Positions 1 through 48,616 of a stretch of DNA of 48,616 nucleotides are shown here, one piece after another. Both the position numbers and the translations under genes were made by a program. Under the pieces are notes generated by a model. The model was not told the DNA's origin and did no database searches. It was given only the letters and a program-made list of their open reading frames with translations. The stretch is from Betaproteobacteria bacterium (GTDB lineage Bacteria; Pseudomonadota; Gammaproteobacteria; Burkholderiales; SG8-41): assembly GCA_947476215.1 (NCBI GenBank), contig CANJQI010000014.1:1-48616 (forward strand), written 5' to 3'. Numbering within the stretch: the first letter of the stretch is position 1; the number at the start of each line of letters is the position of its first letter.

Positions 1-1958
1 AGTTGTTCCAGTATAGCCGGATTTTCCAGGGTGGATACATCCTGGGTAATTTCCTCGCCTCTGGCTATGGATCGTAGCAGGCGGCGCATGATCTTGCCGG
101 AGCGGGTTTTGGGCAAATTGTCGCCAAAGCGTATGTCCTTGGGTTTGGCGATGGGACCGATTTCCTTGCTCACCCAGTCCTGCAGTTCCTTAACGATTTT
201 TTTGCCTTCTTCGCCCGTGGGCCGCGCGCGTTTGAGCACCACAAAGGCGCAGATCGCCTCACCCGTCAGGTCGTCGGGGCGGCCGACGACGGCGGCTTCC
301 GCCACCAGGTCTTTATTGGCGACCAGCGCTGATTCGATTTCCATCGTCCCCAGGCGGTGACCGGACACATTCAGGACGTCATCGATGCGTCCCATGATGC
401 GGATATAGCCTTCTTCGTCGTACGTCGCACCATCCCCGGCCAGATAAAACTTACCATTGAAATCATCGGGATAGTAAGTCTTCTTAAAGCGCTCCGGGTC
501 ACCCCAGATGGTGCGCAGCATGGATGGCCACGGTTTCTTTATCACCAATATGCCGCCTTTGCCCCTGCCCACCGACACCCCGGTTTCGTCGACAATATCG
601 GCGATAACGCCGGGCAGTGGAAACGTTGCCGAACCGGGCTTGGTCGGGGTCGCGCCGGGCAACGGCGTGATCATGTGGCCGCCGGTTTCGGTTTGCCACC
701 AGGTATCGACGATGGGGCAGCGGCCGCCGCCCACGGTTTCGTGATACCAGATCCATGCTTCGGGGTTGATGGGCTCGCCTACGGTGCCGAGGATACGTAG
801 GCTTTGAAGGTTGTATTTCCTGGGCAGATCGCCACCGGCCTTGATCAGTGAACGGATGGCGGTGGGTGCGGTGTAGAAAACGCTAACCTTATGGTCCTGT
901 ATCATTTTCCAGAAGCGTCCGGCGTCGGGATAAACCGGCACGCCTTCGAACACAACCTCGGTGGCGCCACAGGCGAGCGGGCCGTAGCATACGTAAGAGT
1001 GTCCAGTGACCCAGCCCACGTCGGCGGTGCACCAAAACACGTCCGCCGGCTTGTAGTCGAAGGTCCACTTCATGGTCAGTATGGTCCACAGCAGATAGCC
1101 GGCGGTCGAGTGCTGTATGCCCTTGGGCTTGCCGGTTGAACCGGAGGTGTAAAGAATAAACAGCGGGTGCTCGGCGTCTACCCAGGTCGGCTCGCAGGTA
1201 TCGGGCTGCCCCGCGACGAGATCGTGCAGCCACACGTCGCGTTCCGGTTGCCACGCGATGCTGCTGCCGCTGCGCTTATAGACGACGACGGTCTTGATCG
1301 ATTCGCAGCCACCCAGCGCGAGCGCCTCGTCGACAGCTGACTTCAGGGGAATTTCTTTGCCACCACGAAACTGGCCATCAGCGGTCAGCACCGCGATCGC
1401 GCCGGCGTCCATGATACGGTCCTGCAGGCTCTTGGCCGAAAAACCGCCGAATACCACCGAGTGTATGGCACCTATACGCGCGCAGGCCTGCATGCATGCC
1501 ACGGCTTCGATAGACATCGGCATGTAGACGATGACGCGATCGCCGCTTTTGATGCCGCGCGCCTTCAGTCCGTTGGCCATCGCGCACACGCGGTGATAGA
1601 GCGCCTGGTAGGTGATGGTGGTGACCTTGCCGTCATCCGCCTCGAATATCAGCGCGGTTTTTCCGGGCTGCGACTGCAAATGGCGGTCGAGGCAGTTGTA
1701 GGACGCATTGATCTTGCCGTCCTCGAACCATTTGAAAAACGGTGCGTTCGATTCGTCCAGAACCCGCGTAAACGGCTGCCGCCACAACAGGTGCTCGCGC
1801 GCGAGGCGTGCCCAGAATCCGGTGTAGTCCTTCTCCGCCTCGGCGCACAGCGCGCGATAGGCGTCCATGCCGGAAATATTGGCTTGTTTGACGAAATCCG
1901 AAGCCGGCGTGAATACGCGCGTTTCGCTCAGGACGGACTCTATGGTTTGATCAGACAT
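1..1958 (-). CDS. acs: Acetyl-CoA synthetase, 3' end cut by window edge
   Basis: AMP-forming acetate-CoA ligase, which activates acetate to acetyl-CoA through acetyl-AMP in the cytoplasm. The ORF track misses it because it runs off the window, but the reverse strand reads continuously from ATG at 1958 ([13 protein letters not shown]). Visible motifs are the adenylate-forming P-loop [11 protein letters not shown], the acetyl-CoA synthetase block [17 protein letters not shown], the hinge region [16 protein letters not shown], and [11 protein letters not shown] near the C-terminus, whose last Lys is the catalytic and acetylation-regulated residue of the family. About 652 codons are present, so only the last few residues are missing. 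GGAGAAACC precedes the start. It is transcribed away from ffs. Identity is very secure from the motifs. Confidence 0.97.
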
Positions 1959-2109
1959 GCGGTTTCTCCAGTTTGCGGACTATCCGCGGTGGCATCATAG
2001 AATAAAGACCTACTGGCGTGTTCGTAAGTCTCGCAGTTTGGCCCGACTACGGGCATAATAGCGCCGTGCCTGTGGTGGTTCATTGCCGCAGGCCAATAGC
2101 TACACATAT

Positions 2110-2207
2110 GGCGGGCCCCCCCGCATTGCATGTTAGTGAACCTGGTCAGGTCCGGAAGGAAGCAGCCAAAACTATTCTCTGCAAGTGCCGGGGACAAGGC
2201 TCGCCTC
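2110..2207 (+). ncRNA. ffs: Signal recognition particle 4.5S RNA
   Basis: RNA component of the bacterial signal recognition particle, which binds Ffh and targets nascent membrane proteins. The universally conserved domain IV is seen directly: GGTCAGGTCCGGAAGGAAGC, followed by AGCC. The outer ends pair: GGCGGGCC at 2110-2117 is complementary to GGCTCGCC at 2198-2205 with one G-U pair. The ~97-nt size fits the short proteobacterial form. The position just upstream of the dnaX region agrees with other betaproteobacteria. Exact ends are inferred from the closing helix and may be off by a few nucleotides. No clear -35/-10 pair was identified. Confidence 0.95.
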
Positions 2208-2247
2208 CAAATTTTATTGTGAAATCAAATAGATAGCGCAATCTTAA

Positions 2248-2814
2248 ATGAAGGTGTTTACCGTGGGAAAACTCAGATTACTGATCGTAGTTTGTGCACT
2301 TGCGGCAAGTCCGTCGGTATCCGCAGTGGATGGTCTGGCGCTCGAGTTTGGTCATTCGGATTCGTCCAACGCCAGCGTTAATCTGTTTCGTGCGAGTGCA
2401 CAGTGGGACTGGAAAAAGAAACTGATCGACATCGGAAGCTGGCACCTCGGCGGGTATTGGGAGACCGATTTTGCCTACTGGGACAACAACAGCGTGGCCA
2501 AGTCGAATGACAGAATACTTGAAGTCGGGATTACGCCGGTGTTGCGCCTGCAGCCAAACAATTTGACCGGCGTCAGCGTCTATGCCGAACTCGGCGTTGG
2601 TTTTCATCTCATATCAAATACCTCGCTGAATGCGCAGCGCCAGTTTGGCAGCGCGTTCCAATTTGGCGATCACGTGGGTGCGGGCGTACGTTTCGGTGAC
2701 AAAGGACAATACGACATAGGCTATCGTTACCAGCATCTGTCGAATGCCGGCATCAAGGGCCCCAACCAAGGTATCAACTTCCATCTGCTGCGCCTGCAGT
2801 ACCATTTGCAGTAA
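2248..2814 (+). CDS. PagL-like lipid A 3-O-deacylase (acyloxyacyl hydrolase family)
   Basis: Small outer-membrane beta-barrel enzyme family that removes the 3-O acyl chain of lipid A. The 188-residue product has a signal peptide (hydrophobic LLIVVCALAASPSVSA, cleavage likely after SA) and the diagnostic C-terminal block YRYQHLSNAGIKGPN, containing the catalytic H-x-S pair (H163, S165). The residue 14 after the His, Glu140 in the Pseudomonas aeruginosa enzyme as I recall it, is Asn here (N177). The ATG at 2248 has no evident ribosome site; the in-frame GTG at 2263 has AAGGTG 6 nt upstream and may be the true start, leaving the signal peptide intact. The gene stands alone between ffs and dnaX. 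Confidence 0.85.
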   Translation: MKVFTVGKLRLLIVVCALAASPSVSAVDGLALEFGHSDSSNASVNLFRASAQWDWKKKLIDIGSWHLGGYWETDFAYWDNNSVAKSNDRILEVGITPVLRLQPNNLTGVSVYAELGVGFHLISNTSLNAQRQFGSAFQFGDHVGAGVRFGDKGQYDIGYRYQHLSNAGIKGPNQGINFHLLRLQYHLQ

Positions 2815-2827
2815 GCTGGAAACCGTT

Positions 2828-2950
2828 GGCGGTAAGGGGTGAGCGGTAAGGGGTAGATATATGGTCGGAGAGCTGAATGTCGTGCGGTTGCGATTTGACT
2901 GCTTACCCCTCACCGCTTACCGCTAACCATTTACCACTAACGAACTCACC
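2828..2950. repeat. Inverted arrays of degenerate 7-bp repeats upstream of dnaX
   Basis: Arm 1 (2828-2855) reads as heptads of the type AGNGGTR repeated about four times. Arm 2 (2902-2950) read on the other strand is a run of about six heptads of type NGGTRAG. The segment 2829-2850 can pair with 2902-2923 at 20 of 22 positions, giving a long hairpin with a ~50-nt loop directly ahead of the dnaX GTG start. The arrays could act as a terminator or cruciform; function unknown. Related heptads occur at 4842-4950 and, with a different heptad, at 20319-20373. Confidence 0.8.
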
Positions 2951-4501
2951 GTGACTCAAGTCCTCGCCCGCAAATGGCGGCCCAAGACTTTCAGCGAACT
3001 GGTAGGCCAGGAGCATGTGGTCAGGGCGTTGACCAATGCGCTGCAGCAGCAGCGCCTGCACCACGCCTATCTGTTTACGGGTACGCGTGGCGTTGGCAAA
3101 ACGACGTTGGCGCGCATCATCGCCAAAGCACTCAATTGCGTAACGGGCGTGACCGCGGAACCGTGCGGCAAGTGCCCGGCGTGCATGGAAATCGATGCCG
3201 GCCGCTTTGTCGATCTGATCGAACTCGACGCCGCGTCGAATACCCAGGTCGATAATATGCGCGACCTGCTCGAAAACGCGCTGTACGCACCGACCAGCGG
3301 GCGATTCAAGGTCTATATCATCGACGAAGTGCACATGCTTTCGCGATCCGCATTCAACGCGATGCTGAAAACGCTGGAGGAACCGCCCGGTCACGTCAAG
3401 TTCGTGCTTGCGACGACTGATCCGCAGAAGATACCGGTGACGGTCCTGTCGAGGTGTCTGCAGTTCAATCTGAAGCAGATTCCACAGCAGCAGATCAAAC
3501 AGCAGTTGAAAAAAATACTCGAGCTGGAAGGTCTGCAAGGCGAAGATGCAGCACTGAATCTGCTGGCGCGCGCCGCGCGCGGCAGCATGCGCGACAGCCT
3601 GAGCCTGCTGGATCAGGCAATTGCGCACGGCGCGGGTCGTGTCGAGCAGCAGGCGGTGCGCGCCATGCTGGGCACGGTCGGGCATGAATACCTGCATGAA
3701 ATTTTAAACGCCCTGCAACAGCACGACGGGGCTGCAATGATCGCGATTGCCGATCGCATGGTGGAACACAGTCAGTCTTTTGAAGCGGCGTTACTCGATC
3801 TCGCGACGTTGTGGCACCGCATAGCACTCGCTCAGACCGTTCCGGAAGCGATCGCGGACGATGATCCGGAGGCTGCCGCCATCAAGCAATTCGCATCGGG
3901 ATTCGATGCGGAAGAAGTTCAGCTGATGTATCAGATCGTTCTTCATGGACGCAACGATATCGGACTGGCACCGGACGATTACGCCGGTTTCACCATGGTG
4001 CTGATGCGCATGCTTGCGTTTGCCCCCGAGCGCGGTGACGGAAAGGCGCGGAAGTCCGTGCCTGCTGCGCGACCTGTGGCGGTTTTGGATTCGGCAGCGC
4101 CGGTATTAAAAAAAAAGCTGATTGACGGCGACTGGGTCGCATTGGTGCAAAAGCTGTCGCTGTCCGGCATGGAGCGCATGCTCGCACACAACTGCGAACT
4201 CGTGTCACGACAGGAGGGACGCATCGAGTTGCGCGTGCCGCACAGTCAGCGTCACCTCAACGACCGCGCGTATCAGGACAGGTTCAGGCTGGCACTGGAA
4301 CAGCACCTTGGAACCAAGATACAGCTAGACATCTCCATCGGTGAGAGCAAGGGCAATACGGTGGCGGAAGTCCGCAGTCGCGACGATCAAAAACAGTTGG
4401 ATGCGGCAAAGGTGGCGATAAATCAAGACCCCTTCGTCCGCGATTTGCGCGACAATCTGGACGCCCGCGTGGTGTCGTCGACAATTAAGCCGCTGAAATA
4501 G
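2951..4501 (+). CDS. dnaX: DNA polymerase III subunits tau and gamma
   Basis: Clamp-loader ATPase of the replicative polymerase. The N-terminus has Walker A GTRGVGKTT, a four-Cys zinc module (C..CGKCPAC), Walker B IIDEVHML, the SRC sensor block SRCLQFNL and domain III. The C-terminal part (about residues 395-516) resembles tau domain V, with a SQRHLNDR motif, which contacts the alpha subunit. At 516 residues it is shorter than E. coli tau (643), mainly through a short linker. The start is GTG; the 3' end is followed 15 nt later by ybaB in an apparent operon. A nine-A tract at codons 386-389 gives a probable route to a shorter gamma product (separate entry). Confidence 0.97.
   Translation: MTQVLARKWRPKTFSELVGQEHVVRALTNALQQQRLHHAYLFTGTRGVGKTTLARIIAKALNCVTGVTAEPCGKCPACMEIDAGRFVDLIELDAASNTQVDNMRDLLENALYAPTSGRFKVYIIDEVHMLSRSAFNAMLKTLEEPPGHVKFVLATTDPQKIPVTVLSRCLQFNLKQIPQQQIKQQLKKILELEGLQGEDAALNLLARAARGSMRDSLSLLDQAIAHGAGRVEQQAVRAMLGTVGHEYLHEILNALQQHDGAAMIAIADRMVEHSQSFEAALLDLATLWHRIALAQTVPEAIADDDPEAAAIKQFASGFDAEEVQLMYQIVLHGRNDIGLAPDDYAGFTMVLMRMLAFAPERGDGKARKSVPAARPVAVLDSAAPVLKKKLIDGDWVALVQKLSLSGMERMLAHNCELVSRQEGRIELRVPHSQRHLNDRAYQDRFRLALEQHLGTKIQLDISIGESKGNTVAEVRSRDDQKQLDAAKVAINQDPFVRDLRDNLDARVVSSTIKPLK
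4108..4126 (+). promoter_or_regulatory. Putative dnaX A9 slippery site producing gamma
   Basis: Nine consecutive A residues (4108-4116) follow TT and precede GCTGATTGA, reading TTA AAA AAA AAG CTG in the tau frame. A -1 shift gives K-K-K-A-D then TGA; a +1 shift gives K-K-S then TGA, so both alternative frames stop within a few codons. The truncated product would be about 389-391 residues and retains domains I-III. E. coli uses A-AAA-AAG with ribosomal frameshifting and Thermus uses an A9 tract with transcriptional slippage at the equivalent place (family knowledge). Which mechanism acts here cannot be told from sequence. Confidence 0.7.
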
Positions 4502-4516
4502 CGAAAGGAGTCCGAT

Positions 4517-4840
4517 ATGAAAGGTAGTCTGGCAGGGATAATGAAGCAGGCGCAGCAGATGCAGGAGAACATGAAGCGCATGCAGGAGCAACTGGCGATC
4601 GTCGAAGTTGAAGGGCAGTCGGGTGCGGGCATGGTCAAAGTGACAATGACCTGCCGGCACGATGTCAAACGAGTGTCTATCGACGACAGCTTGCTCAAAG
4701 ACGACAAGGACATGCTCGAAGATCTGATCGCGGCTGCGATCAATGACGCCGTGCGGCGGGTTGAGGTAACGGTACAGGAGAAGATGGGAGGCATGACCGC
4801 CGGACTGGGTTTGCCGCCGGGCTTTAAAATGCCGTTCTAA
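4517..4840 (+). CDS. ybaB: YbaB/EbfC family nucleoid-associated protein
   Basis: Small DNA-binding protein that forms a dimer with a tweezer-like fold and associates with the nucleoid. The 107 residues match the family in length and in layout: an N-terminal helix rich in Met and Gln ([15 protein letters not shown]), the core with [10 protein letters not shown], and a C-terminal [16 protein letters not shown] tail. AAAGGAG precedes the ATG. It lies between dnaX and recR, the usual conserved order, and is probably transcribed with dnaX. The precise cellular role of the family is unsettled. Confidence 0.96.
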
Positions 4841-4841
4841 A

Positions 4842-4950
4842 GGCGGTAAGTGGTTAACGGTAAGCGGTGAGCAGGCAGCGGTAAGCTGCGGAGCGTGCCC
4901 TGAAGTTGACCGCTCACAACTCACGATTCACCCGTCACCAATTACCGCAG
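4842..4950. repeat. Degenerate 7-bp repeat arrays between ybaB and recR
   Basis: Heptads of the form CGGTAAG / TGGTTAA / CGGTGAG run from about 4843 to 4893, and a complementary set (NGGTRAN on the reverse strand) from about 4908 to 4950. This is the same repeat type and same inverted layout as at 2828-2950, so it flanks both sides of the dnaX-ybaB pair. No open reading frame crosses it. The recR ribosome site is not obvious, so the array may lie in its leader. Confidence 0.75.
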
Positions 4951-4954
4951 TTCG

Positions 4955-5560
4955 ATGAAAAGTCCTTCCTCTCTAGAAGCATTGATAGAAGCGCTGCGCT
5001 GTCTTCCCGGCGTCGGGCCCAAGTCGGCGCAGCGCATGGCCTATCATCTGCTGCAGCGCGATCAGGCTGGCGCGTCGCGTCTGGCGGCGGCCCTCGGCCG
5101 ATCCCTGGAAGTCATACGGCACTGCGAACGGTGCAATACCTACACCGAGGAACAGATTTGCGTGCTTTGCCGCTCCGCGCGCCGCGATGCGCACAGCCTG
5201 TGCGTGGTAGAAACGCCGGCGGATATGCTGATGATGGAACAGGCGGAGTGTTACCATGGGTTGTACTTTGTGCTGATGGGCAGATTGTCGCCGCTGGACA
5301 GAATAGGGCCCAGAGACATACATTTGGACCGACTGCTCAAGCGTGCGGAAGACGGACTGGTGCGGGAGGTTATCGTGGCGACAAATTTTACTGTGGAAGG
5401 CGAAGCGACCGCGCATTACATCAGCGAGTTATTGCTGGTGCGCGGGCTCAAGGTCAGCCGTATCGCGCGCGGCCTTCCGGTCGGAGGCGAGCTCGAACAC
5501 GTGGACAGCGGCACACTCGCGCAGGCGGTATTTGAACGCCGCGCGGTTGAACCCTCCTGA
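4955..5560 (+). CDS. recR: Recombination mediator protein RecR
   Basis: RecFOR-pathway protein that helps load RecA on gapped DNA. The 201 residues match the family length. Visible in order: a helix-hairpin-helix ([17 protein letters not shown]), a four-Cys zinc module ([16 protein letters not shown]), and a Toprim domain with [12 protein letters not shown] and later [15 protein letters not shown]. The ATG follows the heptad array without a clear Shine-Dalgarno sequence. It is third in the dnaX-ybaB-recR order and ends 3 nt before rluB, suggesting coupled translation with that gene. Confidence 0.97.
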
Positions 5561-5563
5561 TCT

Positions 5564-6439
5564 ATGCCTAAAGTTACCAAGCCGCGCCCGCCGCAGCAGT
5601 CCCGTTCGGGGCGCTCGCCGGCGCCGCGCGTGCGCAAGGAGGTTCGCGGGAAACCGATACTGCCTGAGGAATCCGCCGACACTCAAAAGCTGCACAAGGT
5701 TTTGGCGCAGACCGGCCTGGGCTCGCGGCGCAGCATGGAAACGTGGATCACCGAAGGCAAAGTTACCGTAAACGGCGCGCCTGCAAAACTCGGCATGCGG
5801 GTGGGCGCGCAGGACCAGATCAAGATCGACGGACGTCTGATACGCGTACATGCTGTGAGCCGTCCGCCACGGGTGTTGCTCTATCATAAGCCGGAAGGCG
5901 AAATCGTCAGCCGCGATGATCCCAAGGGACGCCCCAGTGTGTTTGCGAGCCTGCCCGCTGTGAGCGGCGGCAAGTGGATATCCATCGGCAGGCTGGATTT
6001 CAACACCTGCGGACTGCTGATATTCACGACATCCGGCGCGATGGCGAATCGGATGATGCATCCGCGCTTTGAGGTCGAGCGTGAGTACGCAGTGCGCGTC
6101 ATGGGAAAACTGCTGCCGCAGCATATGAGCCAGTTGACCGAAGGCGTGGAACTCGACGACGGCGTCGCGTATTGTGAGAGCGCGGAACTGCGGGGCGGGG
6201 AGGGCGCCAATCAATGGTGCCACGTGGTGCTGAAAGACGGACGCAACCGGGTGGTGCGGCGCTTGTTCGAAAAACTGGGCTTCATGGTGAGCCGCTTGAT
6301 GCGTGTTCGCTATGGACCGATGGAGCTGCCGCCGCGCGTCAATCGCGGAAAATACCGCGAACTCAGTGCCGAAGAGGTCGCAAAGTTGCAGTCCTGGCTG
6401 GGCGCGTCGCCGCCGCCGCAGCCGCGCGTGCCGCGCTAA
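5564..6439 (+). CDS. rluB: 23S rRNA pseudouridine synthase, RluB type
   Basis: Isomerises a uridine in 23S rRNA to pseudouridine (position 2605 in E. coli for RluB). After a basic, Pro-rich N-terminal extension of about 45 residues comes an S4 RNA-binding domain (KVLAQTGLGSRRSMETWI) and the RsuA/RluB catalytic core with GRLDFNTCGLL, whose Asp is the nucleophile, and the late NRVVRRLFEKLG block. RluB is chosen over RluE/RluF from the S4 domain and overall length; the exact target uridine is inferred. It overlaps the 3' end of prmB, on the other strand, by 77 bp. Confidence 0.88.
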   Translation: MPKVTKPRPPQQSRSGRSPAPRVRKEVRGKPILPEESADTQKLHKVLAQTGLGSRRSMETWITEGKVTVNGAPAKLGMRVGAQDQIKIDGRLIRVHAVSRPPRVLLYHKPEGEIVSRDDPKGRPSVFASLPAVSGGKWISIGRLDFNTCGLLIFTTSGAMANRMMHPRFEVEREYAVRVMGKLLPQHMSQLTEGVELDDGVAYCESAELRGGEGANQWCHVVLKDGRNRVVRRLFEKLGFMVSRLMRVRYGPMELPPRVNRGKYRELSAEEVAKLQSWLGASPPPQPRVPR

Positions 6440-7343
6440 TCAAATCGTCACGGTAGAGCAGGAACACGCAGTCATCGCCGGCGCTGGTCTGCAGCCATAC
6501 AAACGGATGGTGCGGAAAGGCGCGTTCGAGCTGTCGTCTATGATGGCCGACTTCCACGACCAGCACGCCGTCATCCGCCAGATGGTCGCTTGCCTGGCGC
6601 AATATCGTGCGCACCGCGTCGAAACCATCTTTTCCGCTGGCTAACGCGAGGCGTGGTTCATGCCGATATTCCGTCGGCAATCTGCGCATCGCCACGTCAC
6701 TCACATAGGGCGGATTCGCGATAATCAGATCGTAAGCATTGGACTTTACGTTTAAAAACATATCCGACTCAGTCAGCCGTATGCGCTGCCCGAGACGGTA
6801 AGCTCTAACATTCATGGCTGCTACCGCAAGCGCATCGATTGAGATATCGACTGCGTCAACCTGTGCCTTGGAAAACGTCTTGGCGAGCAGGACCGCCAAG
6901 CAACCGGATCCGGTGCAAAGGTCTAGCGTGCGCCGAATAGCCGCAGGCCGTCTGATCCATGGCGCAAGTTTTTCGCGCAGCAGTTCGGCAATAAAGGAAC
7001 GCGGCACGATGACGCGCTCGTCGACGTAAAACCGAAAGTCCCCCAGCCAGGCTTCGCGTGTCAGGTAGGCGGCCGGAACACGCCGGCGTATGCGTTCACC
7101 AACCAGCCGCGACACACGCTGCTGTTCGGCATCGGTGATCTTGCGCGACAGTAAAGGCGCCAGCTTGTCGAGCGGCAACCGCAATGCATGCAGGGTCAGA
7201 TAGACCGCTTCATCCCATGCGTTAGTGGTGCCATGCCCGTATGCGAGTTTGCTCCGTGCAAGCCGCATGTATGCCGCGTTCACGACGAATTCCAGCGTTG
7301 TGGCCTGTTTTTTCAATGAACGGAGGCGTTGCAACTCAGGCAC
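6363..7343 (-). CDS. prmB: 50S ribosomal protein L3 glutamine methyltransferase
   Basis: SAM-dependent N5-glutamine methyltransferase that modifies ribosomal protein uL3. It has the PrmB-type N-terminal domain, SAM motif I DLCTGSGCLAVLLA, acidic motif VDAVDIS, and the catalytic NPPY (ANPPYVSDVAM). The alternative is the release-factor enzyme PrmC; the N-terminal region and the YRHEPRLALASGKDG block favour PrmB. The last ~25 residues are an Ala/Arg-rich tail encoded in DNA overlapping rluB, probably a by-product of convergent overlap. The start is a GTG. It lies downstream of pilU on the same strand. Confidence 0.9.
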   Translation of the reverse strand: MPELQRLRSLKKQATTLEFVVNAAYMRLARSKLAYGHGTTNAWDEAVYLTLHALRLPLDKLAPLLSRKITDAEQQRVSRLVGERIRRRVPAAYLTREAWLGDFRFYVDERVIVPRSFIAELLREKLAPWIRRPAAIRRTLDLCTGSGCLAVLLAKTFSKAQVDAVDISIDALAVAAMNVRAYRLGQRIRLTESDMFLNVKSNAYDLIIANPPYVSDVAMRRLPTEYRHEPRLALASGKDGFDAVRTILRQASDHLADDGVLVVEVGHHRRQLERAFPHHPFVWLQTSAGDDCVFLLYRDDLISAARAAAAAATRPARTATLRPLRH

Positions 7344-7374
7344 GTGCCGGTCGCCCAGTGGCGTCAGCAGCCGG

Positions 7375-8550
7375 CTACACCATGTCCAGATTGAGTTTTA
7401 TACTGCTCAAATCATCGGCAGCGCCGGACGCAGGGCCGGAGGGCTGGGAGCCTGATTTGTCGTCTTTTGCGAGCGGCGTGAAGTTGGGGGTTTGGCCGGC
7501 ATTGTTAATCAGCCAGTGCAGGTTGGTTGCCGAGTCCGCGTTGGAGAGCGCATCTTCAATAGTGATTTGGCCACTCTTGTAGAGGTGGTATAGCGCCTGC
7601 TCGAAAGTCTGGCTGCCTGGTGCCAGGCTTTGTTCCATGGCGTCCTTGATCTGGCCCATTTCACCATTTTTAATCAGCTCTGCAATGTGCGCAGTATTGA
7701 GCATGATTTCCACTGCTGGCACGCGCCCGCCGCCCTTGGCGCGCACCAGCCGCTGCGAAATCACGCATTTGAGACTGATGGCGAGGTCGGCGAGCAGCGC
7801 CTCGCGAGCTTCGCGCGGGAAAAAATTGATGATGCGGTTCAGGGCGTGATAGCTGTTGTTGGCGTGCAGCGTGGACAAACACAGGTGCCCCGTCTGCGCG
7901 AACAGCATGGCGCTCTGCAGTGTGGACTTTTCACGTATCTCGCCTATCATCAGCAAGTCAGGTGCCTCGCGCATGGCGCTGATCAGCGCATTTTCGTATG
8001 AACGCGTATCGATGCCGACTTCGCGCTGGTTGACGATAGACTTCTTATGCTTATAGATAAACTCCATGGGATCCTCGATGGTGAGGATATGTCCCGGATG
8101 CGTAGCGTTGCGGTAGTCGATCATGGCTGCCATGGATGACGATTTGCCGGATCCGGTGGAGCCGACGATCAGTATCATGCCGAGCTTCTCCATCACCAGA
8201 GTCTTGAGCACCTCGGGCAGTTTGAGTTCTTCAAGCGAGGGTATATCGGGCTTGATATAACGAATAACCATCGCCACGGCACCGCGCTGACGGAATACAT
8301 TGAGTCGAAAACTGCCGAGATTGGCGCGACCGACTCCAAAGTTCATTTCCAGAGTCTGTTCGTATCCCTTGATCTGCTCCTCGTTCATCACTTCATAGGC
8401 GATTTTCTTGACCATCGCCGGGTCGAGTATCTGCGAATTCACTGGCATGACCCGGCCGCTTATTTTGATCTGTACGGGAGCACCGGCAGTGAAAAACATG
8501 TCGGACGCCTGCTTTTCGGCCATGAGGTTGAATAGAGGATCAAGAAACAT
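7375..8550 (-). CDS. pilU: Type IV pilus retraction ATPase, PilU type
   Basis: Secretion-type hexameric ATPase that assists PilT in pilus depolymerisation for twitching motility. The 391-residue product has Walker A VGSTGSGKSS, an Asp box (TIEDPMEFI), Walker B (PDLLMIGEI) and a His box (TGHLCLSTLHANN). Length and the start FLDPLFNLMAEKQASDMFF resemble PilU more than PilT. I use ATG at 8550, which has GGAG six nt upstream, rather than the TTG at 8556 in the track. No other pilus gene is in the window. A structured 250-bp non-coding leader precedes it. Confidence 0.92.
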   Translation of the reverse strand: MFLDPLFNLMAEKQASDMFFTAGAPVQIKISGRVMPVNSQILDPAMVKKIAYEVMNEEQIKGYEQTLEMNFGVGRANLGSFRLNVFRQRGAVAMVIRYIKPDIPSLEELKLPEVLKTLVMEKLGMILIVGSTGSGKSSSMAAMIDYRNATHPGHILTIEDPMEFIYKHKKSIVNQREVGIDTRSYENALISAMREAPDLLMIGEIREKSTLQSAMLFAQTGHLCLSTLHANNSYHALNRIINFFPREAREALLADLAISLKCVISQRLVRAKGGGRVPAVEIMLNTAHIAELIKNGEMGQIKDAMEQSLAPGSQTFEQALYHLYKSGQITIEDALSNADSATNLHWLINNAGQTPNFTPLAKDDKSGSQPSGPASGAADDLSSIKLNLDMV

Positions 8551-8556
8551 TGCCAA

Positions 8557-8800
8557 CTCCGTTCTTCAGCGAGTGATCTGCGATTAACCGGCCCTTCCGC
8601 CGTGCGGCGTAGTGTGCGAGGGCGTTCCGTCGCCCGGATTATTGACGCCAGTTACGTTAAGCCTGACCTCGGGTGGAGTCGCGTAACGACAACCACCTCG
8701 TAACGTGCTGAGATTACGAACAGGCTAAAGGCCATTCTGCCAATTTTTGAAAGACTTGGAAAGGGAATTAAAGCAAGTCCATCAAGATGTGTGCAATTCC
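8557..8800. other. Non-coding gap between dapD and pilU with several stem-loops
   Basis: This 244-bp gap has no convincing ORF. It contains several dyads: CGCC/GGCG around 8598-8609, GGGCG/CGCCC at 8620-8635, and a compound hairpin GGTGG-a-GTCG-CGTAA-CGAC-aa-CCACC at 8672-8697. The element GTAACG or its complement recurs three times between about 8651 and 8705. It probably holds the dapD transcript end and the pilU promoter and leader. I recognise no known riboswitch. Confidence 0.55.
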
Positions 8801-9622
8801 CTAGTCACCGCGCAACAACTCGTTTATGCTGGTTTTTGCGCGGGTCTGAGCGTCCACGCGTTTTACGATGACAGCGCAGTAAAGGTTGCATTTGCCGTCT
8901 CCTGACGGCAGGCTGCCGGGAACCACCACGGACCCTGCGGGAATACGCCCGTAGATGGTTTCACCGCTGGCGCGGTCATAAATCCGGGTGCTGGCTCCGA
9001 CAAATACGCCCATCGAAATCACAGAACCCGCCTCCACCACCACGCCCTCCACGATCTCCGAGCGCGCACCGATAAAGCAATTGTCTTCAATGATGGTGGG
9101 ATTGGCCTGCAGTGGTTCCAACACTCCACCGATGCCCACGCCACCGGACAGGTGCACGTTTTTCCCGATTTGAGCGCACGACCCCACCGTCGCCCACGTG
9201 TCCACCATGGTGCCTTCGTCTACATACGCACCGATATTGACGTAGGAGGGCATTAACACCGCGTTCTTGCCGATGAACGCGCCGCGGCGCACCATGGCCG
9301 GCGGCACCACGCGGAATCCGCCGAGTGCAAAATCTTCGCGCGAGTAGCTGGCGAATTTGCTTGGCACCTTGTCGAAGTACTGGGTTGCCGCCCCAGCCAT
9401 CGGGACGTTGTCTTCCAGGCGAAATGACAGCAGCACGGCCTTCTTGACCCATTGATGCACGACCCAGGCGCCGTTTATCTTCTCGGCAACGCGCATTTTT
9501 CCCGCATCCAGACCCGCTATAACTTCGTTGACCGCAGCGCCGATTTTCGCGGGCGCGCTTCGTGGCGCCAAATCGGCGCGATTTTCCCAAGCCTGATCGA
9601 TGATGGTTTGCAGTTCGCTCAT
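8801..9622 (-). CDS. dapD: Tetrahydrodipicolinate N-succinyltransferase
   Basis: Transfers succinyl from succinyl-CoA to tetrahydrodipicolinate in the succinylase branch of lysine and meso-diaminopimelate synthesis. The 273-residue product has the DapD N-terminal helical domain followed by left-handed beta-helix hexapeptide repeats ([34 protein letters not shown]). Start set at ATG 9622 ([12 protein letters not shown]), since the longer track ORF adds 22 residues not typical of the family. It lies 17 bp downstream of dapC in the same direction, so the two form an operon for consecutive steps. Confidence 0.96.
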
Positions 9623-9639
9623 ATGAATTCCGTGGTTGG

Positions 9640-10833
9640 TTATTGATTTTTGATGAAATCCGCAATGCGCCGTGCGGCCTCGGTGCACTCGGCGGTCGAT
9701 GCCACCAGCGCGATGCGTATGAAATTCCTGCCCGGATTCACACCATGTGCTTCGCGCCCGAGGTAACTGCCTGGAAGCACGGTTACGTTATGGCACTGAT
9801 ACAGCTCGCGCGTGAATTCCGCATCGTCGCGCTTGATATTGACCCACAGGTAAAACGCGGCATCGGGCATGCTGACGTCGATAACGCCCGTCAGGATCGA
9901 CAGGGCGGCGGCAAATTTTTCGCGGTACAGGCGGCGGTTTTCGACAACATGGGCCTCATCTTTCCATGCGGCGATGCTCGCCTCGAATATCGGCGGACTC
10001 ATGGCGCTGCCATGATAAGTGCGGTAGAGCAGAAATTTCGCGAGCAGCTCGGCGTCACCGGCAACGAATCCCGAGCGCATGCCCGGCACGTTGGATCGTT
10101 TCGACAAGCTGGAAAATACGACCAATCGCGGATATCCGTCGCGGCCCAACTGTTGCGCGGCCTGCAGCGCGCCCAAGGGCGGTTGCGCCTCGTCAAAATA
10201 GATCTCGGAATAACATTCATCGGCTGCAATCACAAAGCCATATTGGTCGGACAGGTCGAATAACAGCTTCCACTCCGCAAGATTCATCACGCGCCCGGTT
10301 GGATTTCCGGGTGAACACACATAGACCAGCTGCGTGCGCTGCCACGTGGATGCGGGCAGTTGCGAGTAGACGAGCGTGAAATTATTTTCCGGCAGCATGT
10401 TGAGAAACTGCGGCGTGGCGCAACCGAGCAAGGCCGCGCCCTCATAGATTTGATAGAACGGGTTGGTAATCACCACCACCGGGTCGGCGCGCGAGCGGTC
10501 GAGTATCGCCTGCGCAAATGAAAACAACGCTTCGCGGCTGCCGTTTACCGGTATGATCTGGTTTTGCGCACTTATCTGTTTGAGTCCGTAGCGGCGCTTG
10601 AGCCAGTCCGCAATCGCAATACGCAGGCCTTCGCCGCCTAGCGTCGTGGGATACTTGGAGAGGCTTTCCAGGTTGTCAGCCAGCGCACGGCGGATGAATT
10701 CCGGTGTGGGGTGTTTGGGTTCGCCTATATACAGGCTAATCGGTGTTGCCTTGGGATCTGGCGTGACACCTTGCAGCAGGTCGGCGAGTTTCTGAAATGG
10801 ATAACTCTGCAGCCGGTCGAGATCGGGATTCAT
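9640..10833 (-). CDS. dapC: Succinyldiaminopimelate transaminase
   Basis: PLP-dependent class I/II aminotransferase converting N-succinyl-2-amino-6-ketopimelate to N-succinyl-LL-diaminopimelate. The 397 residues contain the aminotransferase substrate motif [12 protein letters not shown], the CSPGNPTG block, the [11 protein letters not shown] strand, and the PLP Lys in [17 protein letters not shown]. Placement directly upstream of dapD supports DapC over other class I transaminases such as ArgD. The ATG at 10833 is the family start ([19 protein letters not shown]). Divergent from the EamA transporter gene across a 40-bp gap. Confidence 0.94.
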
Positions 10834-10873
10834 TGTGGCCTATCGGTGAAACCATGATTATAAAGGGGTTGCG

Positions 10874-11803
10874 GTGCAATTCACAAAATTGATGCCGGTC
10901 GCGGCGCTGCTGACCGGTGCCACCGTTTGGGGGTTGATCTGGTTCCCATTCCGCGCCCTCGATTCCTCGGGCGTCAGCGGCCAGGAAGCGGTGACGATAA
11001 CTTATCTGTGTGCGCTGGTGCTGGGCACCTTGTTGTACCGGCGTGAATTGGGGATGGCGCGATGCTCATGGACACTGGCAGGCATAGCGCTCACGGCCGG
11101 CTGGGCCAATGTTGGTTTCATGCTGGGCGCGGTGTATGGCGACGTAATGCGCGTGGTGTTGCTGTTTTACCTCGCTCCGGCATGGACGGTGCTCTTTGCG
11201 CAGTTACTGCTCGATGAAACGCTGAGTCGGATCGGGTGCGGACTGATGGCCATCGCGTTTGCAGGTGCGCTCATCGTGTTGTGGCAGCCGCAAATGGGAT
11301 GGCCTTTTCCGCGCTCCACCGCGGAGTGGTGCGGACTATCAGCCGGCGTCGCGTTCGCGCTTTCGAATGTGCTCGCGCGCCGCGCGAGTCAGGTACCTAT
11401 CTCCTTGAAAGTGCTTGCAGTCTTCGCGGGCGGCGTGTTCTTCGGTGCCATTGCCACGGCCGCGACGCATGCCGGACGACCGCTGTTCGCCTGGACTTCA
11501 TCCGCCGGATTGACCGGTTTGCTGCTCCTGCTGTCGTTGGTGATGCTGTGCGTCAATGTCGCGGTCCAGTTCGGGCTGTCTCGCATCGCGGCAAATCGTG
11601 CCATCGTGATATATCTTTTTGAGCTGGTGGTGACCGCGGTATCGACGTGGTTGCTGCTCGACGAAGTGTTGACGCTGCGCGAGTGGTGCGGTGGCGCGAT
11701 GATCGTCGTCGCCGGACTGTATTCGGATCGAATGTCCACTCAAGCCGGCCCGCGGGCGGACTCTAGCGCACGCTGCGCTGCGCCGGCAACGAATCGAGAC
11801 TGA
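10874..11803 (+). CDS. EamA/DMT-family membrane transporter
   Basis: Predicted inner-membrane metabolite exporter of the drug/metabolite superfamily. The 309-residue product has about ten hydrophobic segments arranged as two EamA repeats; the first starts [20 protein letters not shown] and the second with [22 protein letters not shown]. The second repeat ends with the family's [16 protein letters not shown] feature. The start is a GTG preceded by AAGGGG. The substrate cannot be deduced. Its 3' end overlaps queF by 41 bp in convergent orientation. Confidence 0.88.
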
Positions 11804-12179
11804 CGGTGGCCTGCGGCCGCCAGCCTTTCTTGCGATGTTCCGCCACCACGGTTGTGAAAATTCCGCCGCGCACAAAAAACTTCGCCGTTAACCGCATGAA
11901 GCGCGGCCGTGTAGCCGCCGCGAGATCATCGAGCATGCGATTCGTGACTGCCTCATGGAATGCACCCTGATTGCGATACGACCACACATATAGCTTGAGG
12001 CTCTTAAGCTCCACGCACATGCGGTCGGGCACATAGTCGAGATAAAGTGTTGCGAAATCGGGCTGGCCTGTCTTGGGGCACAGGCACGTAAACTCCGGTA
12101 TTTCCATGTGAATCCGATAGTCGCGTCGGGGCGTTGGGTTCGGAAAGGTATCGAGTTCGGCGGCGGGCTTGGAGGGCAT
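11763..12179 (-). CDS. queF: NADPH-dependent preQ0 reductase QueF
   Basis: Reduces the nitrile of 7-cyano-7-deazaguanine to preQ1, the last free-base step of queuosine tRNA modification. The 138 residues fit the short, unimodular QueF type. The active-site block [17 protein letters not shown] holds the catalytic Cys and Asp, and VELKSLKLY the QueF signature with the substrate-binding Glu. The other queuosine genes are not in the window. It is divergent from smc across a ~80-bp AT-rich gap and convergent with the EamA gene. Confidence 0.96.
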
Positions 12180-12258
12180 TAGGGCGGTGTGGACAATTCG
12201 GTTAAAATATCTAGCTGAAATTCAGTTCGCATTATAACTCTGCCCGGCAAAGATCAAA

Positions 12259-15200
12259 TTGCGTCTCACAGAAATCAAGCTTGCAGGATTCAAGTCTTTC
12301 GTAGATCCCACACACATCCCCGTACCCGGCCAACTGGTCGCCATCGTCGGGCCCAATGGGTGCGGAAAGTCCAACATCATCGACGCCGTGCGCTGGGTAC
12401 TCGGCGAATCTTCCGCGCGGCATTTGCGCGGCGAAACGATGCAGGATGTGTTGTTCAACGGTTCGGGGAACCGCCAGCCGGTCAATCGCGCCAGCGTTGA
12501 GCTGCTGTTCGACAACAGTCTGGGCAAGGCCGGCGGGCAGTGGGCCAATTATGCCGAGATCTCGGTTAAACGGGTGCTCGAAAGGGACGGTGACTCCTCG
12601 TATTACCTGAACAACACGCACGTGCGGCGGCGCGATATCGCCGACATATTTCTCGGGACCGGCGTAGGCGCCCGCGCTTATGCCATCATAGAGCAGGGCA
12701 TGATTTCCCGCATCATCGAAGCGAAGCCCGAGGAATTGCGCGTGTTTCTCGAGGAGGCGGCGGGAATCTCCAAATACCGCGAACGGCGGCGCGAGACAGA
12801 GTCGCGGCTGGCGGATACCCGCGAGAACCTGCTGCGTGTCGAGGACATCCGCATGGAACTCGACAAACAGCTCGTGCATCTGGGCGAACAGGCGCAAGTC
12901 GCCAAGCAGTATCACGCATTGCAGGCACAACTGCAGAATACACAGCATCTGTTGTGGTTCCAGAAAAAACGCGAGGCGGGGAATGCTCGCGAGCGGTGCG
13001 TCCGTGATATCGACAAGCTGGGCGTGGAACTCGAAGCGCAGACCGCGCGCATGCGCGAGACGGAGCGCGTGCTCGAGGAATTGCGCGAGCAACATCATGC
13101 GGCGGGCGAAGCAGTTCATGTGGCGCAAGGCAGTTTGTATGAAACCAACGCTGAGTTTTCGCGTCTACAGCAACAGATACAGCACGTGCGCGAGAACCGT
13201 CAGCGCATAGATGCACAGCTGGTATCGTTGCGCAATCAGCTGCAGCAGGGTGAGTTGCAGTTGCAGACACAGCACGCCGGCATGGAAGAGTGGCGGCAGG
13301 AGCAGGAGCGTGCGCGTGAGCGCAGCGAGGAGACTCAGGCGGCGCTCGCCGGCGATTCGGAAATGATGCCGCTCGCCGAGGAGTACTTTCGCGCCAGCCA
13401 GCAGCAGCGCGATGCGCTGCGCCAGACAGTGGCGGAAAATGCACGGGCTTTGCAACTCGAGCAAACTCGTTGTGAGCACGCGCAGAGGGTGCTATCGCAG
13501 CTTGCGCAGCGCGAGCTGCGGCTGCGCGACGAGCAAGCCGGGTTGCTGCTGCCGGACGGGGTAGAGATTGAGCGCTTCAACACCGAGATTGCACATCTGG
13601 AGTCGCAGCAGCTGCAACAACGCAGACTGCTGGATGAGGAGGAGGTGCGTATACCGCATCTGGAACAGGTGTTGCGCGAGCGGAAATCCGCGGTGGATGA
13701 GGCCGCCCAGCAGGTGACCGCGGTGCAGGCACGCATCCTTGCACTAACCCAGGTTCAGGACCGGATAGCGCGCAGCGAACATATGCACGGATGGCTGGAG
13801 TCGCATGGGCTCAGCAGCGCACGGCACTTGTGGCAGGACGTCGAGATCGAGGCCGGATGGGAAGACGCGCTCGAAGCCGTACTGCGCGAACGGTTGAACG
13901 GCATCGGTCTGGGCAACCTCGCGCAGGCGGAGCCGTGGCTGACGGACAGTCCGCCAGGCAAGATGACCGTTTATACCGCCGGCAACACCGCGGTGGACCG
14001 CGGATCGCCGCTCAACGGCATGGAGCCGCTGGCGGCCTTTGTGCGTTGCAAGGACAACGCTGCTGCGTGCGCACTCAACGACTGGCTGGATCAGGTCTTT
14101 GTTGTCAGGGACCGGCACGAAGGGTTGACACGTGCCGGAGATTTGCCCGCCGGTGCGCTGCTGGTGTCTCCGGATGGCCATATCTATACCCGCCATAGCG
14201 TCAGCTTTCACGCGCCGGATTCGGAGCTACACGGTGTCTTGTCCCGGCAGCGCGAAATCGAGCAACTGACGATCAATCTGGCGCAGGAGCAGGCGCACCT
14301 CGCCGAACGCAGGACCGAATATACCGCCGCCGAGCAGGCGTTCGAAAATGGCAAGAGTGCGCTCAATGAGCTGCGCATAGGCGTCGAAGACGTTCAGCGT
14401 AGACGCCACGAATCTCAACTCGCGGTCATCAGACTCTCCGAGCAGGCGCAGCGCGTCACTCAGCGCGGCGCGCAAATTGCGGCGGAACTCGCGGAAATCG
14501 AAACCCTTGCGACGCAGGACCGCACGGTGCATGAAGCCGCGCAAGCCGCCGCGGATGGGCACGAGCAGCAGTGCATCGAGTTGCAGCGGCTGCTGGAAGA
14601 CGCGGCGACAAAATTCCTGCAGTCGGAGGCCGCGCTCAGGGAGCAGAGATCGGCGCTGGTGCAGGCCGAACGAACGACACACGAGGCGCAGTTCCATCTC
14701 AAGACCTGTGCCGCGAAAATCGCCGAGATCGAGAACTCCGTAAAACTGATCGTGGACGGCGTAAACACGGTCAGGGAAGGCATTGCGCAACGCGAACAGG
14801 ATCTCGTGGGGCTTGATGAATCACCACTGTTGGTCGAGCTAGACGGCGTCATGATCTTGCGCGCGCAGAAGGAACAGGCACTGGCAGCGGCACGCGACAC
14901 CTTGGAATCGCGTGAAACCGAACAGCGGCGGCTGGAGCAGGAACGGGTCTCCATAGAAGAGAATCTGGTGCCGATCCGCGAGCGCATTGGTGAAGTCAGG
15001 CTGAAAGAACAGGAGGCGCGCCTCACGGAAGAGCAGTATGCCCAGCAACTTGGGGAGTCCGGGGCCGATGAGCAGGAACTCGAATTGCAGATCGAGAAGG
15101 GCAAACGCTCAGGCGCGCTGCAGGCGGATATCACGCGCCTGGCGGCGGAGATCAGTGCGCTGGGCGCGGTAAATCTGGCGGCGCTTGAAGAACTGGATAC

Positions 15201-15780
15201 GTCACAGCAGCGCAAAAACTATCTCGACGCCCAATACCTGGACCTGAACCAGGCATTGACGACACTGGATGATGCCATACGCCGCATCGATCGCGAGACG
15301 CGTGAGAGGCTGCAGCATACGTTTGACGAGGTCAATCGGCACTTCGGGCAGTTGTTTCCCTCGCTGTTTGGCGGCGGCCAGGCCAAGCTGGTGCTGAGCG
15401 GCGAAGAAATCCTGGATGGCGGCGTGCAGGTCGTTGCGCAGCCACCCGGCAAGAAGAACAGTTCCATACACCTGCTGTCGGGTGGCGAGAAAGCGCTGAC
15501 GGCCTTGTCGCTGGTATTCGCGATGTTCCAGCTCAATCCCGCGCCATTCTGTCTGCTGGATGAGGTCGACGCGCCGCTAGATGACAGCAACACGGTGCGA
15601 TTCTGCGATCTGGTCAAGCAGATGTCGGCGCATTCGCAGTTCCTGTATATCAGCCACAACAAGATTACGATGGAAATCGCCAATCAGCTGATCGGAATTA
15701 CCATGCAGGAGGCGGGTGTGTCGCGTGTCGTGTCCGTGGATATCGAAGAGGCCATGAAGCTTGCCGAGGAAGTGGCGTAA
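12259..15780 (+). CDS. smc: Chromosome segregation protein SMC
   Basis: Condensin ATPase that organises and separates the chromosome. The 1173-residue protein has an N-terminal ATP head with Walker A VGPNGCGKSNIIDAVRWVLG, long Gln/Glu/Arg-rich coiled coils (about 165-500 and 660-1000), a central hinge (about 500-660) and a C-terminal head with the ABC signature LSGGEKALTALSL and Walker B LLDEVDAPLDD. The start appears to be TTG at 12259 (L in the native frame, MRLTEIKLAGFKSFVDPT), since the family begins exactly here. Followed 6 nt later by zipA. ScpA/ScpB are not in the window. Confidence 0.96.
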   Translation: MRLTEIKLAGFKSFVDPTHIPVPGQLVAIVGPNGCGKSNIIDAVRWVLGESSARHLRGETMQDVLFNGSGNRQPVNRASVELLFDNSLGKAGGQWANYAEISVKRVLERDGDSSYYLNNTHVRRRDIADIFLGTGVGARAYAIIEQGMISRIIEAKPEELRVFLEEAAGISKYRERRRETESRLADTRENLLRVEDIRMELDKQLVHLGEQAQVAKQYHALQAQLQNTQHLLWFQKKREAGNARERCVRDIDKLGVELEAQTARMRETERVLEELREQHHAAGEAVHVAQGSLYETNAEFSRLQQQIQHVRENRQRIDAQLVSLRNQLQQGELQLQTQHAGMEEWRQEQERARERSEETQAALAGDSEMMPLAEEYFRASQQQRDALRQTVAENARALQLEQTRCEHAQRVLSQLAQRELRLRDEQAGLLLPDGVEIERFNTEIAHLESQQLQQRRLLDEEEVRIPHLEQVLRERKSAVDEAAQQVTAVQARILALTQVQDRIARSEHMHGWLESHGLSSARHLWQDVEIEAGWEDALEAVLRERLNGIGLGNLAQAEPWLTDSPPGKMTVYTAGNTAVDRGSPLNGMEPLAAFVRCKDNAAACALNDWLDQVFVVRDRHEGLTRAGDLPAGALLVSPDGHIYTRHSVSFHAPDSELHGVLSRQREIEQLTINLAQEQAHLAERRTEYTAAEQAFENGKSALNELRIGVEDVQRRRHESQLAVIRLSEQAQRVTQRGAQIAAELAEIETLATQDRTVHEAAQAAADGHEQQCIELQRLLEDAATKFLQSEAALREQRSALVQAERTTHEAQFHLKTCAAKIAEIENSVKLIVDGVNTVREGIAQREQDLVGLDESPLLVELDGVMILRAQKEQALAAARDTLESRETEQRRLEQERVSIEENLVPIRERIGEVRLKEQEARLTEEQYAQQLGESGADEQELELQIEKGKRSGALQADITRLAAEISALGAVNLAALEELDTSQQRKNYLDAQYLDLNQALTTLDDAIRRIDRETRERLQHTFDEVNRHFGQLFPSLFGGGQAKLVLSGEEILDGGVQVVAQPPGKKNSSIHLLSGGEKALTALSLVFAMFQLNPAPFCLLDEVDAPLDDSNTVRFCDLVKQMSAHSQFLYISHNKITMEIANQLIGITMQEAGVSRVVSVDIEEAMKLAEEVA

Positions 15781-15786
15781 TCGCGC

Positions 15787-18884
<3,098 letters not shown>

Positions 18885-18891
18885 GGACACG

Positions 18892-19764
18892 ATGAATGGC
18901 ATAACAAAAGCGGTGTTTCCGGTGGCCGGCATGGGTACGCGGTTTCTGCCGGCAACCAAGGCGAGCCCGAAGGAAATGTTGCCGGTGGTGGACAAGCCGT
19001 TGATTCAATACGCGGTCGAGGAAGCGGTTGCCGCCGGCATCACCGAACTCGTGTTTATCACGGGGCGCGGCAAGCGCGCGATCGAAGACCACTTTGACAT
19101 GGCGTTCGAGGTCGAGTCGGATCTCGCGACCCGCGGCAAACACGACATGCTGGCTATGGTACGCAACATCACTCCGCGCCACGTTAAATGTATTTATCTG
19201 CGCCAGCAGCAGCCGCTGGGTCTGGGGCACGCCGTGCTGTGTGCACAGTCGGTGATAGGCGACAACCCGTTTGCCGTGATACTTGCGGATGACTTGATAG
19301 ACGCCAAGCCACCGGTCATGAAGCAGATGGTGGACGTCTATCGGGAAAAACGCTGCGCCCTTTTGGGAGTGCAAAAAGTGGCGCGCGCCGACACACGCCA
19401 GTACGGGATCATCAAACCGGGGCGGTGCACCGGCAAGCTGTATGCGGTGGAAAGCATGGTCGAGAAACCAAAACCGGAAAAGGCCCCGTCGATGCTCGGT
19501 GTCGTCGGTCGATACATACTGACACCGCGCATATTTCATCATTTGCAACGGGTGCAAGCCGGCGCCGGTGGAGAAATTCAGTTGACCGACGGCATCGCCG
19601 CATTAATTTCCGAAGAACCGCTGTTCGCCTATCAGTTCGACGGAATTCGTTACGACTGCGGCAGCAAGATCGGCTATCTTAAGGCTAACGTAGCCTATGG
19701 CCTCAAACACCCCGAGACTGGCCGCGCCTTTTCCTCCTATATCAAAAGCTTACGGAATAAATAA
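18892..19764 (+). CDS. galU: UTP-glucose-1-phosphate uridylyltransferase
   Basis: Makes UDP-glucose from UTP and glucose-1-phosphate for cell-envelope and polysaccharide synthesis. The 290-residue product begins with the nucleotidyltransferase signature [20 protein letters not shown] and contains [19 protein letters not shown] and [12 protein letters not shown]. The start is set at ATG 18892 with GAGGACAC upstream; the track ORF adds 59 spurious residues that overlap ligA. It lies 7 bp after ligA and 9 bp before hpt, so these genes may be cotranscribed. Confidence 0.96.
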
Positions 19765-19773
19765 GGAGACGCT

Positions 19774-20322
19774 GTGCTCGCGACGGCAGAGGTGAGGGAA
19801 GTGCTCAAGGACGCCGAGTTGGTGTGTTCGGCGGAATGCGTGACACAGACTGTGCAACGCGTGGCGCATGAAATCGCTCAGACACTGGCTGGCGAATACC
19901 CGCTGGTATTGAGCGTCATGGGCGGTGCGGTTGTGTTCAGCGGCCATTTGTTGCCGCAGCTGAATTTTCCACTGAGCTTCGACTACCTGCACGTGACGCG
20001 CTATGGACAGGCGATTCGTGGCGGCGAGATCGAGTGGAAGGTCTTTCCGGACACAGAGATTTCAGGGCGTACCGTACTGGTGGTGGACGATATTCTGGAC
20101 GAAGGACATACGATGACGGCGATCCGAGAACGCGTCCTCAACGGCGGCGCAAAGCGGTTTTGTTCCGCGGTGCTTGTCGACAAAGACCTCGGCAAAAGCA
20201 AGCCGATCACGGCCGACTTTGTGGGTATTCGGTTACCCAATCGCTATCTGTTCGGCTTTGGCATGGACGTACGAGGTGCATGGCGCAACCTGCCTGCGAT
20301 ATACGCGCTGAAGGGGCAGTGA
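19774..20322 (+). CDS. hpt: Hypoxanthine-guanine phosphoribosyltransferase
   Basis: Purine salvage enzyme that joins hypoxanthine or guanine to PRPP. The 182 residues show the PRPP-binding motif VVDDILDEGHTMTAI, the N-terminal VMGGAVVFSGHLL loop and the base-binding VGIRLPNRYLFGFGMD. The start is GTG, served by a strong AAGGAG. It lies upstream of mtnP, whose product releases hypoxanthine, so the two may work in sequence (inference). A heptad repeat array separates them. Confidence 0.9.
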   Translation: MLATAEVREVLKDAELVCSAECVTQTVQRVAHEIAQTLAGEYPLVLSVMGGAVVFSGHLLPQLNFPLSFDYLHVTRYGQAIRGGEIEWKVFPDTEISGRTVLVVDDILDEGHTMTAIRERVLNGGAKRFCSAVLVDKDLGKSKPITADFVGIRLPNRYLFGFGMDVRGAWRNLPAIYALKGQ

Positions 20323-20373
20323 TGAGTGCGGAATGCAAAGTGCAAAGTGTAAAGCGCGAAATGCCGAGTGCGG
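20319..20373. repeat. Tandem degenerate 7-bp repeat after hpt
   Basis: Eight tandem heptads can be read: GTGATGA, GTGCGGA, ATGCAAA, GTGCAAA, GTGTAAA, GCGCGAA, ATGCCGA, GTGCGG. They have a shared period of 7 but a different consensus (about GTGCAAA) from the GGTAAGC type near dnaX. The first unit overlaps the hpt stop. There is no inverted partner arm nearby. The array lies in the 121-bp gap before mtnP; nothing else was recognised in that gap. Confidence 0.75.
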
Positions 20374-20443
20374 CGCGTATACTTCTGTTCAATGCCTCGG
20401 CACATCGTGGTGACGGTTCGGTCGCTTCGCAATCTTTGCTGTC

Positions 20444-21190
20444 ATGCTAGCCATTATAGGAGGGAGCGGACTGGCAGGATTGCATGGTCTTGTGGTCAAC
20501 CGCCGGCAGACCGTGAGCACTCCGTACGGCGAACCGTCGAGCGAGCTGGTTTTTGGCAATCTAGCCGGGCATGACGTATTATTTTTGGCGCGTCATGGTA
20601 CTGGCCACACCATACCTCCACACCAGATCAACTATCGGGCGAACATCTGGGCATTGAACGCGCAGGGGGTTAAAAGCATGGTGGCGATAGCCACGGTCGG
20701 CGGCATCCGTGGCGATCTCGCGCCGGGTTTAATTTCAATTCCGGATCAGATACTGGACTACACCCACGGCCGCGAGGCAACTTTTTTCACGCAGGAAGAC
20801 CGTGGATTACGGCACATTGATTTCACCATGCCTTATTGTGGGCAGATGCGAACCGCGTGCTTGGCGGCGGCGGAGGACGCCGGGGTCAGCGTGTTCGATG
20901 GCGGCACCTACGCCACGACGCAGGGGCCGCGTCTCGAAACGGCCGCGGAAATCATCCGCCTTGAGCGTGACGGTGCGGACATGGTTGGTATGACCGGGAT
21001 GCCGGAAGCGGTATTGGCCAGGGAGTTGGACTTGTCTTACGCGGCCATTGTAGTCACCGCGAATCACGCCGCCGGTAAGGCCAGCAGCCGGCATGGAATT
21101 GCAATGGAAGAAATGAAAAAAGTCATGCATAAGGCGATGGATAAAGTGCAATTGATACTTGTGAAACTGGCGGCTCGTGATGGCGATTAG
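20444..21190 (+). CDS. mtnP: S-methyl-5'-thioinosine phosphorylase (MTAP/PNP family)
   Basis: Phosphorolytic nucleosidase that cleaves a methylthio-nucleoside in methionine/purine salvage. The 248-residue product begins IIGGSGL, has the ribose/phosphate sites [32 protein letters not shown] and the family signature [16 protein letters not shown], and ends with [18 protein letters not shown]. The proteobacterial branch of this family (PA3004-like) prefers methylthioinosine; the exact substrate (inosine or adenosine form) is inferred. It overlaps the start of def by 11 bp. Confidence 0.85.
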
Positions 21191-21713
21191 GGAAGTGTTG
21201 CGCATGGGCGATCCGCGCCTCCTGGAGCAAGCTCGCTCGGTGGAGCAATTTGACACCGCGGACCTGCATGCGCTGCTCAAGGATATGGACGACACCATGA
21301 AGGTGCTCGACGGCGCCGGTCTTGCCGCACCGCAGATCGGCGTCGGTCTGCAGGTGGTCATATTCGGTATGGATCAAAATCCCCGCTATCCGGATGCCGA
21401 AGCGGTGCCGAAAACCATACTGATCAACCCCACATTGACACAGATCGATGACGAAATGGAGGATGCGTGGGAGGGGTGTCTGTCGGTACCGGGGATGCGC
21501 GGTGTCGTGCCGCGCTACAAGCGGTTGCGCTACCGGGGTTGCGATCAGTACGGCGTGGTGATAGACCGCACGGTTGAGGGTTTCCATGCGCGTGTGGTGC
21601 AACACGAGTGCGACCACTTATTCGGTGTGCTTTACCCGATGCGCATACGAGATTTCAGGCAGTTTGGATTTGCGGACGTATTGTTCCCGGATGCGCCGGT
21701 AAATGATGACTGA
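21180..21713 (+). CDS. def: Peptide deformylase
   Basis: Metalloenzyme that removes the formyl group from nascent proteins. All three motifs are present in the 177 residues: [23 protein letters not shown] and HECDHLFG, giving the Cys and two His metal ligands and the catalytic Glu. The ATG at 21180 is preferred over the adjacent GTG at 21177. It overlaps mtnP and is the last of the housekeeping genes before the accessory region. It is probably an additional copy to the def usually found beside fmt (not in window; inference). Confidence 0.95.
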
Positions 21714-21814
21714 GTCGCGGACCGGCGGAATGGCTTGACGGCTTCGTAAGTATTTTTTATAAAACACTATTTCTATAGTTTGCAGTGTTGGCTGGGGGCG
21801 CCAGGCCGCCATCT

Positions 21815-22235
21815 TCATTCGAGGCAAATGCCGGCGTCCTTGATCAGTTTCCCTCACACGGTCATCTCTGATTTGATGGCGGCGGCAAAGACTTCAGGAG
21901 CACTGCCGACACCTTCTATGTCGGCATTCAGAAATCGCTCCTTGATATCCGGAAGGCTGAACAATTTTACGGTTTCCTGGTTAAGCCGGTTAATCAGCGC
22001 AGCAGGGATCTTGGCAGGCGCAAATATGCCGTGCGTATTGATGGACTCATAGCCCGGCAGTCCCGTCGCCGATATCGTAGGCAAGCCTGGAACCGGCGCC
22101 GAGGGTTGCGCGCTGGTGACGGCCAGGGCACGCAGTCGACCGGCCTTGACGTGCGGCGTGCCGGCTGCCGTGGTGATGAACATGATCTGCATCTGGCCGT
22201 TGATCATACATTCGCATCTGAACTCCTTCGTATTC
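21815..22235 (-). pseudogene. Decayed remnant of a TTT (TctC/Bug) binding protein
   Basis: Only the C-terminal half of a Bug-family periplasmic binding protein survives: from INGQMQIMF through PHVKAGRLRALAVTSAQPSA, PGLPTISATGLPGYE and IFAPAKIPAALINRL. After KSEMTV the frame hits a TGA and then continues in the same frame as GKLIKDAGICLE to a normal family end at 21815, so there is also an in-frame nonsense codon. The N-terminal half and signal peptide are missing. Intact paralogues lie a few kb to the right. Confidence 0.88.
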
Positions 22236-22360
22236 AACCGGTTGAACATGGCCACGAAAATAATGACGTGCAATCTGCAAGCCGGGAACATGCGAGCTTG
22301 CTGCTATAATTTTTGTGCATGGCTTGAGTATGTCACAACAAATATAGAGCGAGATTTCGG

Positions 22361-22832
22361 ATGAACATGGGCTGGTCGCCGCGGCTGCGCGACGGAGGAA
22401 ACAGGCAGATGCTTACCCATGGACTGCACGCTAATCGCGGGCGTGCGGAATTGCCAGTGATGTCGGAACAGAGTTCGACCCCCGCCGGCCGTTTGGTTGA
22501 ATTTTTGCGGTCTCTCGAAATTGAGAAATTGCCTGAAACGGTACTGCAGCAAGCCCGTGTGCGAATTCTGGATGGCTTGGGCTGTGGACTATAAGGTGCC
22601 ACCATGCCGCGGAGCACGATAGCATCGCAAACGGTCTACGAAGAACTAACCCAGGGCCGGGCGACGCTGGTCGGCACCCTTAAAACATGGGCACCGACGC
22701 GTGCAGCGTTTGCCGGCGGTTTCGCCATCCACGGTTTTGAATTCGATGATTTCGGAAATTCTGGACCTCGTGGAACGTCTGGAGACGCTCTCCGCAATTG
22801 CGGCGCTGTCGAAGGCATTGCGTGGTAGTTAA
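22361..22832 (+). pseudogene. MmgE/PrpD pseudogene with large internal deletion
   Basis: Three pieces of one MmgE/PrpD protein are visible in order: an N-terminal piece (AGRLVEFLRSLEIEKLPETV, then ILDGLGCGL and a stop near 22592); a piece in another frame (TVYEELTQGRATLVGTL, AFAGGFAIHGFEFDDF); and, after a jump, a typical C-terminus (ISEILDLVERLETLSAIAALS) ending at TAA 22832. About 300 central residues are missing between GFEFDD and ISEIL. The intact paralogue in this window is at 45311-46753. Confidence 0.85.
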
Positions 22833-23982
22833 CGTTCATTTCCTTCAGTTTCTTGTGCTGCTCAATGCTTGCAGTTTGCGTGCCAGCCGTTTGTTGCTTT
22901 CGCTTTATGCCCTGCATCTGGGGGCGCAGCCGCTGACCATAGGTCTGCTCATTGCGACCGTCTCCGCCGTACCTGCGGCGTTATCGTGGCCGGCCGGCCG
23001 ATTGGCGGATCAGTTCGGTTCACGTTGGTTGCTCGTAATCGGAGCGGTGGTCAGCGCCGCCGGGCTTTTGCTCCCACTGTGGATCTCCGGCATGGCCGTC
23101 GTGTTTGTAACATCGGCCCTGTGCGGCGTGTCGGTATCCATCTATGCCGTGTCATTGCAAAACCTCATTGGCTTGGTGAGCAGCAAGGAAGACCGTGCTC
23201 AGAACTTCGGCAACTACAGCCTGATGATGTCGCTCTCCAACTTCTTCGGACCGCTGGTCGCCGGGGTTGCGATCGATCATGCCGGTTACGGAGCTGCGTT
23301 TGTGTGTGTCGCGCTATTGACGCTCGCACCGGCGCCACTGGTCATGCTATTGGGCGCAGGATTTCCACAAGGTAGCCGCGACAAAGAACGGGGCGCGGGC
23401 GGCAGCGTACGCGAAATGCTGTCCGCCCCCGGTGTGCGCAGAATGCTTGCTATCAGCAGTTTGCAGCAGGCGGGACAGGATCTGTTCCAGTTCTACATGC
23501 CGATTTATGGGCATAGCGTGGGGCTGTCGGCAGTTTCAATTGCCGCCATACTGGCGGCGAATTCCGCGGCATCGTTTGGCGTCAGAATCTACTTGAGGCG
23601 GTTGATCGCATGGTTGAACGAAGAACGGATCTTGACTTACGCATTTTTTCTTGGCGCGGCAAGCTTCATGCTTCTGCCGTTCTTCCAAAATGCCCTGGCG
23701 CTGGGAGCGATTGCTTTTGTGTTCGGCTTGGGTTCGGCGTGCGCGCAGCCTATCGTGACCATGCTCACCTTCAGTCGCTCCGAGGCGGGGCGATCAGGAG
23801 AAAATCTGGGGTTGCGCATGACGGTAAATCAGCTTACGCGCGTGGTCGGTCCGGTGGCGTTCGGATCCATCGCTTCCGCGTTTGGACTGCATCCGGTATT
23901 CTGGATCAACGCCATGATGCTCGCCTCCGGAGGCTTGCTGAGCCGGACCGGTATCATAGACAAGCGGGGAGAGAACAAATGA
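22822..23982 (+). CDS. MFS-family membrane transporter
   Basis: Predicted secondary transporter of the inner membrane. The product (~386 residues) has about twelve hydrophobic segments; the loop GRLADQFGSRWLLVIG between segments 2 and 3 is the MFS motif A, and a longer hydrophilic loop (GSRDKERGAGGSVREM) lies mid-protein. Substrate unknown; the family includes drug and metabolite exporters. I favour the GTG at 22822, since the upstream TTG start of the track reads through the tail of the preceding pseudogene. Its 5' end overlaps that pseudogene by about 10 bp. Confidence 0.87.
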   Translation: MVVNVHFLQFLVLLNACSLRASRLLLSLYALHLGAQPLTIGLLIATVSAVPAALSWPAGRLADQFGSRWLLVIGAVVSAAGLLLPLWISGMAVVFVTSALCGVSVSIYAVSLQNLIGLVSSKEDRAQNFGNYSLMMSLSNFFGPLVAGVAIDHAGYGAAFVCVALLTLAPAPLVMLLGAGFPQGSRDKERGAGGSVREMLSAPGVRRMLAISSLQQAGQDLFQFYMPIYGHSVGLSAVSIAAILAANSAASFGVRIYLRRLIAWLNEERILTYAFFLGAASFMLLPFFQNALALGAIAFVFGLGSACAQPIVTMLTFSRSEAGRSGENLGLRMTVNQLTRVVGPVAFGSIASAFGLHPVFWINAMMLASGGLLSRTGIIDKRGENK

Positions 23983-24052
23983 CGCCAAAGTTCGTGCCGG
24001 GCAATTGAGTCTTGGGCGCGCTTGATGAATTGTGGGTTGATTGGGAGGGGGT

Positions 24053-25012
24053 ATGTTGAAACCGTGGATATGCGCCTGGACATTTGCCGCCGGCATACTG
24101 AACCTGAATGTTGAAATCGCATCAGCGCAGGGTTATCCCAATAAACCCGTGCGGCTCGTAACCTCGGTGTTAGGGGGCAGTCCCGATTTTGTGTCGCGAC
24201 TTGTGGCGCACGGGATTTCCGGGTACCTTGGACAGAATATCATCGTCGACAATCGCGGCAGTATCGCCTCCGGAGAACTGGTGGCGCAGGCGCAACCGGA
24301 TGGCTATACCCTGTTGCTCGCCGCGGGCAGCCTTTGGGTGGGTTCGCTACTGCAGAAGACACCCTATGATCCGGTAGCGGACTTCGCGCCCATCACGCTG
24401 GTCAATACGCAACCCAATGTTCTGGTCGTCGGCGGATCCATGGCGGTCAAGTCGGTCAGGGACTTGATCGCGCTGGCGAAAGCCAAACCGGGTGAACTCA
24501 ATTACGCGTCGTCGACGACCGGTGCTGCAAATCACCTTGCCGGCGAACTGTTCAAGTCCATGGCCGGCGTCAGTATTCAGCGCGTTCCGTATAAAGGCAT
24601 AGGACTGGCGATCAATGACCTGATCAGCGGCCGGGTTCAACTCGCCTTTCCAGGGGCTGGCGGTGTTGCACCGCATATCAAGTCGGGCAAACTGCGGGCG
24701 CTTGCCGTGACGGGATCCAAACCCTCGGAACTGCTGCCTGGCTTACCGACGATTGCGGAATCCGGTGTGCCTGGCTATGAATCGGTGGTGGTCAATGCGA
24801 TTTTTGCGCCGGCGAGAACGCCCGCCGTCATCATCAATCGCTTGAACCTTGAAATAGTGCGTTACATCAAGACCGCGGAAGCGAAAGAGAAGTTCTTGAA
24901 CGTTGGTTCCGAGCCAGTCGGCAGCACAGTCGAGGAACTCGCGACGACCCGAAAGTTCGAGCTGGCGAGGATGAGCGTGGTGATCAAGGGCGCCGGCATA
25001 CGTGCTGATTAA
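24053..25012 (+). CDS. TTT-family periplasmic substrate-binding protein (Bug/TctC)
   Basis: Extracytoplasmic binding protein of the tripartite tricarboxylate transporter type, expected to capture a small carboxylate or related organic solute. The 319-residue product has a signal peptide (TFAAGILNLNVEIASA), the first strand YPNKPVRLVTSVLGGSPDF, IVDNRGSIASGELVA, PDGYTLLLAAG, PYDPVADFAPITLV and the late LPTIAESGVPGYES. The start is ATG 24053 with GGGAGGGGG upstream, not the TTG of the track. The glycine-rich ligand loop is of the SPDF/SGEL subtype. No TctA or TctB lies nearby. Convergent with the next gene. Confidence 0.92.
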   Translation: MLKPWICAWTFAAGILNLNVEIASAQGYPNKPVRLVTSVLGGSPDFVSRLVAHGISGYLGQNIIVDNRGSIASGELVAQAQPDGYTLLLAAGSLWVGSLLQKTPYDPVADFAPITLVNTQPNVLVVGGSMAVKSVRDLIALAKAKPGELNYASSTTGAANHLAGELFKSMAGVSIQRVPYKGIGLAINDLISGRVQLAFPGAGGVAPHIKSGKLRALAVTGSKPSELLPGLPTIAESGVPGYESVVVNAIFAPARTPAVIINRLNLEIVRYIKTAEAKEKFLNVGSEPVGSTVEELATTRKFELARMSVVIKGAGIRAD

Positions 25013-25055
25013 ATCTGGAAGTAGCTAATAACGGTCATCGCGCAAACCACCGCGG

Positions 25056-26051
25056 TTAGTCTGCTCGTATGCCCGCGTCCTTGATGACCTTGCCCAGCTT
25101 CGTGATCTCAGATTTCATCGCCGCCGCGAGTTGAGCCGGTGTGCTGCCGACCGGTTCGGCGCCCAGACTCAGGAATTGTTCCCGGATGTTGGAGGTGCTG
25201 AGCACGCGGGCGATTTCACGACTGAGCAGCATGATGAGGCGCTCGGGCACGGCTGCCGGGGCATACATGCTGAATATCGTGCCGGATTCGTAACCGGGCA
25301 GGCCGGATGCCGCTACCGTGGCCAGGCCGGGCACCAGGGCGGACGGCTGTGCGCCGGTGTGCGCCAGCGCCCGCAGTTTCCCCGATTTGACATGCGCCAT
25401 GACTGACGACGAAGTGCCGAACTGTAGCTCAATCTGACCACCTATGAGGTCATTGATCGCCGCGCCTCCGCTCTTGTAGTTTACGTGGACGATGTCCACG
25501 CCCGCCATGGACTTGAACAGCTCCGCGGCGAGGTGCGACGATGCGCCTATACCCACGCCGGCATAATTCAGCGTGCCCGGTTTTGATCGGGCGAGTGCAA
25601 TGAGTTCCTTGACGCTTTGCGCGGCGACCGCTGGGTTCACGACGACGATATGCGGCGAGTTGGTCACGATCGTAATGGGCGCGAATTCGCGGACCGGATC
25701 ATAAGGTGATTTTTGCAGCAGCGGGGCGATCGCGAAAACGCCGCCGGCAAACAGCAGCGTGTAACCGTCCGGGTATGCGCGGGCTACGATTTCACCCGGA
25801 ATCAGCGAACTCGATCTGTTGTCGACGATCACCTGCTGCCCAAGACTGCTTGAGAGTCCGGGCGCAATGATGCGCACCGAAATGTCGCTGCTGCCACCGA
25901 CACCGCCGGTGACGACGCGCACCGGTTTGGCGGGATAGGGTGGCGCGGTTGCGGTTGCAGTTGCAGAGGTTTGAGCGGATGCCGCCGCGTTTATCAGGCA
26001 CATCACGCCTGTAAAAATCGACTGTTTGGCGATTCGAAATAGTTGCTTCAT
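25056..26051 (-). CDS. TTT-family periplasmic substrate-binding protein (Bug/TctC)
   Basis: Second complete Bug protein (331 residues). It has a signal peptide ending INAAASA, a short Thr/Ala-rich linker (TSATATATAPP), then YPAKPVRVVTGGVGGSSDI, VDNRSSSLIPGEIVARA and PDGYTLLFAGG, with the family ending KLGKVIKDAGIRAD. The start is set at 26051 because AAGGACG precedes it and the upstream track extension lacks a signal sequence. It reads in the same direction as the gene at 26095-27108, 43 bp apart, so the two are probably cotranscribed. Ligand unknown. Confidence 0.92.
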   Translation of the reverse strand: MKQLFRIAKQSIFTGVMCLINAAASAQTSATATATAPPYPAKPVRVVTGGVGGSSDISVRIIAPGLSSSLGQQVIVDNRSSSLIPGEIVARAYPDGYTLLFAGGVFAIAPLLQKSPYDPVREFAPITIVTNSPHIVVVNPAVAAQSVKELIALARSKPGTLNYAGVGIGASSHLAAELFKSMAGVDIVHVNYKSGGAAINDLIGGQIELQFGTSSSVMAHVKSGKLRALAHTGAQPSALVPGLATVAASGLPGYESGTIFSMYAPAAVPERLIMLLSREIARVLSTSNIREQFLSLGAEPVGSTPAQLAAAMKSEITKLGKVIKDAGIRAD

Positions 26052-26094
26052 GGTTCGTCCTTGCCGAGGTGTCCGCTCCACGTCCACTACCAGA

Positions 26095-27108
26095 TTATTC
26101 AGCCTTGATGCCGGCTTCACTGATCACCTTGCCCATGCGCGCCATCTCCGACTTCATCATCGCGCTCGCATGCGCAGGCGTGCTGGGGGACGCTTCCGAT
26201 CCTGACGACAGAAACTTCTCTCTCGCTTCGCGCGTATCCAGATAGCGCACCGCTGCCTGATTGAGTTTCATGATGGTTGCATGAGACGTGTGCGCGGGCG
26301 CGAATATTCCATAAATGGATCCCGCTTCATAACCGGGTAGACCGGACGCAGCGACCGTGGGCAATTCAGGGTACAAGGCCGATGGCTGGGAACTGGTGAC
26401 CGCCAGCGCACGCAATTTCCCGGTTTTGACGTGCGGCATGACGGAGGTGCCGGTGAAGAATGTCAGTTGCACACGTCCGCTGAGCAGGTCGCCGATAGCC
26501 AGCGCGGCGCCCTTGTAAGGGACGCGCACGATGTCGATGCCCGTCATCGATTTGAGCAACTCGCCGGCGAGATGAGACGCGGTGCCGGACACCGATGACG
26601 CATAGTTGAGCGTGCCCGGTTTTGCTTTTGCAAGGGCGATCAATTCTTTGATTGAGCTCGCGGCCACGGACGGGTGCACGCCGACCACGAGCGGCGCCTT
26701 GTTTGTGAAAGTAACCGGCGAGAAGTCCCTGACCGGATCGTAGGGCACTTTTTGCATCAGCGGCTGTATCCATAATACGTTGCTGGTCACCAACAGCGTA
26801 TAGCCGTCGGGTGTCGCTTTCGATACGATATCCGCCGGGATGAGACCGCTGGAGCGGTTTTCAATGACCACCGGTTGTCCCAGAGGCGCCGCGATTCCCT
26901 GGGCAATGACGCGCGATACAAAATCCGGGCTGCCGCCGGCTTCCGCGGTTACCATGCGTATGGGTTTGGACGGAAAGTGCTGTCCGCTGGACACGCCCGA
27001 GGCCAACAACATGACCGCTGCCATCCCCAGGGACGCGACGAGGAACTGCGATTGTATAAACGCCCCGGTTTCAGTTAAGGAAAGTCCTGCTGCTCTCATT
27101 TTGTCCAT
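26095..27108 (-). CDS. TTT-family periplasmic substrate-binding protein (Bug/TctC)
   Basis: Third complete Bug protein (337 residues), first gene of the leftward pair. A rather long N-region precedes the hydrophobic core (ASLGMAAVMLLASGVSSG). Mature features are FPSKPIRMVTAEAGGSPDF, IENRSSGLIPADIVSKA, PDGYTLLVTSN, PYDPVRDFSPVTF and LPTVAASGLPGYEAG. I use ATG 27108 with AGAAGG upstream. It is divergent from the aldo/keto reductase gene, so the 124-bp gap between them should hold both promoters. Close to the gene at 25056 in its NRSS.LIP motif, suggesting duplication. Confidence 0.92.
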   Translation of the reverse strand: MDKMRAAGLSLTETGAFIQSQFLVASLGMAAVMLLASGVSSGQHFPSKPIRMVTAEAGGSPDFVSRVIAQGIAAPLGQPVVIENRSSGLIPADIVSKATPDGYTLLVTSNVLWIQPLMQKVPYDPVRDFSPVTFTNKAPLVVGVHPSVAASSIKELIALAKAKPGTLNYASSVSGTASHLAGELLKSMTGIDIVRVPYKGAALAIGDLLSGRVQLTFFTGTSVMPHVKTGKLRALAVTSSQPSALYPELPTVAASGLPGYEAGSIYGIFAPAHTSHATIMKLNQAAVRYLDTREAREKFLSSGSEASPSTPAHASAMMKSEMARMGKVISEAGIKAE

Positions 27109-27232
27109 GGTGAACCTTCTGTTGGTGGTTATCAAACCCGGCTGTCGTTGGTCTTACACTGCTCTTGCGAGGTATTATTAGCAGCTTGGCGTTTACGATC
27201 GATTCTTTTTTTATCCAAGGGAAAAGCGAACA

Positions 27233-28177
27233 ATGGAACTGCGGAATCTGGGTAAATCCGGACTCAAAGTGACGGCTGTCGGACTGGGATGCAACAATTT
27301 TGGCCACCGCATAGACCTCGCCGCGTCGCGCAAAGTGATAAGCAAGGCGCTGGATCTCGGTATCACCTTGTTCGATACCGCGGATGTTTACGGCAAAGGC
27401 GCATCGGAGGAGATACTTGGGCAGTGCCTGGGAGAGCACCGCAAGGATATCGTACTGGCGACCAAGTTCGGACAGGAAATGGACGCCGCCGGAACCCTGC
27501 AGGGCGGCTCGCGACGTTATCTCATGTCGGCGGTTGAGGCGAGCCTGAAGCGACTGAAGACGGACTGGATAGACTTGTATCAGATCCATCGCCCGGACCC
27601 TTCCACGCCGATCGAAGAAACGTTGCGCGCGCTTGACGATTTGATCCGTCAGGGCAAGGTTCGATATGTGGGTTGTTCGAAATTTGCGGCGTGGCAAATG
27701 GTCGAGGCGCAATGGACGTCCAGACATCATGATCTGGCCGCTTTTGTATCATGTCAGGACGAATACAGTCTACTCAAACGCGGACTGGAAAGCAGTCTAA
27801 GCCCCGCGATGCAGGCATACGGAATGGGCTTGATTCCTTATGCGCCGTTGGCGAGCGGACTATTGACCGGGAAGTACAAAAGGGACGTCCCACTACCTGC
27901 AGGGGCACGTATCACCAAGGACAAACGGCTCGCCGAGCGTTGGATCAGTGATGGAAACTGGACGATGCTGGAAGGGCTGGAAGCATATTGCAGGCGACGA
28001 GGTCATAGCTTGCTGGAACTGGCCTTCAGTTGGTTGGTCTCCCGTCCACAGGTCGCCAGCGTCATCGCCGGGGCCACCGAACCAGAACAGCTGGATCTCA
28101 ACGTGGGTGCCATGAACTGGACGCTGTCGCCGGATGATCATGCGGAAATCGACCGCATCACGAGCCCCGAGCATTAG
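27233..28177 (+). CDS. Aldo/keto reductase
   Basis: NADPH-dependent oxidoreductase with a TIM-barrel fold, cytoplasmic. The 314 residues contain the catalytic tetrad positions: Asp in FDTADVYG, Tyr in the same block, Lys in LATKFGQ, and His in YQIHRPD. The nucleotide end is marked by PYAPLASGLLTGKY and the late VIAGATEPEQL. Substrate unknown; sequence resembles the YghZ/AKR14-like broad group. A good AAGGGAAAA site precedes the ATG. It ends 25 bp before the FAD-dependent oxidoreductase reading frame and is probably transcribed with it. Confidence 0.92.
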   Translation: MELRNLGKSGLKVTAVGLGCNNFGHRIDLAASRKVISKALDLGITLFDTADVYGKGASEEILGQCLGEHRKDIVLATKFGQEMDAAGTLQGGSRRYLMSAVEASLKRLKTDWIDLYQIHRPDPSTPIEETLRALDDLIRQGKVRYVGCSKFAAWQMVEAQWTSRHHDLAAFVSCQDEYSLLKRGLESSLSPAMQAYGMGLIPYAPLASGLLTGKYKRDVPLPAGARITKDKRLAERWISDGNWTMLEGLEAYCRRRGHSLLELAFSWLVSRPQVASVIAGATEPEQLDLNVGAMNWTLSPDDHAEIDRITSPEH

Positions 28178-28202
28178 GTACACGACCATAAAAGGGGAAA
28201 TC

Positions 28203-29727
28203 ATGGCAGAAAATTCGCGGCACCTGGTGGTGCATGCTGATGTTGTAGTCGTCGGAGGCGGGGGTCGCGGACTCGCTGCGGCAATCGAGGCGCGCAGCCT
28301 CGGGCGGCACGTGATCCTGCTTGAAAAGAATGCGGCGTTGGGCGGTACCACGGCGCGTTCGGTGGGTTCCATATCGGCCAGTAACACGCCCCATCAGCTG
28401 CTGCTGGGCATACAGGACAGTCCTGATCTGCACTTTGCAGGATATAGGCACATTCAACGCCTATCTCAAAGCGCAGGACAATGAAGTACACCGGCGGCTT
28501 CTGGCGGACAATGTGGGCGACACGTTCCGTTGGCTGATGGCTATGGGCGTGGAGTTCTACGGACCGATAGCGGCACCACCGCATCGCAAGTCACGCATGC
28601 ACAACGTACTGCCAAACTCGCGAGCTTACATTTATCATCTGGGCAAGCATGCGCGATCCATAGGCGTCGATATTCGAACCGAGGTCCGCGCTCAGGAATT
28701 GATCGTCGAGGATGGACGCGTGGTCGGCGTGCTGGGCGACACCCAAAACGGGCAGACTGAATTCCGTGCGCGTGGAGGTGTCGTTTTGTCGACCGGCGAC
28801 TTTGCCGGAAATGCGGAGATGCGTGCGAAGTATCTAGCCCCTGAGGTTGCTCATGCCCAACTCGTAAACCCGACCAACACCGGTGACGGTCATCGTATGG
28901 CGTTGGAACTGGGCAACCGTATCGTTAACCCCGATCTTTATCATGCAGGATTGCGCTTCAAGCCGCCACCGCAATCGTGGGTTACGGCAATTCCTCCTTA
29001 TCGGGTAATCACCAAGCTCATGAATGTCGCGCTGCAAACCCTTCCGGGCTGGATGCTGCGACCTTTCATGTTAAGTTTTCTCACTACGATACTCGCGCCC
29101 GAGCACAAGCTTTTCAGCGCTGGCGCCCTCGTCATCAATCGCGAAGGCAAGCGGTTCTCAGACGAGCGGGGCGACATGATACCGAAACTCCTGGAACAGC
29201 CCTGCCAATTTGGTTACATCCTGCTGGATGCGAGACTCGTCGAGTTGTTCTCGAAAGCGCCCCACGTTGTATCGTCGGCGCCCGGCGTGGCGTGGATTTA
29301 TCTTCCCGATTACCGGAAGACGCGCAAGGATGTCTATCGCAGCGGAAACACGCTGCCCGAACTGACTGCGGCTATCGGTGTGCCGCTTCAAGCGCTGGAG
29401 CAGACGATCCAAAGTTACAACTCGGACATTTCGCGACCGGACGGCAATCGTCCTGCGTTTGGCGCAGGTCCCTATGTTGCGCTGGGACCGGTGCACTACC
29501 ACATGGCGTTTAGCGACAGCGGCGTTGCAACCAACGGCAAGCTGCAGGTTCTGGGTCCGGCAGATAAGCCGATTCCAGGTCTTTTTGCGAGTGGATTCAT
29601 CGGTTTAGGAGGTGTGTTGCTGGAGGGACATGGCCACCACCTGGGCTGGGCGTTTACGTCGGGTCGATTCGCCGGGCGTCATGCCGCCTTCGGCGTATTG
29701 TCGGATGGTGCAGCCGGGACCGCGTAG
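28203..29727 (+). pseudogene. FAD-dependent oxidoreductase (FrdA/KstD-like) with frameshift at ~28440
   Basis: Flavoprotein of the fumarate reductase/3-ketosteroid dehydrogenase superfamily. The dinucleotide-binding N-terminus (DVVVVGGGGRGLAAAIEA, LLEKNAALGGTTARS) is in one frame from ATG 28203. The rest, beginning DIGTFNAYLKAQDNEVHRR, is in the +1 frame and runs intact to 29727 with GLFASGFIGLGGV and the C-terminal FAD contact region. One extra G in GCAGGATA near 28440 separates them. The rest is free of stops, so this is either a very recent mutation or a base error in the assembly. Corrected length would be ~507 residues. Confidence 0.82.
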
Positions 29728-29754
29728 CAGGCGCGGTCTCCTCGCCTACTCCAC

Positions 29755-30198
29755 ATGATACCCGCACCTCTGCGGGTTGGCTTGCGCCCGTCGCGATGGC
29801 TGACGGCGATTCTTGCCGTCGCGCATGGAAATGCCGCAACGATGGTCGCACTAGTTCCGATTGCATTATGGCTGCAGATTGCGTGCATATCGGCACTGGC
29901 GCTCAGCTTGGTTATTTGCGTACGCCGAATTGCATTGCTTCGTGATCCAGATTCGGTCGCGGCGCTTGAAATCAGCACCGACAATGTCCTGACCGTTCAG
30001 ACGCAATCTGGCGGCCGCGTCGAATGCGTCGTGTTGCCGAGCACCTATGTTGCGGCGTATTTATCGGTACTAAATCTGCGCGAAATCGATCGCGGAAGCG
30101 TCAGGCACGTGATTGTGGTTCGCGACAGTGCCGATGCGGACGATTTTCGCAATTTGCGCACATGGTTGCGCTGGAAAGGCGCAGCGCACGAAAGCTGA
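29755..30198 (+). CDS. YgfX-like membrane protein
   Basis: Small inner-membrane protein of 147 residues. Two adjacent hydrophobic segments (AATMVALVPIALWLQIACIS and the following LALSLVICV) are followed by a soluble part ending in RHVIVVRDSADADDFRNLRTWLRW, which matches the C-terminal signature of the YgfX (CptA) family. In E. coli ygfX is paired with sdhE (ygfY) as a proposed toxin-antitoxin or flavinylation pair; no sdhE-like gene is seen here. It follows a flavoprotein gene by 27 bp. Function in this organism unknown; family assignment is by motif only. Confidence 0.65.
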   Translation: MIPAPLRVGLRPSRWLTAILAVAHGNAATMVALVPIALWLQIACISALALSLVICVRRIALLRDPDSVAALEISTDNVLTVQTQSGGRVECVVLPSTYVAAYLSVLNLREIDRGSVRHVIVVRDSADADDFRNLRTWLRWKGAAHES

Positions 30199-30354
30199 GC
30201 GACCACGCCGACTTGATCCGACGGCGTAACCCCTTCGAGACGGGAAGTAGGCTCGATCAGATTCCGTCGTAGTAATGCACTGCGACCTTGGTGTTTGTAA
30301 TGAGTTCAGGACTGGTGCGACTAATAGTTACTTTTCGACCTGCCTTGGATCATC

Positions 30355-31365
30355 ATGACGCGAATCTTCGCAGCTACGTTGCTGGTCATAGTCGTTGCAT
30401 TTACTGCGCATGCTTTTCCGGATCGTCCCTTGACGCTGATCACGCCGTACCCCGCAAACGGCTACCCCGATCTTGACGGCACTTCGCGTGTCAGTCGTTT
30501 ACTCAAGACCATGCACAAGTATTCATCGCCGCCGTTGACCGACAGCCTCGCCCAGGAGGTCGCGCAACTGCTGAGTGGCGAATTGAGCCAGCCCGTCGGT
30601 TTCGAGCGCCGTGGCAACGGCAACGCGCTTGCAACTGCGGAGGCGATCGCCGCGGCGAAACCGGACGGTCACACGCTGTTATTTGCAGGCAATCAAACGA
30701 TTACGCTCCTTCCGTCGCTGTATCCACACTCGACTTTCGATCCGCGCACAGATCTCGCGCCGGTGGCGACCATCGCGAGCATGCCGATGGTACTGATTAC
30801 GAGGAAGGCCGGTTCGGCTCTCGATATTAAAGCGTTGATCGCACGCGCCCGCATGGCGCCGGGGCGGTTGAATTATGCGGTCATCGGTGACGGTTCGACC
30901 GCGCAATTGGCCGGCAGGTTGTTCCAGGCTCGCAATGGGATCGATGTCGTGCACCTGAACTATAACGGCAGCCTGCCCGCAATCAATGCCGTGATACAGG
31001 CGGAAGTTGCGTTCGGTGTCGTTCCGCTGCCTGCGGTACTCCCGTCATTGCCAGGTGGTCTAGTGCGCGTGCTCGCGATCGCAGCACCTGCGCGGCACCC
31101 GGCCATCCCAGACGTTCCGTCTCTCCGGGAGTTCGGGCTAAGCGGCTTGGATGCCACTGGATGGTTCGGAGTTTTTGCGCCGGTGGGCACGCCCAAGGCC
31201 ATCGCCTCAACGCTGAATCAGTCGATCCGTGTGGTCATGGGATACGATTTCATCGAGAGCGGCTTGATCAAGCGCGGACTTGGTCCGCTCCCCGGGACGG
31301 TGGATGATTTTCGGGCCTTGATTGAAAGAGACAACGCACGCGCGCTGGCTGCGAGGTCTTTGTGA
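30355..31365 (+). CDS. Divergent TTT-family binding protein with an insertion
   Basis: Bug/TctC-like periplasmic protein of 336 residues. It has a signal peptide (AATLLVIVVAFTAHA), FPDRPLTLITPYPANG, KPDGHTLLFAGN, FDPRTDLAPVATIA and GWFGVFAPVGTP. Between the first strand and the region normally reading LGQPVVVENR is an insertion of ~25 residues (DLDGTSRVSRLLKTMHKYSS) and the NRPGAGG loop is replaced by ERRGNGNALATAE. These changes touch the ligand loop, so its ligand or role may differ from the other copies. No clear ribosome site is seen. Followed by 365 bp without genes. Confidence 0.82.
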   Translation: MTRIFAATLLVIVVAFTAHAFPDRPLTLITPYPANGYPDLDGTSRVSRLLKTMHKYSSPPLTDSLAQEVAQLLSGELSQPVGFERRGNGNALATAEAIAAAKPDGHTLLFAGNQTITLLPSLYPHSTFDPRTDLAPVATIASMPMVLITRKAGSALDIKALIARARMAPGRLNYAVIGDGSTAQLAGRLFQARNGIDVVHLNYNGSLPAINAVIQAEVAFGVVPLPAVLPSLPGGLVRVLAIAAPARHPAIPDVPSLREFGLSGLDATGWFGVFAPVGTPKAIASTLNQSIRVVMGYDFIESGLIKRGLGPLPGTVDDFRALIERDNARALAARSL

Positions 31366-31680
31366 GGTGGATACGGCACGGAGTCCCTGTGATCTTTGAA
31401 AGTGCGTAAAAACAAAGAGATGACGAGATGTTCTGCAGTGTTCGTCGAACTCCCCACCTCAAGCGAGAAGTTTTGCAGCCTAGCGGTCAGGCCCACCGCC
31501 GCGCTGCATCCGTGCCTTTGCCAAGCACCGGCCAGCTCCCGCTCTAAAATTTTAAAGCATTGATAAATAACAATATTTTGACGCCTCGTGGCGCAAAAAT
31601 CGTGAGCACGGTATATCAAGGGCCTGATTTGGGTTAAACTTATAATCATTCCCGCGCATACTGTGCGAACGAACAAAACA
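31366..31680. other. Non-coding region upstream of pckG
   Basis: No supported gene in this stretch; the long leftward ORF in the track (31218-32171) is a shadow crossing pckG. A perfect palindrome TAAAATTTTA lies near 31545, and TATAAT at 31641-31646 could be a -10 element, but no convincing -35 was found at 16-18 bp. The pckG promoter is probably here. Confidence 0.4.
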
Positions 31681-31712
31681 CCCAACTGATTGTTTATCGA
31701 AATCAGATTGGG
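31681..31712 (+). promoter_or_regulatory. Hairpin in the pckG leader
   Basis: CCCAACTGATT (31681-31691) pairs with AATCAG-A-TTGGG (31701-31712), an 11-bp stem with one bulged A and a 9-nt loop. It ends 3 nt before the AGGAG of the pckG ribosome site (31716-31720). It could influence translation or message stability; it has no U tract, so a terminator is unlikely. Confidence 0.6.
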
Positions 31713-31730
31713 CACAGGAGAAGGGCAGTA

Positions 31731-33569
31731 ATGAATCAAATGGCCAATGCAGCGCTCGTTTCCGAGGCTTACAAGGTCCCCGATTACGTACAGCATGCAA
31801 AACTCGGCGCATGGGTGCGTGAGATAGCCGCCCTGACCAAGCCTGAGCAGATCCGCTGGTGCGATGGATCGCAGGCGGAATACGACATGCTTTGCGATGA
31901 AATGGTGCGTGCCGGCACGTTGACGCGGCTCAACGCGGAAAAGCGGCCGAACAGCTTTCTTGCTCGCTCCGACCCCGACGACGTGGCGCGCATGGAAGAC
32001 CGGACATTTGTCTGTAGCGCAACCCAGGATCAGGCGGGCCCCAACAATAACTGGGTGGCGCCCGCCGAAATGAGAGTAACGCTGAACAAACTGTTTGACG
32101 GCTGCATGCGCGGTCGTACGATGTACGTGATTCCGTTCAGCATGGGCCCCATAGGTTCGCCCATCGCGCATATCGGCATAGAGCTTTCAGACTCACCCTA
32201 TGTCGCGATTAACATGCGCATCATGACGCGCATGGGCCGCAAAGCGCTGGAAGCGTTGGGTAGCGATGGATTTTTCGTGCCGTGCGTGCATTCGGTCGGC
32301 ATGCCGTTGGCCGCCGGACAAAAAGATGTTGCGTGGCCAAGTAACAAGCAGGACAAATATATAGTGCATTTCCCCGAGGATAAATCGATCTGGTCGTTCG
32401 GCAGCGGATACGGCGGAAACGCACTGTTGGGCAAGAAATGTTTTGCACTGCGCATCGCTTCCATCATGGCGCGCGAACAAGGTTGGTTTGCGGAGCACAA
32501 GCTCATCCTCGGCATCGAATCTCCGGATGGCCGAAAAGATTACGTCGCCGCGGCTTTTCCGAGCGCATGCGGAAAAACCAACCTGGCCATGCTGGTGCCA
32601 CCCGCGGAAATGAAGGGCTGGAAAATTACCACCGTCGGTGAGGACATCGCCTGGATCAAGCCCGGCAAGGACGGTCGGTTGTATGCGATCAACCCGGAAT
32701 CGGGGTACTTTGGCGTCGCGCCGGGCACGTCGGTCGAGTCCAATCCCAACGCGATGGCGACCTTGCATAAGAATGTGATTTTCACCAACGTCGCGCTGAC
32801 CTCCGACGGAGATGTGTGGTGGGAAGGAATGACCAAAACGCCACCAGCGAAACTGATAGATTGGCAAGGGCAGGAATGGACGCCCGACTGCGGTCGTAAA
32901 GCAGCGCATCCCAATGCGCGCTTTACCGTCCCTGCCTCTCAATGTCCGTCGCTGGACCCGGAGTGGGAAAACCCACAGGGTGTACCGATCTCTGCTTTCC
33001 TGTATGGCGGCCGGCGCAGCGAAGGCGTGCCGCTGGTATATGAATCCTTCAACTGGGATTCTGGCGTTTATGCCGGCGCAACCATGGGATCGGAAACTAC
33101 TGCAGCGAGTACCGGCGCGGTGGGTGTGGTGCGGCGCGATCCCATGGCCATGTTGCCGTTTTGCGGCTACAACATGGCCGATTACTTCGGTCACTGGCTG
33201 GAAATGGGCCGCAAGCTCAACAATCCGCCGCGTATATTCAGCGTCAACTGGTTCAGGCTGTCGTCGGAAGGCAAGTTCTTGTGGCCAGGTTTCGGGGAAA
33301 ATATGCGCGTCCTGAAATGGATCATCGAGCGTTGTCGCGGTCAGGCGAATGCGCTGCAGACCCCGCTGGGCTGGATGCCGCGTTTTGAGGATTTAGACTG
33401 GCGCGGTCTCGATTTCAGCCGCGAAAAATTCACGGATTTGATGGCGCTGGACAGAACCATGCTGGCCAGGGAATTGTCAGAACATGATGCGCTGTTCAAG
33501 AAACTCGAACTACGCCTGCCACGCAAGTTGCAGCTTGAGCGCGAGATGCTTGGACTTAGTCTGGTTTAG
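31731..33569 (+). CDS. pckG: Phosphoenolpyruvate carboxykinase (GTP)
   Basis: Converts oxaloacetate plus GTP to phosphoenolpyruvate and CO2, the first step of gluconeogenesis from acids such as acetate. The 612-residue length is that of the GTP enzyme. The family P-loop [12 protein letters not shown], the early [11 protein letters not shown] and [20 protein letters not shown] blocks, and the metal-site region [13 protein letters not shown] are all present. AGGAGAAGG precedes the ATG. It is monocistronic, closed by a strong terminator, and sits as a housekeeping gene in the middle of accessory DNA. With acs at the other end of the window it would support growth on organic acids. Confidence 0.97.
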
Positions 33570-33606
33570 GTAACCCAAATAAATCTCCTTACGAGTGGTT
33601 ACCACC

Positions 33607-33636
33607 ACCCGCCGGCACTGCCGGCGGGTTTTTTTT
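33607..33636 (+). terminator. Rho-independent terminator of pckG
   Basis: ACCCGCCGGC and GCCGGCGGGT form a perfect 10-bp GC-rich stem with loop ACT, followed directly by a run of eight T (the first paired). It lies 38 bp after the pckG stop and isolates pckG from the UGSC gene downstream. Confidence 0.95.
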
Positions 33637-33767
33637 GTACGCCAGTCTGATCAACCCGGATCCGTCTATTCCTAGTGTTGCGACCGGAGTGCGATAATTA
33701 CGCCGCTCGCAGCCTGTTGAACATTGAGGAACAGGGGACGGCTGCCCTTACTTTTTAGGAACACACC

Positions 33768-35381
33768 ATGGCAAATCAAATGCTGATACTCGACCCGATT
33801 GCAACCATAGGAGACGAAAAGCAGCAGACTCGTCGTTTGAATGACGGAATCGGCGGCAAAGTGATCGGATTCATAGACAATGGCAAGCCCAATTTTCACC
33901 TGCTCGTCGACGATCTCGCGGAACTGCTGACCAGCAAGCACGGCGTTGCAGGCGTCGTGAGGCACCGCAAACGCGGTTCGGTGCCGGTCATGGAATCGGC
34001 GCTGGCGGAGATGTCCGAGAAGTGCGACGCGGTCATAACCGGATCTGGTGATTGAGGCTCGTGCACGTCGTGGAGTATCCACGACATGGTAGAAGCGGCG
34101 AAACGCAATCTGCCGGCCATGGCTATCTGTTCCACGGCGTTTGCGACGCTCGGGCGCTCCCAGGCCAAGGCGCTGGGCTATCCCGATCTCCCGATCGCAA
34201 TTGTTCCGCATCCTTTTGGCATACGTACCAGAAGCGAGCTCAAGGAAATCGCGGTTACCTGTGCCGATGATATTGCCCGGTTACTCAGCAGTGCGGCGAG
34301 CAATGACACCGCGTCGCCGGTAGCAGGCAAGATAAACCGGCGCGCGGACACGCTTGCGGTTCCCGACGATCCCGAAGGGCTAAATCGTTATTTCATGGAA
34401 AGACATTGGGGTGATGGCTTCCCTGTCATCGCGCCCACGCCCGAGCGGGTTGCACGGATGCTGAGTCATACGCGTCGGGCGCCGGATGAGGTCGTAGGCA
34501 AGATAGCACCGGGATATGGTGAGGCAACCGTTGAGCGCATTGCGATAAATGCCGTGCTGGCCGGTTGCCATCCTGAATATCTGCCGGTGCTCATCGCGGC
34601 CGCGGAGGCTGTTTCGGCGCCGGAATTTAACCTTCAGGGCATACAGGCCACGACCAACCCCGGTACCGTATTTCTGATTATCAATGGTCCGATTGCACGC
34701 AAACTCGGTGTCAATAGCGGCAACAACTGCCTGGGACAAGGCACGTGGGCAAACGCCACGCTGGGCCGGGGACTGCGTCTGATACTGCAAAACATCGGTG
34801 GCGCGCAACCGGGCGAGATGGACCGCGCCACTCAGGGCCAACCCGGAAAGTATTCGTTCTGCTGCGCGGAAAATGAGGAAGCCAGCCCGTGGGAAGCTTT
34901 GCACGTTGAACGTGGATTTTCGCCGGGAACCAGTACCGTAACCGTCGTTCCACCGTTAGGCACGTGGAACATGAATACCCACGCGAAAGACGTAGATGAT
35001 CTGCTTAAAGTGTTTGCCGACATCATGGCGTTTCCCGGCGGCAGCGACTATGTTTATGGTGGTGGCGCACCGTGGCTGGTGATGGCCCCGGAGCATGCGC
35101 ATATACTCAAAGTGGCGGGCTTGAGCAAGGCCGACGTCAGAATACGGCTGTGGGAACAGTCAAAAATGTCAGCGATGCGACTGTCCGCAAAGGATTTTGC
35201 GCGCACGCAGAATGGCCGTCGCGCGGAGTTGGGGGAGATCACTCGCGAGACGATGTTGCCCATATCGCCGCGGCCCGAGTGTATCGGCATCATAGTTGCG
35301 GGCGGACCTGGAACGCATTCGGTGTATATGCCGGGCTCCGGATACACGCGAGCCGCCATTACGCGTGAAATCGTATTGTAG
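33768..35381 (+). CDS. UGSC-family selenoprotein fused to a ~350-residue domain (UGA read as Sec)
   Basis: The track shows two ORFs (33768-34055 and 34086-35381); they are in the same frame, separated only by TGA at 34053. Reading TGA as selenocysteine gives one 537-residue protein with ...TGSGD-U-GSCTSWSIHD..., the exact UGSC motif (Sec96, Cys99), in a domain of about 180 residues. Residues ~210-537 form a second domain with RHWGDGFPVIAPTPERV, AINAVLAGCHPEYLPVLIAA and FCCAENEEASPWEALHVE. The downstream ORF alone has no ribosome site and would start inside the UGSC domain. AGGAA precedes the ATG. UxxC suggests a thiol/selenol redox role; the reaction is unknown. Requires SelA-D elsewhere. Confidence 0.9.
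34053..34085 (+). promoter_or_regulatory. UGA codon and putative bacterial SECIS element 1
   Basis: UGA at 34053-34055 is followed after 11 nt by a perfect 7-bp stem, GTCGTGG/CCACGAC, with apical loop AGTAT (34074-34078). The loop begins 18 nt after the UGA and has a G in its first two positions, within the known geometry of bacterial SECIS elements. It lies inside the coding sequence, as bacterial SECIS elements do. Confidence 0.75.
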
Positions 35382-35387
35382 GTAGAT

Positions 35388-36332
35388 TCAGGCCGCTACT
35401 GGCGTATTTGCAGGCGCGGGCATCAAGTGCGGTGTCTTCTTTGCCGCCCAGCGCTTGCGGATCAGCGCGATAAATTGCAGCGCGGCCGGTGAAAGCGTGG
35501 TGCCACGCCGTGTGATGATCCCTATTTTCCGGGACAGCGATGGATCGACGAGCGGTCTGCCCACGAGCACCGAATTCCTGCCCGTGGTCAGGGCCAGGCT
35601 GGGTACGGCGATTACACCGAGACCGGCTTCGACCATGCGCAACCCGGTCCAGAATGAACGCTGGACTTCATATGGCCAGACTCTGCGAACCTTGATCATG
35701 GATGGCACGAAATCAAGATGCGTACGATTACCGCTCAGGCGTCCGACGGTAATCAGGCTGTGATTTTCCAGATCATCCCATCGGACCTGCTTTTGTTTTG
35801 CCAGCGGGTGATCCCTGCGGCAGGCGAGCACGAATGGATCTTCAAACAGCGCTTCAAAGTCCAGTTCGGGCATTTTCTTCTCCATCACGGAAATTCCAAA
35901 CTCCGCTTCGCCGCGCAACACCGCCAGCAGGGTCGCACTGCCATGATCGTCGAGTATGCGCACGTGATTTTCCGGATAGCGCACGCTGTATTCCTTGATC
36001 ACTTCGGGTAACAGGGACATGGCCGCGGTCGGTACGCAAGCCAGTACGACTTGTCCGGTGCCGTGTCTCGCCATGTCCTTGAGTCCGGTCAGCGACAACT
36101 CGAGTTCATGTATCAGCCGGCGGGCATGCGGGAGAAAATCCTTGCCGACCGCGGTAAGACTCACGCGCCGCGTGGTTCGATCAAACAATCTGACGCCCAG
36201 ATGCTGTTCAAGCTTGCGCATGCGTCTTGATAATGCGGGTTGAGTAATCGCCAAGGCTTGCGCGGCTTGGTGAAATGTCCCGTGCTCGGCAATACGCACG
36301 TACGCCTGTAAACCATCGATATCTATATTCAT
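35388..36332 (-). CDS. LysR-family transcriptional regulator
   Basis: DNA-binding activator/repressor of 314 residues. The N-terminal winged helix-turn-helix has the standard pattern (AEHGTFHQAAQALAITQPAL, then RRMRKLEQHLGVRLFDR); the rest is a substrate-binding-type effector domain with LRGEAEFGISVMEK and RMVEAGLGVIAVPSLAL. The effector is unknown, perhaps the acid captured by the neighbouring binding proteins. It is divergent from the Bug gene at 36525, the classic arrangement for a LysR controlling its neighbour. A 26-bp motif overlapping its start recurs upstream of the FAD genes at 40.2 kb. Confidence 0.95.
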   Translation of the reverse strand: MNIDIDGLQAYVRIAEHGTFHQAAQALAITQPALSRRMRKLEQHLGVRLFDRTTRRVSLTAVGKDFLPHARRLIHELELSLTGLKDMARHGTGQVVLACVPTAAMSLLPEVIKEYSVRYPENHVRILDDHGSATLLAVLRGEAEFGISVMEKKMPELDFEALFEDPFVLACRRDHPLAKQKQVRWDDLENHSLITVGRLSGNRTHLDFVPSMIKVRRVWPYEVQRSFWTGLRMVEAGLGVIAVPSLALTTGRNSVLVGRPLVDPSLSRKIGIITRRGTTLSPAALQFIALIRKRWAAKKTPHLMPAPANTPVAA

Positions 36333-36356
36333 GCAAATCCATTAATAATCAATGCA
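36331..36356. promoter_or_regulatory. Putative LysR operator, copy 1
   Basis: ATGCAAAT-N4-TAATAAT-YRATGCA, 26 bp, overlapping the lysR start codon in the lysR/Bug divergent gap. It matches 40204-40229 at 20 of 26 positions. The left part read on the other strand (TTATTAATGGAT...GCAT) also matches 40245-40260. AT-rich, bounded by TGCA at both ends. That LysR binds it is an inference. Confidence 0.5.
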
Positions 36357-36524
36357 ATAAATATATTTTACTCACTAATCCCCAGGTGCGACAATTCCGC
36401 GATATTTACGCGATACTTCGAGCTTGGGCAACAGGCCAGAGCATGCAGCGGGGTGCGCAGCATGGTGGCCGTTTCGGTTGCGAGAACGCGTTTGGACTGT
36501 CATAGGCACTCTAAGGGAAAGAAC

Positions 36525-37493
36525 ATGTCGTCATTTCGATTGGCAATTGGGTTAGGTGTGATCACTCTAATCGTGCAACCGCAGGGTGCACCGCGCGCGC
36601 AAACCTATCCGGAGAAGCCAATACGCATGATCGTGACGGGTATAGGCGGCGGAGTGGATTTTGCCGCACGCCTGATCACCCCGCCTTTGTCGGTCTCTCT
36701 TGGTCAGCAGGTGATTGTCGACAACCGGCCCAGCGGCACCATACCTGGCGAAGTCGTATCACGGGCCGCACCCGATGGTTACACCGTGCTTTTTACCAGT
36801 GGCAGCCTGTGGGTGGGCCCGTTTTTGCAAAGCAAAGTGCCGTATGATCCCGTGAAGGACTTCCTGCCTGTAACGTTGGCAGCGAGGGCGCCCAACGTGC
36901 TCGTCGTCCATCCGTCGCTGCCTGTGAAATCCGTCAGGGAATTGATAGGTCTTGCTAAATCTCGACCGGGCGACCTGAATTACGCATCGTCGGGCGCGTC
37001 CGGTGGGACCACGCATCTGGCGGCGGAGCTGTTCAAAGCTCTGGCAGGCGTCAATATCTTGCGCGTATCGTACCGCGCCACCGGGCCAGCCCTAAACGCG
37101 TTGCTCGGCGGCGAGGTGCAGTTGACCTTCGCGCCCGCCGCATCCGCGACGCAGTACGTAAAGTCAGGGCGGCTGCGAGCGCTAGGCGTCAGCAGTGCCG
37201 AGCCGTCCGTACTTGCGCCCGGATTGCCGACGATTTCATCGTCGGGCGTGCCGGGCTATGAACTTGTATCGATATTCGGAATACTTGCGCCGGCCAGAAC
37301 GTCGACTGGCATCATCGTCAGATTGAATCAGGAAATCGTAAGAATTCTGGCGGGTGCCGACGTCAAGGAAAAGTTGCTGAATACTGGCGTCGAGGCTGTC
37401 GGAAGTTCTCCCGAGCAGTTCAGAACGGCCATTGCATCAGAGATGTCGCGCTTGGGGAAGGTCATACGAGATGCGGGCATACGCGAAGAATAG
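36525..37493 (+). CDS. TTT-family periplasmic substrate-binding protein (Bug/TctC)
   Basis: Fourth complete Bug protein (322 residues). It has a signal peptide (LAIGLGVITLIVQPQGAPRA), YPEKPIRMIVTGIGGGVDF, IVDNRPSGTIPGEVVSRA, PDGYTVLFTSG, a THLAAELFKALAGV block and family end RLGKVIRDAGIREE. The ATG at 36525 has AAGGGAAAG upstream; the longer track start is not supported. It is divergent from lysR and stands 29 bp before the second UGSC gene, so it heads an operon Bug-UGSC-Bug. Its NRxSGxIPGE loop resembles the copies at 25 and 26 kb. Confidence 0.93.
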   Translation: MSSFRLAIGLGVITLIVQPQGAPRAQTYPEKPIRMIVTGIGGGVDFAARLITPPLSVSLGQQVIVDNRPSGTIPGEVVSRAAPDGYTVLFTSGSLWVGPFLQSKVPYDPVKDFLPVTLAARAPNVLVVHPSLPVKSVRELIGLAKSRPGDLNYASSGASGGTTHLAAELFKALAGVNILRVSYRATGPALNALLGGEVQLTFAPAASATQYVKSGRLRALGVSSAEPSVLAPGLPTISSSGVPGYELVSIFGILAPARTSTGIIVRLNQEIVRILAGADVKEKLLNTGVEAVGSSPEQFRTAIASEMSRLGKVIRDAGIREE

Positions 37494-37522
37494 TCCACCA
37501 ACAGTGATCGGAGCTTCAGATC

Positions 37523-39133
37523 ATGAGCGACAGTATATTCATACTGAATCCCAGTTCAGCAGGACAATGCAAGGACCAGCAGGTTCGCCGTGCATTGGAT
37601 GGCCTGAAGGGCAAAGTCGTGGGCTTTGTCGACAATTCAAAGCCAAATTTCAACAATCTCGTCGACGACATGGCTGAGTTCCTGCTAAATCACCATGGCG
37701 TCAGCAAGGTAATAAAGCATCGCAAGACGCTGGCGTCCATTCCCGCGCCGGCCGACGTCATGAGCGACCTCGAACGGCAATGTGATCTCGTCATAACAGG
37801 CTCGGGAGATTGAGGATCGTGCACGTCGTGGAGTGTCCACGACAGTGTTGAGGCCGCAAAAAGAGGTCTGGTGGCAGTCGAGGTGTGTTCTACCGCATTC
37901 GTATCCCTGGGGCACGCGCAAGCCAAGGCGTTGGGCTATGCGGAACTGCCTATCGTGGCCGTACCGCATCCGTTTGGCGGTCTGTCGCGTGACAAAACGC
38001 GTGAAGCCGCCGAGAAATGTGTTGCGGGTATCGTGCTAGCGGCCTTGGAAAAAATGCCTGACTCGTCCAAGGTCCTGGCGAGTACGGATTTTTCGGCCGA
38101 GGCCATCGAAGTCAGCGCGGATCCTGATGAGATCAACAGGCTGAATCGCGACCGGCTATGGTCAGACGGCTTGCCGGTGGTGCCTGCGACTGCCGAGCGC
38201 GTGCAGCGCATGTTGAGTTGCACGCCGCGTAAACGAAATGAGGTTGTTGCAATGCTCGCACCTGCTTTTGGCGCGGCGACCGTGGAACTGATTGCCATCA
38301 ACGCGGTGATGGCCGGTTGTGATCCGGAGTATCTGCCGGTGTTGATTGCCGCGACGGAGGCCATCGCCGACTCAAGCTTTAACCTGCAGGGCATACAGAC
38401 CACGACCAACCCCGCAGCCGCATGGCTGATCGTAAACGGTCCAGTTGCCCGGCGCCTGGGGATGAATTCAGGTATTAATTGCCTGGGACAGGGAAATTGG
38501 GCGAATGCCACGCTGGGGCGGGCGTTGCGACTCATCATGCAGAATATCGGCGGGGCGTTGTCGGGAGACATGGATCGCGCAACGATAGGCCAGCCCGGAA
38601 AGTATTTGTTTTGCTGCGCGGAGAATGAACAGGAGAACCCGTGGGAACCGCTGCACGTCGAGAAAGGATACAGACCGGAGCAGAGCACGGTGACGGTGGT
38701 GGGTGCCGAAGGTACGCTCAATCTGAATACCCATTCCAAGAATGCGGACGAGATCCTGCGCATATTCGCTCAGACGCTGGCCAGACCGTCGGGTAATGAT
38801 TACTTTCTGTGCGGGCAACCGTGGATAATCTTGTGTCCCGAACATGCGGCAGTCATGAAAAAGGCGGGGCTCAGCAAGCTCGATGTGAAGCGCCGCTTCT
38901 GGGCAGGCTCGCAATTGCCGGTGCGGTACATGACGGATATTGATCGCAATTTGACGCAAGTACGCCGCCGGAGCGAACTGGGTGAATTTACCAGCGACAC
39001 CACGCTGCCGATATGTAGCGCGCCGGAGTCACTGGGCATCGTCGTATGCGGTTCGGCAGGCACCCATTCGGTCTACGTGCCGAGTTTCGGAAATACGCGC
39101 TCGGTTACGCGCGAGATAGTCTGGTCTGCATGA
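37523..39133 (+). CDS. UGSC-family selenoprotein fused to a ~350-residue domain, second copy
   Basis: Track ORFs 37523-37813 and 37871-39133 are in one frame, divided by TGA at 37811. Read through with Sec they give a 536-residue protein with TGSGD-U-GSCTSWSVHD (Sec97, Cys100). Overall layout and sequence parallel the gene at 33768: an N-terminal UGSC domain, then RLWSDGLPVVPATAERV, AINAVMAGCDPEYLPV and FCCAENEQENPWEPLHVE. The ORF after the TGA lacks its own start region near the motif. It follows a Bug gene by 29 bp and its stop overlaps the next Bug start (ATGA), so selenium-dependent readthrough is coupled to expression of a binding protein. Biochemical role unknown. Confidence 0.9.
37811..37843 (+). 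promoter_or_regulatory. UGA codon and putative bacterial SECIS element 2
   Basis: UGA at 37811-37813, 11-nt spacer, then the same 7-bp stem as copy 1 (GTCGTGG/CCACGAC, 37825-37831 with 37837-37843). The loop is AGTGT instead of AGTAT; that change alters Ile to Val but leaves the stem untouched. Confidence 0.75.
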
Positions 39134-40149
39134 TGGTTATCGGAACTATGATGCACGCATCAAGTGCACGGTGGCCCCGGATCTGCTACTCGCTAGGCTG
39201 CCATGGCGGAGCGGTCGGTTCGGTGCTTCTGTCCGCAAGCATTGCGATTGCGCAAGGGTATCCCGTAAAACCGGTGCGTATCGTGGTCCCGTTCCCGCCC
39301 GGAGCGGGTGGGGACTTCGTGACGCGCTTGTTTACACCCAGGCTGATGGAAACATTGGGACAACCCTTAGTTGTCGACAATCGCAGTGGTGCGGCAGGCA
39401 ATATCGGTGCGGAAACAGTGGCTCGTGCCGCCCCCGATGGCTATATGCTGCTTACCGTATCGGCGTCGCACGCGATCGGCCAAAGTCTCTACAAAAACCT
39501 GAGTTACGATTTGGTGCGTGATTTCGAGTCGGTTGCATTACTGGCGTCTACGCCCTATGTGTTGGGAGTCCATCGGTCGGTGCCGGTGAGGACGACCCGG
39601 GAATTGATTGCACTGGCCAAGGCGCGTCCCGGTCTGTTGACATTCGGGTCTTCCGGAAACGGCAGTGGCACGCATCTGGCGGGCGAGATGTTGAAAATGC
39701 ATGCGAACATTGAAATGCTGCATGTGCCTTATAAGGGAACGGCGCCGGCAATTTCGGATCTGATGGGTGGACAGATTTCGATGATGTTCGCATCGCAGTT
39801 GCTGCCGCAGATCAGGGCAGGGCGATTGCGCGCGATTGCCATTACGAGCGCCAAACGCAGTCAGGTGGCGCCGGAAATACCGACTGTCGCTGAATCGGGA
39901 GTGCCGGGGTACGAGGCGGGGACATGGTTCGGGCTGATTGCCCCAACAGCAACGCCGCGCGACGTGGTTGCGAAACTGAACGCAGCGGTCACCCGAGCAG
40001 CGCAATTACAGGAAATCCGGGATCAATTGATGACCCAAAGTTCGGCTGAACCCATGAGCGGCACTCCAGAACAGGCTGGCGTATATATCCGTGGCGAGGC
40101 GGTCAAATGGCGCAAGGTAGTTGCAGCGGCGGGGTTGAAAGTTGAGTAG
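39130..40149 (+). CDS. TTT-family periplasmic substrate-binding protein (Bug/TctC), classical subtype
   Basis: Fifth complete Bug protein (~339 residues from ATG 39130, which overlaps the UGSC stop as ATGA; ATG 39148 is an alternative). The signal peptide core is GGAVGSVLLSASIAIA. Unlike the neighbours it carries the classical ligand loop: FPPGAGGDFVTRL and DNRSGAAGNIGAETVARA, followed by PDGYMLLTVSA and GTWFGLIAPTATPRDV. It is therefore from a different Bug branch and may bind another ligand. Last gene of the Bug-UGSC-Bug operon. Confidence 0.92.
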   Translation: MMVIGTMMHASSARWPRICYSLGCHGGAVGSVLLSASIAIAQGYPVKPVRIVVPFPPGAGGDFVTRLFTPRLMETLGQPLVVDNRSGAAGNIGAETVARAAPDGYMLLTVSASHAIGQSLYKNLSYDLVRDFESVALLASTPYVLGVHRSVPVRTTRELIALAKARPGLLTFGSSGNGSGTHLAGEMLKMHANIEMLHVPYKGTAPAISDLMGGQISMMFASQLLPQIRAGRLRAIAITSAKRSQVAPEIPTVAESGVPGYEAGTWFGLIAPTATPRDVVAKLNAAVTRAAQLQEIRDQLMTQSSAEPMSGTPEQAGVYIRGEAVKWRKVVAAAGLKVE

Positions 40150-40203
40150 GGGCGGAAGTTTCGTGCGCATTCATATGCAGGGTCCGAGTTACGACGATCA
40201 ATA

Positions 40204-40260
40204 ATGCAAATTTGGTAATAATTGATGCACTATTTCTATTTCTTTTATTAATGGATGCAT
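40204..40260. promoter_or_regulatory. Putative LysR operator, copies 2 and 3, upstream of FAD genes
   Basis: Two related elements lie in the ~200-bp gap before the FAD gene: ATGCAAATTTGGTAATAATT (continuing GATGCA; 40204-40229), a 20/26 match to the lysR start region, and TTATTAATGGATGCAT (40245-40260), matching the reverse complement of the same region save for two bases. They form an imperfect direct repeat (TWATWAWNGATGCA) spaced about 30 bp. Shared control by the LysR protein is inferred. Confidence 0.5.
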
Positions 40261-40346
40261 GGGAAAATGAAATTTGCAGGTAACTATTTTGGCGCTGCAC
40301 GCCCTATAGGGCATTGCGGTGGACGCTACACGAGGTACCACTAGAA

Positions 40347-41951
40347 ATGGCAAAAAAAACGGCAGGAAAGGGGAGTTATGACATCGTTGTGATTGGGGCT
40401 GGAAACGCGGCCTTCAGTTCAGCTCTGGCGGCCCATCAAGCCGGTGCACGGGTTGCCGTGCTTGAAGCAGCAACCAAGGAGATGCGCGGCGGAAACACGC
40501 GGTTCACAGGCGGATTGTTCCGCTTTACCTACCACAATGTGGAGGAGATCGAACGCATGCTGGGCGACAACGACGATACCAGCACGATCGAATTCGATCC
40601 CTATTCCGCCGAAGACTACTTGAACGACATCGATCGTGTGACGCGCGGCAAATATGATCCCGAACTGATTAACATTCTGATCAGCGAGTCTTTCCCCACC
40701 GTATGCTGGCTCGCGGATAATGGCATTCCTTTCAGCTTTTATCGTTTGCCCAACCTCAAGATACCGGGTACGAACAAGCACAAACTGCAGTTTGGCGCTG
40801 GATTTGAAGTCAAAGGCCGTGGCAGCCTGCTTTCCGATCGCTGGTTCGAGATTGCGGAAAAGCAGGGCATCAAAGTTTTCTACGAAACCCAGGCCGTCGA
40901 ATTGCTGCAGGACGCAAAAGGACGAGTATCGGGCGTGCGTGCGCATGATAGGAATGGCAATGTCGAATTCCGCGCCAAGGCGGTGATACTGGGCAGCGGT
41001 GGATTTCAGTCCAATCCGGAAATGCGCACGGCATACATGGGGCCGGCGTGGAGCATGGTCAAGGTGCGTGGAACCCGCTTCAATACCGGTTTGATGACGC
41101 GTGCCGCGCTGGGCATAGGCGCGCAAGGCGTGGGACAGTGGGCAGGCGCGCACGCCACGCCGCTCGACAATGACGCAGGCGACTACGGCCACCTCGAGGC
41201 GACGGACGAAACGAGCCGCGTTTCCTACCCGTTGGGGTTGATGGTCAACCTCGACGGTCAGCGATTTGCCGACGAAGGCGAAGACTTCAAGCTCTACACC
41301 TACGCCAAGACCGGCGCCAAGATTCTTGATCAGAAGTATGGCGTCATATTCCAGATATTCGACAAAAAAACCACGCCGTTACTCGAAAAACGTTATGGCA
41401 CGGGCAAGCCCGAAACGGCTGACACGCTGGAAGCACTCGCGGAGAAAATCTCGCAACGCTCTGGCGACATGGGCTTTAACAAGTCGCAGTTCCTGAAGAG
41501 CGTGGCCGAATTCAATACGGCCGTCGGAGAGACGGAGTTCGATCCCATGATCAAGGATGGCAAGCATACGTCAGGCCTGGCGGTAGACAAGACGAATTGG
41601 GCGCAACGCATCGATCAGGCCCCGTACGTCGCTTACCCGATCACGACCGGCATTACCTTTACGTTCGGTGGCTTGAAAATCAACGGCGATGCACAGGTTG
41701 TCGATCTGCTTGGACGCGACATACCCGGGTTGTATGCAACCGGTGAAGTCACCGGTGGCTTCTTCTACTATAATTATCCGGGCGGTGCAGGTTTGATGCG
41801 CGGTGCGGTGTTCGGACGGCGCGCGGGAACGAATGCTGCCAAGTACGCGGCCGGCAGCGCAAAGAAACCTGCTGCCAAGTCCAAACAAAACAAGCCCAGA
41901 TCTGCCAAAGGCAAACCGGCAAAAAAGAAAGCGGTTCGCGGCAAACGCTAA
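40347..41951 (+). CDS. TcuA-like FAD-dependent dehydrogenase with Lys-rich tail
   Basis: Flavoprotein of the fumarate reductase/tricarballylate dehydrogenase superfamily (534 residues from ATG 40347). The FAD fold begins YDIVVIGAGNAAFSSALAA, with GGNTRFTGGLFRF, a VILGSGGFQSNPEMR block and the C-terminal GLYATGEVTGGFFYYNYPGG. The GNAA and GGNxR features match TcuA-type enzymes. The usual NTGDG contact reads NTGLMT. The last ~35 residues are a Lys/Ala/Pro-rich basic tail (SAKKPAAKSKQNK...), not normal for the family. It likely oxidises a carboxylic acid; substrate unknown. First gene of the FAD-FAD-DUF-UGSC-PrpD series. Confidence 0.85.
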   Translation: MAKKTAGKGSYDIVVIGAGNAAFSSALAAHQAGARVAVLEAATKEMRGGNTRFTGGLFRFTYHNVEEIERMLGDNDDTSTIEFDPYSAEDYLNDIDRVTRGKYDPELINILISESFPTVCWLADNGIPFSFYRLPNLKIPGTNKHKLQFGAGFEVKGRGSLLSDRWFEIAEKQGIKVFYETQAVELLQDAKGRVSGVRAHDRNGNVEFRAKAVILGSGGFQSNPEMRTAYMGPAWSMVKVRGTRFNTGLMTRAALGIGAQGVGQWAGAHATPLDNDAGDYGHLEATDETSRVSYPLGLMVNLDGQRFADEGEDFKLYTYAKTGAKILDQKYGVIFQIFDKKTTPLLEKRYGTGKPETADTLEALAEKISQRSGDMGFNKSQFLKSVAEFNTAVGETEFDPMIKDGKHTSGLAVDKTNWAQRIDQAPYVAYPITTGITFTFGGLKINGDAQVVDLLGRDIPGLYATGEVTGGFFYYNYPGGAGLMRGAVFGRRAGTNAAKYAAGSAKKPAAKSKQNKPRSAKGKPAKKKAVRGKR

Positions 41952-41975
41952 GCCTCGACGTTGATGGTTGAATGC

Positions 41976-42009
41976 ATTGCGCCGCGAAGTTCAGCGGCGC
42001 AATTTAATT
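41976..42009 (+). terminator. Hairpin between the two FAD genes
   Basis: ATTGCGCCGC (41976-41985) and GCGGCGCAAT (41994-42003) form a perfect 10-bp stem with loop GAAGTTCA, followed by TTAATTG. The U tract is short, so it may be a weak or partial terminator, an attenuator, or an mRNA-end stabiliser. Confidence 0.5.
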
Positions 42010-42065
42010 GAGGCATGCGGGTGTGGGATATGACCAACAAGATAATTTTACCGAGATGAGTAATC

Positions 42066-43556
42066 ATGAATTCTTCATATGACGTAATCGTGGTGGGCAA
42101 GGGTAATGCAGCGCTCTGCGCGGCATTGTCCGCGCAAGAAAATGGCGCAAAGGTGTTGATGCTGGAAGCCGCCACGGAAGAAGAGTCGGGCGGCAACAGC
42201 CGCTTCGCCGGCGGCGTGATGCGTTTTGCGTATGAATCGGTGGATGACCTCAAGCGCGTAACCGAGGTTACGGATGCGGAAATCGCCGACAGTGATTTTG
42301 GCACCAATCTACGTGAGGAGTTTCTCGACGATTTGTACCGGCTTACGAACTTTCGTACCGATCCGGAATTGTCGGACATTCTGGTCAGCCAGAGCCTGGA
42401 GGCGATGAGCTGGCTGCGCTCCAAGGGTGCGCGTTTCATACTCAATTATGGGCGCCAGTCCGGGCTTGTTAACGGGATACGAAAGTTTTTTGGCCGTATG
42501 CCCATAGAAGTCAACGGCGGCGGCGCGGGATTGGTCCAGTACCTGGACGCGGCGACGAAGAAGTTCGGCATCGAGATCAGATACGAGACCCGTGCGATCT
42601 CATTGCTGTTTGATGGCGTGCGTGTGCAGGGCGTGCGCGTGCAGTGCAATGGCGAGAGCATAGAATTGCGGGCGAAGTCGGTGGTGCTTGCGTGCGGTGG
42701 ATTCGAAGCCAATCCGGAGATGCGCGTTCGCTATCTGGGGCCGGGCTGGGATCTGGCGAAGGTGCGCGGAACACGATTCAACCAGGGAGATGGACTAAAA
42801 ATGGCGTTGGAAGTCGGTGCGGCGCCTTATGGAAACTGGTCGGGCGCGCATGCCACCGGCTGGGACCGAAACGCTCCGGAGTTTGGCGATATCAGCATAG
42901 GCGATCAGTATCAGAAGCACAGCTATATCTTCGGTTTGCTCATTAATTCGGACGGCAAACGATTTGTCGACGAGGGTTGGGACTTTCATTCGTTTACCTA
43001 TGCCAAGTACGGCGCTGCCGTGCTGCATCAGGAAGGGCAGTTTGCGTGGCAGGTATTCGATTCCAAAGTCACCAAGCTGTTGCGCTCCGAATATCGCATG
43101 AAATACATGACCAAGGTCAGCGCAAATACGCTAGAGGAACTCGCGCCGAAACTTGAAGGCGTGGATCCCGAGGGATTCCTTAAAACCGTGCGTGAATTCA
43201 ATGACGCGGTGCGCAAGGATGTCACTTTTAACCAAACCATCAAGGATGGCAAGTGCACCGTCGGTATAGATCCGCCCAAGTCGAATTGGGCACAAGTGCT
43301 GGATACGCCGCCGTACGATGCCTATGCGACGACCTGTGGAATCACGTTCAGCTTTGGCGGACTGCGCATAGATCGTGAAACCGGCCAAGTCCTGAACGTT
43401 CATTTCCACAAGATACCGGGACTGTACTGCGCGGGCGAGATGGTGGGGGGGCTGTTCTACTTCAATTACCCGAGCGGCACCGGGCTGGTGTCGGGCGCGG
43501 TATTTGGGCGCCTCGCGGGGCGCGGCGCCGCGGCGGCAGCTAAGGAAGTGAAGTAG
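42066..43556 (+). CDS. TcuA-like FAD-dependent dehydrogenase, second copy
   Basis: 496-residue paralogue of the preceding flavoprotein. FAD fold YDVIVVGKGNAALCAALSA, then GGNSRFAGGVMRF, VLACGGFEANPEMR, the intact contact NQGDGLKMAL, and GLYCAGEMVGGLFYFNYPSG. It lacks the basic tail. The TcuA similarity suggests oxidation of a tri- or dicarboxylate to an unsaturated acid; a TcuB electron-transfer partner is not in the window. The start is ATG 42066; 114 bp after the first copy with a hairpin between, and 7 bp before the next gene, with which it is surely cotranscribed. Confidence 0.87.
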   Translation: MNSSYDVIVVGKGNAALCAALSAQENGAKVLMLEAATEEESGGNSRFAGGVMRFAYESVDDLKRVTEVTDAEIADSDFGTNLREEFLDDLYRLTNFRTDPELSDILVSQSLEAMSWLRSKGARFILNYGRQSGLVNGIRKFFGRMPIEVNGGGAGLVQYLDAATKKFGIEIRYETRAISLLFDGVRVQGVRVQCNGESIELRAKSVVLACGGFEANPEMRVRYLGPGWDLAKVRGTRFNQGDGLKMALEVGAAPYGNWSGAHATGWDRNAPEFGDISIGDQYQKHSYIFGLLINSDGKRFVDEGWDFHSFTYAKYGAAVLHQEGQFAWQVFDSKVTKLLRSEYRMKYMTKVSANTLEELAPKLEGVDPEGFLKTVREFNDAVRKDVTFNQTIKDGKCTVGIDPPKSNWAQVLDTPPYDAYATTCGITFSFGGLRIDRETGQVLNVHFHKIPGLYCAGEMVGGLFYFNYPSGTGLVSGAVFGRLAGRGAAAAAKEVK

Positions 43557-43563
43557 GCTGCCT

Positions 43564-44637
43564 ATGAAGCTTGGATCGCGAATACATGAAGCGAGCGATC
43601 TCGAGGCGGCTATCGAGATGTGCTATGAACAACGGTGGACCGATGGTCTGCCGGTTGTACCGCCGACACGGAATGCGATAGAGCGCATCATCAGCTATCT
43701 GCAGCGCGATCCCGAGGAAGTTATCGGGATCATTCCCCCGCGCAACGGCGTGGCAACGATAGAAAAAATCGCAATTAACTGCGTCATGGCGGGCTGTAAG
43801 CCTGAATACGTGCCGGTCGTGATTGCCGCAATCGAGGCGATGCTGCAGGACCGTTTCAACTTGAATGGCGTGCAGACGACAACCCACTCATGCGCGCCTT
43901 TGGTGATGGTGAGTGGGCCGGTGGTAAAAAAACTAGGATTCAACTCCAAGGAAGGTGTGTTCGGTCATGGTTGCAGGCCCAGCGCGGCCATAGGACGCGC
44001 AGTACGCCTGATACTATGGAATGGTGGTGGTGGGTATCCAGGTGACCCGTGCAAGACCACGCATGCGCATCCGGGATATTTCAGTTTCTGCGTGCCCGAG
44101 GACCAGGATACGAATCCATGGGAGCCCATGCATACGGAGTACGGGTATGGTGCCAATGACAGCGTGGTTACGGTTACGGCGGTCCAGGCGCCGAACACAT
44201 TGGGCAGCGGAGCAGGTTACAGTCCACCGGACGATGTTCTGTTCGTGCTTGCGGATTCCATCTCCGCAATCGGCACCAATAACGTGTCGGGCGGCGATAT
44301 GGTGTTGGCGCTGGGCCCGATGGCGGCGAAGAACCTATCCAACGCGGGATTGAGCAGATCACAGGTCAAGAGCGAAATCATGCGCCTTGCTACACGCTCA
44401 GTGCGCGACATGAAGCGCCATCGTGGCATATCCGACGCGCATCCGATGCACTGGAGCAAGATCGCCGATCCGAATGACGATGAGGCGCGTGTGCCGCTGA
44501 TCCGGAATTCCGAAAATTTGGTGCTGATGGTCACCGGCGGATGGGGATCGGGCGGGGCATTCTGCTCACTGTGTTCCGGATGGGGCGCACCCGGCGGATT
44601 CACCGTCCACAAGCAGATTCATTTCCCCGGCGCATAG
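43564..44637 (+). CDS. Free-standing homologue of the UGSC-fusion C-terminal domain
   Basis: 357-residue protein of unknown function. It aligns along its length with the C-terminal halves of the two fused UGSC proteins: QRWTDGLPVVPPTRNAIER, AINCVMAGCKPEYVPVVIAA, FNLNGVQTTTHS, AIGRAVRLILWNGGG and FSFCVPEDQDTNPWEPMHTE. Conserved between all three are AGCxPEYxPV and the NPWEPxH region. It has no signal peptide or membrane segment, so it is cytosolic. It lies 7 bp after a FAD dehydrogenase and 43 bp before the free-standing UGSC gene, so the split pair is encoded in adjacent genes, while it is fused elsewhere in this window. I do not know its reaction. Confidence 0.85.
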   Translation: MKLGSRIHEASDLEAAIEMCYEQRWTDGLPVVPPTRNAIERIISYLQRDPEEVIGIIPPRNGVATIEKIAINCVMAGCKPEYVPVVIAAIEAMLQDRFNLNGVQTTTHSCAPLVMVSGPVVKKLGFNSKEGVFGHGCRPSAAIGRAVRLILWNGGGGYPGDPCKTTHAHPGYFSFCVPEDQDTNPWEPMHTEYGYGANDSVVTVTAVQAPNTLGSGAGYSPPDDVLFVLADSISAIGTNNVSGGDMVLALGPMAAKNLSNAGLSRSQVKSEIMRLATRSVRDMKRHRGISDAHPMHWSKIADPNDDEARVPLIRNSENLVLMVTGGWGSGGAFCSLCSGWGAPGGFTVHKQIHFPGA

Positions 44638-44680
44638 ACCGAAATTGATCCAGCATGACGTTCCTGAACAGGAGTCAACG

Positions 44681-45211
44681 ATGAGCATTCAGTTATTCGA
44701 TCCCGTATTCGATGTTGAGGTAGTCCAGCAACATGTGGAACGTGGCCTGGAGAGCCTGCACGGCAAGAAAATCGGATACGTTTTCAATCAACATGTCTCC
44801 GCATTGGCATTCTGGAAATCGCTGGAACAGGAAATTGAAAACAAACTGAAACCGGCAAGCGTTCATCGTGTCTACAAGTCGAACACTTGGGCGTCCGCCC
44901 CGAAAGCCGACGTCGAGGAGCTTAGAAAGCAGACGGATTTCGCATTAATAGGGGTGGGGGCCTGAGGCTCCTGCACTTCCGGCGCCGTGCGCGACGGAAT
45001 TTCCCTGGCCAGAGCCGGTCATCCGGTGGTGGTGTTTGTTCATGACAATTTTGAGCGCGCTGCGCGCGCCCAGGCGGTGGGACTACGGTTGCCGGATCTG
45101 CGTATTTTTGTGTATCCACAGTACAAGCCCGGCGATTCCCTGGCCAAGGAGTCTGAAAAGGCCGTCGAAGCCGTGGAAGGTTTCCAGAAATTGCTGATGA
45201 AGGTACGATAG
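44681..45211 (+). CDS. Free-standing UGSC-family selenoprotein
   Basis: The track ORFs 44645-44965 and 44987-45211 share a frame and are divided by TGA at 44963. Translation with Sec from ATG 44681 (AGGAG upstream) gives 176 residues with VGA-U-GSCTSGAVRDG (Sec95, Cys98). It is homologous to the N-terminal domains of the two fusions, e.g. KKIGYVFNQ before the motif and GLRLPDLRIFVYP after it, matching GYPDLPIAIVPHP. No partner domain is attached; the partner is the gene just upstream. The second ORF has no ribosome site and would begin after the motif. Function probably redox or reductive catalysis, unproven. Confidence 0.88.
44963..44999 (+). promoter_or_regulatory. UGA codon and putative bacterial SECIS element 3
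   Basis: UGA at 44963-44965, then an 11-nt spacer and a two-part stem: TTCCG (44977-44981) with CGGAA (44995-44999), and GCGC (44982-44985) with GCGC (44989-44992), a GA bulge, and loop CGT. The loop begins 20 nt after the UGA and contains G. The sequence differs from copies 1 and 2 but the spacing is the same. Confidence 0.6.
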
Positions 45212-45238
45212 TCGTTGCGGCGAAGCTTAATAGGCAGT

Positions 45239-45255
45239 CTCGGCTCGGAGCCGAG
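45239..45255 (+). other. Perfect short hairpin between UGSC and MmgE/PrpD genes
   Basis: CTCGGCT-CGG-AGCCGAG, a perfect 7-bp stem with a 3-nt loop, 27 bp after the UGSC stop. No T tract follows, so it is not a typical intrinsic terminator; it could mark a processing or stability site. Confidence 0.45.
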
Positions 45256-45310
45256 GTGGCGCCCGTGTGGAATTAGTTCTAGTCATTGCGAAACGAACGG
45301 GAGGCATGAT

Positions 45311-46753
45311 ATGGCAACGCAACAGGAGCGTGTGAAAAAGCAGGGTGCTGAGTCGCATACGTTTGTGCAGGAATTCGCCAAGTGCGTAAATTCCGTGCGC
45401 TACCCGGGACTCCCGCCCGAAGCCGTGTACTGGGCGAAGGCGCTGCTGCTCGATACCGTGGGTGTCACGCTGGCAGGCGTTGAAGAGGAAGCGCCGCGCA
45501 TCATGCGCAATGTCACGTTCCGTACCGCCGGCGACGGGCCTGCTGTCGTGATAGGCACCAACCGGCGCATTAACGTACTTGATGCCGCGCTGATCAATGG
45601 CATCGCCGCGCACGTTCTCGATTTTGACGACTGCAGCAATACCATGGGAGGCCATCCTTCCGCATCGATATTGCCTGCGCTGTTTTCTGCCGCGCAGGAG
45701 TCCGGCGCCAGCGGCGCCGATTTTATTGCCGCCTACGTTACCGGCATAGAAACCAACTGCAAATTCTCGCGCGGTGTGAATTTTTATCAGTACAACAAAG
45801 GGTGGCATCCGACGTCGACCATAGGCATACTGGGATGCACGGCGGCCTGCGCGAATCTGTTAAAGCTGACGGAAGAGCAAACTGCCCATGCCTTGGGCAT
45901 AGCGGCGTCACTGGCTTCCGGCGTTAAGTCCAACTTCGGTACCATGACCAAGTCGTTGCATGTCGGACACAGCAACCGCAGCGCCTTGTTTGCCGTCATG
46001 CTCGCGCGCGACGGCTACACCTCAAGCACGGTCGCGTACGAGCATCATCATGGTTACTTCAACGCTTTCAATGGCAAGGGAAATTTCAATTCAGACCTGA
46101 TACTGCCGGAGTGGGCAAATCCGCTTGATATCGTCAGGCCGGGAATGACGATGAAACTCTATCCGTGCTGCGGCGCGACGCATCCCGCGATCGAAGCGAT
46201 GATGGCGGTGGTTCGCGAAAATGATTTGAAGCCGGACGATATCGAACACGTAGAGGTGCTGCTGCAAACTCGGCGCCTGGAGCATACCAATCGCCCTCAA
46301 CCGCAAAGCGCTCTGGACGCAAAGTTCAGCGTGCAGTATGTGGTGGCGCGCGCGGTAACGGACCGCCGCATTACCATGGAGCAGTTTGAGGGCGACGCCT
46401 ACAAGGACGCGGCTGTTCAACGGCTACTGCCCAAGATACACGCCGGCACCTACACATCAGAACATTTCCCCGAGGATCACCATTTCGGATCGGTAGTCAC
46501 GGTCAAAACCACAAGCGGTAAGATTCTGACTAAAAAGGTATTTTTTCAACTGGGACGAACCGTGGACATTCCCGCTCCACCGGAGCTGATGAAGGAGAAA
46601 TTCGACGACTGCGCGGGCCGGCTGATGCCCAAGGGCCGTGTTGCGGAGATTTATTCGGTGATCCAGCGTTTTGAAAAGCTTCCCGATGTGCGCGAGTTGA
46701 CGGACCTGCTCGCTTTGGATACGGCGCCGGTGCGCCACGCCACTGCGGCATAA
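45311..46753 (+). CDS. MmgE/PrpD family protein
   Basis: 480-residue member of the 2-methylcitrate dehydratase (PrpD)/MmgE/iminodisuccinate epimerase-type family of lyases acting on small polycarboxylates. Motifs: LLLDTVGVTLAGVE, INGIAAHVLDFDDCSNTMGGHPSA, HPTSTIGILGCTAACANLL and the MKLYPCCGATHPAIEAMM block. The start is ATG 45311 with GGGAGG upstream. It follows the UGSC gene by 99 bp in the same direction. A polycarboxylate-type lyase beside TcuA-like dehydrogenases and TTT binding proteins fits an acid-degradation pathway; the precise reaction is unknown. Confidence 0.92.
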   Translation: MATQQERVKKQGAESHTFVQEFAKCVNSVRYPGLPPEAVYWAKALLLDTVGVTLAGVEEEAPRIMRNVTFRTAGDGPAVVIGTNRRINVLDAALINGIAAHVLDFDDCSNTMGGHPSASILPALFSAAQESGASGADFIAAYVTGIETNCKFSRGVNFYQYNKGWHPTSTIGILGCTAACANLLKLTEEQTAHALGIAASLASGVKSNFGTMTKSLHVGHSNRSALFAVMLARDGYTSSTVAYEHHHGYFNAFNGKGNFNSDLILPEWANPLDIVRPGMTMKLYPCCGATHPAIEAMMAVVRENDLKPDDIEHVEVLLQTRRLEHTNRPQPQSALDAKFSVQYVVARAVTDRRITMEQFEGDAYKDAAVQRLLPKIHAGTYTSEHFPEDHHFGSVVTVKTTSGKILTKKVFFQLGRTVDIPAPPELMKEKFDDCAGRLMPKGRVAEIYSVIQRFEKLPDVRELTDLLALDTAPVRHATAA

Positions 46754-46881
46754 AGCGCCTGCGGTTCCTCATTCCCATGCAAGTTTAGGGCAAGGGGATG
46801 GCACGGAAGATGCGAAGAAAAGTTGCTTTATCGACCAGGGTCGGCAAGGTCCGGGCAGGGACGTCGTAGAGCGTAGGCAAT

Positions 46882-47730
46882 TTATGCTGCCATTAGCTCG
46901 CTGACCAAGTCATCAACCTTGTCCGGCGTCAGTCCCAACTGCTTGAGTGCAAATTGGCTACCCTTGTCCCACTCCGAGCTTTTGAGGCCTAACTCCTGCC
47001 GGTTGAAAACTTTGTCGCTCAGCAACGCGAGCGCGACTAGACGCGCGCCAGCACCGGGCAATACTGTTACTCCTGACTCCAACGCGTTGAAATCGTGATG
47101 ATGCAGGATACCGTAGCAGATTTCATCAGTAAGCAGCCATGATTTTGCGAGGTGGTAGCCGACGCGAGCGTGGTTCATCTGATATCGTTCGTCCTCGACT
47201 TGCAACACGCTCTTGTTTTTGTCTGCTTTCTTGCCGGGAAGAACCGGTTTGTAATCTTTATATTTGCCTATCATGGCCAGCATGCCGCAGTCCCTGAACA
47301 ACGCAAATGTGTGTGCCGTAGCGCGATCCATGCCCGGAATCTTGCGGGCTAGCGAGCCGTTGAGTTCAGCCATCTTGGATGTCGATTCCCAATAATCGTC
47401 CATCAATTCATTGGTGCCGCCGGGAAAAGCCTGCCGTAAAAGCAAGCCGGTTACCAATTGCGCAACGTTACGCACTCCTAATAGCGTAATTGCCTGATGG
47501 ATCGATGTCGCACGTGTTCGCAATCCATAGAATGGCGAGTTCACGGTCTTGAGCATCGCCGCTGCAAGACTGGCATCGCCGGCGATCAACTTGCCCAGTT
47601 TCTGAAAATCCGGATCGTCGCCGCGCATTTCCTGTATGAGCTTAGTCAAAATCGCGGGACAAGGGGGAATGCCGAGATTCTTGACGATGTTCTCGGCTTC
47701 ACGGTTTAGCGTTTCTAGGTCGTGTTCCAT
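46882..47730 (-). CDS. HDOD-domain protein
   Basis: 282-residue protein of the HDOD family, a non-catalytic relative of HD phosphohydrolases found in signalling. The N-terminal half shows LGIPPCPAILTKLIQEM, GDASLAAAMLKTVNSPFYG and AITLLGVRNVAQLVTGLLL, typical of HDOD; a later segment has GYHLAKSWLLTDEICYGILHHHDF. No receiver or GGDEF domain is fused. It is opposite in direction to the catabolic genes and is not obviously part of that cluster. The flanking gap to MmgE/PrpD (128 bp) holds nothing I recognise. Confidence 0.9.
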   Translation of the reverse strand: MEHDLETLNREAENIVKNLGIPPCPAILTKLIQEMRGDDPDFQKLGKLIAGDASLAAAMLKTVNSPFYGLRTRATSIHQAITLLGVRNVAQLVTGLLLRQAFPGGTNELMDDYWESTSKMAELNGSLARKIPGMDRATAHTFALFRDCGMLAMIGKYKDYKPVLPGKKADKNKSVLQVEDERYQMNHARVGYHLAKSWLLTDEICYGILHHHDFNALESGVTVLPGAGARLVALALLSDKVFNRQELGLKSSEWDKGSQFALKQLGLTPDKVDDLVSELMAA

Positions 47731-48054
47731 TGCTGATCCGTTAACGATGAGGGAGATAGGGACAATTTGAAATACCGGGCGCGCCGATCTCTCATAAGAT
47801 GATATCGACCGGTGGCGGGAATTCTTGAACTCGGTATATTAGAAACTTCGCGAATTCACGGGAACCCTGGCTATCCGTCCAAAATCGCGGGCAACCTATG
47901 CAGAATCAGGGCTGCGCAGATTCGCGCCTACTTGTGCGCCTACTTGTGCGCATTGCCAAGTGCGTTTCAACCGAATAAAGTCACCCAAGTAAGCTCTTCC
48001 GACCCCGGGCCTTTTATGAATTCAGGATTGCAAAGTTGTCCGCCAGGAGGAGTT
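47731..48054. other. Non-coding gap with a 12-bp tandem duplication
   Basis: No supported gene here; the long N-terminal extension of the track ORF at 47812 has no family counterpart. GCGCCTACTTGT occurs twice in tandem followed by GCGC (47924-47951). The gap should hold divergent promoters for the HDOD and Bug genes. Confidence 0.45.
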
Positions 48055-48486
48055 ATGGCACTACTGCATTTTTTCCCGCGATGGTTTCTGCTGGGAATAC
48101 TGGTACTTACGTCGAGTCTGGTGCAAGGACAGCGTTATCCAAATAAGCCGAAACACGTGATCACCGGCGCCCCGGGCGGAGGCATTGATTTCACGGCACG
48201 CATAGTCGCACAAGGACTGACCACCACACTGGGTCAGCAGGCAATCGTTGACAATCGTGGCGGTGGCGGCGGCATCATGGCGGGAGAGATAACAGCCAGT
48301 GCATCACCGGACGGTTATACGGTGATGGTCTACAGCGCCAATATCTGGCTGTCGCCGTTTCTGCAGGACAACGTTCGTTTTGACCCGGTGCGGGAGGTTG
48401 CTCCAATTTCACTGGTGTCGAGTGCACCCAATACTTGGGTGGTGCATCCCTCGCTGCCGGTGACGACAATCAAGGAATTGATGTGA
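48055..48486 (+). pseudogene. TTT binding protein truncated at its right end
   Basis: The N-terminal ~143 residues of a Bug protein: signal peptide (RWFLLGILVLTSSLVQG), YPNKPKHVITGAPGGGIDF, IVDNRGGGGGIMAGEITA, PDGYTVMVYSA and VHPSLPVTTIKEL, where the family continues IALAKAKPG but this frame ends in ATG TGA. AGGAGGAG precedes ATG 48055, and the retained part is intact. About 180 C-terminal residues are missing. A transposase-like reading frame begins 55 bp after the break, so the cause appears to be an insertion. Confidence 0.85.
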
Positions 48487-48616
48487 CTATTCAGCCTGTA
48501 GCTATTGTACAAATAGTACGCAGTGTGTGTGCTGTGATGCATGGAAGAACTGCCCGATCTCTCGCGCCTTACCCACGACCAGAAAGACGATCTGATCCGG
48601 ATGCTGTTTGCGTTGA
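48487..48616 (+). mobile_element. Left end of a probable IS66-type insertion sequence
   Basis: Homology to the binding protein stops at about 48485 and unrelated DNA begins (GACTATTCAGCCTG...), with a local dyad CTATTGTACAAATAG at ~48502. A transposase-like frame starts at 48541. The right end and the target duplication are outside the window, so the exact terminus is not defined. Confidence 0.55.
48541..48616 (+). CDS. IS66-type transposase, N-terminal fragment at window edge
   Basis: ATG 48541 opens MEELPDLSRLTHDQKDDLIR followed by MLFAL, running off the window. The pattern LPDLSxLxHxxKDxLIxxLFA is what I know as the start of IS66-family TnpC transposases. Only 25 residues are visible, so the family is tentative. 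A TGA stop lies in frame 6 nt upstream, so this is the first possible start in the frame. Confidence 0.55.
   Translation, partial: MEELPDLSRLTHDQKDDLIRMLFAL

Follow-up and report, generated by a model that had tools for sequence, protein, structure and literature searches.

In the dnaX gene of a betaproteobacterium (Betaproteobacteria bacterium, contig CANJQI010000014.1; the window analysed is the whole stretch of 48,616 nucleotides), a run of nine adenines lies late in a single long reading frame. The question is whether this one gene encodes two DNA polymerase III subunits, the long tau and a shorter gamma, and by what kind of slippage the second would be made. Two such sites in dnaX are established cases, the A9 tract of Thermus, where slippage is transcriptional, and the A6G site of E. 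coli (PMC1088944; PMC5009743). Transcripts of the Thermus type are heterogeneous in their number of A residues, and about half of the product is gamma (PMC1088944; PMC5009743). Comparison of the sequences suggests that the gene described here very probably gives both subunits, tau as the long form and gamma as the short one, by means of its A9 site.

The A9 tract and its position in DnaX

The gene (2951..4501, forward strand) has a GTG start and encodes a tau subunit of 516 amino acids in one zero-frame ORF, identified from the ORF list and by matches to PF13177, PF22608, PF12169 and PF12170 in Pfam and to TIGR02397 and the gamma/tau models in NCBIfam. Domain III, the clamp-loader collar (PF12169; residues 231-356; 3641..4018, forward strand), is the last domain that gamma would retain; domain V, which binds the alpha polymerase subunit (PF12170; residues 392-512; 4124..4486, forward strand), would be absent from it. 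The Pfam search gave no separate match to domain IV in this protein. Among named organisms, the DnaX proteins closest to it come from betaproteobacteria. The two ORFs 3' of dnaX, at 4517-4840 and 4955-5560, are presumably YbaB/EbfC-like and recR-like, respectively, names that we assign by recognition and gene order.

The tract itself (4108..4116, forward strand) spans codons 386-389 (TTA AAA AAA AAG) and sits in the linker immediately ahead of domain V. Its flanks are those that the initial annotation had described, TT on the 5' side (4106-4107) and GCTGATTGA on the 3' side (4117-4125). Counted from the GTG at 2951, the zero frame reads TTA AAA AAA AAG CTG ATT GAC across the tract. In the -1 frame the sequence after the tract is GCT GAT TGA, with its stop at 4123..4125 (forward strand), which would be reached by one added A or by a ribosomal -1 slip. 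In the +1 frame a TGA follows immediately (4119..4121, forward strand), derived from the CTG codon 3' of the run, and would be reached by the loss of one A or the gain of two. Two heptamers are contained in the sequence: A_AAA_AAA (4108-4114, forward strand) lies within the tract, and A_AAA_AAG (4111..4117, forward strand), a candidate site for ribosomal -1 slipping, is in the same phase as in E. coli dnaX. A short repeat, GCGAC/GTCGC, is found at 4128-4140 and is unremarkable by fold rank.

As the slip site lies between domains III and V, slipping would yield a gamma of 391 residues. The products were modelled for each transcript length. Transcripts with nine or twelve A residues are predicted to give tau (516 and 517 amino acids, respectively), an A11 transcript a protein of 390 amino acids ending in LKKKS, and an A8 transcript one of 389 amino acids ending in LKKS. 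An A10 transcript and a ribosomal -1 slip are predicted to give an identical protein of 391 amino acids, ending in VLKKKAD. The modelled range of 389-391 amino acids agrees with the gamma of about 390 residues originally proposed. As the addition of one A by RNA polymerase and a ribosomal -1 slip lead to the same 391-residue protein, the main product cannot tell the two mechanisms apart; on these models, only the KKKS and KKS C-termini, or length variants among cDNAs, would distinguish a transcriptional from a ribosomal slip.

The A9 run and the -1 stop compared among relatives

The dnaX genes of the family were compared in a set of 29 from five genera (g1, g2, g3, g4 and g7), many of them from draft genomes. 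Exactly nine A residues in the same phase (xxA AAA AAA AAy) are present in 23 of these, namely this dnaX and 22 relatives. The base 3' of the run depends on the genus: genes of g1 have G, those of g2, g3 and g7 have C, and those of g4 have T. The A_AAA_AAG heptamer accordingly occurs in every g1 gene with A9. The residue ahead of the run may be L, V, S, A or P, yet its codon always ends in A, whereas A-ending codons make up only 4-15% in the A9 genes. Both lysines of the run are always encoded by AAA, which accounts for only 8-81% of lysine codons in the rest of these genes; the last residue of the run is K or N. The joint probability of these codon choices is tiny by a calculation that ignores shared ancestry. 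Retention of a poly-lysine linker at the protein level was therefore rejected, as the bases are constant and the residues vary.

The two off-frame stops behave differently. A -1 stop falls within three codons of the run in 21/23 A9 genes, compared with 6% as the within-gene background, whereas a +1 stop does so in 3/23, against a background of 11%; the +1 stop of this gene is common to only two of the 22 other A9 genes. The initial annotation had drawn attention to stops in both other frames. Both are indeed present here, but selection for the +1 stop was rejected because its frequency in the relatives is at background, and only the -1 stop appears to be selected. The latter is mostly TGA (TAA in L014, L018, L020 and L112), and its distance from the run varies from one to four codons (seven in L013), shifting with local indels. 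Among the nine codons that lead up to the domain V tryptophan, a -1 stop is present in 22/23 A9 genes but in only 3/21 tract-free genes of the sister genera g5, g6, g8 and g9 (Fisher p = 3e-8, uncorrected for relatedness). These statistics ignore phylogenetic non-independence; even so, the base 3' of the run, the residue ahead of it and the type of stop codon all turn over, which argues that the conservation is active. Judged from this comparison, the A9 run and the -1 stop are kept by selection on nucleotides and not on residues, and there is a high probability that selection maintains a recoding site here, by whichever route.

In a tree of domains I-III, the A9 genes fall in a part of the family that excludes g5, g6, g8 and g9, none of which has the tract. 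Within the A9 part, the tract is absent from L021 and from the long branch L022/L114, and is shortened to A7 in L003 and to A6G in L011, the sister of which (L127) has A9. As the tract is lacking in some g3 and g7 relatives, gamma formed by slipping would be dispensable in some lineages. One further candidate loss, L128 (genome G085, filed under g2), is doubtful, as its DnaX groups with family f48 in a wider tree; the placement of this locus (G085:C45:19500-22300) may reflect contamination of a draft genome or transfer.

Polymerase or ribosomal slippage as possible mechanisms

Runs of A can arise randomly, lysines are frequent in linkers and this linker is variable, and so an ordinary lysine-rich linker or a chance run without a recoding role was considered. 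Counted over both strands, the 5.75 Mb assembly has one A11 and ten runs of exactly nine A residues, whereas simple Markov estimates made on the window would predict 21-38 A9 runs. Several of the A9 runs lie in open frames, so that the run is by itself no proof of function. In favour of a role, the A9 of dnaX is the sole A9 of the assembly in three related genomes (G029, G034 and G035). An accidental run was nevertheless rejected because of the in-phase recurrence, the codon choice and the enrichment of the -1 stop. Conservation of nucleotides and not of residues, the frequency of that stop (21/23 against 6%) and its scarcity in the tract-free sister genera leave the absence of any recoding role highly improbable. 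It is also conceivable that slippage is real but yields a short product with no function as a subunit, the premature stops merely cutting the amount of tau or destabilising the mRNA. The loss of the tract in L021, L022/L114 and the four sister genera would accord with this. However, the cut falls between domains III and V, as in known gamma, the stop stays near the run and so limits the number of foreign residues, and a mere expression penalty needs no conserved site; this explanation is improbable, if less so than an accidental run.

The more serious alternative is a ribosomal -1 frameshift of the E. coli type, in which a backslip on A_AAA_AAG or A_AAA_AAA would end at the -1 TGA and give the same 391-residue gamma from A9 transcripts. 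The heptamer lies in the exact E. coli phase, the direction of the shift is single and conserved, and the -1 stop is retained in the A6G gene L011. On the other hand, nine A residues are unnecessary for such a site. The run is fixed at nine, although six or seven would suffice for the heptamer, and the base after it differs by genus (G, C or T), both of which argue against a purely ribosomal site; the C or T found in g2, g3, g4 and g7 creates heptamers with a lower tendency to shift in E. coli (PMC5009743). Stimulators were sought by ranking Shine-Dalgarno-like elements and 40-nt folds in the 23 A9 genes, L003 and L011. In the positive control, E. coli dnaX, both were detected (ranks of 0.013 for the Shine-Dalgarno element and 0.03 for the fold). 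At this tract, neither a Shine-Dalgarno-like element upstream (rank 0.44) nor a stable stem-loop directly downstream (rank 0.35) stood out, nor did any stimulator in the other A9 genes, L003 or L011, and no shared fold was evident by eye. A gene for tRNA-Lys(CUU) in the genome also counts against this explanation, which we regard as unlikely overall.

The lysine tRNAs were located with an anticodon-arm pattern, a looser pattern having mostly caught other tRNAs. Besides its tRNA-Lys(CUU) gene, this draft assembly gave no match to tRNA-Lys(UUU), which was found in most relatives. Among genomes with a detected tRNA-Lys, the CUU form is present in 21/29 from the A9 genera (g1-g4 and g7) compared with 4/34 from g5, g6, g8 and g9. 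The possession of two lysine tRNAs, including one dedicated to AAG, has been suggested as a possible reason why the polymerase rather than the ribosome slips in Thermus (PMC5009743), and with that suggestion the distribution counts in favour of transcriptional slippage. The genome of L011, in which dnaX has A6G only, also has tRNA-Lys(CUU), which counts against it. As a general predictor of A9, tRNA-Lys(CUU) holds inside the family but fails across the order: in family f50, it is absent by this pattern and A9 occurs in 3/3 sampled members.

Three further points weigh against slippage by the polymerase. By a rule of thumb from GeneTack, one conserved direction of shift indicates a ribosomal mechanism (PMC3711429), and a single direction (-1) is conserved here; A_AAA_AAG is present in all of the g1 genes with A9; and Thermus has stops in both frames, whereas one is conserved here. 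In favour of the polymerase, the extra A residues in Thermus occur in diminishing proportion (PMC5009743), and selection of a -1 stop agrees with this. Taken together, slippage by RNA polymerase, as in Thermus, is favoured over ribosomal slipping and is probably, though by no means certainly, the mechanism. The polymerase would slip on the nine A residues to give transcripts with extra or fewer of them, and transcripts with nine or twelve would encode tau. With one extra A the ribosome would find itself in the -1 frame, stop two codons later and release the 391-residue gamma, which would retain the ATPase and collar domains and lose the alpha-binding domain. From the sequence of the tract, its position between domains and the conservation of the run and -1 stop, we infer that there is slippage, mainly during transcription, and that gamma enters the clamp loaders; any ratio of tau to gamma would likewise be a prediction.

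Four further nine-base A9/T9 runs of this genome (L117, L119, L121 and L123) lie in long open frames that resemble, by eye, topoisomerase III, a TctC-type binding protein, a Card1/Can2-like CRISPR accessory protein and glutamyl-tRNA synthetase.

Turnover across the order and comparison with known dnaX genes

Other families of the order contributed about 105 dnaX genes. Runs of A8-A10 after codon 333 were found in 15 of them, and in ten of these (L223, L225, L227, L231, L233, L235, L239, L245, L284 and L157) a -1 stop comes within three codons. The order-level tree shows at least 16 changes in the state of the tract, so that deep ancestry with many losses is indistinguishable from repeated gain. 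In L154 and L264 (family f13 at the level of the order), an A10 run is followed at once by a stop in the +1 frame (CTGA) and not until seven codons later by one in the -1 frame, a preference opposite to that of the A9 family. Runs of A9 or A10 near the end of domain III were also seen in dnaX genes L079, L080, L085, L098, L047 and L054, from Opitutaceae, a UBP6 genome, Planctomycetota and others; in L079 the A10 is a little upstream of the zero-frame stop.

The loci L011 (genome G001) and L127 (genome G006) encode near-identical DnaX proteins and differ in having A6G and A9G, with the -1 TGA retained in both. They are a natural pair for a change of slippage mechanism. It is tempting, if speculative, to suggest that dnaX slippage on A runs is an old or repeatedly regained route to gamma across this betaproteobacterial order, overlooked since its product is shorter than the annotated protein, and that lineages may swap polymerase slippage (A9) for ribosomal slippage (A6G, as in L011 beside its A9 sister L127) and back by few base changes.

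A search of open-licence literature found no description of A9 slippage in the dnaX of betaproteobacteria. Baranov et al. set truncating slip sites aside for want of new coding sequence to compare (PMC1088944), and screens for disrupted ORFs miss such sites (PMC4066793). Here, a truncating site could be detected by scoring the nucleotide conservation of the run jointly with the off-frame stop. The Thermus-type arrangement would thereby be extended to many betaproteobacteria, with loss and turnover visible inside one family, and close natural pairs (A9 and A6G, or A9 and none) bear on whether gamma matters and on when transcriptional becomes ribosomal slippage.

The 'reverse' dnaX genes recorded by GeneTack (PMC3711429) share a poly-A slip tract with this gene but differ in that gamma is in frame 0 and tau is produced by slippage, mostly at A10; here tau is in frame 0. 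These reverse genes use -1 shifts, mostly at poly-A (PMC3711429). Ten dnaX genes of family f20 (genera g28 and g97; L147 at G054:C20:409500-412400, L290, L306, L313-L317, L321 and L322) stop in frame 0 at 423-462 amino acids, the size of gamma; domain V runs on in an overlapping +1 frame, and there is no poly-A. The nucleotide motif xGG GGR GAR, in which xGG encodes W, G or R, lies just ahead of the frame-0 stop in 10/10, and from these sequences it looks as though tau needs a +1 shift.

The initial annotation had likened the site to both Thermus A9 and E. coli A6G, set in a different surrounding sequence. The likeness to Thermus holds for the selected site, and the gene is closer to E. coli than was claimed, with A_AAA_AAG in phase at 4111-4117, though stimulators were undetected. 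It has in common with E. coli dnaX the same heptamer and phase, a -1 stop soon after and the predicted loss of the alpha-binding domain; it differs in three additional A residues, the lack of detected stimulators, the lack of a domain IV match and the presence of a tRNA-Lys(CUU) gene, the E. coli type having a sole tRNA-Lys with a UUU anticodon. With the dnaX of Thermus thermophilus (PMC1088944; PMC5009743) it shares one tau ORF and a sense-strand A9 towards the 3' end of the gene. Off-frame stops close to the run are present in this genome, as is a lysine tRNA gene dedicated to AAG, and a truncated gamma is expected here. Unlike Thermus, it has only the -1 stop conserved in its relatives and a run that contains A_AAA_AAG, and it belongs to a betaproteobacterial lineage, in which slippage is predicted from sequence.

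Follow-up and report, generated by a model that had tools for sequence, protein, structure and literature searches.

Three genes in the 48,616-nt stretch of DNA analysed here (the window) are predicted to encode selenocysteine (Sec, U)-containing proteins of the UGSC family, and they belong to a set of at least 51 such predicted genes in one genome. Their products are most likely substrate-specific selenol reductases of small-acid catabolic operons, with a reaction, a substrate and an electron donor that we infer. The assembly measures 5.75 Mb in 326 contigs (98.5% complete, 1.2% contamination), and the window is its contig 14.

Three in-frame UGA codons predicted to encode selenocysteine

In-frame TGA codons were found at 34053, 37811 and 44963, exactly where the initial annotation had placed them, and at each one the same frame runs on into G-S-C-T-S, giving UGSC. 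The pattern TGAGGNWSNTGY occurs four times in the window against an expectation of 0.62, a number reached by none of 100 shuffles, and three of the four occurrences are these UGA sites. With TGA translated as Sec, genes 1, 2 and 3 yield proteins of 537, 536 and 176 aa, all scoring above the curated cut-off of 25 bits of the Pfam UGSC profile PF24696 (Table 1). Scores against the NCBIfam equivalog NF041046 (UGSC_fam; 111.9, 123.6 and 71.8 bits) stay under its cut-off of 125 bits, and the window genes are therefore filed under PF24696 and not under this narrower family.

The protein is conserved on both sides of the UGA, as had been noticed earlier. The PF24696 frame is continuous, and paralogues differ by codon position to the extent of.34/.26/.59 upstream and.32/.24/.60 downstream of the UGA; such equal values argue that a single frame is translated across both halves. 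Gene 2 itself terminates with TGA (39131-39133), indicative of TGA being an ordinary stop elsewhere, and a code reading UGA as Trp was ruled out because many of these UGSC genes end in TGA. A TTG further upstream was dropped as the start of gene 3 in favour of the ATG behind AGGAG.

Table 1 Features of the UGSC region in the window
Feature	Position	Strand	Evidence
UGSC selenoprotein 1 (predicted), fused: UGSC domain (res. 7-174) + ~350 aa partner domain	33768..35381	+	PF24696 147 bits; read-through translation; 15 fused paralogues aligned
In-frame UGA, predicted selenocysteine U96	34053..34055	+	Cys in relatives
SECIS-like hairpin GTCGTGGAGTATCCACGAC, 8 bp, 3-nt loop	34067..34085	+	z -2.8 vs synonymous recoding
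TctC/Bug periplasmic solute receptor	36557..37493	+	Pfam TctC 205 bits
UGSC selenoprotein 2 (predicted), fused	37523..39133	+	PF24696 155 bits; AlphaFold model
In-frame UGA, predicted selenocysteine U97	37811..37813	+	Read-through frame
SECIS-like hairpin GTCGTGGAGTGTCCACGAC	37825..37843	+	z -4.5 vs synonymous recoding
TctC/Bug periplasmic solute receptor	39222..40149	+	Pfam TctC 233 bits
TcuA-like FAD dehydrogenase	40347..41951	+	NF006130 473 bits, cut-off 369
TcuA-like FAD dehydrogenase	42066..43556	+	NF006130 545 bits, cut-off 369
Stand-alone partner (C) domain, homologous to C-terminal part of fused genes	43564..44637	+	C-domain HMM 439 bits; alignment; AlphaFold pTM 0.92
UGSC selenoprotein 3 (predicted), stand-alone	44681..45211	+	PF24696 105 bits; AGGAG before ATG 44681
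In-frame UGA, predicted selenocysteine	44963..44965	+	Read-through frame
Weaker SECIS-like hairpin, 9 bp with 2-nt bulge	44977..44999	+	z 0.33 vs shuffles, z -1.05 vs synonymous recoding
MmgE/PrpD family protein	45310..46753	+	Pfam 223 + 110 bits

Expansion of the UGSC family in the genome

The count of three copies in 12 kb given by the initial annotation holds, and the scale was under-estimated: 54 UGSC loci of the genome bear a UGA. PF24696 matches 58 loci, of which 51 have one TGA as their sole stop, three combine a TGA with another stop and four lack a TGA. The TGA sits at the motif in all 54 TGA-bearing loci, which read UG[SGAT]C except for UESC on contig C7. Sec and the motif Cys (+3) are retained in 52 of the 52 paralogues tested, as is UG[SGAT]C. 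The copies with an extra stop or frameshift (C7:46801-47299, C45:3329-3712 and C307:2580-3122) are apparently decaying or misassembled, and two divergent UGSC-domain proteins (C76:16708-17226 and C80:22300-22671) have ALCNAG in place of UGSC, with neither Sec nor a U position.

The copies fall into three classes: class A, fused, with UGxCTSW (n=15, including two window genes); class B, fused, mostly UGxCTP (n about 19); and class S, stand-alone, which takes in all remaining copies and includes the third window gene. Identity of the UGSC domain is 75% for the closest pair of paralogues and 27% for the median pair, and the genome's own copies form 31 groups interleaved with those of other species, in a sampling that favoured class A; together these argue against both strain duplication and a recent burst. 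Strain duplication in the metagenome-assembled genome (MAG) as the source of the 54 copies was ruled out by the 75% top identity, by a GC content of UGSC loci equal to that of control regions, and by the UGSC domain turning up in each of the 36 genomes sampled from its bacterial family. Outside that family, 3 of 24 genomes of the order have the domain, and when 299 genomes across the order were sampled, PF24696 exceeded its cut-off in 29, among them 11 of 11 from this family. The nearest named loci belong to uncultured Betaproteobacteria MAGs, several from lakes or groundwater by title. Loci L079, L085, L099, L112 and L123 come from MAG records titled 'Bordetella parapertussis', a name that looks wrong.

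Counting 51 UGSC genes, GrdB, two PrdB-like genes and SelD, the genome has at least 55 predicted selenoprotein genes. This total is similar to those of Olavius Delta 1 (57) and a Methylomirabilota MAG (63), as cited in PMC13188914, and near the published records as far as they are given there. What sets this genome, of a Betaproteobacteria/Burkholderiales-type lineage, apart is that a single family accounts for at least 51 of the at least 55 genes. We found no published report of a UGSC copy number of this order; the 63-gene MAG may have a like make-up.

Selenocysteine machinery and a hairpin after the UGA

The genes selA, selB, selC (tRNA-Sec) and selD are all present in the same genome, each over cut-off (584, 446, 74 and 424 bits, respectively). 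Contig 221 (C221, L078) carries a cluster of selC, a TrxB-like pyridine nucleotide-disulfide oxidoreductase gene, selB and selA, with the TrxB-like gene between selB and selC, while selD, itself a UGA gene, lies on contig 41. Across 60 relatives, selA was found in 35 of 39 UGSC-bearing genomes vs 5 of 21 UGSC-lacking ones (Fisher P 4e-7, relatedness ignored). In addition, homologues with Cys at the U position are present in Natrialba, Sphingomonas and Binatia records (loci L115, L125, L133 and L142).

The aligned sequences indicate that a hairpin after the UGA is kept by synonymous covariation and is weak at the third site. It begins 11 nt after the UGA, with its loop about 20 nt after it. An 8-bp hairpin is common to the UGxCTSW-type genes, which comprise class A and most of class S, and class B has a 6-bp one; in the hairpin alignment, 98.7% of cells are paired. 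The outer pair alternates between G-C and A-U via synonymous third positions of Thr and Asp codons (ACG..GAC vs ACA..GAT), and since the change is confined to these positions, the covariation is protein-neutral. Stem codons are fixed, with TCG in 28 of 28 (background 0.27) and AGT in 25 of 25 (background 0.11). Compared with synonymous recodings, 41 of 54 loci give z<-2, vs 1-5 of 54 for control segments, with P values that ignore relatedness. The hairpin is strong at sites 1 and 2 and across the paralogue set; at site 3 it shows no extra stability over shuffles. The proposal that all three genes are selenoproteins is thus supported as a prediction by the sel genes, the Cys homologues and the hairpin, the last of these going beyond the initial annotation.

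UGSC and partner domain as a two-part unit

Gene arrangement across the genome indicates that the UGSC domain and its partner domain are one two-part unit. The partner, of about 350 residues, is either fused to the UGSC domain or encoded by a separate adjacent gene, as at 43564-45211. A stand-alone partner-domain gene adjoins every stand-alone UGSC gene, the exceptions being a contig-edge fragment and a pseudogene, and 340 kb of control DNA contained no partner domain. Neither Pfam nor NCBIfam has a profile matching it, and the PDB, searched by sequence with either the fused protein or the partner domain, returned nothing. Modelled alone by AlphaFold, it reaches a pLDDT of 89.6. A fold search with this model gave no significant solved relative (best E 0.01, none <0.001), and the fumarase-like top matches were therefore not used.

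Probable remote relationship to GrdB and PrdB

Profile comparison suggests that the UGSC domain likely shares descent, though remotely, with the Sec domain of GrdB and PrdB. HHalign aligned class B with GrdB+PrdB of the same bacterial family at 96.3% probability (E 1.7e-9, 133 columns) and at 89% with the UxxC motif masked, vs 0.9% for reversed and below 0.5% for TctC controls. Class A, with its two window genes, aligned weakly (14-20%), and with the motif masked the whole UGSC family falls to 20-25%. There was no direct match of Pfam GRDB (PF07355) to UGSC proteins up to E 10, GrdB has no solved relative in the PDB, and a phylum-wide GrdB search added little. PF09338, the GrdE/PrdA-type pyruvoyl partner, is absent among the 25 families listed for UGSC neighbours. 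The partner domain as a relative of GrdE was ruled out (0.16% probability), and the pyruvoyl substrate-activating step of glycine reductase is thus without a recognised counterpart here.

This genome, of betaproteobacterial type, also has a real GrdB selenoprotein (UGTCTRC; C148:4958-7551, L246); its surroundings include GrdE (PF09338), a TcuA-like flavoprotein of the FAD_binding_2 family and a GrdC-like protein. Two further selenoproteins, PrdB-like and with the motif U-P-N-C-T-C (C52:8444-8797 and C99:17647-18000; L160 and L161), match the end of the GRDB profile only, and many genomes of the family have genes like them.

Operon context

The window operon runs in the order TctC, UGSC-2, TctC, TcuA-like, TcuA-like, partner domain, UGSC-3 and PrpD; its two TcuA-like flavoproteins and PrpD point to a polycarboxylate as the putative substrate. 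TctC, common throughout the genome, has a density of 3.1 per 10 kb near UGSC vs 1.7 in controls. Other neighbours of UGSC loci include CoA-transferase III, TauD, FAD flavoproteins, PGA_cap and TPP enzymes, the comparison with controls being made for TctC alone. GrdE-GrdB loci of the same bacteria, few in number, have TctC, PrpD, PGA_cap and a FAD_binding_2 flavoprotein as neighbours.

The window has further TctC/Bug receptors at 24053-25009, 25056-26051, 26095-27108 and 30355-31362, as well as a bacterial small SRP RNA at 2110-2208 (RF00169, 78 bits). The 58 TctC/Bug genes in the control DNA extrapolate to about 1000 in this genome, and a first look genome-wide gave 995 candidates; a published extreme is 434 in Rhodoplanes (PMC5994714).

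Discussion

Earlier work has already described the UGSC family as selenoproteins and reported its fusion to an unknown domain, 'Unknown_1' (PMC2398784). The UGSC-containing protein of Zhang & Gladyshev 2008 (PF24696/NF041046) has the same profile, the U-G-x-C motif and the Sec/Cys exchange, and 'Unknown_1' is probably our partner domain, likened by description, not sequence. In that 2008 ocean survey, UGSC ranked with the most abundant selenoprotein families, and it was at its most frequent in the non-marine samples (PMC2398784). What differs here is the number of Sec copies, at least 51 in one genome, the partner that is always fused or adjacent, and scores under the NF041046 cut-off. The initial annotation had described the family as lacking an assigned reaction; we now propose one of GrdB/PrdB type. 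With GrdB (glycine/sarcosine/betaine reductase) and the D-proline reductase PrdB, the UGSC proteins share UxxC in a probably, though remotely, homologous domain (class B), a two-part arrangement and common operon neighbours. They differ in matching no Pfam GRDB profile and in having a partner unrelated to GrdE, with no pyruvoyl subunit recognised.

We give about even chances to a model in which the Sec-containing UGSC domain and its partner would form a two-part, GrdB/PrdB-related enzyme, with about 50 substrate-specific reductive paralogues. SelA, SelB, SelC and SelD would decode UGA as Sec, guided by the hairpin with its loop about 20 nt past the UGA. With a small acid or amide bound in the partner domain, the selenolate would attack the activated carbon of this substrate and displace a leaving group. 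The Cys of U-x-x-C would then free the reduced product with formation of a selenenyl-sulfide, and a thioredoxin-type system, with the TrxB-like gene of the selC cluster as a candidate, would regenerate the selenol. Each of the roughly 50 paralogues would have its own substrate, in a TctC-linked catabolic operon. A selenolate attack on carbon with a leaving group has been proposed for FarB, the GrdB-like fluoroacetate reductase of Cloacibacillus (PMC10838667), which resembles the present case in this proposed chemistry and in the lineage expansion of substrate-specific grdB copies; being a true GrdB, it serves as a chemical precedent only.

Other explanations were weighed against this model. 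It is extremely improbable that the UGAs are real stops followed by separate proteins or decaying genes. The earlier statement that the downstream ORFs have no ribosome site was too strong: GGAG lies 10 nt before ATG 34086, within the hairpin, and AGAGG just before GTG 37871, both Shine-Dalgarno-like and in favour of such stops. The conclusion is unaffected, as 54 homologous positions carry UGA and nothing else, the frames are intact with equal selection on both sides, and the hairpin, the sel genes and the Cys homologues all speak for decoding. We also consider it quite unlikely that UGSC proteins have a thioredoxin-like fold and serve redox defence as thiol/selenol-disulfide oxidoreductases or peroxidases, a reading favoured by their UxxC motif, by the thioredoxin-like fold suggested in 2008 (PMC2398784) and by a 2026 review that puts UGSC beside thioredoxin-like families (PMC13188914). 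The AlphaFold model of the UGSC domain of gene 2 is strictly alternating beta-alpha, with Sec at the start of a helix after strand 89-94, and this predicted structure lacks thioredoxin topology. Its best structural neighbours are of Rossmann/flavodoxin type, most matches being weak, and no thioredoxin is among the top 50; the obligate partner domain and the operons of transport and acid catabolism likewise argue against redox defence. Together, profile comparison and the AlphaFold model point away from a thioredoxin fold and toward the Sec domain of glycine/proline reductase.

Somewhat less remote, yet still unlikely, is a scheme in which catalysis rests with the partner domain, as a dehydratase, lyase or cyclic-amide hydrolase for instance, and UGSC acts only as its redox switch or regenerating subunit. 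In favour are the partner domain's 15 invariant positions, its near-invariant Cys78, Cys176, Asn, Arg, Glu and Trp residues (Glu179 and Trp186 being conserved together with Cys78, in P0004 numbering), its weak fold likeness to class I fumarase, Toblerone hydrolases and CyuA, and the presence of PrpD and TcuA within the window operon. However, none of these structural matches is significant, and the conservation of Sec and the motif Cys in every paralogue tested argues for a catalytic role of the UGSC domain.

A bolder version of the two-part reductase model, possible but doubtful, would make UGSC and its partner an unrecognised class of Sec reductases that work by GrdB-like chemistry without a pyruvoyl subunit. 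Its roughly 50 substrate-specific enzymes would be coupled to the roughly 1000 TctC genes, and selenium would have a central place in how this uncultured proteobacterial family uses organic acids. Each of the at least 51 predicted UGSC selenoprotein genes would be split or truncated by standard annotation. The predicted UGSC selenoprotein genes, tied to a partner and often to a catabolic operon, offer many substrate leads, natural Sec/Cys pairs and a GrdB/PrdB-type structural hypothesis, and some 50 copies in one uncultured bacterium make UGSC chemistry testable.
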